Assembly (NCBI GenBank): GCA_026826555.1 | Contig: JAKSZT010054581.1 | Location: 2,203,415-2,267,414 of the forward strand | Direction of reading: 5' to 3' | DNA from: Tolypeutes matacus | Lineage: Eukaryota; Chordata; Mammalia; Cingulata; Chlamyphoridae | Length of the DNA stretch: 64,000 nt | Shown here: in pieces, positions 1-64,000 of the stretch | Numbering within the stretch: position 1 is the first letter of the stretch | Layout of the letters: each line of letters starts with the position of its first letter | Made by a program: the position numbers and the translations under genes | The notes under the pieces: generated by a model | What the model saw: the letters and a program-made list of their open reading frames with translations, nothing else | What the model was told of the DNA's origin: nothing | Database searches by the model: none

Positions 1-1690
1 AAGTAATACAGAAATCTAAATATAGAAACTTGAAAGAGAAAATATTTTTCCTATGCTCTTTAACCTGCCTTATCCCCAAAGCCTTCTCTTTACAAGAGCT
101 GTGGGAAAAAGACAAGGTGTAACAGATTGAAACTCTATCTTCTAAGCTGGAGAATTAAAAATCATAGTTTGCTCTGTAATTCCACAATTTAAACCTTTTA
201 ACAGACTTAAAATAAGGGTAGTTAATAATCCTGTTACCAACAATATCAACATCAACAATAAAGAAAAAGTCCTTGAAAGCTATAGAAAGAATTTTAAAAA
301 TAGTTTTCAAGAACCTGGTAGCAAATGCTTTTAAGATTATTTACAGTTTATAATTTTGTTAATGGAGTTTTGGCCTCCTATAAAAGAATGAGGGAGGCAT
401 TCCTTGCATAATCTGTAATAGTTTTGATTTTTTAAATCTTGTGTGTTATCTCCCCAGGGTTATAAAATCCTTAAGGTGATGAAAGTTAAGATCATATCTA
501 ATGAAATTAAGTTAAAGAAATGTAGATCTGCCCCCTTTTAAATAGATAAAGTAAATTCCATTGGTTGCTAATTGTAATCTAAAGTAAATTAACCAGTCTA
601 TGTAGTTGTGGTCAATTATGAAGAGTTTATAAAAAGCATCTTCTAAACTGAAGCATTTCAATGGCTAGTTCCAGGAAGCAATTACTAACTAAAAGCCTGA
701 ATTGATGTTAATGGCAAGAAGTGAATTCTTAGTAGTAAAACCTGTCAGTAGCCCCCTCAATCTGCATATTCATGTAGTAGTATCAAAAAATAATCTTAAT
801 TCCATTAGGAATCTTCAGTTTTCACTTAAAAAAAGGAAAATAGTTTTTCTGTACTGCTAAAGTAAAATACCTGCTACTTAATGACTTCATGGTAAAAGTG
901 TAAGAAGTAAAACACATTGCATTGGAAGTGTTTAAAAGTGTATAAAAATCAAGAGATAGACTTCAACATTGTCAAATTCTCTTGTGCATTCAAACCAGAC
1001 CTTCAATACACTGCAGGCTGCCTCTCCATTTGAGTTATTGGCTAGGTTGGTCACTCACCTCTAAAACAATAAAAGTATCTACCACATCTCTGGTTGTGCT
1101 TCTGAAGTGGATGGAGACTTTGTTGCAGTTTCAAACTCCTGCAGCAGCAATGATGACTCAAAATAGCCAAATGTACAATGGATATTGCCTCCAGACTGGC
1201 ACTGTTTCATAGTGCCAAAGAATGCTAGACACCAGGCCAGAATACTAGAACCTACTTTCTTAGCTTCTATCTAGAGTCAATGATGCTGCAGCATGCTGGT
1301 TGTGTGAAAGGACATACCAACTGGAGAAATGATCACCAGAGTACTATTAGTAGAACTTAAACACAATTGGCATTATGGCCTGCTCCCATGGAGAGATAAC
1401 ATGTAAGGTATTACAAACCTGGAACTTAAATCTACTAATTACAGCTCAAAGAAAAACTTATGCACTGAGTCGTGCATTAATTAATATTAAGTACTGTACC
1501 CATATCCTATTCTAAATATATGCCTGATGATTATAGTGATATATTTTCTATTCTAGATCATATACAGAGGGACATTGAACATGTTAAAAGTCCTGGTACA
1601 CTTCATTTTCTAAGTAGTTAATGAATATGCTTAACCCAGGTATCTCTTTTAGCCCTTGTTCTGGAAAATCTTAGAAATCAACTGAGATTC
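1..1690. other. Unassigned AT-rich sequence
   Basis: No gene, RNA or repeat family could be recognised here. Open frames are short (the longest is 76 codons at 982-1212) and show no domain-like pattern. The stretch may include internal sequence of the retrovirus whose 3' end follows, but I cannot see a motif that shows it. Confidence 0.4.
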
Positions 1691-2165
1691 CCATAATCCC
1701 TGGCATCCACCCTTCTCAGGAAAAGTAGAAAAGATGAACTAGGAGCTTAAAAGACAGCTTACCAAACTGATGTAGGAACTGGCTTGCCTTGAACTAAATG
1801 TCTGCCACTTGCACTGTTAAGAGGGTAAAACCTAAGAGAGACCTCGGTTTGCCCCCACCTGAGAACCTGTTCTAACACCCTTATCCTGCTAAGATAGGAT
1901 TTCCTTTCCAAGAGGAAAGCAAAGATATTTTTTTAAGAAAATAAGTGCACTCTCTTGCTTTAACTCTTTCCTCCCTATTACCCAAACTCCTCCTCTTGGG
2001 TTCTGAGTCCACAAGTTCCAGCCTGAACACTGGGTCTTCATCCACACCAATAAAAGATAAACTAACTCTTAACTGGGAGGGTCCATTTCAAGTTTAATTG
2101 ACCACAGACACCACTGTAAGAACTGTAAAAAAAAAAGCTAGACCCATTACACCCACATCAAAGAA
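1690..2165 (+). pseudogene. Class I ERV pol 3' end (integrase C-terminus) remnant
   Basis: Between about 2,010 and 2,160 the translated plus strand resembles the C-terminal end of a gammaretrovirus-like integrase: a Trp-Val-Phe-Ile stretch near 2,031 and a Trp-Glu-Gly-Pro-Phe stretch at 2,074. The two lie in different frames and an in-frame stop follows the second, so it is inactive. Sequence from about 1,690 to 2,010 is probably also pol but too decayed to be sure. Its position just upstream of an env remnant and a 3' LTR fits the usual gag-pol-env-LTR order. Confidence 0.6.
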
Positions 2166-2280
2166 CCTATTTCTACTCCCACACCTGGCCCGAAACTCCT
2201 CCCTCCTACACTATGACCACAGATAAGCAAAACCTTTTACACCTGACCTTCAGATTCTCTAAACCTTACCCCATCCCAAC

Positions 2281-2874
2281 ATGAGTGCCCCTTTACTTCT
2301 TCTCTTAATCAGTCTTTTCTGTAGACAGTCCTTCACTTACATGAATATAACAGTCACTGAGGAAACTAGCTCCCAAGTCATCCAGGTTAATTTCTGTTCT
2401 CTGAAAGAAGTCTATCCTTGTAGAGACCTTGAGGACCAAAGGGGACTGAGCTTCTCTGAAAATTATCTGTGCTCAGAATCTAAAGCAAATAGGGGGGAGA
2501 GAGACTCATGTTGGTCATGGCAAGATATTTAGTAGAACACACAGTTAAAAGGTTGGACCTATGCTAGCAGAGAAAAGGGTAGTGTGTGTAATGAAAGGAG
2601 AAAGCTGCTGCACCTATATTTCAAAAATACCACCCCATATGTGTCTGTTACCCAAGCCCTCCAAGGTCTCACAGCCTTATCTAAAGAATTAGCCAAAAGT
2701 ACTGGAATAGACACCAACCCATGGACAAGTTTATTTGATTCCCTCTTTTCTAGGCCTCAGTCTCAAATTATAACTATGTTAGTTGGAGTCTTTGATATAC
2801 TCATTATCTTACCCTACCTATTCTCTTGTTTTATCTCCCTAATCCAACAAAGTGTTAAAAAAAAATGTATGTAA
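2281..2874 (+). pseudogene. Retroviral env remnant, internally deleted
   Basis: Two short open frames look like the two ends of a retroviral envelope gene. The first (2,281-2,532) begins with Met and a leucine-rich hydrophobic stretch typical of a signal peptide. The second (2,584-2,874) ends in a long hydrophobic segment (about residues 58-85) followed by a basic tail, as in a transmembrane subunit. Most of the surface subunit and the fusion-peptide region are missing: the whole remnant is about 0.6 kb where such genes are normally near 2 kb. It is non-functional. The assignment rests on order, hydrophobicity and the adjacent LTR. Confidence 0.6.
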
Positions 2875-3210
2875 CCACCATTGGGAAAAATGGGCAATCT
2901 AAACCCATGATGTTGCTAAAACAAGCACCTGCTAAATTCCAAACAACCCTAACTGAAAATTATCTAGATCTAGAAGAAATGACTGAATCCACATGTAATG
3001 AGTGGTGTGAGAAGAGTCCAATAAACTCTAAAAAGAAGAGGAAGAATTGAGAGAAATAGAACAAAGGGAGGCCTCTTCTCAAACTGAATTCCCTGTTCCC
3101 ACTATCTAACCCTCCTACATTCTAGATGGCCTCTTTTCAAATCTTTTCCCTCTTCCCACTTATCTAACCCTCCCACATTCTTGTGAGTCACATCCCAAAA
3201 ATCCATGTCA

Positions 3211-3220
3211 GGAAAGGGGA
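3211..3220 (+). promoter_or_regulatory. Candidate polypurine tract before the 3' LTR
   Basis: A ten-base all-purine run lies directly before the TG that opens the proposed LTR. In retroviruses such a tract primes plus-strand DNA synthesis and abuts the 3' LTR. Position and composition are the only evidence. Confidence 0.5.
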
Positions 3221-3531
3221 TGAAGTTGGACACTGAGAACTTATCCTTACACTTTTTGCCTTAGGATTGGGTTAGTTTTCATGCCTAAAATTGTAAGCCC
3301 ACAACTCCCAGCCAATGGGAGATAGGTAAGGTTGGGGAAGGAGGGAAATGGGACATTGCATCAGGGGAACTATATAATCTTTGTTCTTACACTGATCATG
3401 CACACTTGCCCACTTCCATTAGCCTGAGCGTGTGCCCTTTTTCATGAGAAAGACATAAATTACTGCTGCCTCTAGTCCAAATCTCTGTCTTCAGAACTTT
3501 TATTTTGAGTAAGTGGTCACTGTCCCCCTCA
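3221..3531 (+). mobile_element. 3' LTR of a class I ERV
   Basis: A 311-bp segment bounded by TG at 3,221 and CA at 3,530-3,531, following a purine tract and env remnants. Promoter-like elements occur in the expected order: a CCAAT box in a CAGCCAATGG context near 3,310-3,319 and a TATA-like CTATATAAT at 3,370-3,378. No matching 5' LTR is present in the window, so the 5' part of the provirus is lost or lies upstream. The boundaries are inferred from the terminal dinucleotides. Confidence 0.6.
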
Positions 3532-3719
3532 GTCATGTGAAGCCTTTTGCCTTATCTCAATTTGAAAGAGGAAGATTGAAAAATATGAAGAAAATTCTCA
3601 AAGGAAATCTCTGATGTAAGAATTCTGTTTGAATGAAATGAATTTTATCTGGAAAATTGTAACTCTGAGACCTGATACAGGGTTATCTTGTAAATTGCCA
3701 TGAAAGTGCTAACATGGAA

Positions 3720-3910
3720 AAAGGTGTTATTCTGAACACTTTACTTGGTTTCTGCACTAACCACACAGTAACCTTCTGAGTCAGGCTCCATCTCCCTTTT
3801 TTTTTTTCATAGATGATGTGAGAGGGGCAGAAGAAGCTTATCCTGACACTCATTATGAAGGCCAGTGTCAGGCGGGGATCAAAGCTAGGCAGCTCAACTC
3901 CAAAGCAATT
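3720..3910 (+). repeat. MIR-like ancient SINE fragment
   Basis: The order of short motifs follows the MIR consensus as I know it: a CACTTTAC block, a block on fall-off of counted bases with a poly-T substitution, ATGATGTGAGAGGGGCAGA in the place of the dispersed ATGAGGAAACTGAGGC block, and a final GGGATCAAAGCTAGGCAG block. It is strongly diverged. Confidence 0.5.
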
Positions 3911-5665
3911 TAGTTATACCTTGTAGTTTATAGATGTTAGATACTCTGGCTTATTTTTGGTGTATTTTGAAGGTGGAGATGAAGAACTGTGAAAGACCAG
4001 GCACATCAATTACAGTGAGTTTAAGGAGAAAACCAAATTTGTAATACTAGTAAAACTTTAATTCTTCCCATTGAGCATAAGGGAAGTGGCTCATTCCTCC
4101 CTCCCATCTCACTTATCATTTACTTTACAAAACCTGTATTTGTAAGTTCTACTTGTCATCCATTTAATATATGTAAATTTAAGAGGTAGAATTTTGAATA
4201 AGACTCTTACAAACTTCATCAAAAAAGAAAGTCTCCTCAAGGAATGATTTCATTTCTATTTTTTACACATTTATTTTCTTTATTGAGAAGTGCATTTACA
4301 AAACAATGATGCATAAAAATGGGGATTTCCATGCACCACCCAAACACCAACACCTTGCATTTGGGTGGAATATTTGTTACAAATAATGATAGCACATTTT
4401 AATTATTGTACTATTAATTAAATTCCATGGTTTAACTTAGGCCTCACTCTGTGTAGTATAGCTCCCTGGCTTAAAAAAAAAATGTATTTTGTAACTATAT
4501 ATAAAATATATATACCACTTTTAATCACATTCCAATATATATTTCAGTGCTGTTACTTCTTTTCACAATGTTGTGATACAATCATCACCATCCATCACCA
4601 TAATATTTCCCTCATTCCAAATAGAAACCCTGTACATTTTAAGACTTCACTTCCCATTCCCTATCTCAAACCTGTACACTGGTAATGTATATTCTAGATT
4701 CTGAGTCTATTAATTTGCTTATTCTGTTACAAATCAGTGAGATCATGCAATATTTACACTTTTGTTTTTGGCTTATTTCACTCAACATGTCACCAAGATT
4801 CATCCATGTTGTCATGCATATCGGGAGTTCATTTTATTTACTGCTAAATAATATATCATTTTATGTATATTCCACATTTTATTTATCCATTCATCAATTG
4901 ATGGACACTTGGGTTGCTTTCATTTTTTGACTATTATGAATAATGCTGCTATGAACATTGGAGCACAAATATCTGTTTGAATCCCTGCTTTTCATTATTT
5001 TGGGTATATAGCAAGTAGTGAGATTGCTGAGTCATATGGTATTTCTATATTTAGCATTCTGTGGAACATCAAACTCTCTTGCACAGTGGCTGTGCCATTT
5101 TATGTTGCCATCAACAACAAATGTTATTTCCCCATATCCTTTCCAACACTTATGATTTTCTGTTTTTTTAAATAGCAGCTATTCTAATGGGTCTGAAATG
5201 GTATCTTTTGTAGTTTTCAGTTGTGTTTCTCTGATGAATAATTATATTGAGCATGTTTTCATGTCCCTTCTGGCCATTTGTATATCTCCTTTGGAGAGAT
5301 GTCTATTTAAATCTTTGGCTCATTTTTAATTGGGTTCTTTGTCTTTGTGTTGTTAAATTGATGGATTTATGCTAGATTGTAAATCTTTTATCAGCTATGT
5401 AGTCCCCAAATACTTTCTCCCATTGTGTAGGCTGTCATTTTACTTTCATGATAAAGTCCTTTCAGGTACAAAAATATTTAATTTTGATCAAGTACCATTT
5501 ATCTATTTTTTGTTGTTGTTTTGTTTGGGTTGTGGGTATAAAGCCTAAGAAACCTTTCCCTAAGAAACCATGACCAAAACCTTGGTATTGAAAATGTTTC
5601 CCTACATTTTCTTTTTGGAGTTTTAAAGTTCTGGTTGTTATATAAAAGTCTTTGAGCCACTTTAG

Positions 5666-5864
5666 TTAATAATTAATTAATTAATTTTGCCACCAAGGGC
5701 TTTTTATTCATTTCATCACATCAGAGGTCATCTCTTCTGGGAAGACTTTAATTCCCATGGGGTTGGTTAGGACTCTCCTTCTGGGTCCCAGGGAGTACTC
5801 TCTAGGCTAAGAATCCCAAGGAGGTGATCTACAGCCTCCCTGAGTCTCTGGCCAGGCCCAGTTG
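5666..5864 (-). pseudogene. Retrocopy-like insert with AATAAA and an A-rich tail
   Basis: About 200 bp of non-L1 sequence interrupts the antisense L1 ORF2, whose text resumes after it. Read on the minus strand it ends with an AATAAA hexamer about 18 bases before an AATT-rich tail, the shape of a 5'-truncated processed mRNA copy. One frame stays open for about 30 codons and stops just before the AATAAA. I do not recognise the parent gene. A SINE or non-coding RNA copy is an alternative. Confidence 0.45.
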
Positions 5865-6169
5865 AATTTTGTATGTGGTATGATAAAGGAGTCCTGTTTT
5901 CTTGCAAAAGGAAATCCAGTTTTAACAGCACCATTTGTTTTAGGGATTATTCTCTCCCAATTGAATGGTCTTTGACCTCTTGTCACAATTAAATTCCTTT
6001 GACATATCTGTCTGTCTTTACACCAGTACCATGTTATTTGACTACTGTGGCTTTGAAATGTTTTAAGAGCAGGAGTTGTGATTCCTCCAAATTCATTCTT
6101 CTTTTATTTTTTTCAGTCTTCTTTTTAAAGATGAACTTTGCTATTCAATGCCAACTATCTTTCCATATA

Positions 6170-6839
6170 TTTTTTTTTTTTTATTATGGGTAAAAATCAA
6201 AATTCTCACAATACATACAAACATTTGTAAAATGATATATAAATATATATGCATATATGTGTATTTGCTTACAAAAATGTTATTTTTTATATATATATAT
6301 ACATATATTTTAAGAGGTGCTTAGATTACCTAAAATATTATACGGAACCCACTCGGATTCCCATGTTGCCCACCTCCCACACCTCCCACCACATCCAACA
6401 CAAACATCTCCCATAGTGTGGCCCACCAACCTCAATGAACTTACACATCCTGGAGCCTTGCCACCAACCATAGACCACAGTTCACACTGTAGACCACACT
6501 CTCTCCCACTCAGTTCTGAGTGGTGTGTGCTGATTTAAAATGGCCTACATCCATTGCCACAACAGTACTCAGGACAACCTCCAACTCCCAAAGAAACCCC
6601 TGTATTTCAACTGCTCATCCCCTCCCTACCCAAAAAACTGTCAAGTGGCCACTGGCTCCACCTCATTGTTATAATTTCTTGCATTGCAAGAATCACCATA
6701 TGTGAGCAAGAGAATACCATCAAGTCCACTCTAGTCCATAGTTCTTCCCCCAATCCAGAGACGACTGGGATGGTGATGTCCACTCCAACTCCAAGTGAGA
6801 GAGGGCTTATATCCCATGGATATGGTGGGTGGGATGATC
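6170..6839 (-). mobile_element. 5'-truncated younger L1 3' end inserted in the old L1
   Basis: On the minus strand this matches the distal 3' UTR of the L1s at 15,442 and 44,548 (compare 53,140-53,840) and ends in a poly-A tail, seen as a T run at 6,170-6,181 on the plus strand. The flanks share CCATATA (6,163-6,169 and 6,840-6,846) as a short target-site duplication, and the interrupted L1 resumes directly. It has only the 3' UTR, which is typical of an abortive L1 insertion. Confidence 0.8.
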
Positions 6840-9800
6840 CCATATAAATTTGATGATTGGTATTTCCATTTGTGCAAAGAATTTTGCTGGAATTTTGATT
6901 GGGATAGCAAAGAATCTGTAAACTGTTTGGAATAAGATTGGTATATTAATGATATATCAGACTTCTAATCCATGAGCACACAATGTCCTTCAATTAATTT
7001 AGGTCTTCTATGATTTCTTTTAGCAATGTTTTGTACATTCCATGTACAATTCCTTTACATCCTTTGTTAGATTTATTCCTAGCTTTTGGGTTACTTAGTT
7101 GATATTCTGAATGGAAATTTTTCTTGATTTCTTCTTCTGATTATTCATTGATTGTGTATAGAAACATTGCTGATTTGGGGATGTTGATCCTATACACTGT
7201 CATTTTGATGAATACATTTATTAACTCTAGTAGCTGTGTTGTGGACTTTTTGGTATTTTCTGTATATAAGATCATATCATATGTAAATAGGGAAAGTTTT
7301 ACATTTTCCCTTTCCACTTGGGATAATTTTACTTCCTTTATGTGCCTAATTGCTCTGACAAGGAATTCCAGTGTAATGTTGAATAACAGTGGTGATAGTA
7401 GTCATCCTTGTCTTGTTCCTTATCTTAGAGGGAAAACTTTCAGTCTTTCATTATTAAGAAAGATGTTAGCTGTGGGTTTCCTTTATCACCTGGAGGAAAT
7501 TTTCAAGAATTCCTACACCTCTATGTGTTTTTATCAAAAAGTTTTGGTGGATTTTTTTCATATGCCCTATCTGCAGCAACTGTGATAATGATATGCTTCT
7601 TTTCCTTCGGTGTGTTAATGTGGTGTATTATATAAATTGATTTTCTTATGTTGAACCATCTTTGCATACTAGGAATAAATTTCACTAGATCATTCTGTAT
7701 AATTCTTTTAATATGCTGTAGGGTTGATTTTCCTAGTATTTTGTTGAGGATTTGTGCATCTATATTCATAAGAATCATTGGCTTGTAATTTTTTTCTGGT
7801 TTTATCTTCATCTGACTTTGGTATGAGGGTGATATTGCCCTCATAGAATTAATTTGGGGGTGATTTCTCCTATTCAATTTTCTGGAAGAGTTTGAGAGTT
7901 AGAATCAAGTCTCTGTGGAATGTTTAATAGAAATATCTTATATAACCATTTGTTCCTGGGCTTTTCTTTGTTGGGAGATTTTTTTACTACTGATTCAATC
8001 TCTTTACTAATAATTTATTTGTTGAGATTTTCTATTTCCTTCCTCTTGAGTCAATGTAGGTAAGTAGAATGTTTCTCAGAATTTGTCCTTTTTATCTAAG
8101 TTATGTAATTTAATGGTGTACAATTGTTCATGGAAATCTCTTATATTCCTCTTTAATTAAACATGACCAATGTTATGCCCCACTTTTCATTTATGATTTT
8201 CATTATTTTTATTCCCACTAGTTTTTCTTTCTCTGTCTAGCTAAACTGTTGTGAACTTTACTGATATTTTCAGAGAAACACCTTTTGGTTTTGTTGATTC
8301 TGTTGATTTCTATTTTCCATTTCATTTTTCTCTCTTCTAATCCTTGTTATTTCGTTCTTTCTGCTTGCTATTGGTTTAATTTTCTTATTTCTTTTTCTTT
8401 ATTTCTTTAAATTTTGAGGCTAGGTATTTGATTTGAAATAATTCTTTTTATAATATAGGCAATTATAGCAATAAATTTCCCTCTCAGGACTGACTTTGCT
8501 GCATCCCACTATTTTGATATATTGTATTTTCATTTTAAATTGTCTCAAGATATTTCTTAATTCTTCTTCTGATTTCCTCTTAAACCCATTTTTAAGAGTA
8601 TTTTGTTTAATTTCCACATATTTGTGGATTTTCTATTTTCCCTTATTTATTGAATTTTAGATTCATTATGCTGTGATAAGAGAAGATACATTGTATGATT
8701 TCAATACTTTTCAGTGTATTGACAATTATTTTATGATGAAACATATGGTCTATCCTGGAGAATAATCCATGTGCTATTGAGAAAAATGTATATTCTGTTT
8801 TTGTTGTGTGGAGTGCTCTACAAATATCTGTTAGGACTAGTTGATTTAGAGTATCATTCAGATCTTATATTTTCTCATTGTTCCTCTTACCAGATGTTCT
8901 ATCCATTATTGAAAATGGTCTGTTAAGCCTCCAAGAATTAATGTAGAAATGTCAATTTCCCCATTCAAATCTATCAGTATTTGTTTCTTACATTTTGGGG
9001 CACTGTTAGGTGTATATATACTCATAATTGTTATATCTTCTTGTTCAATTCTCTCGTATATTAGTATATAATGACCATCGTTGTCTCTCTTGGCTGTTTT
9101 TGTTATAGTCTATTTTATCTGATATTAGTATATCTACCCAAGCTCCCTTTTGGTTTCTATTTTAATGGTATATTTTTCCATTCTTTCACTTTCAAACTTG
9201 GCATTTAAGATGAGTTTCTCATTGACAATAGATCATTGAGTCATTCTTTTTTATCCTTTCAGCAAACCTTTGTTTTTTTAATGCAAATCTTAATCAATTG
9301 ACACTTATATTAATTATTGATAGTACAAGATTTTTTTCTGCCATTTTGCTATTTAGACTTTGTATGTCTTATATAATTTTTGTCCCTCAATTCCACTATT
9401 ATCCACAATATTTAATTGATTTTTTTCACTTTTACTATATTGACTGCCTTTTCTTTTCAATCTGGATGTATACTCATTTAATTTTCTTGTGGTTACCATG
9501 GGATTAAAATTTAACATCCTAAATATATAAAATCATATATTATTCAACACCAAATGACATGTACATACATTCCCCATACCCCTGTTCCTTTGCATTTTTT
9601 AAAATTACCACTTATGTCTTTGTACATTGTATGTCCCCAAAACATAGGGTTATAATTACTTTTAATGCATTTGCATTTTAGCCCCTGGAGGTCATAACAA
9701 ATGAAGATACATACCAAAACAATAAACAACAATAGTTCTGGCATTTATAATTACCCAAATGGTTACTTTTACCACAGTTCTTTATTACTATATGCTGCTT

Positions 9801-9995
9801 TGAGCCACGTTCTAGTGTCCTTTCCTTATTTTTCTTGAAAACTCCTTTTTAGCATTGCTTGTAGTATGGATGTAATGATGATGGACTCCCTTAATTTTTT
9901 TCCTGAGAATGTTTTAATCTTTTTCTAATTTTTTATAGAAAGTCTGACCAGATTTATAATTCTTGGCTGGCATTTGTTTCTTTCATCACTTAAAG

Positions 9996-10331
9996 CAGGG
10001 GTTCTTAATCTTAATTGTTCCATGGACCCCTTTGCCACTCAGATGAAAACCATGGACCCCTTGTAGAAGCAGATTGTTTTATGATACACAACTAATGTTG
10101 GGCATTACAAAAACCATAATTTCAAAGTATGCATGAGCATAAGCAATTTTTTGGAGATATGCAACAATTGTAATGTGATATGAAATGATTTCTACTGTAA
10201 TTTATTGCATACATTCATAAGTGAAGGAAATGCTAGATTTCAGTTAGAGGTGAGAGAAAATAAAGATAATAAGTTGATTTTTTTTCAGTTCAATCTCAAG
10301 AGGTTCATGGACCTTTGGTTAAGAACCCCTG
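9996..10331. mobile_element. Non-autonomous hAT-type DNA transposon (336 bp)
   Basis: The ends are inverted repeats: CAGGGGTTCTTAA at the left and TTAAGAACCCCTG at the right. They are flanked by an 8-bp duplication, ACTTAAAG (9,988-9,995) and AATTAAAG (10,332-10,339), with one mismatch. Eight-base duplications and a CAGGGG-type end are characteristic of the hAT superfamily. No transposase frame is present, so it would have been moved by an autonomous relative. It looks like an Arthur- or Charlie-related element, but the family name is from recognition only. Confidence 0.85.
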
Positions 10332-10616
10332 AATTAAAGTATTTCAAATCACTGCATTCTTGCCTCCATGGTTCCTGATGACAAGTCAACACTCAATCTA
10401 ATTGGGACTTCATTGTACATAACACATTGCTTTTCTCTTGTGGCTTTCAAAACTCTCTCCTTGTCTGTTTCATTAAATATTGTGATGAATATATGATGGG
10501 GTGTATTTTTCTTCATATTTATTTTGTTTGTGTTCTCTGAGACTTTTCAATAGAAATATAATGTGTTTAGCTAAATTTGGGATTTTCTTTGTTATTTCTT
10601 TGAAAATTCCTTTTGT

Positions 10617-10748
10617 GCCTGCCTGCCTGCCTTCCTTCCTTCCTTCCTTCCTCCCTCCCTCCTCCCTCCCTTCCTTCTTCCCTCCACCTTCTTCCTTCCT
10701 TCCTTTCTTCCCTCCCTCCCTCCCTCCCTCCCTCCCTCCTTTCTTTCT

Positions 10749-10807
<59 letters not shown>

Positions 10808-10826
10808 CTTTCTTTCTTTTTTCTTT
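10617..10826. repeat. Compound polypyrimidine microsatellite
   Basis: A run of CCTG units is followed by CCTT, CCTCC and then about 20 CTTT units on the plus strand. Strand composition is fully biased (pyrimidine/purine). It lies inside the antisense L1 ORF1 region and produces spurious Ser/Phe- or Lys/Glu/Arg-rich open frames on both strands. Confidence 0.95.
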
Positions 10827-12344
10827 CCTACTAGGATTCCCATAATATGTACATGGATGCATTTCATGCTGTCTCAGAGGTGTCTTAAGATTTTTTCACT
10901 TTTAATATATTTTTTCTGAACTTCTGTCTGACTCATTTCAAGTGCCTTGTCTTTGAGTTAACTTATTTTTTATTCTGCCATCTTCAAATGGCTCTTGAAT
11001 GCTCTCTTGCTATTTTTCATTTCAGTTATTGTGGCTTCAATTCCATTCATTTTGTTTGGTTCCTTTTAAAAATTTCCATCTCTTTACTAAGACTCTCATA
11101 TATTCAGTAATTGTTTTCCTGGTATCTTTTAGTTCTCTCTGTATTTTCCTTCATGTCTTTGAGCCTTTTAAAGGTCATTTTAAAGGATTCATTTGATATG
11201 CTCACATTCTCTTCTTAATTGGTGTTTTCTGAATGTTTATCCTCTTCCTGTAGATGGGCCATTATTTCTTGTGCTTTTGTTTGTCTTGTACTTTTGTGCC
11301 CCTGTAAATTTTAATATTTTAAAATGTTAACTCTGTACCTTAAAGTATCAGTTTTTAAAAAATTCGTAACCATCTGGTGATATGGGAGACACTCTTGAGA
11401 TTCAGCTCTCCTATAGGAATACCTGCTCAAACAAAGAGCATTGTGCAGGCATTTCCATGTCTTTTTGGACATCTGTCTTGTCATGGGATTTTGCCTTTCA
11501 GTTGTTTTAGAGTTGCCAAGTTTACAGGATTTTTGTTGTCCCCTTTATTCCCCAAGAGACAGATCTGCCTCTCACAGGTGTTTGAAGCCATCAGGATTTT
11601 TCCCCAGACTTTCTGCCTCTAAAGTTTTTATACTACTTTTATTGTCTCAAGCTGTTTTCCCTTGTAGCACAAATTCTGGTATGATGGACAAACTGTCATG
11701 GACTTTCCCAGGCAAAATATGTCCAGGGACCCAAAAATGGCATTGAGACCAGTTTTAAAACCTTGGGGAGGGATTCAGGATGGGAACTAAGAGTTTCTCT
11801 GATGGCTTCCCATAGCTGAGCTTTCTTGGCCTGCCCACCAAATGCAGCCCTTCAATTAAAGGTGCCCCACGTCCTTGAGGAAAGCAGCAACTTTAAGTTT
11901 CCATCCCCTCACCCTTTTCTGGAGAGGGTTGAAAGAATTTTGATGCAGCTTTTGTATGGGTGGGATGAAACTATGACTACTTTCAGATCAGGAACCTTAG
12001 TGACCCAAATTTTCTAATCAAAAACAGTGATTAGTGATCCAATATTCCCACCCTTATTATTGGGGAAGAGAATGTTCATGTTCCTTTCTGTCACCAGCAA
12101 TCTACCCAGAGGCTGGACTCCAAGTTGGCCTGCTGCAAGCATACATCCTTGGCAACAGTAGCCACTGCATGGAGAGAACAATTTACCATAATTTATCACC
12201 TTCTTCCTCTTGCTCTTTCTTGGATAGTAAACTGTGTTATTATGGCCTCTGGAGTTTCAAAGTTATTTCAGACCATTACTGCTTATTTAATAATTGTTTT
12301 GGGGAAAGGACTGTCTTCTCACAATCTTCTCAATTGATTATTTT

Positions 12345-14903
12345 TTCCATTTAAAAATTTTACTGAAGTATATCATTCATACATGAAATGTATAAACAAT
12401 AAGTCTATAGTAGAAGTTATGAACTTGCAAAGCAAACATGCGTATAGCATAAAGGACTCTCATTTAATAACCCCTCCACAATACTTTGCATGACTGTGAA
12501 ACATTTGTTACAAACTATGAGAGAGCATCATCAAACTATTACTACTAACTCTAGCCAATATCTTACATTTGGTGCACTTTCCCACAATCCACAAGAAAAT
12601 TAATATCTTGTATAATTATTATATATTTGTTATAGTTCATAAGAGAACATTTTCTTATTTTTTATGCCAACCACAATCCATCTTCTACCACAGGATTCAC
12701 TGTGCTATACAGTCCCATGCAGTGCTTTGGGATTCCAAAAGATCCAGCTATCCTGAACCATCATTCCATTGAGTACAGTCAGGTATTCAATGAGTATATG
12801 AACAATTTGAAGACTTAAGTCTCTGAGAAATGTACTTAACAGGTACATTATAGGTTCAAATCAAAATTATAAGTTCAAATCAAAGGAGTAGTAGAATCAT
12901 GATTAGGGGAATTATAAACAAGTATTACTATGCTCTATCGGGAAAAAAGATTCATATAAACTCCCAATAGGACCCAACAAAGGAATGTTGATTTCATGAT
13001 GCTGTATCTTGCTTCTAATATCTGGACATTCCTAGAGCCCTGAAGAGCACTCTTGCTTGAGGATTTCTTTACTTTGGCAGTTAGTGAAATATCTGAGACA
13101 TGAATACACGATACCTCCAGAATGACCTTGTGACTTGCTTTAAGTCTTTTAGCCAGAAAAAACTTTTCTTAAATTTAATGTTTCCTCCTTTTGGTCAAGG
13201 TCTTTTCCAAATACATCACTGCTTAGATCTTGATAATAATCCCTCTGTGCCAGGGAGGCTTTTCCTTGGGGGTCATGCCCAATATTGGGGTGAATGTTGT
13301 GTGTTCATTTTGAGTTTGGCTTAGAATGAAGCCACTCTTGAGTAGCAAAGAGGTTTTCAGGAGGTAAATCTTAGGCATTAAATATATATAGAGTAGGCTT
13401 CAATTTTACAGGAATAAGGTTCATACATATAAGCATTAAGATCAAGGACTTGATATATAAACCTGTTTGATTTTCCTTGGCAAAGCTTATGTATTCCAGA
13501 GATGTTTGACATTTTATTTGGTAAAGTAGCAGTGTTTCCAGTGGAGGGGTGTTTAATGTCTTGTTAGCTGCTGTGTAAGCCTCTATTGAGAAAACATATC
13601 TATTACAATGCAAACACATTCATATCACATAGAAGTATGTTTTAAGTGAATTTGTCTATATATATATATATCACCCCACTATCAACACCTTGTACTGGTG
13701 ACATAACTTTGTTGTAGATCCTGAGAGAAAATTCTTCAAATTGTATTCTTAATTAAAATCTTTAGCCACCCTAAAATTCACTGATTTATATGGTTGCCCA
13801 TTTTATCCTCTAGTTTTACTTCTAACCTAATAGATGGGCTAAAACTTCCCCCTTTTAATCAGATTCACATTCACACTTCAGCAATCTTAATTATACTCAC
13901 ATTGCTGCACAACCATCACCTCTGCCCATTCCCAAACTGTTAAAATCAACCAAATTATAAGTTCTGCATATAATTAGCATTGGCTCATCAATCCTTACTT
14001 TTCTTTTATCACCTAACAAGCTATCATCCAGACTCTTTCTCCATGAGTATGCTCACTATCCTTAGTTCATATCAGTGAGATCATACAATACTTGTCCATT
14101 TTTGTCTGCCTTATTTCACTCAGCATAAAGTCCTGAAGGTCCATCCATGCTGTCACATGTGTCAAAACTCCATTCCTTCTTAAAGCTGCATAATATTCCA
14201 TCATCTGTGTATATATCATATTTTTTTTATCAATTAATTTGTAGATGGACACCTGGGTTGTTTCCATCTTTTAGCAATTGTGAATAATGCCCATTGATGT
14301 GCACATATCTGTTCATGTTCCTGTTTTCAGTTCTACTGGGTATATACCTAGTAGTTGGATAGTCAGATAATAAAAGTGTTCAATACTTAGCTTCCAGAGT
14401 AACTGCCAAATTGTGCTCCTCAGTTGCTGCACAATTCTACATTCCCACCAGCAGTGAAGGAGTGTTCCTATTTCTCCACATTCGCACCAACTTTTGTATT
14501 TTTCTTTTTTTTTTTTTAATAGCAGCCAGTTTAGCAGGTGTGGCATGATATCTCATTGTAGGTTTGAATTGCATTTCCCTGATAGCAATGATGTTGAGGA
14601 TCTCTTCATATGTTTTTAGCTATCAGTAAATCCTCTTTGGAAAAGTATCTTTTCAAGTTTCTTACCCATATTTAAATGGATTTTTTGTGTTTTTTATTGT
14701 TGAGTTTTAGGATTTTTTAATATATGTTGGATATTAGACCGTTATTAGATATGTGGTTTCCAAACATTTTCTAACAGTGATTATGCTGCATTTTCACTTT
14801 CCTGATAAGACCCTTTGAAGCACAAAAGATTTTAATTTTGACATGGTCTGATTTATCCTTTTTTCTTTTCTTGCTCATGCTTTGGGTGTAAAGTTCACAA
14901 CTA
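12345..14903 (-). mobile_element. Second antisense L1: 3' UTR and ORF2 C-terminus
   Basis: The minus strand carries an L1 ORF2 C-terminal region (about 14,900-14,050) followed by a long 3' UTR down to about 12,345. The 3' UTR includes the same region (near 13,240-13,300) that occurs at 21,960-22,010 and 52,540-52,590 in the younger L1s, so the long 3' UTR type is old in this genome. The element is cut off near 14,903, where a sense L1 begins. Confidence 0.75.
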
Positions 14904-14904
14904 T

Positions 14905-15441
14905 ACTTCCATTCCCAACCAAGTTAAGGGAGGAAGGGATGTGAAGATTCATCAGTCTCTCTGGACCAATGCAGGCAGTGTTATCTTGTCCAACTTAGAT
15001 TATTATACATGGCTACAGCTGCATCCCTGCCCCTGACAGAAGAGAAAGGTGGGAGAAGCTTCATCTATTCCTCGGGCAACATGGGGAGCTTCAGTCACCA
15101 CATCTTACAGCAAAAACTAGATCCTCAAATCCTACTACATAAGCTCAAGGGAGAAAAAAGAGAAAGATCTAAACTAAAGGAAAAAACTGCACCCAGAATA
15201 AATACATCTAGCCAGCAGATGCAAAACCACCAACAAAAAATTACAATCCATACAAAGAAACAGGAAGATATGGCCCAGTTAAAGGAACAAGGTAAGCCTG
15301 CAAATGACAAAGGAGTTGAGACAACTAATCATAAATGTTCAAACAAATCTCCTTAATAAATTCAATGAGATGGTTAAAGAGATTATGGACATTAAGAAGG
15401 CACTGGGGTAGAACAAAGAAGAATTTGAATGTATACATAGA
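14905..15441 (+). mobile_element. Old sense L1, part 1: end of 5' UTR and start of ORF1
   Basis: The first 150 bp match the last unit of the tandem 5' UTR at 37,700-37,900. ORF1-like sequence follows. It stops at 15,441, where the L1 at 15,442 is inserted, and resumes at 23,208. The duplication GTATACATAGA at 15,431-15,441 and again at 23,208-23,218 marks the insertion and proves the two parts were once continuous. Confidence 0.75.
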
Positions 15442-15770
15442 GGAGTGGAGAAAAGATGACATTGGATTAGGAGGGCACTCACTGAGAGCTCCCTGAGGAT
15501 GGTGGGTTGTGGACAGGATCCTGCTTGGGGGTCTGTGCTGTGGGCACACAGCGGGAGAAGCTTGGGACGAGAAGCTTGGGACATCTATCTGTTCAAATCA
15601 ATAGCATGGACTGATCAGTAGATATTCTGAACATAGAAAGAAGCAAGGAAATAAAATAAGAAGAAAAAGTGTCAAAGAGAAAACAACAAAAAAACAGAAA
15701 CACAAGTTAAATAAAACTCTAGAGCAGAGAGAGAAGCTGATCAACTGAATAAACCCATCAAGATAAAATG

Positions 15771-16806
15771 ATGACTAGAGGACAGCAAAAAATTAAAGCC
15801 ACACTGAGAAACAGGAAAACATGGACCAGTCCAATGAACAAAGTAAAATCCTGGAAGTGATCCAGAACATTGAACAACTAATCAAAGCTTTCCAAACAAA
15901 TATCATGGACCAATTTAAGAAGTGAAGGAAGAGATAAAGGATATAAAGAAAACACTGGGAAAACATACTGAAGATACTGTAAACATACACAAAAAGATAA
16001 TGGATATGATGGTCATAAATGGCACAATCAAAGAAATAGAAAAGACACAGGATTCACATAAAAGATTTGAACAGACAGAAGAAAGAATTGGTGATGTGGA
16101 AGACAATACATCTGAAATCAAACAGATAGAAAAAAAGATAGAAAAAATCCAGCAGGGACTCAGGGAATTAAACAAAAACACAAAATGCACAAACATATGC
16201 ATTATGGGCATCCCAGAAGGAGAAGAGAAGGGAAAGGGAAAAGAAGGTGTGTTGAAGGAAATAATGGCTGAAAACTTCCCAACTCTATTGAGAGAGATGG
16301 ATGTGCAGATCCAGGAAGAACAGCGCACCCCAAACAGTTTAAATCCAAACAGGCCAACTCCAAGACATATACTTGTCAAAATGTCCAATACTCAAGACTA
16401 AGAGAAAATACACAAGGCAGAAAGAGAAAAGAGAACCATCACATACAAGGGAAGCACAAAAGATTAAGTGCTGATTTCTCAGCTGAAGCCATGGAGGCAA
16501 GAAGACAGTGGTTTGACATAGTCAAAGTACTAAAAGAAAAAAACTTCCGGCCATGAATTATCTATCCAGCAAAACTGGCATTCAAAAATGATGTAGAGTT
16601 CAAAATATGCATAGATAAACAGAAATTAAGAGAGTATGTCAGTAAGAAACCTGCATTCAAGAAATACTAAAGGAAATTCTACAAGTTGAAAGGAAAAAAC
16701 AAGAGAGAGAGTTGGAGGAGAGTTTAAAAACAACTAAAAAGACCAAAACAGAAACAAAACAACATATGACATACATTAACCCAAAGAAAAAAAATGGCTG
16801 AGGTAA
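15771..16806 (+). pseudogene. L1 ORF1 (RNA-binding protein), broken
   Basis: The family protein is a coiled-coil trimer that coats L1 RNA and acts as a nucleic-acid chaperone. The start is chosen by alignment to the ATGAC codon at 46,303 in the other copy. A charged coiled-coil region covers about 15,920-16,180. The RNA-recognition-like core follows (Ile-Met-Gly-Ile-Pro-Glu-Gly at about 16,198), then the C-terminal domain. Indels put these in different frames. The gene ends at a TAA at 16,804-16,806, inside the start of ORF2, so the two frames overlap by 13 bases. Confidence 0.8.
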
Positions 16807-19800
16807 GAAACTCATTGTGAGTAATAACACGGAATGTTAATGGACTATATTCACCAATCAAGAGACATTGATTGGCAGAATGGATAAGGAAATATGGTCC
16901 ATCTATATGCTGTCTACAAGAAACACAGCTTCTTCCCATGGATTCAAGGAGGCTGAAATACAATGGCTGGAAAATAATTTTACAAGTAAACAATAGCCAA
17001 AAATGTGCAGGAGTAGCTATTTTAATATCAGACAAAATAGACTTTAAATGCAAAACTATTGTAAGAGACAAATAGGGACACTATATATTAGAAAAAAAGG
17101 GTAATCTCTCAAGAAGAGAGAACAATATAAACATTTATGCACTTAATCAGGGTGCCTCAAAATACATAACACAAACTCTGGAAAAACTAAGTGGAGAAAT
17201 AAATGCCTCTACAATTATAGTGGGGGACTTTAATACACCATTATCATCATTAGACAGAACATCTAGACAGAGAATCAATAAAGAAACAAAGGCTTTCAAC
17301 AGTATATTAATGGACCTGGACTTGATACACATATACCGAACACAACACCAAAAAAGAGCATGATTTACATTCTTCTCAAGCGCACATGGATCATACTCCA
17401 AGATAGACCACGTGCTAGGCCACAGAACAACTCTCAATGAATTCAGAAAGATTGAGATAATACAAAGTAATTTCTCTGACCACAAGAGAATGAAATTGGA
17501 AATCACTAAGGGCCAGAGAAACAGGTTAGGCACAAGGATATGGAAGTTAAACAACACATTCTTAGACAAACAATGGGTCAAGGAGGAAATCTCAAAAGAA
17601 ATCAGTAAATACCTTGAACTAAGGAAAATAACAACACAACATATCAAAACCTATGGGATGCAGCAAAAGCAGCCCTGAGAGGGAAGTTCATAGCCATAAA
17701 TACAGATATTAAAAAAGAAGAAAGAGCTAAAATTGAAGACTTAGCATCACACTTGGAGGAATTGGAAAAACAACAATAAACTAAACCTAAAAGAAGTAGA
17801 AAGAAGGAAATAACAAAGATTAGAGCAGAACTAAATGAAATAGAGAATAAGAAAACACTAGAAACAATAAAAAAATAAAAAAAGCTTGTTCTTCAAGAAT
17901 ATCAATAAAATTGACAAACCTTTAGCCAGACTAACAAAGAAAGAGAGAGAACAGATGCAAATACACAAAATAAGGAGTGAGCAAGGGGATATCACTACTG
18001 ACCCCACAGAAATAATGATTATTATAAGAGGATACTTTGAAAAATTATATGCCAACAAGATGATAATTTAGAGGAAATGGACAAGTTTCTAGAAACTCAA
18101 AAACAGCCTACATCGATGAAAGAAGAAATTGATGAACTCAACTGTCCAATTACAAGTATAGAGATAGACATATTCATCAAAAACCTCCCAACTAAGAAGA
18201 GCCCAGGAACAGAAGGCTTCACAGCTGAATTCTACTAAACATTCCAGAAAGAGCTAACACCAATTCTTCTTAAACTCTTCCAAAAAATAAAAGTAGTAGG
18301 AATATTGCCTAACTCATTCTACGATGCCATCATTATCCTAATACCAAAAGAAAACTAAGATACTACAAGAAAGGAAAATTACAGACCAATTTCTCCAATG
18401 AACCTAGATGCTAAAATCCTCAACAAAATACTTGCTAATCGCATATCAAAAGGATAATACATCATCACCAAGTGGGTTTCATCCCAGGTATGCTTAGATG
18501 GTTCAATATAAGAAAACCAATCAATGTAATACAACACATAAACAGATTGAAATAAAAAAAATCACATGATCATCTCTATAGATGCAGAAAAGCATTTGAC
18601 AAAATATAGCACTCTTTTCTGATAAAAACACTGCAAAAGATAGGAAGAGAAGGAAACTTTCTGAATATGATAAAGAGTATTTATGAAAAATTCAAAGCTA
18701 ACATCTTCAGTGGTGAAATCCTAAAAGCCTTCCCTCTGAGATTGGGAACAAGACAAGGATGCCCACTATCACCACTCTTATTTAACATTGTCTTAGAAGT
18801 ACTTGCTCAAGCACTGAAGCAAGAAAAGGATATAAAAGGCATCCAGATTGGAAAAGAAGAAGTAAAAATTTCATTATTTGCAGACAACATGATTCTATAC
18901 TTAGAAAGCCCTGAGAAATCTACAACAAAGCTTCTAGAACTTATAAAGGAGTTCATTACTTTTGCAGGCTATAAGATCAATGCTCAAAAATGAGTAGCAT
19001 TTCTGTACACCTATAATAAGCAATCTAGGGAGGAAATCAATTAAAAAATACCATTTACAATAGTAACTAAAACAATCAAATACCTAGGAATAAATTTAAC
19101 TAAAGATGTAAAGGACTTATATACAGAAAACTACACAACACTGTTAAAGGAAATCAAAGAAGACTTAAATAAATGGAAAAATATTCCCTTTTCATGGATA
19201 GGAAGACTAAACATCATCAAGATGTCTATCCTATCCAAACTAATCTACAGATTTAATGCAATCTCAATAAAAATCAACACTGTATTTTTTAAGGAAATAG
19301 AAAAACTAACCAGAAAATATATTTGGAGAGTTAAGAGGCCACAAATTCCAAAAGACATATTGAAAAAGAAAAATATGGTTGTAGGTAACACAATACCTGA
19401 CTTTAAAACATGGTACAAAGCTACAGTGATCAAAAGTGCATGGTATTGGCACAAGGATAGACCTACTGACCAATGGAACCAAATAGAGAGTTCTGATATA
19501 GATCCTTGCATATACAGTCATCTGATATTCGACAAGGCCAATAAGACCACTCATTTGGGATAGAATGGCCTCATTAACAAGTGGTGCTTGAAGAACTGGA
19601 TATCCATATCCAAAAGAATGAGAGAAGAACACCATCTCACACCCCATACAAAAATCAAGTCAAGATGGATTAAAGATCTAAATACAAGTGCCAAAATCAT
19701 AAAGACCTTGGAAGATAATGTAGGGAAGCGTCTACAGGACCTTGTAATAGGAAATGGTTTCATGAACTTCACAGACAAAGCATGAGCAGCAAGAGAAAAA

Positions 19801-20594
19801 ATAGGTAAATAGGATCTCTTCAAAATTAAAAACTTCTGCACCTCAAAGGACGTTAAGAAAATAAAAAGGCAGCCTACCCAATGGGAGAAAATATTTGGCA
19901 ACCATATATCTGATAGGAGCCTAATATCCTGCACACATAAAGAAATCCTACACCTTGAAAATAAAAAGACAAACAACCAATTAAAAAAATGGGCAAGTGA
20001 CCTGTAAAGCCACTTGTCCAAGGAAGAAATACAAATGGTTAAAAGGTACAGGAAAAAAGGCTTAATATTGCCAGTTATTAGGGAAATGCAAATCAAACCA
20101 CAATGAGATACCATCTTACACCCATCAGAATTGCAGCTATTAAAAAAACAGCAGAATATAAGTGTTGGAGAGGATGTGGAAGAATAGGAACCCTCATCCA
20201 CTGCTAGTGGGATTGAGGAATGGTCCAGCCACTGTGGAGGACAGTTTGGCATTTCCTCAGAAAAGTAAAAATAGATCTTCCATATGATCCAGCAATTCCA
20301 CTGCTGGGTATATACCCAGAAGAAATGAAAGCAAAGACCCTAACAGATATATGCACAACAATGTTCATAGTTACATTGTTCACAATTGCTGAAAGCTGGA
20401 ATCAACCCTGGTTTCCATCAACAAATGAATGGATAAGCAAAATGTGGTACATACATACAGTGGAATATTACTCATCTGTTAGAAGGAATAAAGTGCTAAC
20501 ACATGGAATAACATGGTTGAATCTTGAAGACCTTATGTTGAGTGAAGCATGCCAGGCATTGAAGGATGAACATTATGTGACCTCACTGATTTGA
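16794..20594 (+). pseudogene. L1 ORF2 (endonuclease-reverse transcriptase), broken
   Basis: Family members nick target DNA and reverse-transcribe L1 RNA at the nick. The start codon at 16,794 is followed by the endonuclease region (about 16,860-17,500), the reverse-transcriptase region (about 18,110-19,100) and a C-terminal region to the stop at 20,592. Length by coordinates is about 1,267 codons, normal for the family, but several frameshifts and stops split it. The catalytic Phe-Ala-Asp-Asp reads Phe-Ala-Asp-Asn (second residue at 18,886-18,888), so even a repaired frame would lack a metal ligand. Confidence 0.85.
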
Positions 20595-23162
20595 ACTGAG
20601 GAAAGTAAGCAGTCTCTGAGAACCTCTGTCTAAAAGATAGGTTAACAAGAGAGAGAAGGGTAGGTTGTGAGCCATCACCCATATGGACATAATCTGTGGT
20701 AAAGGGATAGAATATAGTTGCATATTGAAGGATAGGACAGATGGGTAGTGATATTACTGGGTTTCGTGGTGCAGGCTTAACTGGTGGGTAGATTAGAAAG
20801 GGCAGTTTAGAATACCGAGGGCATGTAAATATGAATCTTGTCATCCCAAGAGTCAAGACACAAGAGTGTCATATGTCCCAGTGGGATGGGGAGGCAGAAA
20901 CAGAAAAAATCAAATGGGGAATTTAGTGGTTATGGGAAATGTTTTTCATTACCTTACATTAATGGACACAGGACATGGTAAATATCATAAAAAATTATTA
21001 AACTGTACCATCTAAATTGTAAACTATACTGTAAACCACTGACAATGTTTAGTAGATATGTTTCACTATCTGTATAACAGTTATAACAATGCTACCATAC
21101 ACACACACACACACACCAAAGATTTTAATATGGGGTGGGGAAGGGGGAGGAAGGTTGGGTACAAGGGAATCTCTAGTATTCAGAGTGTGACTTTGCTGTG
21201 ACCTAAATCTTCTTTGAAAGTAAATGAAAATTTGGGAGACCCTGGGGAATGAGAGGGTGAAGGTGTCACGGTACACACTGGACATCCAATAACACAGTGA
21301 TAAAAGGAGAAAAAATAAAAATAAAAAAATAATTTTTTATTTTTATTTTTTCCTATTTTCTTTTTTTGAATGTCCCAATCAGTTAATAATATTTATTTTT
21401 AGTTCTTTTTTTCTGAGTTTCCTTGTATTTTATCTCTTGCTTTTAAGCTTTCATTATTATTTCATTTTCCTATAAATTGTATTGGATTATTATATCGGCT
21501 TCATCTTCAAGGAAGGTTTAGATCACAGAAGGGTTACAATGGGTACTGCAGAGGATCATTGATGGGGGTGTCTGGGATGGGAGATTCATGGGGGTAAGTT
21601 CATCTGAATATACATGAAAGATATATAAAATTGTTCAAATATTCGAGGGATGGTTCATGGTCACAGTGGGTAGACAATCACTCAATAATTGAGGGAATAC
21701 TGAATTCCAGCCTGGAGAGCTCTGCCACATTCTCCAAGGGAGCAGCAACAGTCCCCTGAGTGAAGGGGCAGTGTATGGCAGAAAAGGATGTCTCACTGTT
21801 GAGTTCTTGTTATTGATGACTAACCTTATGAGTCTTTGCTCTTGTATTTGGAACTTGGCCTACTGTTATGGGGTGCCCAAGTGTTGCCATCTGAGCACCT
21901 CCTTGTTGCTCAAATGTGACTTCTCTCTAAGCCAAACTCAGAAAATGAATGCATTACTTTCCCCTCAATGTGGGACAGGACTCCTGGTAATGAGCCTCCC
22001 TGGCAATGAGGGATTAATACCAAGTGCCAACTGGAAATACAACTGGAAAAAACCTTGACTAAAAGGGGGAAAAGGTAAAAACAAATGAGTTCATGTGCCT
22101 AAGAGACTTCAAAGAGGGTCAGGAGGTCATTCCAGAGATAATGCTTATGTATACATCAGTACGATCTCACAGAACACCAAAGTGGATATCACCCCACACA
22201 GAGGGGCTCCTATGGGCTCTGGGGATATCCAGGTCCTATATAAGGGGGGATAGCCCCAGAGATTGATGCCTTATCAGTGGGCTCTACTTTGGAATCTGTG
22301 TTCCTGAGAGTGACAGTTGGACTCAAATAAGTCCTCCCTGCACATAGTCCATCAGTCCCTTCTATTCAAACCCATATGTGATCCTGGAGTTTGTAGGTGT
22401 ACTTCCAGAGACTAGAGCTTCTGGCCTGCCTATGTGCCAACTGTGCCTGGAATCTCAGTGTAGCTGCAACTCCTCCTCTACAGCTCCATGGACTCACCCA
22501 AGTCACCTGATGAGGAGACAATGATGAACAATGGCCATCCCATGGAATGGAGTGAGCCTGCAGCTGAAGACAGGATAATCCCATCCACCATATCCATGGG
22601 ATATAAGCCCACTCTCACTTGGAGGTGGAATGGACATCACCATTCCAGTCCCCTCAGTAGTGGGGGAAGAGCTATGGACTAGAGTGTTCTTAATTGTATT
22701 TTGTTGCAGACATATTGTGATTCAAGCAATGGAAGAAATTATAACAGTGACATGGAGCCAGTGGGCACTAGATGGTTTCATGGTGGGGAGGGGAATGGCT
22801 CTTGTAATACAGGGGCTTTTTCAAGACTTGGGGTTTGTCCTGAGTGACGTTGTGGTGACGGGTATAGGCCATTTTACATCAGCATATACCATGCAGAACT
22901 GTGTGGGAGAGAGTGTGGCCTATGATGTGACCTGTGGTCTATGCTTAGTGGCAAAGTCCCAGGATGTGTATATCCATTGCTGGTCTTGTCCCACACTAAT
23001 GAAAGATATTTATGTGAGATGTTATGGGAGGTATGGGTGGTGGAGATCATGGGAATCCCTGTAGTTTTTAATGTAACATTTATGTAATGTAAATATATCT
23101 TTTAAAATATATATGAAAAAATAACATTTATGTAAGCAAATGCACATATATGCATATATAAC

Positions 23163-23200
<38 letters not shown>

Positions 23201-23207
23201 AAAGAAA
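20595..23207 (+). other. Very long L1 3' UTR (about 2.6 kb)
   Basis: From the ORF2 stop to the downstream target-site duplication there is 2.6 kb of non-coding L1 sequence, collinear with 51,141-53,700 of the other copy. It contains a CA repeat (21,099-21,116), an A/T-rich stretch near 21,305-21,370, a TATA-like block at 22,236-22,244 and an open frame at 22,630-23,064. Collinearity in two copies with separate insertion sites shows it is part of the element and not flanking DNA. Human and mouse L1 3' UTRs are much shorter. Confidence 0.8.
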
Positions 23208-24762
23208 GTATACATAGAAAAATAGCAGACCTTATGGGAATGAAAGTTGCAATAAATGAAATTAAAAATACAATGGAGGCATATAACAGCAGATTTGAGG
23301 AAGTAGAAAAAAGGATCAGTGGGTTTGAGGACATGGCCCCTGAAAGTGCACAAACAAAAGAACAGATGAAGAAAAGAATGGAAAAAGTTGAACAGGGCCT
23401 CAGGGAACTAAATGACAGCAAGAGATGTGCAAATATATGTGTCATGGGTGTCCCAAAATGTGACAAGAAGGGAAAAGTATCAGAAGGAATATTTGAAGAA
23501 ATAACGGTGGAAAATTTCCCAACCCTATTGAAGAACACAGATATCTGTGTCCAAGAAGCACAACATACTCCCATCCAAATAAATCCAAATAGAATAACTC
23601 TTAGACACATACTAATCAGAATGTCAAATGCCAATGACAAAGAGGGAATTCTAACAGCAGGAAAAAAAAGCAATGCATAACATATAAGGGATATCCAATA
23701 AGAGTAAGTGCCAATTTCTCATCAGAAACCATGGAGACAAGAAGGTAGTGGTATGATATATTTAAAATACTGCAAGAGTAAAACTGCCTGCCAAGAATTT
23801 TTTATCTGGCAAGATTGTCTTTCATAAATGCCTTTACAGTAATATCATTGAATGTTAATGAATTAAGCTCCCCAATCAAAAGAAACAGACTGACAGAATG
23901 GATAAGAAAATATAAGCCATCTCTATGTAGTCTGAAAGAGACTCACATTAGACTCAAGGGTACCAATAGATTGAAAGTGAAAGGTTGAAAAAGATATTCC
24001 ACACATGCAGTAATCAAAAAAATGCTGGAGTAGTTGTACTTACATCAGATGATATAGACTTTAAAAGCAAAAATGTTCTGAGGGACAAGGAAGGATATTA
24101 CATATTAATAAAAGGGATGATTCACCAGGAAGAAATAACAATCATAAATGTATCTTCACCTAACCAGGATGTCCCAAGATACATGAGGCAAACAATGGCA
24201 AGACTGAAGGAAGAAATAAACAACTCTATAATAATAGTTGGAGACTTCAATACACCACACTCAACACTGGATAGAACATCTAGGCAGAGGATCAGTAAAG
24301 AAATAGAGAGCTAGAATACTATAAATGCACTAAATCTAATAGACATATACAGAACACTGCATCCCAAAACAGCAGGATATATATTCTGTTCAAGTGCTAA
24401 TGGATAGACCATATATTGGGTCACAAAGCAGATCTCAATAAATTCAACAAAATTGAAATTACACAAGGCACTTTCTTTGATAATAATGGAATAATGTTGG
24501 AAATCAACAAGAGGCAGAACAGGGGAAAATTCACATATGTAAGTAGATTAAACAACACATTCCTGAATAATCAATGGGCCAAAGAAGAAATTTCAAGAAA
24601 ATCAATAAATATCTTGAGATGAATGGCAATGAGAACACAACATATCAGAACATATGGGATGCAGTGAGGGCAGTGTTGAGAGGAAAATTTATAGCCTTCA
24701 ATGATTACATTAAAAAGAAGAAAGAGCTAAAAATCAATGACCTAACTACACAGATATAATTT
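23208..24762 (+). mobile_element. Old sense L1, part 2: ORF1 and ORF2 endonuclease region
   Basis: This continues the L1 interrupted at 15,441. ORF1 coiled-coil and core sequence (23,220-23,790) is followed by the ORF2 endonuclease region (about 23,850-24,760). Frames are open in pieces, for example 148 codons at 23,234-23,680 and 109 codons at 23,985-24,314. The element stops abruptly at about 24,762 without poly-A, so its reverse transcriptase and 3' end are missing. Confidence 0.8.
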
Positions 24763-26778
24763 TAGTTATTATCCTTCTGCTGTTTTATAATATAAAATCA
24801 TTTATAAATGGTATTAGTTCTTATTTACAGTTTCTAGTAAGTTTTTACTTTAAGGTGAATTGGGTACCTTTATTACTTAAGCCACAAGAATTTTATTAGT
24901 AACAACTTTGCTAATTTTTTTTGCTTTTCTAGCAGTTGAACCAACTCTACTTGTGATTTATACATTAAATCCACTTGCAAGACAGTATTGACATTGAAAG
25001 ACTCATCTTTATGTTATCTTTCACTGTTATCAAATTTGTAACAGGTGAACCACAAATCCGATTTCCTATGCACAAGCAAACTGACAAAGTTAAACACAGA
25101 TTACAAAGTTGAACACAGAGTTAAGCACAGATTAAAACAGAAGAGACAACTTTATACCCTTAGCATTTGTAGGAACTCTTTGAGCTTAATTGATGGCACA
25201 TGAGGTTTTTTTGTTTTCCAGGAGAAGTTTAGTAACTAGTTTGGATTTTTATCCCCATTTACAACTTTTATAGGCACAACTGAGTTTAAACTAATGGAAG
25301 TTTGAAGTGTATTTCCTCATTTCTTTAAGGAGACATGATATGAGGTTTCTGGCCCTCAGATCTATCTGTCCTCTTCTTTTACATTGGTGTAACTGGAATT
25401 CAGGGTTTTATACAGAGGCTGCTTTCAGCATCCCAGAGTCCAAGTCTGACTAAAATGTTCACTACTCCAAATTTGGAGCTGATGATCTGGTTCCACACCA
25501 TGAAATCCAGAGCCCAGGGCTCACAGCAATCCCTGTTGTTGACCTAGGTCTTGGGAGATGCATGAGACCCTGAAGTTCAGCCCAAAGCCCCCTAGCAGAC
25601 TGGTGGGAGACAGAAGATTTGCCCCAAACTGAAGCATCTGAGATTAGTTTCAGAAGATGTTTGGCTACTCTCTGAATGGATGGGCCCAAGGAATTTGTTG
25701 GGGGCCATTCAGAATTACCACTATGCTTCTCAGCACTCCTGCATTTCAGGGTGTGAGACTGACTGCACTGTTACCCAAACTAAAGCAACTGAGATAAATC
25801 TCAGAGGATATTTGGGTTGATCTCTGAATTGAAGAACCCAAGACATCTTATGTCATGGGGCATATTCAGAGTTATGTCTCTGGTTCCCACCACCTCAGGA
25901 ATCAGAGACCCTGCCACTGGGCAATGCCAGGGCCATTGTGGACTTGGGAGACAGATGGAACAGCTCACAGGGTTGGTTTCTTAGACTGCCAAATTGTGCC
26001 CTTTCTTCCTATTCTTACAGTGTCCTTTAAAAGCATTCTTAGGACTTTACCATTTGGTTGTTTCCCAGTTAGACAAGCTATCAAAAGACCATTAAGTGAT
26101 TAAAGATCAATTGTTCTGACTAACAGGCCTTGTGGCCCTGAGGCAATTGACTTCTTCACTAGCAAATGCATTTTCAGTACCAGTTTTTAAGACATTGTAA
26201 AGCATTTTAACACAAAACTGCAAGGAGAAATGTAGGAATGTAAAACATGGGTGAAGGCTAATTATGAGAGGAGTCCTGGCCTGTGACACCCTTGGAGAAG
26301 GGAACTCCCATGGCATCCATCTTGGACCTGCTTGCCACCACTTAAGGCAGGTCTGCAAAGGCATGGACCCATGGAGGGTAAGCCCCCAGCTCTGAGTCAT
26401 TGCCTTGCTGCCGCCAAGGGGAGAGGTTAGTAGAAGACAATGGCCTGAGGGCAAAGCCATCTGGTTGCTAAAAGTGCTTGAAAAAGCTTTGAGTCACCTG
26501 GTGCTTGGTTGGGGGACCTTGGTCTTGGCAGGGCCCCACTTTGAGCCCCTGACCTGTGCCCCATCTCTCACCGCCGTGGTCAGGTCTCACAAACCTGGAC
26601 ACATGGCATGAATGAAGAGAGTTCCCGTGATCAGGCCTCTTCCCTCCTGGGAATTCATCCTCTGGGGGCTTGTAGGTGAACCTGTTTAAAATGGATAAGC
26701 AAAAGAAGGTATTAAACAAGCTGTAGACCATTGTTACTTACACTGACAAATAATGTCCTGGGCCTGCCTTGCCAAATA
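24763..26778. other. Unassigned sequence between L1 and an LTR
   Basis: No gene or known repeat was recognised. GC content rises from about 25,440 onward. Open frames up to 117 codons on the minus strand (26,107-26,460) have no recognisable domain. A diverged tandem duplication lies at 25,620-25,920. It could be decayed internal retroviral sequence because an LTR begins at 26,779, but nothing proves this. Confidence 0.4.
25620..25920. repeat. Imperfect tandem duplication, about 150-bp unit
   Basis: Unit one (about 25,620-25,770) and unit two (25,771-25,920) share a CCAAACTRAAGCA opening, a GGATRTTTGG-like block, a CTCTGAAT block, a GGCATTCAGA-like block and an AGGGTGTGAGACTG/AATCAGAGACC end in the same order. 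By-eye similarity is moderate, which implies an old duplication. Confidence 0.55.
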
Positions 26779-27300
26779 TGTTACCAGATTTTGGTCTAGT
26801 TTCTTGACTTATGTTGCAGAAGAGCATTTCAGAGCACATCAGGTGATTTAGGCCAGTAATTTATTAAGGTAGGAAGGGAAGAGAAATGGGGGAAATAACA
26901 GATCATGGGTCCCCAGTAGATGGGAAGGGGCTGAAGAGTGATAGAGAGGGTTGATTTAAAGACTACAATTTCCCATTTAAAGATTGTAAATGCCCAGGTT
27001 TTACTTGCATGTTGATCTATTGTGAGAGCAGCAGGGGCAAGAGCAACAGGGTGGGAGCCACCGGGAGCAGAAGCAGGAGAGATATGACTTTGTGCATGTT
27101 TTTTAAACTATTAATTATTCTACTCCTTTGCTAATGGCATGGGAGGAGTCCCAGGTGTTTGCTGTTTTGATTGATTACCCGACCCATCAATCCCCCAGGT
27201 GGGGCTAATGATAATGTCCCAGGAGAATGTCCAGAGAATCTCTTGGGAATATCTGGGAATCTCATTCTGGGTGGTGGAATCTCATGGTTCCAGCAACCAT
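26779..27300 (-). mobile_element. LTR-like repeat, antisense copy of an inverted pair
   Basis: The reverse complement aligns along its length with 27,870-28,373. Shared blocks are an AACAGCAAACACCTGG core, a TTAGCAAAGG block, a GTTTAAAAAAC block, a GTAAAACYTGGGCATTT block, and a 3' AATAAATTACTGGC block that looks like a polyadenylation signal. The minus-strand end is ...GGTAACA at 26,779. The inner boundary near 27,300 is approximate. By eye the two copies are roughly 70 percent alike. Confidence 0.65.
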
Positions 27301-27869
27301 CTTGAGGTATCAGTGTCCATGTAGAATTGCCAGGTTTCAGATCCAATTACTTATTCCCTATATGAAGCCTGCTTCAGAAACCATTACTTTTGGGCCAGTG
27401 GGAATGATTATCGTGATTTCATTGTCATGGATATCAGTGCAGAACAGGGCTAAAATTGGGGTTAAGTTACAGAAAAAGTAATAGATTACATTGCATTTGC
27501 AGAAAAGCAAACTGTTCATGAAAAGAACATTGACCAATGAGTCAATAAAGCCAATGTAGGACTCAGTGATGAGGGTGTGGCACAGTCTTTTCTACATAAG
27601 CACTGGGTAGTGAGGAGGATTGCAGATATCTATATAGCTGTCATTGGTCATTGAAGAGAGGAGGAAAAATTTAGTGACAGCCAAGAAAAAAAGACATCCA
27701 TGTGAAGCAGCTCATGAATCAAATAAACTTATTGGAAGTCAGTAAGATCTCTTAGGTTTTAGGTGTGAGACTGAGGCAGGATTGTAAGGGAATCAGTAGA
27801 TGAATCTGGAAACTGGCAGAGAAACTGCCACTATTAAACACGTTGCTATCAATACGCCACAAGATAGAT
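27301..27869. other. Spacer between two inverted LTR-like repeats, unassigned
   Basis: About 570 bp with no recognised gene or repeat. A frame at 27,227-27,481 contains one hydrophobic stretch (Met-Ile-Ile-Val-Ile-Ser-Leu type), and short open pieces follow in shifted frames to about 27,700. A decayed retrocopy or retroviral internal piece is possible. Confidence 0.35.
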
Positions 27870-28373
27870 GTTGGGAGACTTTTGCAAGAAATCTTATTTG
27901 GAATGAGATTTCCTCTGGAAGACAGGACTAGCCCAGATATTCTCCAGTGGCCTTATCATTGGTCCCTCCCATGGGACTGATGGGTGAGATAACCAACTAA
28001 ACAGCAAACACCTGGACTCCTGCCCTGTCATTAGCAAAGGGGCAGAATGATTAATGGTTTAAAAAACAAGCACCAAAGAAGAACTGCCCCTGTTCATGCC
28101 TTTGCTCCCTTCTCTTATCTTCTTCCCCCAGCCTGGAACACCACACAAGTAAAACTTGGGCATTTGTAATCTGTATTGGGGAACTGTAGTCTATAAATCA
28201 GTCCTCTTTATCACTTTTCAGCCACTTTCCTTCTACCTGGGACCCTTAATCTGTTATGTTCTCCCATTTCTCTTCCCTCAGTTCTTAATAAATTACTGGC
28301 ATAACTAACCTGGTTTGTTCTTGAGATTCATTTCTAGTAGCTTAGCCAAGAACTTAGAGAAAACCTGGCAACA
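27870..28373 (+). mobile_element. LTR-like repeat, sense copy of an inverted pair
   Basis: This is the plus-strand partner of 26,779-27,300. It has a TATA-like GTCTATAAATC near 28,190, an AATAAA within CTTAATAAATTACTGG near 28,287, and ends ...GGCAACA at 28,373. No primer-binding site or internal gag-pol sequence is evident after it. This fits a solitary LTR. The family is not assigned, though an ERVL-type LTR is likely from the overall form. Confidence 0.6.
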
Positions 28374-29074
28374 AGAACATTGAGTAACAGAGGCCAAGGA
28401 ATGACAGGTGACTGAGGAAAATGTACATTGGAGTGTGAAGCTAGAGATCCATGGAAATTATCAAAATCATGCCTTCATTCCCAAATAGAGAAATCAGATA
28501 TATCAGGAGAAATAACAGAAAAAGAACACCCCCAGATCTCTTCAAAATCTTTCAATCTCATAAAGATGAAGTCAGACACATTTCAGTTATTCCTAATTCT
28601 CATAGCATTCAACTCATAAAGTGTTGAGAAATCAAATGTTATACTAGCATAAATGACTTCAAAATTATTTTTGTTTATAGAAATGATTTGAAATAAAAAA
28701 AACAGTGAATCTACCAAATAATTATAAAAAGTAGTTCACAATATATATTGAAAAAAATCTTTGACTGAAAGTATAAATATATATGGACAAATCATCATTT
28801 GGATATTATATAATGAAACGCATATATAATTTGAATTGACTTAACACTATTATAAATAATTCCTTTTATTAACACATTTATGCAGATGCAAACGTTTATC
28901 ATATTTATTACTATTGTACACATTTTTTAGGTGAGATTAAAAGCACAGATAATTATTTAAAATAGAGTCATGCCATTAACAGTTGGCCCTCTTATTCTAT
29001 AAAGGTAGGTTAAGTCCAGAAATCATGCTCTCAGAATTACTGTTCCACTTATATATGATTTCAGAAAAACAGAA
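28374..29074. other. Unassigned AT-rich sequence
   Basis: No gene or repeat was recognised. The only frame over 60 codons is at 28,428-28,619 and has no domain-like features. Confidence 0.4.
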
Positions 29075-29490
29075 ATAAAGCTCATGAACCTCTTGATAGA
29101 TGCATAAAAACATTTGACAAAATAGAGCACCATTTCTTGATAAAACTCCCCAAAAGATATGAATAGGATGCCTTCTCAATATGGTAAAGTGTGTGTATAT
29201 GAAAAACCTACAGCTAGCATTGTGGCCAATGGTGAAAGAGTGAAAACTTTCCCTCTGAGATCAGGAACAAGACAAGGATGCCCACTTTCACCACTATTAT
29301 TCAATATTGTTCTAGAAGTACTACCTAAAGCAATTAGGCTCTACGAAGAAATAAAAGACACCCAAATAGGTAAGGAAGAAGTAAAACTTTCATTATTCAC
29401 TGTTGACATGATCCTATATCTAGATAATCCTGAAAAATCTACAACAAAGCTACTAGAACTAATAAACTTCAACAAAGTTGTGGGATAAAA
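29075..29490 (+). pseudogene. L1 ORF2 reverse-transcriptase fragment
   Basis: One frame of 109 codons (29,159-29,488) covers the reverse-transcriptase fingers and palm: [10 protein letters not shown] near 29,260 and the catalytic box at 29,396-29,407. The catalytic Phe-Ala-Asp-Asp reads Phe-Thr-Val-Asp, so one of the two metal-binding aspartates is lost. Both ends of the L1 are missing. Confidence 0.85.
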
Positions 29491-30600
29491 GGTTAATACA
29501 TAAAATGAGTGCCTTTAATTAGAATAATCAAAAGAAAATAATACCTGGCAAACTTCAAACCAAGTAGCTGATCACATGGTATGGGAGAGAGTAAGAGTAG
29601 TGGGAGGGTCAGGTGAGAGAAAGGTGAAAATTAGTTAATGCATGGGTCATTCTGGAAATTTCAGTATTATAGAAGGGCCATAGGGAAGGTAAAGAAAGGG
29701 AAGTTAAAAAAAAATGAGATACTAGAGCCAAATATGACAGTCATTCTGAGACTAGCTAATATGGGCATTAAAGCATAATTTAATGCAAATAATATATATT
29801 ACTGATTCTTATGATCAGCAAATAAAATGTACTAGGTATTGCTCCTATAGATCAAATAAATAAATGTGTGCAAGCTACTTGAAATTTTATACATAAGAAT
29901 ATATATTCAGGTGATTGAAAAAATATAAATAGCACATATATTAAAATCAGAATAAAAATAAATACAGTGTGAAAACCATGAAAATTTCAGGAAAAATAGA
30001 AATGAATAAAAGATAATTACTTTAATAAGTTTCAATTATTAGAAGCAAAAAATTTCAAAGCAACTATGCTTTATCAGATTTTGTGTTTAGAACAAAAAAT
30101 ATTATATAATTTAAGTAAGGAGTGACTGAATAGATAGTAGCCTCAATATATCCCTACAATAATATATTATAATGTTTTATAAACTTTCCTTATAACATTC
30201 ATTAATATATATTATTATATTGTAAAATGAAGTGTTCAGGATTTAGCTACCTGTAAAGTAGTTAAAATAAAGGGAAAATGTAAAAGCAAAGGTATATGTA
30301 TACATATACATACACACAGATAGACCTTACCACATGAGCTACCTTCAGTCACACCAAATATTGAAGACTGATTCTCTTTGTAAGAGGTTTTTTCTGATAT
30401 ATGATATAACAGAATTTTCTAATCATTTGGCTCTAATTATTTAAGTAATACATGCAAATATAACTCAGTTTATGCTTATTGACCCATGCTAACTATTCAG
30501 TAAATACATTTGAGAATGGATATATCTATAAATTATTTATATACTTACAAATTATTATGCTAGATTTAATATATACTTTGAAAAATAATTCCAGAAATAT
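29491..30600. other. Unassigned AT-rich sequence, possibly old L1 3' UTR
   Basis: Strongly AT-rich with no open frame above 60 codons. It lies between an L1 reverse-transcriptase fragment and an L1 3' end in the same orientation, so part may be decayed L1, but I see no diagnostic block. Confidence 0.35.
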
Positions 30601-31344
30601 AATTTTCAACTAAACTAACATTTGTTTGAATACCAATATGAAAATGGCTGCCCATATAGCAAAAAAATGTATAAACATGACAACCCCCAGTCCAAGAAAT
30701 AGAGAATATCTACTACCAAATAAAATCATTCCTCAAGATTGAAGAATGAACAAACATAAGGGAGGAATACAACTATGGACTAAAGCAAACATTTTATTAT
30801 AGCAGTGGAAGAACTTGTATCATTGGTGTAAAGGCAGTGTCCATCAGAGTTTCTTAAAGGAGGGAGAGGGAAAAATAGGTGTAACATGGGGCATTTTAGG
30901 GACATTTGAATTGTCCTTCATGACATTGCAAAGCAAATACAGGCCATTACACATTTTGTCAAAGCCTATAAAATAGTGTGGTGCAAAGTATAAACTATAA
31001 TATAAACTATCGACCATGGTTAGTAGCAATGTTTCAATATGTGTTCATCAATTGTACCTAATGATCCATACTAATGAAAGATGTTGTTAATGGGAAAGTT
31101 TAGGAGGGGGAGAAGTTGGGGTGTATGGGAATCCCCATATAATTTTGATGTAACATTTATGTAATCTAAGGTTTCTTGCAAAATTTTAAATAAAATACCC
31201 CATTAAATAAAAGAATTTCTTCCATCTGGTCCATAAGATCTAGACCCCCCTCTCAATCTGAACCAGAGCAGACATCACCATTCCAAGATCCTCATGGTTG
31301 AGGAATGAACAACCATATGGGGGAATGCAAACATGGACTAAACA
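30600..31344 (+). mobile_element. L1 3' UTR fragments, sense
   Basis: The segment 30,700-31,190 has the block order of old L1 3' ends: GAATGAACAAA, ATGGACTAAA, ATAAACTAT, CTAATGAAAGATGTT, a GGGAATCCCC block and a terminal AATAAA. A second fragment at about 31,200-31,344 repeats the GAATGAACAA...ATGGACTAAAC blocks and is cut at 31,344 by the antisense L1 that follows. The two therefore come from two elements or a duplication. Confidence 0.65.
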
Positions 31345-32324
31345 TTTAGGTTTAGTTTGTTGTTGTTTTTCCAATTCCTCCAAGTGTGCAATTAGGTCTT
31401 CATTTTTTCTCTTCTTTTTTAATATATGTATTTATGGTTATGAACTTTCCTCTCAGGACAGCTTTGGCTGCATCCCATAGGTTTTGATATGTTGTGTTGT
31501 CATTTTCATTAGTTTCAAAATAGTTAGAGATTTCTTTTGAGATATCCTCCTTGACCCACTGTTTGTCTAAGACTGTGTTGTTTAACTTCCATATCTTTGT
31601 GCCTAATCTGATTCTCTGGCCCTTAGTGATTTCCAAGTTCATTCCACTGTGGTCAGAGAAATTACTTTGTATTATCTCAATCTGTCTGAATTCATTGAGA
31701 GTTTTTCTGTGGCCTAGCATATGGTCTATCTTGGAGTATGATCCATGTGCACTCGAGAAGAATTTAAATCCTGCTGTATTTGGTTGTAGTGTTCTGTATA
31801 TGTCTATTAGGTCCAGTTCCTTTAATGTATTGTTGAGATCCTTTGTTTCTTTATTGATTCTCTGTCTAGATGTTCTGTCTAATGTGGATAATGGTGTATT
31901 AAAGTCCCCCACTATAATTGTAGAGGCATTTATTTCTCCACTTAGTTTTTCCAGAGTTTGCCTCATGTATTTTGAGGCACCCTGATTTGGTGCATAAATG
32001 TTTATGATTGTTCTGTCTTCTAGAGTGATTACACCTTTTGATAATATAGGGTCCATCTTTGTCTCTTACAGTAGTTTTGCATTTAAAGTCTATTTTGTCT
32101 GATATTAGAATAGCTAATCCTACCCTTTTTTGACTATTGTTTGCTTGTAAAATTGTTTTCCAGCCATTCATTTTCAGCTTCCTTGAATCCATGTGTTTCT
32201 TGTAGACAGCATATTGATGGATCATATTTCCTTATCCATTCTGCCAATCTAGTCTCTTGACTGGTGAATTTAATCCATTAACATTCAGTGTTATTACTTG
32301 CAATGAATTTCTTACTTCAACCAT
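31345..32324 (-). pseudogene. L1 ORF2 endonuclease domain, truncated
   Basis: The start codon (complement of 32,322-32,324) overlaps the ORF1 stop by 13 bases. The endonuclease region is largely open, with 108 codons at 31,899-32,225 and 218 codons at 31,400-32,056 in a second frame, so one indel separates them. Family endonucleases nick AT-rich target DNA. The reading frame ends at the element's truncation near codon 325, so no reverse transcriptase is encoded. Confidence 0.85.
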
Positions 32325-33371
32325 ATTTTCTTTGGGTTAATGTATGTTCTATATTGTTTTTTTTTTTCTCTTTTTATCTTTTTAGTTGTTTTTAAATTCT
32401 CCTCCAACTTTCTCTCCCTTGTTTTTTTCCTTTCAACTTGTAGAACTTTTTTTAGTATTTCTTGAAGTGAAGGTTTCTTATTGGCATACTCTTCTGATTT
32501 TTGTTTATCTGTGAATATTTTGAACTCTCGATCGTTTTTGAATGCCAATTTTGCTGGATAAATAATTCGTGGCTGGAAGTATTTTTCTTTTAGTACTTTG
32601 ACTATGTCATACCATTGTCGTCTTGCCTCCATGGTTTTAGAAGAGAAATCAACACTTAATCTTATTATGTTTTCCTTGTATGTGATGGTTCTCTTTTTTC
32701 TTGCTTCCTTGACTATTTTCTCTTTGTCTTGAACATTGGAAATTTTGACAAGTATATGTCTTAGAGTTGGCCTGTTGGGATTTATACTGTTTGGGGTGTG
32801 CTGTGCTTCCTAGACTTGTACATCCATCTCTTTCACTAGGGTTGGGAATTTTTCAGCCATTATTTCCTTCTACATTCCTTCTTTTCCATTTCCCCTCTCT
32901 TCTCCTTCTGGGATGCCTATAATCCATATGTTTGCATGTTTTGTGTTGTTGGTTAAATCCCTGAGTCCCTGCTAGCTTTTCTCTATCTTTTTATCCATCT
33001 GTTCTTCTATCTGTTTGATTATAGATGTATTGTCTTCCACATTATTAATTCTTTCTTTTGCCTGTTCAAATTTGCTGTTATGTGAATCCAGCATCTATTT
33101 GATTTCTTGCATTGTGCTATTGATCACCATCATATCTTTTATCTTTTTACGTATGTTTACAATATCTTCAGTATGTTCTCCCAGTGTCTTCTTAATATCC
33201 TTAATCTCTTCCTTCACTTCGTTAAGTTGGTCCATGATATTTGTTTGGAAAGCTTTGATTAGTTGATTGATGTTCTGCATCTCTTCCTGTTTTTAGTTTG
33301 TTCATTGGACTGGTCCATGTCTTCCTGTTTCTCAGTGTGGTTTGTAATTTTTGTTACCCTCTAGTTGTCAT
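32312..33371 (-). pseudogene. L1 ORF1, broken
   Basis: On the minus strand, from an ATGAC start at 33,371 to a TAA at 32,312. The N-terminal coiled-coil is open at 33,095-33,280 and the C-terminal domain at 32,312-32,632 (106 codons, ending Ile-Asn-Pro-Lys-Lys). Stops and indels disrupt the core between them. Expected length is about 350 codons, as in the copy at 46,303. Confidence 0.8.
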
Positions 33372-34551
33372 TTTATCTTGATGGGTTTATTCAGTTGATT
33401 ATCTTCTTTCTCTGCTCTAGAGTTTTATTTAGCTGTTGTTTCTGTGTGTGTTAATTTTTCTCTTAGACAATTTTTCTTCCTATTTTATTTCCTTGCTTCT
33501 TTCTATGTCCCCTTTAAGGCAAAAGATTAGGGCCAGAGGAATTGAAAGATGTGAGAAAGGAAGAAGGATAATTGTAATATTGGAAAAAGTTAGAAAAGGG
33601 ACCATATAAGACCTAGTAAAATGAATATTTTACTCATGTAGGCAGTGTAGATATAGGAAAAAAAGTGGAGTACCTACAATGAATTGGGAAAACAAATAGA
33701 AGAAAATATATATTATGATTTAGATGGCTAGAATGATGAGGAGAGAAAGAGTAAATAAAGGGCTGAAAGGAAAAAAGTTACTATTAATCAAAAAATGAAG
33801 AAAACAGAATAGATAGAATAGATATTGACACCTTTGAAGTTGTGGGCTAATGAAAAAAATGAGGTATGTAAGGACCACAACAGAAAGCAGAAGATGAAGG
33901 AAGTAAAAGAGATAGCATTGAGAGATAAAGTCAATATAGACAGCAAATAGGAAATCACTGAAGAAGAAGCACAGCAAAGAAGATACAAGCTAGCAGCATC
34001 TAAAAAAAAAATTAAAAAGGAAGAAAGAAAGAAAAAAGGAGGGGGGGAGGAAAAAGGAAAGAAATGCAAGAGACAACAAATAAACAAAGAAAAACCAAAC
34101 AACCACACAAACAAACAGTCAAAGAAAGCTAAGGAAGCACAGTGTTCCTTCTTGGGCTCTTGTGGTACCTCTCAGCCTGCTTGTGTTCATTAATAATTTG
34201 CCCTGCAAGGTTCTATCTGCAGGTTTTGAGGCAGATTTTAGCTATTAAAATAAATTTAAAAAGAAAATTTATTTTTTTTATTTTTAAAAGTGACTGTCTT
34301 TATTTTGCAAAATAAGGGAACCAAAATATGTCCTCTTCTAGACCACACCCTTCACTGAGGGGACCCTAACTAGGTTTGTGGAAACTAATCAAGCACCTCC
34401 CACTTCCTGGCCTCCCCAAGGGAGCTGAAGCTCTGATGCTAGTCAGTGCAGAATGATAAAATTGGCTGACTCTGCCCCCTCTGGAGCCAAGCCTGTGTAT
34501 CATGGGGCTGTTGGGTAAATCAGGCTTCCTCATTAGATTTGCTTCTCCTCT

Positions 34552-34990
34552 CAGCCTGGCCCTGCTTCAAGCCAGCTTATCTGCTCCCCAAAGCTAAGAG
34601 GGGGCCCAGGCAGCCAAATCCACATAAAGAAAACCCCTCTCCACCTTTGTCAGAACCCTCCCACTGTCAGAGAATGCTACTTCTCACCGTGTTGCTGGCA
34701 GGAGTTGGGGTTTATCCCTGGGCATCTAGGTAAATCAACCTTCCTCAGCAGATTCACCTGAGATTCACTCAACCTGGTCTGGCTTCAAGCCAGCTATTTT
34801 GTTCCCCAAAGCTGCAAGGGTTTCCAGGTAGCAAAATCCACAAAAGGGAAAACACTCTTGACCCTCCACCAGAATCCTCCCACTTTTGGAGAATGTTCCC
34901 TCTCACCAGGTTGCCAGGGGGAGTCATGGCTCAAATCAGCCTTTTTCCCTGAGGGTGGGGCTCAGTCATCTGTGTTTATCACCACAAGCA
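34552..34990 (-). repeat. Tandem duplication in L1 5' UTR, about 219-bp unit
   Basis: Two diverged units lie head to tail. The shared GCTTCAAGCCAGCT block occurs at about 34,565 and 34,784. A CCCCAAAGCT block, a CCCTCCCACT/CCTCCCACTT block and an AGAATG block follow in the same order. The L1 at 44,548 has one clear unit (about 44,920-45,130) and a partial one before it. L1 promoters in some mammals are built from repeated 5' UTR units, so this may affect promoter strength. Confidence 0.7.
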
Positions 34991-35185
34991 GGGGAAAATC
35001 TCATCATTCCTTCCCAAGCAATCTGTGCCATCCAGATCCCTCCAGAGCGATGTCCCTAAGGTTCTTGCTCCTTGCACCCCCAGCAGAGACCCCTGGGCAG
35101 GACCCTGTCCTCAATCAGCCATCCTCAGAGAGCAAGTCAGTGAGTGTCCTCCTAAACCAACATCATCTTCCTGCAATTCTCTGAA

Positions 35186-35810
35186 GTAGTGATATTAATA
35201 TCAGACAGAATATATTTTAATGCAAAAATGTTATAAGGGATGAAGAAGGTCACGATATATTAATAATGGGGAAATTCACCAAGAAGAAATAATTATACTA
35301 AATTTGCACTTAACCTCCGTGCTCCTAGATACATGAGGCACATGCTGGAAAATCTGAAGGGAGAAATAAATGTTTCCACAATAATATTTGGAGACTTCAA
35401 TACACCATTCTCTATATTGGATAGAAAATTGGGACAGTGGATAAATAACGAAATGCAGAGCTTGAATAAGATGATAAATGAACTAGACTAACAGACATTT
35501 ATAGAGCACTGAACCACAAAACAGCAATATATACTTTCTTTTCAGGTACTTATGGATCCTTCTCCAAGATAGAACATATATTGGTCACAAGACATGTCTC
35601 AATAAATTAAAAAAAAATTGAAATTACACAAAACACTTTCTCTGATCACAACAGAATGAAGCTGGAAATCAAAACAGAAAGTAAAAGGGAAAATTCATAA
35701 ATATTTGGAGATTAAGCAACACACTCATAAATAATCAGTGGGAGAAAGAAGAAATTGCAAGAGAATTCAGAAAATATCCTGAGATGAATGAAAATGTCAA
35801 AACCTATGGG
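35186..35810 (+). pseudogene. Old L1 ORF2 endonuclease fragment, sense
   Basis: Diverged endonuclease-region sequence, collinear with 47,570-48,200 of the complete L1 but visibly older. It ends at AAAACCTATGGG (35,799-35,810), where an L1 5' end begins. The downstream part of an old sense ORF2 appears at 39,176, so the two may be parts of one element separated by later insertions. Confidence 0.7.
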
Positions 35811-36033
35811 GAGGGAAGCCATGATGGCAGCAGAGTAAGGAGCTCCTGGAGTCAGCTCATGCTACAGAGCACTTAGTAATCAACCAGAGTTATCTAAAGC
35901 ACCTGTTTGGGGGAATCCAGGACACCAAAAGAGAATCCTGCAACATCCTGGAAAGTATGGAATGAGGAGACCGCCCATCTGTAAAGTAGATTCATGAGTA
36001 GAGCACGCTACACTCCAGAGGTCAGTGCTCGCA

Positions 36034-36790
36034 ATGCCTTGGAGCTCACCTTGGGAGTTATTCTGTGGCTGGATATGGAAACTCCATTTCCCCAGAAATG
36101 GTGGAGGAAGACATGGTGTGGCACCAACTTCAGATACTGATTAGTAAATTCAAAGAGTTACAGTATAATCCTAAGGACAACTAAATTTTGAATGTGTCCA
36201 ATTCAGAAAGAGGCTGGTAGCTGCCATTTAAACTCTGCCTCATCATAAGGGGAAGTGAGGCTGATTGAAAATCACAGTGCTGTTAGAAACTGGCTTCTTT
36301 CCATGCACCCAGATTCAGTTGAAGCTCTAGCCTAAACCCCAGCCCCTTATCTGGCAGGGAGGAAGCTGGGGGGACCTGCACCATCTCTCTGGGAAACTGC
36401 AAGCCACACCACAGAAGCCAGTACCCATCCTATTCTAGCAGCACAAGCTGCCTAAGGAGCTATTCCATGGCTGGAGTTAGAAGCTCCATTTCCCATAAAT
36501 GGGAGAGGAGGAAACAGTTGTCCACTGATTTCAGCTACTGATTAATGAGCTCAGCTGGCTAAAGTATAATCCTATATAAGGCTAGGGTTTTAGCCTGTTC
36601 AAGTTGGAAAGAGGACAGTGGTCACCATTTTGACTCTGCCCCCAGTATGAAGGGAAGCTGGGCTGACTGAAAATCCAGTGAAGTTAAGGACTGGCTTCTT
36701 TCCACCAAGATCAGACTGCAGTCCTAGCTAGGCTCAAGCAATGCCTCCACCAGGAAGGAAGCTGGCAGGACCTGCACCACACTCTCCAGG
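36034..36790 (+). repeat. Two tandem 5' UTR modules, about 400 bp each
   Basis: Both modules share, in order, a CTATTCYRTGGCTGG block (36,058 and 36,463), AGCTCCATTTCC-like blocks, a CAGCTACTGATTAATGAGCT-like block, a GGCTGAYTGAAAATC block (36,257 and 36,659), ACTGGCTTCTTTCC, and a closing CTGCACCA...CAACTGCA block (36,394 and 36,791). Spacing of matching blocks is 397-405 bp. Confidence 0.8.
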
Positions 36791-37775
36791 CAACTGCAGG
36801 TGCTTTTGGCTGTCACATACTGAATATTTGGACACCTGAGGCTGCATCCCCACACCACAGTAAGAGAGGAGAGAAGCTGGGTATCCTCTGGGCAACTGCA
36901 AGCATTTTCAGCTCACATAAACAGGTTTGTTGAGGGCCTTTGAGTCCATCTCCACCTCTGCCTCATCATAAGACAGGAATGGGATGGTGTTACCTCAGCA
37001 TCTCAGGGCAACTGCAGGTGCCTTTGTCTTGCACAAATCTGACCTGTGGCTCAACCCATCTCCAATAGGACAAGAGATGGACTGTGTTTGCCCAGCCTTT
37101 CTGGGTAACTGCATGTGCTATTGGTCCACACAGTCTGGACTGGTGGGTTCTTGTGGATCCTCCCTCACCCCCCAATAGGAAAGGAAGGAGCTGGTGTCTC
37201 CACAGCTTTTTCAGGCAATGGCATACAAATTCAGGTTAAATGAACTGGACTGTTGGATGCCTATGGATCCACCCCCACCCCCATAGGATAGGAGGGAACT
37301 GGTGTCTCCACAGCCTCTCTGGACAATGGTGGGTACCTTTGGCCTATAGAGACTGAAATATTGGGAGTCTGTGAATCCAACCACATGTCTTAATAGGATA
37401 GGTGGTGGCTGATGTTTTCTCAGCCTATCTGGGCAGTGACAGGTATTCTAAGCCTTAAGGGCCTGAACTGTTTGGTGTTGGTGGTTCTGTTCCCATGTAC
37501 TAAAGGGCAGAAAGAACAGTACTCCCTCAGCCTCTCAGGGTAACTGCAGGTGAATTCAGCCCACATGGATTAGATTGTTGGGCACTCCAGAGGGTCATTT
37601 TCCACCCCTGGCAAAGAGGAATCTGGTGATCCATCAGTTTACCTGGGCAACTGTGATCATTGTGGACCCACACAGCATAAATCACTGACCACAGCTAAAG
37701 TTCCATCCCCATCCAAGATAGGGGAGAAAGGGGTGAGAAGCTGTCAGTCTCTCTGGGCAACTAAAGAAGTCTTGT
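36787..37775 (+). repeat. About ten tandem monomers, mean period 107 bp
   Basis: The block CTGGGCAACTGCAGGTG or a close variant recurs with its CAACT core at 36,791, 36,893, 37,009, 37,106, 37,216, 37,324, 37,434, 37,541, 37,648 and 37,758. Intervals are 97-116 bp, mean 107. Between them sit a TGGACTGTTGGG-like block and an AATAGGANAGGAG-like block. The units are diverged from each other, so the array is not a recent expansion. By analogy with mouse L1 monomers it is a candidate promoter array. Confidence 0.85.
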
Positions 37776-37920
37776 CCTGCCCAACTTGGATTATTGCACA
37801 TGACTACTGCTCTGTTCCTTCTCCTGAGAGAGAAGAAAGTTGGGAGAAGTTTCATCAATTCTTGGGGCAAAATGGGCAGCTTCAACTTCAGTTCAGTTTA
37901 GAAGGCCAGGATAGAAAGTG

Positions 37921-38930
37921 TTAATAGAGATGAATAGAGAGAAGTGTGACTAGGGCACAGGTAAAGTGCTGAGGAGCAGTGGAGGTGATGCTGAAAAGGG
38001 AAGGTGAATCTAGACAGTGACCTTGGAAGTCAAGTTTACCAATCAAGAGTTTAATGTGTTTTAGAACTAGATTGATGTCAATGGACCATGAAAATTGCTT
38101 GAGCCTGAGAGGGGCACAGGCAGGGCTGGGCCTGAGAAAGGGGTTTTAGCAGCAGGCTTGGTGTTCAGGGTGGACTGAAGGCAAAGACTTGGAGTAAAGG
38201 AGCCAACTACAGAGTCTCCATGGTGTTCTATGAGCAAAAGGCTCAGAAGTCACCCACCTCAGGATCTAGCACTTGTTCCAGTCTGTACTGGTATGTAACT
38301 CTTGAAAAACTTTTGACTATGTATTCAACTATTTCATACCTGATAGAGCTTTTTATGGGGAGCTATTAGATAAAATAAATGATATGCTTCAAGTTAAGTA
38401 CCTAACACTTTACCTTGCAAATGAAAAAACTTCAGTAAACAGCTATAAATATACAAAACACAAATGTTCTTATTTTACAAGTCCATCATTACTCTTCCAC
38501 CCATTCATTTTTGGGAAGCAAGAATTTTATCAAAATTGATGGCAGAAAAGTTGACTAGATTAAGTGTAAGAGATGTGTGTTATTAGTGTTTCCTGACCCA
38601 GTGACCAAAAAAGCATAGTGGAAACTAGTGGAAAAACATTCCAGATATTATTGAATATATAACAAAATTAATTCTATAAAAGTATAGTTTAATACAAGAG
38701 CACAATTATTGAAGTACCAGAAAATAAATTACAAATCAGAAAGTTAAGGTGCAGAATAAGATGATCCTCAAGGTCATTATTGCAAATATAGAAAGACTCA
38801 TATATGTAGGAAAAGATTGGAGCATATTTTGAGAATGTAAATACATTTGTAACTTATTAAGATACTTGGGAATAAGTGTGTTGTCTAACAATTTAAGGAT
38901 CATTTCTGACCTAATATATAAGGGAGAAAT
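37921..38930. other. Unassigned sequence, perhaps L2-like at its start
   Basis: No gene was recognised. A faint resemblance to L2 3' UTR text occurs at about 38,100-38,220 (GGGGTTTTAGCAG and GACTGAAGGCAAAG blocks). The rest is AT-rich without coding signal. Confidence 0.35.
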
Positions 38931-38939
38931 AGAGTTAAG

Positions 38940-39094
38940 CAGAAAATAGTCACTGTAGCTCCACAAAGGTGGTTTACCCAGGGTGCAGAATATCCATTGC
39001 ACTCTGGATGTGCTGACTCCTGCGATTTCCCCAAATGTGGGAAAATCAACTGAATAATTTGTGGTAGTGAGGGACTGCATTTGTTCTCTCCCTG
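38940..39094 (+). pseudogene. U1 snRNA retropseudogene
   Basis: From about 38,965 the sequence follows U1 small nuclear RNA closely: the AAGGTGGTTT block, the stem-loop text with ATCCATTGCACTCTGGATGT, the GATTTCCCCAAATGTGGGAA block, the Sm-site region AATTTGTGGTAGTG and the 3' hairpin ending CCCTG. U1 recognises 5' splice sites through its first nucleotides, and here the first 25-30 bases are badly diverged. The 3' end is followed by a TAAA-rich tail, as expected for an RNA copied by L1 machinery. No snRNA promoter element is seen upstream. Confidence 0.9.
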
Positions 39095-39100
39095 GTAAAA

Positions 39101-39139
<39 letters not shown>

Positions 39140-39165
39140 ACAAACAAGCAAACAAACAAACAAAC
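39095..39165 (+). repeat. (TAAA)n / (CAAA)n tail
   Basis: About 13 TAAA units followed by CAAA units directly downstream of the U1 copy. The likely origin is expansion of the A-rich tail added during retrotransposition. Confidence 0.9.
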
Positions 39166-39175
39166 CAATCACAAG

Positions 39176-42100
39176 TAAAATGATGGAAACAGTCATCAAA
39201 CAACATCCCAAAATGAAAAACCCAGGACCAGTTGGTTTCACAGGTGAGTTCTACCAAGCATTCAACGATGTATACCAATCTTTTTTTTTTTTTTTTTTAT
39301 TATGGGTAAAAATAAAAATTCTCACAATACATACAAACATTTGTAAAATGATATATAAATATATATGCATATATGTGTATTTGCTTACAAAAATGTTATT
39401 TATATATATATATATACATATATATAAAAAGATGTATACCAATCTTACTCAAACTGTTCAAAAAAATTAAATAAGAATGAATGCTTCTACACTCATTCTA
39501 TGAAGCTAATATCACCCTAATACAAAAGCCAGATAAATATAATAAGAAAAAGACCCATTTCCCTATTGAATACAGATGCAAAAATTGTCAACAAAATAGT
39601 TGCTAATTGAATTGAACAACACATTAAAAGAAATATTTATCATGATTATGTGGGTTTTACACCAGGCATGCAAATGTGGTTCAACACAAGAAAATCAATC
39701 AGTGTAATATACCACATTAATAAATCAAAGAAGAAAAATCTAATGAGCCAATCTATTCATACAGAAAAGGCATTTGACAAAATACAGCATCCTATCTTCA
39801 TAAAAATACTATAAAAGATTGGAATCAAAGGAAACTTTCTCACATGATTAAGGCCATATATGAAAAACCCAAAGGTAACATTGTACTCAATGATGAAGTA
39901 GTGAAAGCTTTTCCATTGAGATCAGGGAGAAGACAAAGGTGCCCACTGCCACCACTGTTGTTTAATATAGTGTTGTTTAATAAGTTCTAGCTAGAGCAAT
40001 CAAGCAAGAAAAAGAATAAAAGCCATCCAAATTGGAAAGGAAAAAGTAAAACTTTCATTATTCACAGATGATATGATCCTATACACAGAAAATCCTTAAA
40101 ATCCACAACAAAGCCACTAAAGCTTATAAGAGATTACTGCAGAATGGCAGGATACAAGATTAATACACAAAAATCAGTAGTGTGTATATGCACTAGTAAT
40201 TCCAAATTTAGGTAAGAAATCAGGGAAAAAATTCAATTTACATTAGTGACTAAAAGAATCAAATATTAGGAATAAAACTCACCAGAGATGTAAAGCATTT
40301 TTATTCAGAAAACCACAGTGCATTGATAAAATAAATTTTAAAAGACCTAAATAAATGGTAGAATATTCTGTGCTCATGAATTGGAAGAATAAATAACTTT
40401 AAGATGGCAGTTCTACCTAAATTGATATAGAGATTCAATGCAATCCCAATAAATATTCCACCAGCATTTTTAAAAGAAATGTAAAACACAGTTATCAAAT
40501 TTATTTGGAAGGGTAAGGAGCCTGAATAGCAAGAAATATCTTTAAAAGGAAAAGCGAAGTTGGAAGACTCTCACTTCCAGATTTTAATTCATATTACATA
40601 GGTAGAGTGGTAAAAAAGGCATTGTAGTGGCATAAAGATAGACAGTAGACCAGTGGGACTGAAATGATGGTTGAGAAAGAGAGCATCACATCTATGGTCA
40701 AGTGATTTTTGACAAGGTGGTCAAACCCACCCAGGTGAGGCAGAATATTCTATTCAACAAATTGTGCTGCAAAAACTGGATATCCATATCCGAAAGAAAG
40801 AAAGAGAACCCTTATCTCACACCTTATACAAAAATTAACTCAAAATGGATCAAAGGACTAAATATAAAAGCTACTACCATAAATCTTCTAAAAGAAATTG
40901 TAGGGAAACATCTTCAAGAACTGGTGGTAGGTGGTGGAATCTTAAGTATTACACTGACAATGTGAGCAAAGAAAGAATACATGAATAAATGGGACCTCCT
41001 CAAAGAATTTTGTGATTCAAAGGATTTCATCAAGAAAGTGAAAAGACCACACAATGGGAGAAAATATTTGGAAATCACTTATCCAATATGGTTGATTTCC
41101 AAGCTATATAAAGAGATCATACAACTCAACAATATAAAAGCAAGAAATCCAATTTAAAATGGACAAGAGACTTCAGGCATTTCTCCAAAGAGGAAATACA
41201 AATGGCATAAAAGCACATAAAAATGTTCAATATCACTAGCTATTAGGGAAATACAAATCAAAATGAAAATGAGATATCTCACACCACAAAGAATGGCCAT
41301 TAATTTTTTAAAAACACAGAAAACAATAAGTGATGTAGAGGATGTGGAGAAATAACACTCCATCATTTTTCTTGGGATTGTAAAATGATGCAGCCTTTGT
41401 GGAAGACAGTTTGTCAGTTCCTCAGGGAGCTAAATATATAACTGCCATATGATCTAGCAATTCCATTACTAGAAATACATCCAGAAGAATTGAAAACTAT
41501 GACACAAACAGACATTTGCATACCAATGTTCATAGCAGTGTTATTCCCAATTGCCAAATGGTGGAAACAATCCAAGTGTCCATCAACCAATAAATGCATA
41601 AACAAAATGTGCTATATACATAAGATGAAGACTATGCTGCTGTAAGAAATGAATTTGGGACACAGATGATAATATGGATGATACTTGAAAACATTCTGCT
41701 GAGTGAAATAAACTGTCACAAAAGTACAAATATTGTATAGTCTAACTAACATGAACTAAATGCGAAAAACAAACACATGAAGTTAAAACCTAGAGTATAG
41801 GTTATTCAAAATAGGAGGAGGGCTGAGAAATAATATTGATGCTTAATCTATATGGAAGTTTTAACTAAGTTGATTGTAAAAGTATGGAAATGGATACAGC
41901 TGATGGTAACATATTATATGAGTAGAAGTGACATAGTTGGTTTATAAATGGGATTTTGGCTAAAAAAGGTAGTCTAGGGATGTAACAATGAAAGCTAGAG
42001 AATAATCTAGGGACTGAATAACATAGTAAACTGAGAGGTGGATGAGAATTGTGGTTATTAGTACAAATACAAGGTTGTTCTATGAATGTGAACAAATATA

Positions 42101-42430
42101 AATCACTATTGCAAGGTGTTAAGAATATTGAGAAGCAGGGGAAAAATACAATTAATGTAACCAATGGACTCTAGTTAACAGTAATATTGTAATATTTTTG
42201 CAGCAATGCCAAAGATGTACTATGTTAATAATAGGGGGTATGAAAAATCTATACCAAATGCATACTATAGACCATAGTTAGTGGTAAAATTCTGATGATA
42301 GTATCTCATAATCTGTAACTAATGTTCCACAACAATATAGTGTGTTGGTGGAGGAGTATTGTAGAGGAATTCTGCACAAGTACATGATTGTTTTGTAAGT
42401 TCACAATTTCTCTAATAAAAAATATTTTTA
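39176..42430 (+). mobile_element. Old sense L1: ORF2 reverse transcriptase to 3' end
   Basis: ORF2 runs from just before the reverse-transcriptase domain to its end near 41,740. The catalytic box at 40,061-40,072 reads Phe-Thr-Asp-Asp, with both aspartates kept although frames are broken all around. A 3' UTR of about 0.7 kb follows, with an AATAAAAAATATT end at 42,413-42,428. A 150-bp antisense insert lies at 39,281-39,430. This may be the downstream part of the endonuclease fragment at 35,186. Confidence 0.8.
39281..39430 (-). mobile_element. 150-bp L1 3'-end insertion with perfect target duplication
   Basis: Antisense 3' terminus of the younger L1 type: the T run at 39,281-39,297 is its poly-A tail, and the rest matches 53,700-53,840 and 6,180-6,310 in reverse complement. 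Perfect 14-bp duplications (GATGTATACCAATC at 39,267-39,280 and 39,431-39,444) flank it. This points to a relatively recent event and fixes the true 3' end of the L1 family. Confidence 0.9.
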
Positions 42431-42559
42431 AAAGAGCTATAAGATTTTATTTAGTTGAATCATGGAGAAAATGTGGCCTGCACTAAATGAAGTGGAAATG
42501 CCAGAACTGCCCTGATTTACTGTAGATGAAGATGTAAAAACCTTAGGGAGATTGGAGTG

Positions 42560-43579
42560 TTAGAGTGGAGTTATCATGTGAGATATGTTTAATTACCCAG
42601 AAGTGCCCAGAGGACACCACTTTCACAACTGTGAGGAATAAATTTGTGATAGCACCATGTACCCTGAAGAGCTTTGTGGTCACTCTTCACTGTAGAGCAA
42701 ATATTACTGAGGGAAGTCCTGACACTGTATCTGGATCCTTAAATACAATAAAGATGATCAGATCCCAGGTTGACAGGAGTCTATTTGTGGCACTCATATA
42801 CCCAACACAAGGGGGCAAGGTGGCTGTAATGGACAGCAAAGTCAAAGCAGTAATCAAACCACTCTGACTCACAGAGACATGGCTTTGGCTAGTTGCCCAT
42901 GAGGTATTTAGAAGTGAAATAAATAAGCAGTCTACTAAATTCTTATGTGATCTATATAAGCAGAAGATTTCTAGGCCAAATGAACAAACATCTAACTTTA
43001 ATGAAAAAGAGAGTCATGGCCCCTCTTGAGAAACTTTAAGAGAAACTTGAGAAAGTTTAAGAGACTCAGAACTCATTGAATGAAGGGTAAGCCATGTCTC
43101 CTTGGGGAAGGGTACCGCACATTGCTAAAAATTTATGCTATTAATATTCCTCTTGGCTTTCCCCAAAGGAACCTATGACATTTTACCAGGGTGGCTGTGC
43201 CTTGGGGAAAAGGAAATGATCAGAAATGATCAGCCATTGTCAGCAAATCCTGGACAATGACTCTGAACTGACACTAATTCCAGGAGACCCTAAACATCAC
43301 TGTGGCCCACCACTCAGAGTAGGGGCTTATGGCGTTCAGGTGATTGATGAAGTTTTAGCTCATGCCCATCTCACAGTGGGTTCAGAGGGCCCCCACACCA
43401 ATTCTGTGGTTATTCCCCCTGTTCCAGAATGCATAATTGTAATAGACACACTCAACAAATAGCAAAATCCCCATTTTTGTTCCCTGACCTATTGAATAAG
43501 GACTATTATGGTAGAAAGGCCAAGTGGAAACCATTGGGACTGCCTTACTTAACAAATAGTAAATCAAAAGTAATACCAA
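42560..43579 (+). pseudogene. ERVL-type gag-pol fragment with protease-like region
   Basis: Two open stretches (100 codons from 42,565 and 78 codons from 43,226) resemble ERVL internal sequence. The second looks like the aspartic-protease region: a Leu-Thr-Leu-Ile-Pro stretch follows the position of the catalytic triad, where the expected Asp-Thr/Ser-Gly is not present. Stops interrupt the frame after 43,460. The same provirus continues at 44,390 and 53,864, interrupted by L1 pieces. Inactive. Confidence 0.7.
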
Positions 43580-44128
43580 AGATTTGGAAGGCTAGAATTA
43601 TGAGGAGGGAGAGAAAGAGTAAATAAAGGGCTGAAAGGAAAAAGTTAATATTAATTGAAAAAGAAGAAAACAAAATAGATAGAATAGAAATTGACACCCT
43701 TAAGTTGCAGGCAAATGAAAAAAATATGGTATATAAGAACCACAACAGAAAGCAGAAGGCAGAAAGATGAAGAAAGAATAAGAAATAGCTTGGGATACAA
43801 AATCAATATAGACAGAGACTGGGAAATCACTGAAGAAGAAGCACAGGAAAGAAGAGACAAGCTAGCAGCACCTAATTAAAAATAATGAAAGAAAAAATTA
43901 AGGGGGGAGGAAAGAGGAAAGAAAATCAAGAGACAACAAATAACCAGAGAAAAACCAAACAACCATATATGCAAGCAGTCAAACAAAGCTAAGAAAGAAC
44001 AGTGTTCCTACTAGGGTCCTTGTGGATCCTCTCAGCCTGCTTGTGTTTAATCAATCAATTTTGCTGCAGGGTTCTATCAGCAGGTTTTGAAGCAGATTTT
44101 AGCTATTAAACTAAATTAAAAAGAAAGA
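43580..44128 (-). mobile_element. Isolated antisense piece of L1 5' UTR intron-like segment
   Basis: The reverse complement matches 45,415-45,930 of the complete L1, and it matches 33,725-34,275 directly. The whole piece therefore comes from inside the 44,718-46,157 segment that the 15,442 L1 lacks. On the plus strand it ends in an A-rich run (about 44,110-44,134). Similar ten-base words sit on either side (AAGTAATACC at 43,568 and AAATGATACC at 44,133), but this duplication is weak. Confidence 0.65.
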
Positions 44129-44389
44129 AAAAATGATACCTGAATATTATATTAACTTGTTTTCCCAAACACTCCCAAGATCATTATTGTCATTGAAGTT
44201 GGTTTTTAAAGTGTTCATAGGTTCAAATCAATTTTTGTATCTAGTAAGGATTCACTGTGAGCAGATTATTAGATAGTAATTTCGATAGTGTTATGGTGCT
44301 CACTTTATCTTTTTTGATTGCACCCAGATTTATTTAATCTTGGAGAATTAAACTGAGATTGATTTTTAAACTGTCTGAAAAACAAAAAA

Positions 44390-44547
44390 CCAAGATTCTG
44401 AAGGGATTGCAGAGTTTTGGTGTCAACATCAAGGACTTGAAGTATGTAGCAAAAGGCATTCCCACCATGACCCCATTCAACTGTCATATTTGGCCCAATG
44501 ACTCTTGAATGATGATAATGAATTATCATACTTTAACAAGGCATTGA
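44390..44547 (+). pseudogene. ERVL reverse-transcriptase N-terminal part
   Basis: The short region looks like the start of the ERVL reverse transcriptase and runs up to AACAAGGCATTGA (44,535-44,547). The retroviral text resumes after the nearly identical AACAAGGAATTGA at 53,864-53,876, so the 9.3-kb L1 inserted inside this gene. Frameshifts and stops are present on both sides. Sequence at 44,130-44,390 is unassigned. Confidence 0.7.
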
Positions 44548-44717
44548 GAGAGGGGCCAAGATGGTGTTAGTGTAGGAGGGCACACACTGCAAGCTCCCAG
44601 AGCAAGGTGGATTGTGGACAGGGTCCTGCCTGGGGATCTGTGCTGTGCATGCATGGAATGAGAAGCTTGTACATCTATCTGCGCAGATCAACAGTGTGGA
44701 CAGAATGGTAGAGATTC

Positions 44718-46157
44718 GTGAGTTTTAAGCATGCTGGTGTTGGCTGGCACAGATGGCTGAGCCCCGCGGTTAGGGAGAAAAAAAAATAAAACAGCTGTTT
44801 GGAGCCGCAAGCAGAGCAAGAAAGGTTTATTTTCTGGGGATTTGGCTGCCTGGAGTCCCTTGGACCTTGGGTGAACAGAACAACTGGAGCGAATTGGCAC
44901 CTGGTGGAGGGGAGGGGTGATTTGCCTAGATGCCCAGGGATAAGCCCTGGGCCACCGCTGAGCCAGGAAGAGGGGACACTCTCCAAAAGAGGGAGGGTTC
45001 TGTTGTAGGACAGGGAAAGGAATTTTTTTTTTTTTGCCATTGATCTGGCTGCCTGGATCACCCCATAGCTTTGGGGAGCAGATAAGCCGACCTGAAGCAG
45101 CATCAGGCTGACAGGAAAAGCGAATCTGCAGAGTCAAACTGATTTACATAGCAAACTGGTGATGCTGGTGTTCAGCTCCAGAAGGGGCGGAGTAGGCCGT
45201 CTTTAGCACTATGCACTGACTAACATCAGAGCTACAGCTACCCTGGGGAGTCAAGGAAGTGGGACATGCTAGATTAATTTCCACTAGCCCAGCTAGGGTC
45301 CCTTCCATAAGGGGGTTGTTCTACAAGAGAAATTATTTTGGGTCCTGTATTTAGACAAAAAAAAAAAAAATGAGAGAGAGAGAGAGAGAAGGTCACTTCA
45401 ATAAATGAAAAACAAATACTTTTTAATTTAGTTTAATAGCTAAAAGCTATTATAGAACCCTGCAGGGAAATTGATTGATAAACACAAGCAGGCAGAGGAT
45501 CCAGATGGACCCTAGGGGAATCATTGACCCTCCTTAGCTCTGTTTGACTGATTGCCTGTGTGGATCTTTGGTTTTTCTGTTTATTTCTGGTCTCTTGCTT
45601 TTCTTTCCTCTTTCCTCCCCCCTTTCTTTTTTCTTTCATTTTTTAAAATTAGGTGATGCTAGCTTGTTGCTTCTTTGTTGTGCTTCTTATTCAGTAAGTT
45701 CCCACTCGCTGTCTATACTGATTTTGTATTTCAAACTATCGCTTATCCTTCCTTCATCTGTCTGCCTTCTGCTTTCTGTTCTTGCTCTTAGATACAACAT
45801 TTTTTCATAGGCCCACAACTTAAGGGTGTCAATTTCTATTCCATCTATTTTGTTTTATTCTTTTTTTTTTTGTATTAACTTATTCCTTTCAGCCCTTTCT
45901 TTACTATTTCTCTCCCTCCTCATAATTCTACACTTCTAAATGACTATATATATATATATATATTCCTCCATTTGTTTTCCCAGTCCATTGTAGGAACTCC
46001 ACTTTTTTTTCTTATTACTCTACACTTTCTACACAAGTTAAATATTCATCTCATTAGGTCTCATTTGGCCCACTTCTAAATTTTATCACTATTACTATTA
46101 TCCTTCTGCCTTCCATATATCTTTTGATTCCTCTGACCCTAATCTTTTGCCTTCAAG
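44718..46157 (+). other. Intron-like segment in L1 5' UTR (GT...AG, 1,440 bp)
   Basis: It begins GTGAGT after GTAGAGATTC and ends with a long pyrimidine-rich tract and TTGCCTTCAAG before GGAACATAG. A CCCTAAT branch-point-like motif sits about 20 bases before the end. The L1 at 15,442 reads GTAGATATTC directly followed by TGAACATAG (junction 15,627/15,628), so the flanks join with no extra or lost base. Within the segment are a 219-bp unit, a GA repeat and a TA repeat. A chance deletion is possible, but exact GT-AG borders make splicing the better explanation. Confidence 0.8.
45355..45390 (+). repeat. A run followed by (GA)n
   Basis: An uninterrupted A run followed by nine GA units inside the L1 intron-like segment. 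Nothing functional is claimed. Confidence 0.9.
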
Positions 46158-46302
46158 GGAACATAGAAAGAAGCAAGGAAATAAAATATGAAGAAAAAGT
46201 GCCAAAGAGAAAACCTAACTCACACGCAGAACCAACTGCTAAATAAAACTCTAGAGCATAGAGAAAAGCTAATCAACTGAACAAACCCATGAAGATAATG
46301 TG

Positions 46303-47355
46303 ATGACCAGAGAGGAACAAAAAAATACAAATGACTCTGAGTAACAGGAAAACATGGACCAGTCCAACGAACAAATTAAAAATCAGGAAGTGATGCAGAA
46401 CATCAAACAACTAATCAAAGATATCCAAACAAATACCGTGGACCAACTTAAAGAAGTGAAGGAAAAGATTAAGGACATAAAGAAGACACTGGGAGAATAT
46501 ACTGAAGAAATTGCAAACATGCCTAAAAAGGTAATGGATATGATGGTGAACAATGGCACAATCTGAGAAATCAAAAAGACTCTGGATTCACATAACAGCA
46601 GATTTGAACAGGCAGAGGAAAGAATTACTGATATAGAAGACAATACAGCTGAAATCAAAGAGATAGTAGAAGAGATAGACAAAAAGATAGAAAAAATCCA
46701 GCATGGACTCAGGGAATTAACTGATAATGCAAAATGCATAAACATATTCATTATGGGCATCCCAGAAGGAGAAGAGAAGGGAAAGGAAACAGAAGGAGCA
46801 TTGAAGGAAATAATCACTGAAAACTTCCCAACTCTATTGAGAGAGATGGATGTGCAGATCCAGAAAGAACAGCACACCCCAAATAGTACAAAACCCAACA
46901 GGCCAACTCCAAGACATATACTTGTCAAAATGTCCAATGCTCAAGACAAAGAGAAAATACTCAAGGCAGCAAAAGAAAAGAGAACCATCACATACAAGGG
47001 AAGCACAATAAGATTAAATGCTGATTTCTCACCTGAAACCATGGAGGCAAGGAGACAGTGGTATGACATAGTCAAAATACAAAAAGAAAAATAACTTCCA
47101 GCCACAAATCTTCTATCCAGCAAAACTGGCATTCAAAAATGATGGAGAGTTCAAAATATTCACAAATAAACAGAAATTAAGAGAGTATGTCATTAAGAAA
47201 ACAGCATTTCAAGAAATACTAAAGGAATCTCTACAAGTTGAAAGGAAAAACAAGGGAGAGAGTTGGAGGAGAGTTTAAAAACAACTGAAAAGACAAAAAC
47301 AGAAACAAAACAACATATGACATATATTAACCCAAAGAAAAAATGGCTGAAGTAA
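46303..47355 (+). pseudogene. L1 ORF1 of the complete L1, broken
   Basis: The ATGAC start is conserved with 15,771 and with the antisense copy at 33,371. Expected product is about 350 residues, close to the human 338. Seen in order: a charged coiled-coil region (46,354-46,720), the RNA-binding core with Ile-Met-Gly-Ile-Pro-Glu-Gly (46,750), and a C-terminal domain with Arg-Arg-Gln-Trp-Tyr (47,050). A stop at codon 14, a TGA at 46,564-46,566 and a frameshift near 47,090 inactivate it. It ends 13 bases inside ORF2. Confidence 0.85.
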
Positions 47356-50300
47356 GAAATTCGTTACGGGAAATAACACTGAATGTTAATGGATTAAATT
47401 AACCAATCAAGAGACACAGATTGGCAGAATGGATAAGAAAATATGATCTATCTATATGCTGTCTACAAGAAACTCACTTCGACACAGGGATTCAAGGAGA
47501 CTGAAAGTGAATGGCTAAAAAAACAATTTTATAAGCTAACAATAGCCAAAAAGGGCAGGAGAAGCTATTCTAATATCAGACAAAATAGACTTTAAATGAA
47601 ATCTATTGTAAGAGACAAAGATGGACACTATATATTAGTAAAAGGAGTAATGTCTCAAGAAGAGAGAACAATGATCAACATTTATGCAACTAATCAGATG
47701 TGTCAAAATACATGCTGCAAACTCTGGAAAAACTAAGAGGAGATATAAATGCCTCTACAATTATAACAGGGACTTAAACATACCACTATCATCATTACAC
47801 AGAACATCTAGACAAAGAATCAATAAAGAAACAAAAGCAATCAACAATACATTAGAACTCCTGGACTTAATAGACATATACAGAACATTACACCCAAATA
47901 CAGAAGGATTTACATTCTTCTCGAGTGTACATGGAACAGACTCCAAAATAGACCACATGCTAGGCCACAGAAAAACTCTCAATGAATTCAGAAAGATTGA
48001 GATTATACAAAGTAATTTCTCTGACCACAAGGGAATGAAATTGGAAATCACTAAGGGACAGAGAAACATGTTAGGCACAAGGATATGGAAGTTAAACAAC
48101 ACACTCTTAGACAAACAGTGGGTTAAGGAGGAAATCTCAAAAGAAATCAGTAACTACCTTGAAACTAATGTAAATGACAACACAACATATCAAAACCTAT
48201 GGGATGCAGCAAAAGCAGTCCTGAGAGGGAAGTTCATAGCCATAAATTCATATATTAAAAAAGAAGAAAGAGCTAAAATTGAAGACCTAACTGCACACTT
48301 GGAGGAATTTAGGAGGAATTCTATCCCTAAAGGAGGTAGAAGAAGGAAATAACAAAGATTACAGCAGAACTTAATGAAATAGAGAATAAGAAAGCACTGG
48401 AAACAATAAAACCAAAAGCTGGTTCTTCGAGAATATCAATAAAATTGACAAGCCCTTAGCTAAACTAACAAAGAAAAAGAGAGAACAGATGCAAATATAT
48501 AAAATAAGGAATGAGCAAGTGGATATCACTACTGAACCCACATAAACAAAGAGTATCATAAGAGGACACTTTGAAATATTATATGCCAACAAGAATAACA
48601 ATTTCGAGGAAATGGACAAGTTTCTAGAAACCCTCAAACAGCCTACATTGATGAAAGAAGAAATAGATGAACTCAACAGTCAAAATACAAGTAAAGAGAT
48701 AGACTAAGTCATCAAAATCCTCCCAACTAAGAAGAGTACAGGACCAGATGGCTTCACAGCTGAATTCTACCAAACATTCCGGAAAAAGCTACCACCAATT
48801 CTACTTCAGCTCTTCCAAAAAATAGAAGTGGAAGGAATATTGCCTAACTCATTCTATGATGCCAACATTACCCAAATACCAAAACCAAATAAAGATACCA
48901 CAAGAAAGAAAAATTACAGACCAATTTCCCTATTGAACCTAGATGATAAAATCCTCAACAAAATATTTGCTAATCACATTCAACAACATATCAAAAGGAT
49001 TATACACCATGACCAAGTGGGTTTCATCCGGGTATGCAAGGATGGTTCAATAAAAGAAAATCAATCCATGTAATACACCACATAAACAGATTGAAAGAAA
49101 AAAATCACATGATCATCTCTATAGATGCAGAAAAAGCATTCAACAAAATACAGCACTCTTTCCTCATAAAATCACTGCAAAAGATAGGAATAGATGGAAA
49201 CTTTCTGAATATGATAAAGGGTATATATGAAAAACCCAAAGCTATCATCATTTTCAACGGTGAAATCCTAAAAGCCTTCCCTCTGAGATCAGGAACTAGA
49301 CAAGGATGCCCACTATCACCACTCCTATTTAACATTGTCTCAGAAGTACTTACGCGAGCACTGAGAAAAGAAAAGGACATAAAAGGCATCCAGATTGGAA
49401 AAGAAGAAGTAAAAATTTCATTATTTGCAGATGACATGATCCTATACATAGAAAGCCCTGAGAAATCTACAACAAGGTTTCTAGAACTTATAAAGGAGTT
49501 CAGTAATGTTGCAGGCTATAAGATCAATGCTCAAAAATCATTAGCATTTCTATACACCAATAATGAGCAAACTGAGGTGGATATCAGGAAAAAAATACCA
49601 TTTACAATAGTAAATAAAAGAATCAAATACCTAGGAATAAATTTAACTAAAGATGTAAAGGACTTATATACAGAAACTACACAACACTGTTTAAGAAAAT
49701 AAAAAGACTTAAATAAATGGAAAAATATTCCCTGTTCATGGATAGGAAGAGTAAACATCATCAAGATGTCTATCCTACTCAAACTAATCTACAGATTTAA
49801 TGCAATCCCAATAAAAGTCAACACTATATTTTTTAGGTACAGGAAAAACTAACCACAAAATATATTTGGAGAGGCAAGAGGACCCGAATTGACAAAGGCA
49901 TATTGAAAAAGAAAAGTGAAGTTGGAGGTATCACACTACCTGACTTTAAAACATACTACAAAGCTACAGTCATCAAAACTGCATGGGATTGGCACAAGGA
50001 TAGACCTACTGACCAATGGAACCGAATTGAGAGTCCTGATAAAGATCCTCGCATATACAGTTATCTGATATTTGTCAAGGCCTAGAAGCCCACTCATTTG
50101 GGAGAGAATGGTCTCTTTAAAAAGTGGTGTTTGGAGAACTGGATATTCATATCCAAAAGAGTGAGAGAAAAATACCATCTCACACCTTATACAAAAATCA
50201 ACTCAAGATGGATCAAAGATCTAAGTATAAGAGTCAAAAACATAAAGATCTTGGAAGATAATGTAAGGAAGCATCTACAGGACCTTGTAATAGGAAATGG

Positions 50301-51140
50301 TTTCATGAACTTCACAGCCAAAGCATGAGCAGCAAGAGAAAAAATAGATAAATGGGATCTCATCAAAATTAAAAACTTCTGCACCTCAAAGGATGTTATT
50401 AAGAAAATAAAAAGGCAGCCTTACCCAATGGGAGAAAATATTTGGCAACCATATATCTGATAGGAGCCTAATATCCTGCATATATAAAGAAATCCTATAC
50501 CTTGAAAATAAAAAGACAAACAACCGATTTAAAAAATGGGCAAGTGACCTGAAAAGACACTTCTCCAAGGAAAAAATAGAAATGGCTAAAAAGCTCATGA
50601 AAAAATGCTCAACATCGCTTGCTATCAGGGAAATGAAAATCAAAACTATAATGAGATACCACCTTACACCCATCAAAATGGCAGCTATTAAAAAACAGGA
50701 GACACTAAATGTTGGAGAGGATGTGGAGGAATAGGAACCCTCCTCCACTGCTGGTGGGACTGTGGTATGGTCCAGCCACTGTGGAGGACAGTTTGGAGGT
50801 TCCTCAGAAAACTAACAATAGATCTTCTGTATGATCCAGCAATTCCACTGCTGGGATATACCCAGAAGAACTGAAAGCAAAGACACAAACAGATATATGC
50901 ACACCAATGTTCATAGTGGCATTGTTCATCATTGCCAAAAGTTGGAATCAGCCCCAGTGCCCATCAACAGACGAATGGATAAGCAAAATATGGTACATAC
51001 ATACAATGGAATATTACTCAGCTGTAAGAAGGAATAAAGTGCTAACACATGGAATAACGTGGATGAATTTTGAAGACCTTATGTTGAGTGAAGCAAGCCA
51101 GGCACTGAAGGATGAACAGTATATGACCTCACTGATTTGA
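47343..51140 (+). pseudogene. L1 ORF2 of the complete L1, broken
   Basis: ATG at 47,343 and stop at 51,138-51,140 give 1,266 codons by coordinates, normal for the family. The endonuclease region covers 47,400-48,200. The reverse transcriptase follows, with [10 protein letters not shown] (49,294) and an intact Phe-Ala-Asp-Asp (49,424-49,435). A C-terminal region follows to the end. Two large pieces stay open (222 codons at 47,684-48,352 and 222 codons at 49,034-49,702). At least five breaks separate the open pieces. Confidence 0.9.
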
Positions 51141-53665
51141 ACTGAGGAAAGTGAGCAGTCTCTGAGAACCATTGTCTGAAAGATAGGTTAATACCTGAGA
51201 GAAAGAGAAGAGCAGGCTTTGAGCCATCACCCATATGGACATAATCTATGGTAAAGGGATAGAGTATAGTTGTATATTGAAGGATAGGACCGATGGGTAG
51301 TGATATTACTGGGTTTGGTGGTGCAGTGTTGACAGGTGGGTTGATTTGGCAGGGCAGGTTCACATACCAAGGGCATGTAACTATGAATCTTGACATTCCA
51401 TGAGTCAAGACAGGGAGTGTCATATGCCCCAGGGGAGTGGGGAAGAAGGAACAGTTAAGATCTAATGGAGTATTTAGTGGTCATAGAAAAGGTTTTTCAT
51501 TACCTTGCAGTAATGGACACAGGACATGGTAAATATCATTAAAAGTTATTAAACTGTATCGTGTAAATTTTAAACTATACTGTAAATCATTGACAATGTT
51601 TAGTTGCTATATTTTGCTATCTGTAAAACAGTTATAACAATGCTAACATCCAAAAAAAGGGGGAGTTAATACAGGGTGGGTAAGGGGGTGTTGTTTGGTA
51701 TCTGGGAGTCTCTGGTATTCCATGTTTGACTTTGCTGTGACATAAAACTTCTTTGAAAATTAAATGAAAATTTGAGAGACACTGGTGATTGAGAGGGGGA
51801 AGGTGTCATGGCACACTGGATATCTGATAACACAGTGAAAAAAGTAAAAAAAGGATATATATATATATATTTTTAAAGGCATTTCTTTTGCTTTTTTCCC
51901 CATTTTTTGAATGTCCCAATCCGCTAATTATATTTTGTTTTGTTTTGTTTTTTGTTTGATTGTTTGTTTGTCTTTTTTTTTTCCTGAGTTTCCTTATGTT
52001 TGTCTCTTGCACGTAAGCTTTTCATTGTTGTTTCTTTTTCCTATTAAGTGTACTTGATTATTTTATGGGCTACATGTTCATGGAAGATTTAGATCACAGA
52101 AGGGTTACAATAGGTACTGCAGGGGACTATTGGTGGGGGGTGTCTGGGAGGGTGGATTCATGGGAGTAAGTTCATCTGAATATACATGAAAGATATATAA
52201 AATTGTTCAAAAGATCAAAGGATGGTGCATGGTCACGGTGGGTGGACAACCACTCAATAAATGAGGGAATCTGAATTCTTAGCCTGGAGAGCACTGCCAC
52301 ATTCTCCAAGGGAGCAGCAACAGACCTCTGAGTGCAGGGACAGTGTCTGTCAAAAGAGGATGGCCCACTGATGAGTTCTTGTTATTGATGACTACCCTTA
52401 TGAGTCTTTGCTCTTGTAACTGAAACAGCTTACTGTTATGGGGTGCCTAAGGGTTGCCACCTGAGAGCCTCCTTGTTGCTCAAATCTGGCCTCTCTCTAA
52501 GCCAAACTCAGCATATGAATGCATTATCTTCCCCCCAATGTGGGACATTCCTCCCGGGGATGAGCCTCCCTGACAGTGAGGGATTACTACAAAGTGCCAC
52601 CTGGCAACACAACTGGAAAAAAACCTTGAATAAAAGGGGGAAAAGGTAAAGACAAATGAGTTCAAGTGGCTAAGAAACTTCAAAGAATGTCCGGAGGTCC
52701 TCCCAGAGGTAATGCTTATGCACACCTCAGTAGGAGCTCATAGAACATCAAAGTGCATATCACCCCACACAGAGGGCCTCCTGAGAGCTCTGGAGACACC
52801 CAAGTCCTATAAAAGGGGGGATAGCCCCAGAGACTGATGCCTTATCAGTGGGCTCTATTTTGGAATCTGTGCTCTTGAGAGTGATAGAATTGGACTCAAA
52901 TAAGTCCTCCCTGCACAGGGTTCATCAGTCCCTTCTATTCAAACCTGTATGTGATGCTGGAGTTTTTAGGTATACTTCCAGAAACTGGAGCCTCTGGCCT
53001 ACCTATGTGCCAGGTGTGCATGGAATCTCCTACCCTTCAGCTCAATGGACTCATCCATGTCACCTGGTGAAGAGACATTGATGGGCAACAGCCATCCCAG
53101 GGAATGGAGAGGGCCTACATCTGCAGGCAGGATCATCCCCCCCACACCATATCCATGGGATATAAGCCCTCTCTCATTTGGAGGTAGAGTGGACATCACC
53201 ATCCCAGTCCCCTTAGGATTGGGGGAGAAACTATGGACTATAGTGGACTTGATGGTATTCTGTTGTACACATATGGTGCTTCTAGCAATGGAAGAAATTA
53301 TAACAGTGAGGTGGAGCCAGTGGCCACTGGACACTTTCAGGGCAGGGAGGGGATGTGCAGTTGAAATACAGGGACTTCTTTGGGATTTGGAGGTTGTCCT
53401 GAGTTCCATTGTGGCAAAGGATGTAGGCCATTTTAAATCAGCACACATCATTCAGAACTATGTGGGAGAGAGTGTGATCTATGATGTGAACTGTGGTCTA
53501 TGGTTGATGGCAAGTCCTCAGGATGTGTAAGTCCATTGAGGATGATGGGCCACACTTGTGGGAGATGTTTGTGTGGGATGTGGTGGGAGGTGTGGGAGGT
53601 GGGGAACATGGAAATCCCTGTAGGTTCTGTGTAATATTTAGGTAAGTTAAGCACCTCTTTAAAAA

Positions 53666-53724
<59 letters not shown>

Positions 53725-53863
53725 TATAACATTTTTGTAAGCAAATGCACATATATACATTTATATTCATATATCATTTTACAAATATTGGTATGTATTG
53801 TGAAAAATTTGATTTTTAGCCACAATAAAAATAAATTAATTAAAAAAACAACAAGAACAAAAA
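51141..53863 (+). other. Very long L1 3' UTR (2.7 kb) with true 3' end
   Basis: Collinear with 20,595-23,207. It carries an A/TA-rich patch (51,840-51,880), a TATA-like CCTATAAAAGG (about 52,805), an open frame at 53,045-53,530, an A and TA repeat (53,660-53,720) and the terminal block that is also found at 6,180-6,310 and 39,298-39,430. It ends in AATAAAAATAAATTAATTAA and a degenerate A tail before the target duplication. Confidence 0.85.
53660..53720. repeat. A run and (TA)n inside L1 3' UTR
   Basis: About 14 A bases followed by about 25 TA units. The same place in the 15,442 L1 also holds TA repeats (23,164-23,186), so instability at this point is a property of the element. Confidence 0.9.
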
Positions 53864-54490
53864 AACAAGGAATTGACTCCAATTGCACCTGCTCTTCCAG
53901 ATGTGGTATAATTGCTTGAGCAAACAACACATCCACTGGTACCTGGTTTATAGCTATTGATTTGGCAATATTTTCCCTGACACCTATTAGTAAAAATGAC
54001 AGGAAACAGTGTCCCTTCAGCTGGCAAATACAGCAATAAACTTTCACTGTAGTGCCACAGGTTTACATCAACTCTCCAGTCCTATCTTACAATCTAGTCC
54101 ATAGGAAAAATGATCACTTTTCCATAAGACATCACACTGATCCATTACATTGATGAAAGTATGCTGACTGGACCTAGAGACCAAATTGTAGCAACTACTA
54201 TAGTCTTATTGATAATATATTTGCATGCCAGAAGATGGGAAATAACTCCAACAAAAATTGAGGGGCCTTTCACCTCAGTGAAATTTCTAGGCATCCAATG
54301 CTGTGGGACATCAAGATATATCTTGTATCTGTTCCTTCCTACAACCAAAAAATGAGGCACAATGCCTAGTTGACCTCTATTGATTTTCAAGGAATTAGAT
54401 TCCTCATTTTGGTGTACTACCCCAGCCCATTTAACAAGTGACCCAAAAAGTCATAAGGTTGGACAAAGTGGCATATACAAGACCATGCCT
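53864..54490 (+). pseudogene. ERVL reverse-transcriptase fragment downstream of the L1
   Basis: This continues the reverse transcriptase interrupted at 44,547. The catalytic box near 54,145 reads Tyr-Ile-Asp-Glu where Tyr-Ile-Asp-Asp is expected. The following stretch (54,161-54,355) stays open and ends in a stop, and other stops lie upstream. Together with 42,560 and 44,390 it forms one provirus fragment in plus orientation. Inactive. Confidence 0.8.
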
Positions 54491-54509
54491 GAGATGACCC
54501 TGAAGATAA

Positions 54510-54915
54510 AAAGAAATTATAAATTTTGATATATTCACCCAATGAAATCATATTTAGCTGTAAAACTGAATGTAGTTAGGATGCATGATGTGACATGGAT
54601 AAACTTTGAAAACATAATGCTAATTGAAATAAGCCAAATCCAAAGGACAAATATTGTATGTTTACACTTATATGAAATATCTAGAAAAGAAAGTTCATAG
54701 ATACAGGAAGTAGAATAAAGGTTACAGGACCAGGGTAAGGAGAAATAGAGAGTTATTGCTTAATGGGGAAAGAATTTATAGTTTGGGTGATGAAAAATTT
54801 TGATAATGGAATTTGGAGATGTTAGTAAATCTTTGTAAAAGCAATCAATGTCTTTAAATTGTAAACTTATGGTTACAATGACTATTTTTATGATACATAT
54901 ATATTAAAACAAGGA
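54510..54915 (+). mobile_element. 5'-truncated old L1 3' end
   Basis: The sequence has the ORF2 C-terminal text (ACATGGATAAACTTTGAAAA near 54,593, then AAATAAGCCA) followed by a short 3' UTR with TATGAAATATCTAGAA and AGGTTACAGG blocks typical of old L1 3' ends, finishing in an A-rich stretch near 54,905. Confidence 0.75.
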
Positions 54916-55129
54916 AGAAAATAACATGATTAAATATAAAATAAGTGATCTGGAATATAAACAGTGTATGAATTAGAGGAGGTAAATGCTGGGCCTCATT
55001 AAGTGAGTTAATTTATGTAACAAATGGAATGGTGTAAGCATTATTACATATAATATTATTACAATTCATTATGGAGATGGGGTTTAAGCTCGTTTATGAA
55101 CCAATGGAATAACTGTTCATGCATTCATT

Positions 55130-55870
55130 CTTCCAAAAGAATATGGAGTGTATGTTCAAAGTAATTTTCAGGCACAGTACTAGAGTCTGGAAGTGAAATG
55201 GAGTCAAGACAGATCTGGATCCTGCTCTCAGGAACACTGGGGTAAAAGGGGGGCAATAAATACATAAGTGGATAAAATAAATATAGATTATTTCAATGCT
55301 GGGTAGGAATTAAAAAGGCTTTTCTAATCACTAATAAGAGGGTGGGGATCTATTTTACATAGATCTACTTTTATCTGAGCAATTATGTGACATTCAGACA
55401 GAGACCTGAATGATGAAAAGGATCCAGCCATGCAAAGTACTAAGTAGAGGTCACTACAGGCAAAAGTCACAGCAAGGACAATGCCATGAGGTGGAAAAAG
55501 CACTTAGCCTTTTGAAGGAACAAAACTGAGCCTGTGGAATAATATTTGCTATGTAAAAGGAGAAATAGGCAAAAGGAAGTTCTCAGGGAGCCTTGAAGGT
55601 TATGACAGGTTTGGATTTACTCACAGCCTCCCTATATGTAAAGGGGGGATAATGGTGTGATGGGGTGGGAGCAGGGCAGAAGAACCAGGATAACCAAGGT
55701 AGTTCATGGACAAGTGAATAAAGCAGCCAGTCTGTAGAGGGCAACTGTGGTTGGAAATAAGAGATATGGCTGGAGTCCAACATTCAGGCTATGTTATGAA
55801 GGGCTAAATTTAGCTTCAACTTATTTTTCCTGTAAGCAACAGTGTATTGTTGATTATTTTTCAGAAGAAT
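55130..55870 (+). repeat. L2-like LINE 3' UTR fragment
   Basis: Block order follows L2 as I know it: a CAGGCACAGTACTAGA-like opening, CCTGCTCTCAGGA, AATAAATACATAAG, GAGACCTGAATGATGAAAAGG, GCCATGCAAAG, then CAAGGACAATGCCATGAGGTGG. It is diverged and non-coding. Confidence 0.6.
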
Positions 55871-57330
55871 AATTATGTGAAATAAAGCTGTCCAACATAT
55901 TAGAGTAGGGAATGGAAAAACAAGTAAAATGTAATCCCTACCGATTTTACTGAATCAATCCGAAAAGTTGTGTCTTAGAAATATGACTGATTGATGAACA
56001 AGAAATAAGTTTAAGATAATTTTGCTGAACCTTTTGCAGTGGATATATTTGGCTTCATTTGTCCTCCTGCCTCCTCAACAATATTGCTCCAACCCCTGTG
56101 ATGTCATCTGGACCCTTTCTCTGGCTTCTCTTTGGCACCCAAACATGATCTCCTCACTCTGTCTCATCCAGCACTAAATAAATAGTCTTTCTGAATCCTT
56201 GTAATTCTCTACAACTGGCCATTATCCTTTCGGGGTTAGGCTTCTTGGAAGAGTCAAGAGCATTTCCTGTCCCTACAACCCAGACTCTAGTTTAAACCAT
56301 CATCATTTGGCTCACCATGATCTTAAAATCACTCCACCTTAGCCAACCACTCCACTGAAATTGCTCTGCTAAATTTAATTTCAAATTCTCAATATAATGG
56401 ATATCTTCCTTGTATTATCATTCCTGACCTTACTTATTTTCTCATTTTCCAGGCTTTATTGTTGATTTGATAATATTCTCCCACCTACTTGATATCATCC
56501 TTTTTGCTATCCCTCCTAATTCTGTTTATTCTTTCTCAGCTAGCTCTATCTCTATTTACCCCTTATATGTTGATGTTCCACAAACTTCAAGCTCCCGCTC
56601 ATTTCCTTGCCCTCTCTATGAGTGACTTCATCCAAAGCTGAGGTTTAAATTCAGTCAATCTGCCAGTGAGTTACAATTCTTCACATCTAGTTCAGAACAT
56701 TCTCCTGAGCTCCACATTTGAATTTTCAAATAGAATATCATGGGTACCTCAAGCTAAACCTCTTTCCCCAAAGTTCTGCACCTCTTTCTCGTCAGAAAGA
56801 ACGTTACCACTATCTACCTCTTGTTTAAGCCTGAAAGTTGGGAGGTTTCCTTGACACCTCCTTCTTTCACCCTTAGAATTAGCAATGAATCTGTCAATTC
56901 TACTTCTAAATAGATTTTATGAATTTAGCCCTGCTTATTTTCCCTGTTGCCGTAGTCTTAACCAAGGTTTTCACTGCTTATTTCCTGGATATCTGACACC
57001 ACCTTCCAACTGGTTCCTTTTCCTTGAGACTAGTCTCCTTCAAATTTAACCCTAATCTTTATAAAATGCAAATTTGATATTATCTTGTAGGAATTGTAAT
57101 CTAAGGATTGTCATATATTGAATCTATAGATGTTAAAAACTTCAAAGTTATAATTATTGCTTCATAGACTTACATGTATATTAAGTATATATTAAATAAG
57201 AAAATATGCGACTAAAGAGTCTATGATTTCATCTTACATTATTATTATTTTTGTTGCACTACATTTATCCCTAAAGATTTGAATCACAGTATGGAGTAAT
57301 TTCTTTTCAGTGTGAAGTACTTTAGTATAT
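55871..57330. other. Unassigned sequence
   Basis: No gene, RNA or firmly named repeat was recognised. Frames are short (62 codons at most, 56,666-56,854). The pyrimidine-rich stretch 56,050-57,060 has the feel of an old dispersed repeat in antisense, but I cannot name it. Confidence 0.35.
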
Positions 57331-58125
57331 TTTGTAAGGAATGTATGTTACAAACAAATACTCTCAGTCTTTGTTTATCTGGAATTGTCTTCCTTTCCCT
57401 TTCATTTTGAAGGATAGCTTTGCTGGATATACAATTCTTGGCTAAGACATATCTATCAGAACTTTGAATATCAGCCCACTTCCTTGTGGCATCCAGCCAT
57501 TAATCATAAGTGTGCTTCCTTCTATGTGATGAATTCTTTTCACTTCTTTTCTAGATTTTCTCTTTTTCTCTGGCTTTCATAGCTTGACTATGATGTTTAT
57601 AGATATGTATCTCTTTATATGTGTCCTATTTGGATTTGTTGAGATTTGGATGTCTAGACTAATATTTTCCATTTCATTTGGGAAATTTAAAGTTATTACT
57701 TATTTAAATATGTTTTATGACCTTTTCCATCACTCCTGGGTGTCCTGTAACACATATTTTATATATTTGATGTTATGTTACAGTTTTCTGAGGCTTTTTC
57801 ATTTGAATTGTCTTTTTTACTGACTCTGAGAGTAGATAATTTAAATTGATTTATCTTCAAGTACACTCATTATTTCTTTTGCCATCTTAAAACTAGAGAT
57901 TTTCTACTGAAATTTTCACATTCATAATTGTTTTTCATTTAATAATAAGATTTCAATTTGGCCCTTCTTATATAATTTCTATCTCCTTTTTGACAGATTC
58001 ATTTTGTTCCTTCATTGTATCCCTTTCTTTTATTCTTTAAACCTGGTTTACTTTAGTTTCTTAAACATATTTGTAATCACTGCTTTTAACTCTGCTAATT
58101 TTAATTCTGAGGATACTAGGAGATG
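57331..58125 (-). mobile_element. L1/HAL1-type ORF1 fragment, antisense
   Basis: The minus strand resembles an old L1 ORF1 from the C-terminal domain (GCTGGATATACAATTCTTGG on the plus strand at 57,421) through the core to the coiled-coil region. It is more diverged than the other L1s here. No ORF2 follows on the left side, which would fit a HAL1-like half-L1, but truncation explains it equally well. Confidence 0.6.
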
Positions 58126-58229
58126 ATTTCTATTTTTTTAACTTTATTTTGTACTTTTAATAATTGAAAATACAAACAAATAGAAACTAAAAAATAAACA
58201 CAAATGAATAAATACATTTCTCAATTAAA

Positions 58230-58366
58230 TGTACTGTATACATATAAAAATTTTAATCAATTTAGATGATACAGTTAAATAATTTTGATGATATTTACCA
58301 TGTCCTGTGTCCATTACTGAAAGGTAATGAAAAGCCTTCCCCATGACCACCAAACATCCCATTAGA
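58230..58366 (-). mobile_element. L1 3' UTR fragment, antisense, before the assembly gap
   Basis: The reverse complement matches about 51,450-51,600: the block around ATGGACACAGGACATGGTAA and the AAGGTTTTTCATTACCTT block. It runs into the N gap. Confidence 0.75.
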
Positions 58367-58766
58367 NNNNNNNNNNNNNNNNNNNNNNNNNNNNNNNNNN
58401 NNNNNNNNNNNNNNNNNNNNNNNNNNNNNNNNNNNNNNNNNNNNNNNNNNNNNNNNNNNNNNNNNNNNNNNNNNNNNNNNNNNNNNNNNNNNNNNNNNNN
58501 NNNNNNNNNNNNNNNNNNNNNNNNNNNNNNNNNNNNNNNNNNNNNNNNNNNNNNNNNNNNNNNNNNNNNNNNNNNNNNNNNNNNNNNNNNNNNNNNNNNN
58601 NNNNNNNNNNNNNNNNNNNNNNNNNNNNNNNNNNNNNNNNNNNNNNNNNNNNNNNNNNNNNNNNNNNNNNNNNNNNNNNNNNNNNNNNNNNNNNNNNNNN
58701 NNNNNNNNNNNNNNNNNNNNNNNNNNNNNNNNNNNNNNNNNNNNNNNNNNNNNNNNNNNNNNNNNN
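58367..58766. other. Assembly gap of exactly 400 N
   Basis: Unknown bases. Long open frames reported across it are artefacts. The flanks belong to two different points of the L1 3' UTR in an order that is not collinear, so the missing sequence probably includes an L1 boundary. Confidence 1.
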
Positions 58767-58815
58767 ATATGGTGGGTGGGATGATCCTGCCTGCAGATGC
58801 AGGCCCTCTCCATGT
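58767..58815 (-). mobile_element. Upstream end of a truncated L1 3' UTR insert
   Basis: The reverse complement matches 53,107-53,155 (GGGCCTACATCTGCAGGCAG region). It stops at 58,815, where old antisense L1 ORF2 starts. This is the 5'-truncated end of an insert whose tail lies in the gap, like the one at 6,170-6,839. Confidence 0.7.
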
Positions 58816-59680
58816 TTAGGTCTTTTAAAATTTATTTTAACATTGTTTTGTAGTTTTCTGCATATAGGTCTTGTACTTCTTTGGTTAAATTAACTACTAG
58901 GCATTTGAATCTTTTTGTTGCTATTGAAAATGGAATTTTTTCCCTTGGTTTCCTCCTCTGGTTGTTCAGTACTAGTGTAGAAAATCATTACTGCTTTTTG
59001 CATTTTGATTTTGTATCCTGCCACTTTGCTGAACTCATTTGTTAGCTCAAGTAGCTTTGTCATGGCTACTACAGGATTTTCAAAGTACAGGATCATGTCA
59101 TCCACAAACAGTGAGAGTTTAACTTCCTCTTTTCCTATTAGGATGCCTTTAATTTTTTTTTCTTGTCTAATTGCCTTAGCTAGAACTTTTAGTACAATAT
59201 TGAATAACAATGGTGACAGTAGGCATCCTTGTCCTGTTCCCGACATTAGAGGGAATGCTTTCAACATTTAGCCATTGAGTATGATGTTGGCTGTGGGTTT
59301 TTCATATATACCTTTTCTCATATTGAGGAATTTTCCTTCTATTCCTATCTTTTTGAAAAAAAATATGCTGGATTTTGCCAAATGCCTTTTCTGCATCAAT
59401 TGAGATGATCATGTGTTTTTTTTCCTTCAATTTGTTAATGTGTTGTATTACTTTGATTGATTTTCTTATGTTCAACCAACCTTGCATAACAGGAATAAAT
59501 CCTACTTGGCCATGATGTATAAGTCTTTTGGTATGCTATTTGATTTGATTTGCAAGTATTTTGTTGAGAATTTTTGCATCTATGTTCATTAGAGAGATTG
59601 ATCTCTACTTTTCTTTTCTTGTAGAATCTTTATCTGGCTTTGGTATTAGAGTGATGTTGCCTTCATAAAAGAAGAGAGTT
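58816..59680 (-). pseudogene. L1 ORF2 reverse-transcriptase fragment, antisense
   Basis: On the minus strand a 125-codon frame (59,267-58,890) covers the palm, with Gly-Gln-Gly-Cys-Leu-Leu-Ser-Pro and a Phe-Val-Asp-Asp catalytic box, both aspartates kept. Upstream parts of the domain run to 59,680 with stops. The element is cut at 59,680. Confidence 0.85.
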
Positions 59681-59848
59681 TCTATTAACTATCATTTTCC
59701 TGTCTATAGGTCACTTCAGTTATTTTGAAATTTTATCATTTTAGATGACTTATTGTAGTATGTCTGGATTCTGACTTTTCCCTAAAGGTTTTTGCTGATG
59801 CTGTTCCTGCTGATTTTGTTATTGATTGTTTCTTTGTTCATTCATTCC

Positions 59849-60486
59849 TGTGACAGTTTGAAGTTCTTTTATGAACCCCCAAAATAAACTAATCCATTCC
59901 TGTGTGAGAGACCCTTTAGATTTGACCATGTTAGTGAAGCAAGACTCAGGCTGATTCTCCACACTTTTGCTGGGACTGATAAAAATGGAGACACAGAGCG
60001 ATACATACACAGGAAGAGGAGCCATGATATTTGATCCTGCAATGTGAGAGAAAGGAGTCCAGTTTCACCCACAGATTAGCTGCAAAGACAGAAACCCATG
60101 AGAGGCTCAAAAGCTGAGGTCCATAGAAAAATGAGCCATATGTCTGAAAACTTGCAGCTGAACTCCAGAAAAAGGGGGAGAAGCTGGGACTGATGTCAGA
60201 GGTGTGGAAAGAGAAAAGCTGAGCCCCAGGAGATGGGCCTCAAGATATGTTGAGCCTGAAGGGAATTCGGAGAACTTAGCAGAGATTAGTGGAGATTTTG
60301 ATTCCATGTAGCCAGACAAAAGGTCAACCATAGCTGACTTTGGGGAGAAAGCCCCTCTGATGGTGTCATGATTTGGATATTTCATGGCCTCAGAACTACA
60401 AACTTTTATCCCAAATAGATTCCCTAAATAAAAGCCATCGAATTTCTGGTACTTTGCATTAGAAGCCTTTTTTGTAAACTAAAATA
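59849..60486 (+). mobile_element. ERVL-MaLR type LTR (638 bp)
   Basis: It begins TGTGACAGTTTGAAG and ends TTTGTAAACTAAAATA, the terminal texts of MaLR-type LTRs, with a CCTAAATAAAAGCC polyadenylation-signal block near 60,423. The block order in between (ACCCATGAGAGGCT, GGAGAACTTAGCAGA, GGAGAAAGC, GATTTGGATATTTCATGGCC) fits. No second LTR is present. Confidence 0.75.
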
Positions 60487-61400
60487 GAAATTGGTACCAA
60501 GAGAGTGGGATGCCACTGCTTGCAATTACCAAAGATGTTGGGAGGTCTACAAATGTGTAAGAGGTGTTTTTTCAAGGAATTGTGAGATGCTTGATTAAAA
60601 GTGCTTACATTTCTTTGAAAAGAATGTTGGTAAAAAAATATGTATTCTAAATATGAAAATACCTTAGTGGAAATGGTGAAACTATTATTGGACACTGGAG
60701 GAAAGACAAATCTTGTATTAAAGTTACAGAAAACTTGGCAAAAATATTCTCCTAATGTTAGATGGAAGGTAGAATTTGAAAATGATGAGCTTGGACATTT
60801 AGTTGTTGATATTTCCAGATTAAATGTGGAAAATGCAGCTTAACTTCTCCATATAGCTTACAAGAAAATATGAGAGGAAAGAAATAAACTAAGAATTGAA
60901 CTGCTGGAAACAAAGAAACCCAAAATTGATGGCTTGGGAAATTCCAAGCTTCCAGAAAACAAGGCCCCAGAGGACAGTGTTTAAATGAGAATGCAGCCAT
61001 TGTTTAAGCCCAAGGAAATGGTTGGGCCACATGAGGCCCTGAGAAGACATCATTCTATAGATGACTCTCAGACTTTGAAATTTAATAGAGTAGGCCCTAC
61101 AGGTTTTAAAATTTGAGACCAGTGATATCTGTTTTCCTTCCATTTTCTCCTTATGGTAATGCAAATGTTTATCTTATATGTAACAGTTTTATAAGTTTCA
61201 CATGGCTACAGCCAGAGGGAAACTTTGCCCCAAGACAAACTGCATGCCTCTAACTGCTGTTGTTTTTTAATATGTGCACTGTTCCTGAAGATATTGCAGT
61301 ACCAGGTCAATGAATGGAGTGGGCAGAGCAAGTTCCTATCCATCTCCCTATTCCAAAAATCCATTTCATATATTGTCCTCAGAGAATTTATCAGATATTA
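60487..61400 (+). pseudogene. MaLR internal region (gag-like, decayed)
   Basis: It directly follows the LTR. A TTGGTACCAAGAG block at 60,491 sits in the primer-binding-site position. Gag-like internal text follows, with one open stretch of 67 codons (60,640-60,843). Blocks such as AATGTGGAAAATGCAGCTTA and GGCCCCAGAGGACAGTGT are typical of MaLR internal sequence. The boundary with unassigned sequence (61,400-61,650) is approximate. Confidence 0.65.
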
Positions 61401-62026
61401 AGCTAAGAACAGATGTCACATACGTTCTTATCCAAAAGGCTGAGAAGTAATATATAACTGACTTTGATGTGATTTTGTACTTAGCATTGCTTTCTATGGA
61501 AAGAATCTCTGAAGAGTGTCATCTGCTGATAGAATGGGAGACTGCATGAAGTACAAAAGGTTTTTGGATTATCAGACCCCTTGAATCTGACTTATGCCTC
61601 ATTAATGGATCCCTGCCCTTGTTTTGATAACTTAAGTTTGGTAATCTTAAAGACAGAGTAAGTTGAAACAAAAATCAAATAGGATCCATGAAACAAAACA
61701 ACCATCAGAGAAAATTCACCAGCATAATCAGATGCTTAGACATGAGCAAAAAAATTACAAGTGATATGAATAATCAGGAAGATATAATCCAGCCAAAGGA
61801 ACAAGTGAAAAATCCTGATGAGAAGCTAATTTAAAATTTTAAGACAACTAATCAATAATGGTCACACAAATCTCTTAAATCAATTAAGGGAGTTGAAGAA
61901 AAATATGACTACATAGATTAATGATATTCCAAAGACACTGAGAATAAGGAACAAGTTGAAATCCTGCAGAGAAAAGAAAAAGAGCTATGGGAATGAAATA
62001 CACAATGGATGAGATGAAAAACACAA

Positions 62027-62136
62027 GAGGGGGAGCAGATGTGGTTGAAGCAGTTGAGCACATGCCTCCCACATGGGAGGTCCTGGGTTCAGTTCCCAAT
62101 GCCTCATGAAAAAAAATAAATAACAAGAGAAACAAA
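62027..62136 (+). repeat. tRNA-derived SINE, xenarthran type
   Basis: The tRNA-like head has an A box (TGGTTGAAGCAGTTGAGC region, 62,042) and a B box (GGGTTCAGTTCCC, 62,085) at normal spacing, followed by an A-rich tail. Both boxes are RNA polymerase III promoter elements. A duplication of about 14 bp (ATGAAAAACACAAG and ATGAAAAAACCAAC) flanks it inside L1 ORF1. Confidence 0.85.
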
Positions 62137-62150
62137 TGAAAAAACCAACT

Positions 62151-62242
62151 CAGGGAAGCCAATGTGCCTCAGTGGATGAGTGGTTGTTTGCCATATATGA
62201 GATCTTAGTTCATTCCCCAGCCTCTGGTACTTCAAAAGAAAA
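62151..62242 (+). repeat. Second tRNA-derived SINE, diverged
   Basis: It starts immediately after the first SINE's duplication. The A box (GCCTCAGTGGATGAGTGG, 62,166) and B box (AGTTCATTCCCC, 62,207) are recognisable, and the body ends in a short AAAAGAAAA tail. It is more diverged than its neighbour, so the two inserted at different times. Confidence 0.75.
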
Positions 62243-63850
62243 TACATAAGAGACATATAACAGCAGATTTGAATTGATTGAGGACAGAATTAGTGATTTA
62301 GAAGGCAGAGCATCTGAACTTGAGAAGGTAATAAAAGAGAAAAAGAAAGGAATGAAAAAATTGAACTGTTTCCCAAGGAATAGAATGACAGTGCAAAATG
62401 CATAAACATGTTGTAGGTATACCAGAAGGACAAAAGAATTGGAAAGGGGTAGAAAGAATATTTGAGGTAGCAATAACTGAAAATTTCCAGACCCTTAGGA
62501 AAGACCTAAATAATAATATCCAAGAACAAGGAACTCCAAACAGAATAAATCTGAATAGACCTACTCAGAGACAAGTACTCTTCAAAATGCCAAATACCAG
62601 ATATAAGGAGAGGATTCTGAAAGCATCAAGAGAAAGGCAATGAATCATCACCTACAAATAAAGGTCAATAAGTGTAAGTGCTGATCTCTCATCAGAAACC
62701 ATGAAAGTTAATAGGCTGTGGTATGATATAGTTAAGGTACTGAAAGAGAAAAATGCCAGCCAATATTTCTTTATCCAGGAAAACTGTCCTTCAAGAATCA
62801 GAATGAGTTTGAAATCTTCACAGACATACAAAAACTAAGAGGGTATGTTACTAAAAGACCATATTTACAAGAGATACTAAAGGGACTGCTGCAGCCTGAA
62901 AGGAAAAAACAGGGGCAAGAGATTTGGAGAAGAGTATAAAAATAAAGAGTATTAGTAAGTGTAACTTAAAGGGTAAACATTCAGGGAATATTAAAATATA
63001 ATAATGGAAAGCCAAAGGATAAAATAGATGAAGTATGTAATGCCTTTAGAGTAACATCATTGGATTTTAATGGATTGAATTGCCCAATCAAAAGACATAG
63101 ACTGACAGAATGGATAAAAGTATGGGCCACCTATATGCTGTGTACAAGAAGATCTACTTAGATGCATGGACACAATCAGGATAAAAGTGAAAGGTTGGAA
63201 AAAGATTTGGAGTAGCAATGCTAATATAGGACAAAATAGATTTTAAATGCAACACTATTATAAGAGATGAAGCAGATCATTATGTATTAATTAAAGGGAT
63301 AATTTACCAGGAAGAAATAATAATTACAAATGTATATGTACCTAACCAGGGTTCCCCAATATACATGTGGCACACACTGGTAAAACTGAAGGGAGAAATC
63401 GATGTCTCTACAACTATAGTTGGAAACTCCAATACACCAGTCTCAGCATTTGATAGAACATCTGGACAGATGATAAATAAGGAAACAGAGCACGTGAATA
63501 ATATGATAAATAAACCAGGCCTAACATTTATAGAACATTTCACCCCAAAACAGCAGGATGTATGTTCTTCTGAAGTGTCCATGGATCTTTTTCCAGGATA
63601 GGCCATAAGTTGTGGCTCAAGACAGGTCTCAATAAGTTTTAAAAAATTGAAATTATACAAAGCACCTCTTCTGATTATAATGGAATGAAGCTGGAAATCA
63701 ATAACAGGTGGAAAGGGGAAATTTCTCAACTATATGGAAATTAAACAACTCACTGTTAAATAATCAGTGGGTCAAAGAAGAAATTGCTATAGAAATTAGT
63801 AAATATCTCAAAAAGAATGAAAATGAGAACACATGTCAAAACCTATGGGT

Positions 63851-64000
63851 TAGGGAAGTGGCTGTGGCTCAATCAGTAGGGCTCCCGTTTACCATATGGG
63901 AGGCCCTGGGTTCGGTTCCCAGGGCCTCCTGGTGAGGGCAAGCCCGCCTGCGTGGCGTGGTTAGCTGACCCAGTGAGCACAAGCAAGAAGGGGGGATAAA
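63851..64000 (+). repeat. tRNA-derived SINE, cut by the window end
   Basis: A well-preserved A box (TGGCTCAATCAGTAGGG, 63,864) and B box (GGGTTCGGTTCCCA, 63,909) are followed by the tRNA-unrelated region GGTGAGGGCAAGCCCGCCTG. It follows AAAACCTATGGG (63,838-63,849) in L1 ORF2, likely one copy of the target duplication. The other would lie beyond 64,000. Confidence 0.9.

Follow-up and report, generated by a model that had tools for sequence, protein, structure and literature searches.

Two L1 elements lie in the same orientation within the 64,000-nucleotide stretch of Tolypeutes matacus DNA analysed here (the window), and the element starting at 15442 (element A) goes without 1,440 bp that the element starting at 44548 (element B) has in its 5'UTR. 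Was this segment missing from the RNA that gave rise to A, or was it lost from DNA? A preliminary description of the window proposed that it was absent from the inserted RNA or removed with exact GT-AG borders, and noted that spliced integrated L1s are known in human, where they have indeed been described as SpIREs (spliced integrated retrotransposed elements; PMC5860796). The proposal is supported by the recurrence of the junction, by alternative splice sites and by GT and AG in unspliced relatives. Retrotransposition of spliced L1 RNA, recurring with a second donor and another acceptor while intron-containing elements stayed the source, is very probably the best explanation, and we read A as a SpIRE of a kind made repeatedly in this probably xenarthran L1 lineage.

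Element A and the borders of its missing segment

The placement of the junction rests on splice-blind blastn and on an ungapped junction scan. The blastn alignment of A to B stops at A 15627 and B 44717 and resumes at A 15629 and B 46159, and both methods agree with the earlier claim that the gap corresponds exactly to B 44718-46157. When the ungapped junction was slid from -12 to +12, the best match was 32 of 40 bases, tied at offsets 0 and +1. The gap-free alignment of A to the joined flanks of B that had been claimed is thus found at two tied placements, one of which (offset 0) gives the GTGAGT start and the pyrimidine tract plus CAAG end that had been described (GTGAGT...TCTTTTGCCTTCAAG, that is, GTGAGT...CTTCAAG). 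The segment makes up most of the B 5'UTR (about 1.44 kb of 1.8 kb, 80%), including its G+C-richer first part, and branch-point-like CTGAC and CTAAT stand about 22 and 16 nt ahead of the acceptor. Past the junction, A is 88.3% identical to B over 2,148 aligned bases and 88.6% identical to a third, unspliced element (C) over 2,141.

Scored with an approximate splice-site matrix, the donor is middling, 12th among the 70 GTs of the B 5'UTR, with a poor exon side (TTC), and the acceptor ranks 5th among 132 AGs. By the same approximate scoring, 30 of 1,000,000 random 1-2 kb spans of B have both borders scoring as well, and 5,096 have GT..AG at either of two adjacent placements. Across the whole window, the corresponding figures are 36 spans with equal border scores, again by the approximate scoring, and 5,876 GT..AG spans per 1,000,000.

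A starts within 1 nt of the B start and continues into ORF1/ORF2 homology (blastn, junction scan), and therefore has a canonical L1 5' end. An L1 ORF1 domain was detected in A, and ORF1 and RT domains in B. ORF1 starts at 15821 in A and at 46354 in B, and both exons of A lie upstream of the ORF1 ATG; the reading frames of A are broken, so that A itself is dead. The 11-bp target duplication claimed around A is present on both sides, with a continuous empty site. This empty site, with one GTATACATAGA copy and the flanks joined by script, runs in register with ORF1 of other L1s across the insertion point, indicating that A inserted into an older L1. The probable duplication around B (13 bp, one mismatch) does not rise above its mismatched-pair control (240 pairs).

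The preliminary description also had both ends of A present, which does not hold at the 3' end: B and a copy near 6235 go on for roughly another 100 bp and have an AATAAA-type terminus, whereas A stops at T16 AAAGAAA. Comparison of the 3' ends of these three elements revealed no clear poly(A) in A. The nick site, scored for A only, reads GTATAC/AT on the bottom strand and is a poor match to the L1 endonuclease consensus (TTTT/A or a variant). This nick site, the weak exon side of the donor and the missing 3' terminus and poly(A) of A count against the SpIRE account. Human SpIREs "generally" end in poly(A), often degenerate in older copies (PMC5860796), which makes the tail usual and no strict feature. 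At 23090-23207, A ends (TA)n T16 AAAGAAA ahead of the target duplication, possibly because the nicked target primed at an internal site of the RNA.

Table 1. Coordinates in the window of the three L1 elements and their parts (a slash within a motif marks a splice boundary).
Feature	Position	Strand	Evidence
Element A, L1	15442-23207	+	blastn to B
Upstream target-site duplication of A, GTATACATAGA	15431-15441	+	exact 11-bp match to 23208-23218; beats 240/240 mismatched control pairs; empty site continuous
Downstream target-site duplication of A	23208-23218	+	flank comparison, joined-flank alignment, control-pair score
5' head of A, putative exon 1 of spliced L1 RNA	15442-15627	+	74% identity to B head, 160 aligned columns
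Putative splice junction in A, ATTC/TGAACATAG	15627-15628	+	junction scan; 25 other loci with same acceptor, 21 of these with same donor
Putative exon 2 of A, rest of 5'UTR up to ORF1 ATG	15628-15820	+	homologous to B 46158-46353
Body of A: ORF1 and ORF2 relics, 3'UTR; without terminal ~100 bp, ends T16 AAAGAAA	15821-23207	+	blastn to B, ORFs, 3'-end comparison
Probable upstream target-site duplication of B, AACAAGGCATTGA	44535-44547	+	13 bp, 1 mismatch to 53864-53876; 95/240 control pairs as high
Element B, L1	44548 to about 53863	+	blastn
5' head of B (exon 1), unspliced	44548-44717	+	blastn against A
Segment between two putative 5' splice sites; alternative donor GTAGAG from 44708	44708-44717	+	equivalent bases missing in L003, L010, L019, L024
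Putative retained intron of B, 1,440 bp, GTGAGT...CTGACCCTAATCTTTTGCCTTCAAG, branch-point-like CTGAC and CTAAT	44718-46157	+	junction scan
AG matching alternative 3' splice site of L056	45651-45652	+	alignment of L056
Exon 2 of B, ORF1/ORF2 relics, 2.7-kb 3'UTR	46158-53863	+	blastn, ORFs
Element C, unspliced relative; intron body and acceptor TTAAAG/GG (33512/33511) kept, donor ATGAGAT	31345-35180	-	blastn

Other copies with the junction and their relationships

The preliminary description proposed a genome search for the junction at 15,627/15,628 and took the absence of any further copy as grounds for giving up the splicing account. We searched the 3.63-Gb assembly (5,002 contigs) with a 221-base query across the junction and fetched 30 loci from the best 40 scored places of 1,342 candidates. 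Twenty-six of the 30, A included, run from the head directly into exon 2 with the same acceptor, and four keep the intron. Judged by upstream flank, the 26 spliced loci represent 23 distinct insertions. Four of them (L004, L005, L008 and L009; three on contig C4634 and one on C894) share a stretch of tandem repeats as their upstream flank, with 76-89% similarity along it, and were therefore counted as one; apparently, a single spliced insertion was amplified along with a satellite-like repeat. No other flank-sharing pair was found among the 26 at E≤1e-5 (400 bases of flank and start). Six of the ten further scored places are spliced by query coordinates only, and the four that were read are unspliced (L055, L057, L058) or have a different junction (L056). 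The best 40 of 1,342 hence comprise 32 places with the main acceptor, one with the other junction and seven unspliced; since the junction query favours spliced copies, 32 of 40 is no frequency.

More than one donor is found among these copies. By-eye reading of an alignment of the 26 loci showed that 22 join after GTAGAGATTC or a variant of it, before GTGAGT (TTC/GTGAGT), and that in four (L003, L010, L019, L024) this ten-base piece is missing and the junction follows ATCG or its equivalent, the removed piece starting GTAGAG and ending at the same AG. Moreover, L056 (G000:C4265:338110-338250, minus strand) joins this second donor to what comes after B 45651-45652, an AG with a long pyrimidine tract above it, and would represent a second splice isoform fixed as DNA. 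That a further GT donor and a further AG acceptor are in use is not explained by a single ancestral deletion, whereas splicing predicts such sites.

An ancestral deletion would also have been suggested, according to the preliminary description, if all unspliced relatives lacked GT/AG. The donor reads GTGAG in seven of 11 unspliced copies (B, L022, L027, the second L016 element, a second element in L042, L055 and L058), and the acceptor AG is present in all four read there (B, C, L020, L022). ATGAG stands at the donor in the remaining four (C, L016, L020, L057); it is preceded by TTC in L016, L020 and L057, where CpG decay of TTCGTGAG would explain it, and the surroundings of the site are more divergent in C. 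The intron is found in copies with A-like, B-like and C-like heads.

Target duplications were sought in 20 fetched stretches of 10 kb, 14 of which have a recognisable 3' end, and in A, the best flank match being compared with 240 mismatched pairs. Eight of these 15 spliced copies (A, L032, L037, L040, L041, L043, L045, L046) beat every control, and their eight duplications all differ in sequence; in the other seven, no duplication rises above the 240 control pairs, which weighs against the SpIRE account. In L032 and L037, the repeat is found 17-20 bp inward of the expected start, indicating slight shortening at the 5' end; in L045 and L046, it is 70 and 15 bp past the expected 3' end, respectively. 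Other spliced copies, L041 and L043 among them, have A-rich tails at the 3' end. A separate observation concerns the upstream flanks of L034 and L049: there, spliced copies from different subfamilies (L006, L028) are both adjoined by L1 sequence that breaks off at one and the same point of ORF2, about 5444 of B's element, which is perhaps a favoured target.

In trees, spliced and unspliced copies are mixed. A tree of head plus exon 2, for which the bootstrap had yet to settle, contained 30 rows: 23 spliced copies (L005, L008 and L009 being dropped as duplicates) and seven unspliced ones, three with heads only. L016 and L027 entered as heads because L053 and L054, searched as their 3' parts, gave no acceptor match. 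The spliced label changes six times on this tree (5-6 over bootstraps), and at least two changes are forced by well-supported branches. Unspliced B groups with spliced L012, L015 and L018 at 100/100, A pairs with unspliced L020 at 85/84, and seven spliced copies (L013, L014, L021, L025, L028-L030) form a 98/98 clade with no unspliced member among the sampled copies. As 213 of 500 label shuffles gave equally few changes, clustering of the label is neither shown nor excluded. In a body tree of 4,990 columns and 23 rows, where B and C are the only unspliced elements, B falls once more at 100/100 with L038, L041 and L043, which are longer fetches of L012, L015 and L018. This tree is star-like, with terminal branches of 0.025-0.073 and inner ones all below 0.005 except that leading to B and L038/L041/L043, a shape that we read as numerous copies descending from a source line that persisted. 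Because a copy without the intron is unable to regain it, that source must presumably have kept the intron.

A head-only query, which is blind to splicing, gave the best 40 scored places of 1,877 candidates. Six have the main acceptor junction (A, L002, L003, L004, L005 and L006, with L004 and L005 counting as one event) and one is L056. Seven were read as unspliced, and nine more are unspliced since a donor-spanning query, all of whose best 40 scored places (of 3,288 candidates) span the donor, covers head plus intron there. Among heads most like that of A, the spliced share is therefore at least 7/40 (best 40 of 1,877), or 7/23 of the assigned places, 17 being assigned to neither class; leaving A out and counting L004/L005 once gives 5/38. 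In human, 131 of 6,609 L1s are spliced, about 2% (PMC5860796). The apparently higher share here is a lead, coming from a small sample ranked by likeness to A.

How the junction may have arisen

In the mechanism that we favour, an L1 transcript from the canonical 5' end would lose about 1.44 kb of its 5'UTR to the spliceosome, at the 5' splice site TTC/GTGAGT and the 3' splice site TTGCCTTCAAG/GG. The product, whose two exons both precede ORF1, would then have retrotransposed into ORF1 of an older L1, producing the 11-bp target duplication. Such splicing, drawing also on the donor 10 nt further upstream and on at least one acceptor besides the main one, would recur in more than one L1 subfamily, intron-containing elements remaining the source and spliced copies being left around the genome. 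We infer that the spliceosome removed the segment at the RNA stage. By analogy with human SpIREs, where measurements showed that promoter activity is lost and that most copies are dead ends (Larson et al. 2018, PMC5860796), the intronless copies here would likewise have lost promoter function and would mostly lead nowhere.

Alternatively, splicing may have happened once or a few times, the spliced element then becoming a source from which many copies, perhaps A among them, inherited the junction. The 98/98 clade of seven spliced copies would fit such an intronless lineage, as would a human SpIRE apparently reactivated from a gene promoter (PMC13174262). However, exact regain of the intron is impossible for a copy without it, and B in its 100/100 clade and L020 beside A are unspliced; two donors and two acceptors are in use as well. 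We therefore regard this course of events as unlikely. A chance or recombinational genomic deletion of the 1,440 bp in A or its source, with GT..AG coincidental, is scarcely credible: apart from being conceivable, it can draw on the two tied junction placements, but borders this good are found in only about 30 of every million random spans, the same acceptor junction occurs in 23 distinct insertions, and the piece removed in the second variant is also GT-initial. Recurrence and alternative borders lead us to reject a single deletion.

Equally little credence is due to the reverse order of events, in which the segment entered B-type elements later and A represents an older, shorter 5'UTR. Among the places closest to A, 32 of 40 are A-type copies (with a query that favours them), but the intron is present behind three types of head and would have had to enter at one site in each, and the 10-nt-shifted and mid-intron junctions would go unexplained. 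We rejected this model on the existence of intron-containing copies with several head types. Retrotransposition of RNA spliced in the 5'UTR, then, remains the preferred reading. A bolder extension of it, which we consider distinctly improbable, would make such splicing a regular and long-lasting part of expression in this L1 lineage: through conserved donors and acceptor, a good part of the transcripts would be stripped of most of their 5'UTR, the spliced RNA possibly acting as mRNA and the unspliced RNA as genomic RNA, as in retroviruses, with the insertions as a fossil record.

Human spliced L1s and other features of the window

The human intra-5'UTR SpIREs (SpIRE97/622 and SpIRE97/790; PMC5860796) are alike in that an L1 RNA from which a 5'UTR segment had been spliced out at GU..AG was retrotransposed with target duplications; copies occur across several subfamilies, and the junction is upstream of ORF1. 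The human SpIREs examined use one donor (G98U99) and several acceptors, whereas here at least two donors serve one main acceptor plus one other. The intron also differs in length (about 1.44 kb of a 1.8-kb 5'UTR here, 524 nt in human 97/622; PMC5860796), and the 5'UTR and splice sites look unrelated to the human ones by impression, without alignment. Human SpIRE97/976 (PMC5860796) is likewise a splice-derived L1 insertion, but its cut reaches into ORF1, in contrast to the two exons described here. L1-made processed pseudogenes also derive from spliced RNA that was reverse-transcribed and inserted with target duplications; here, however, the spliced RNA is that of L1 itself, which is normally intronless.

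By titles and abstract openings, and with subscription papers mostly outside the scope, we found no account of spliced L1 insertions in xenarthrans. PMC13174262 concerns human loci, PMC5860798 is a commentary on Larson et al., and PMC13251070 and PMC1764860 deal with xenarthran retrocopies and L1 phylogeny, their covered passages leaving spliced L1 insertions unmentioned. A phenomenon known from human L1 seems to have occurred with other splice sites in another mammalian lineage. Apparently unrelated splice sites, a choice of donors and what looks like a higher yield in a second lineage suggest that L1s generally may carry splice sites that are hard to lose. This lineage also offers a second natural experiment, both on the reasons for the persistence of these sites and on a possible role of splicing as a brake on L1.

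Some further features lie outside this argument. A 3'UTR of 2.6-2.7 kb follows the end of ORF2 (51141-53863 in B, 20595-23190 in A); three open frames in it have no Pfam match at E≤1, and the idea of a hidden third gene in the 2.7-kb 3'UTR was rejected on this ground. Just upstream of B, an isolated antisense piece of the 5'UTR intron alone (43582-44126, matching 45419-45941) has an A-rich run at its end and might be retrotransposed antisense or intron-derived RNA. U2-like (61269-61451, minus strand) and U1-like (38943-39095, plus strand) snRNA sequences score above the Rfam gathering score and are probably retrotransposed copies. Finally, a tRNA-derived SINE head at 63856-63931, called tRNA-Gly by ARAGORN, presumably resembles the DAS SINE of armadillos.
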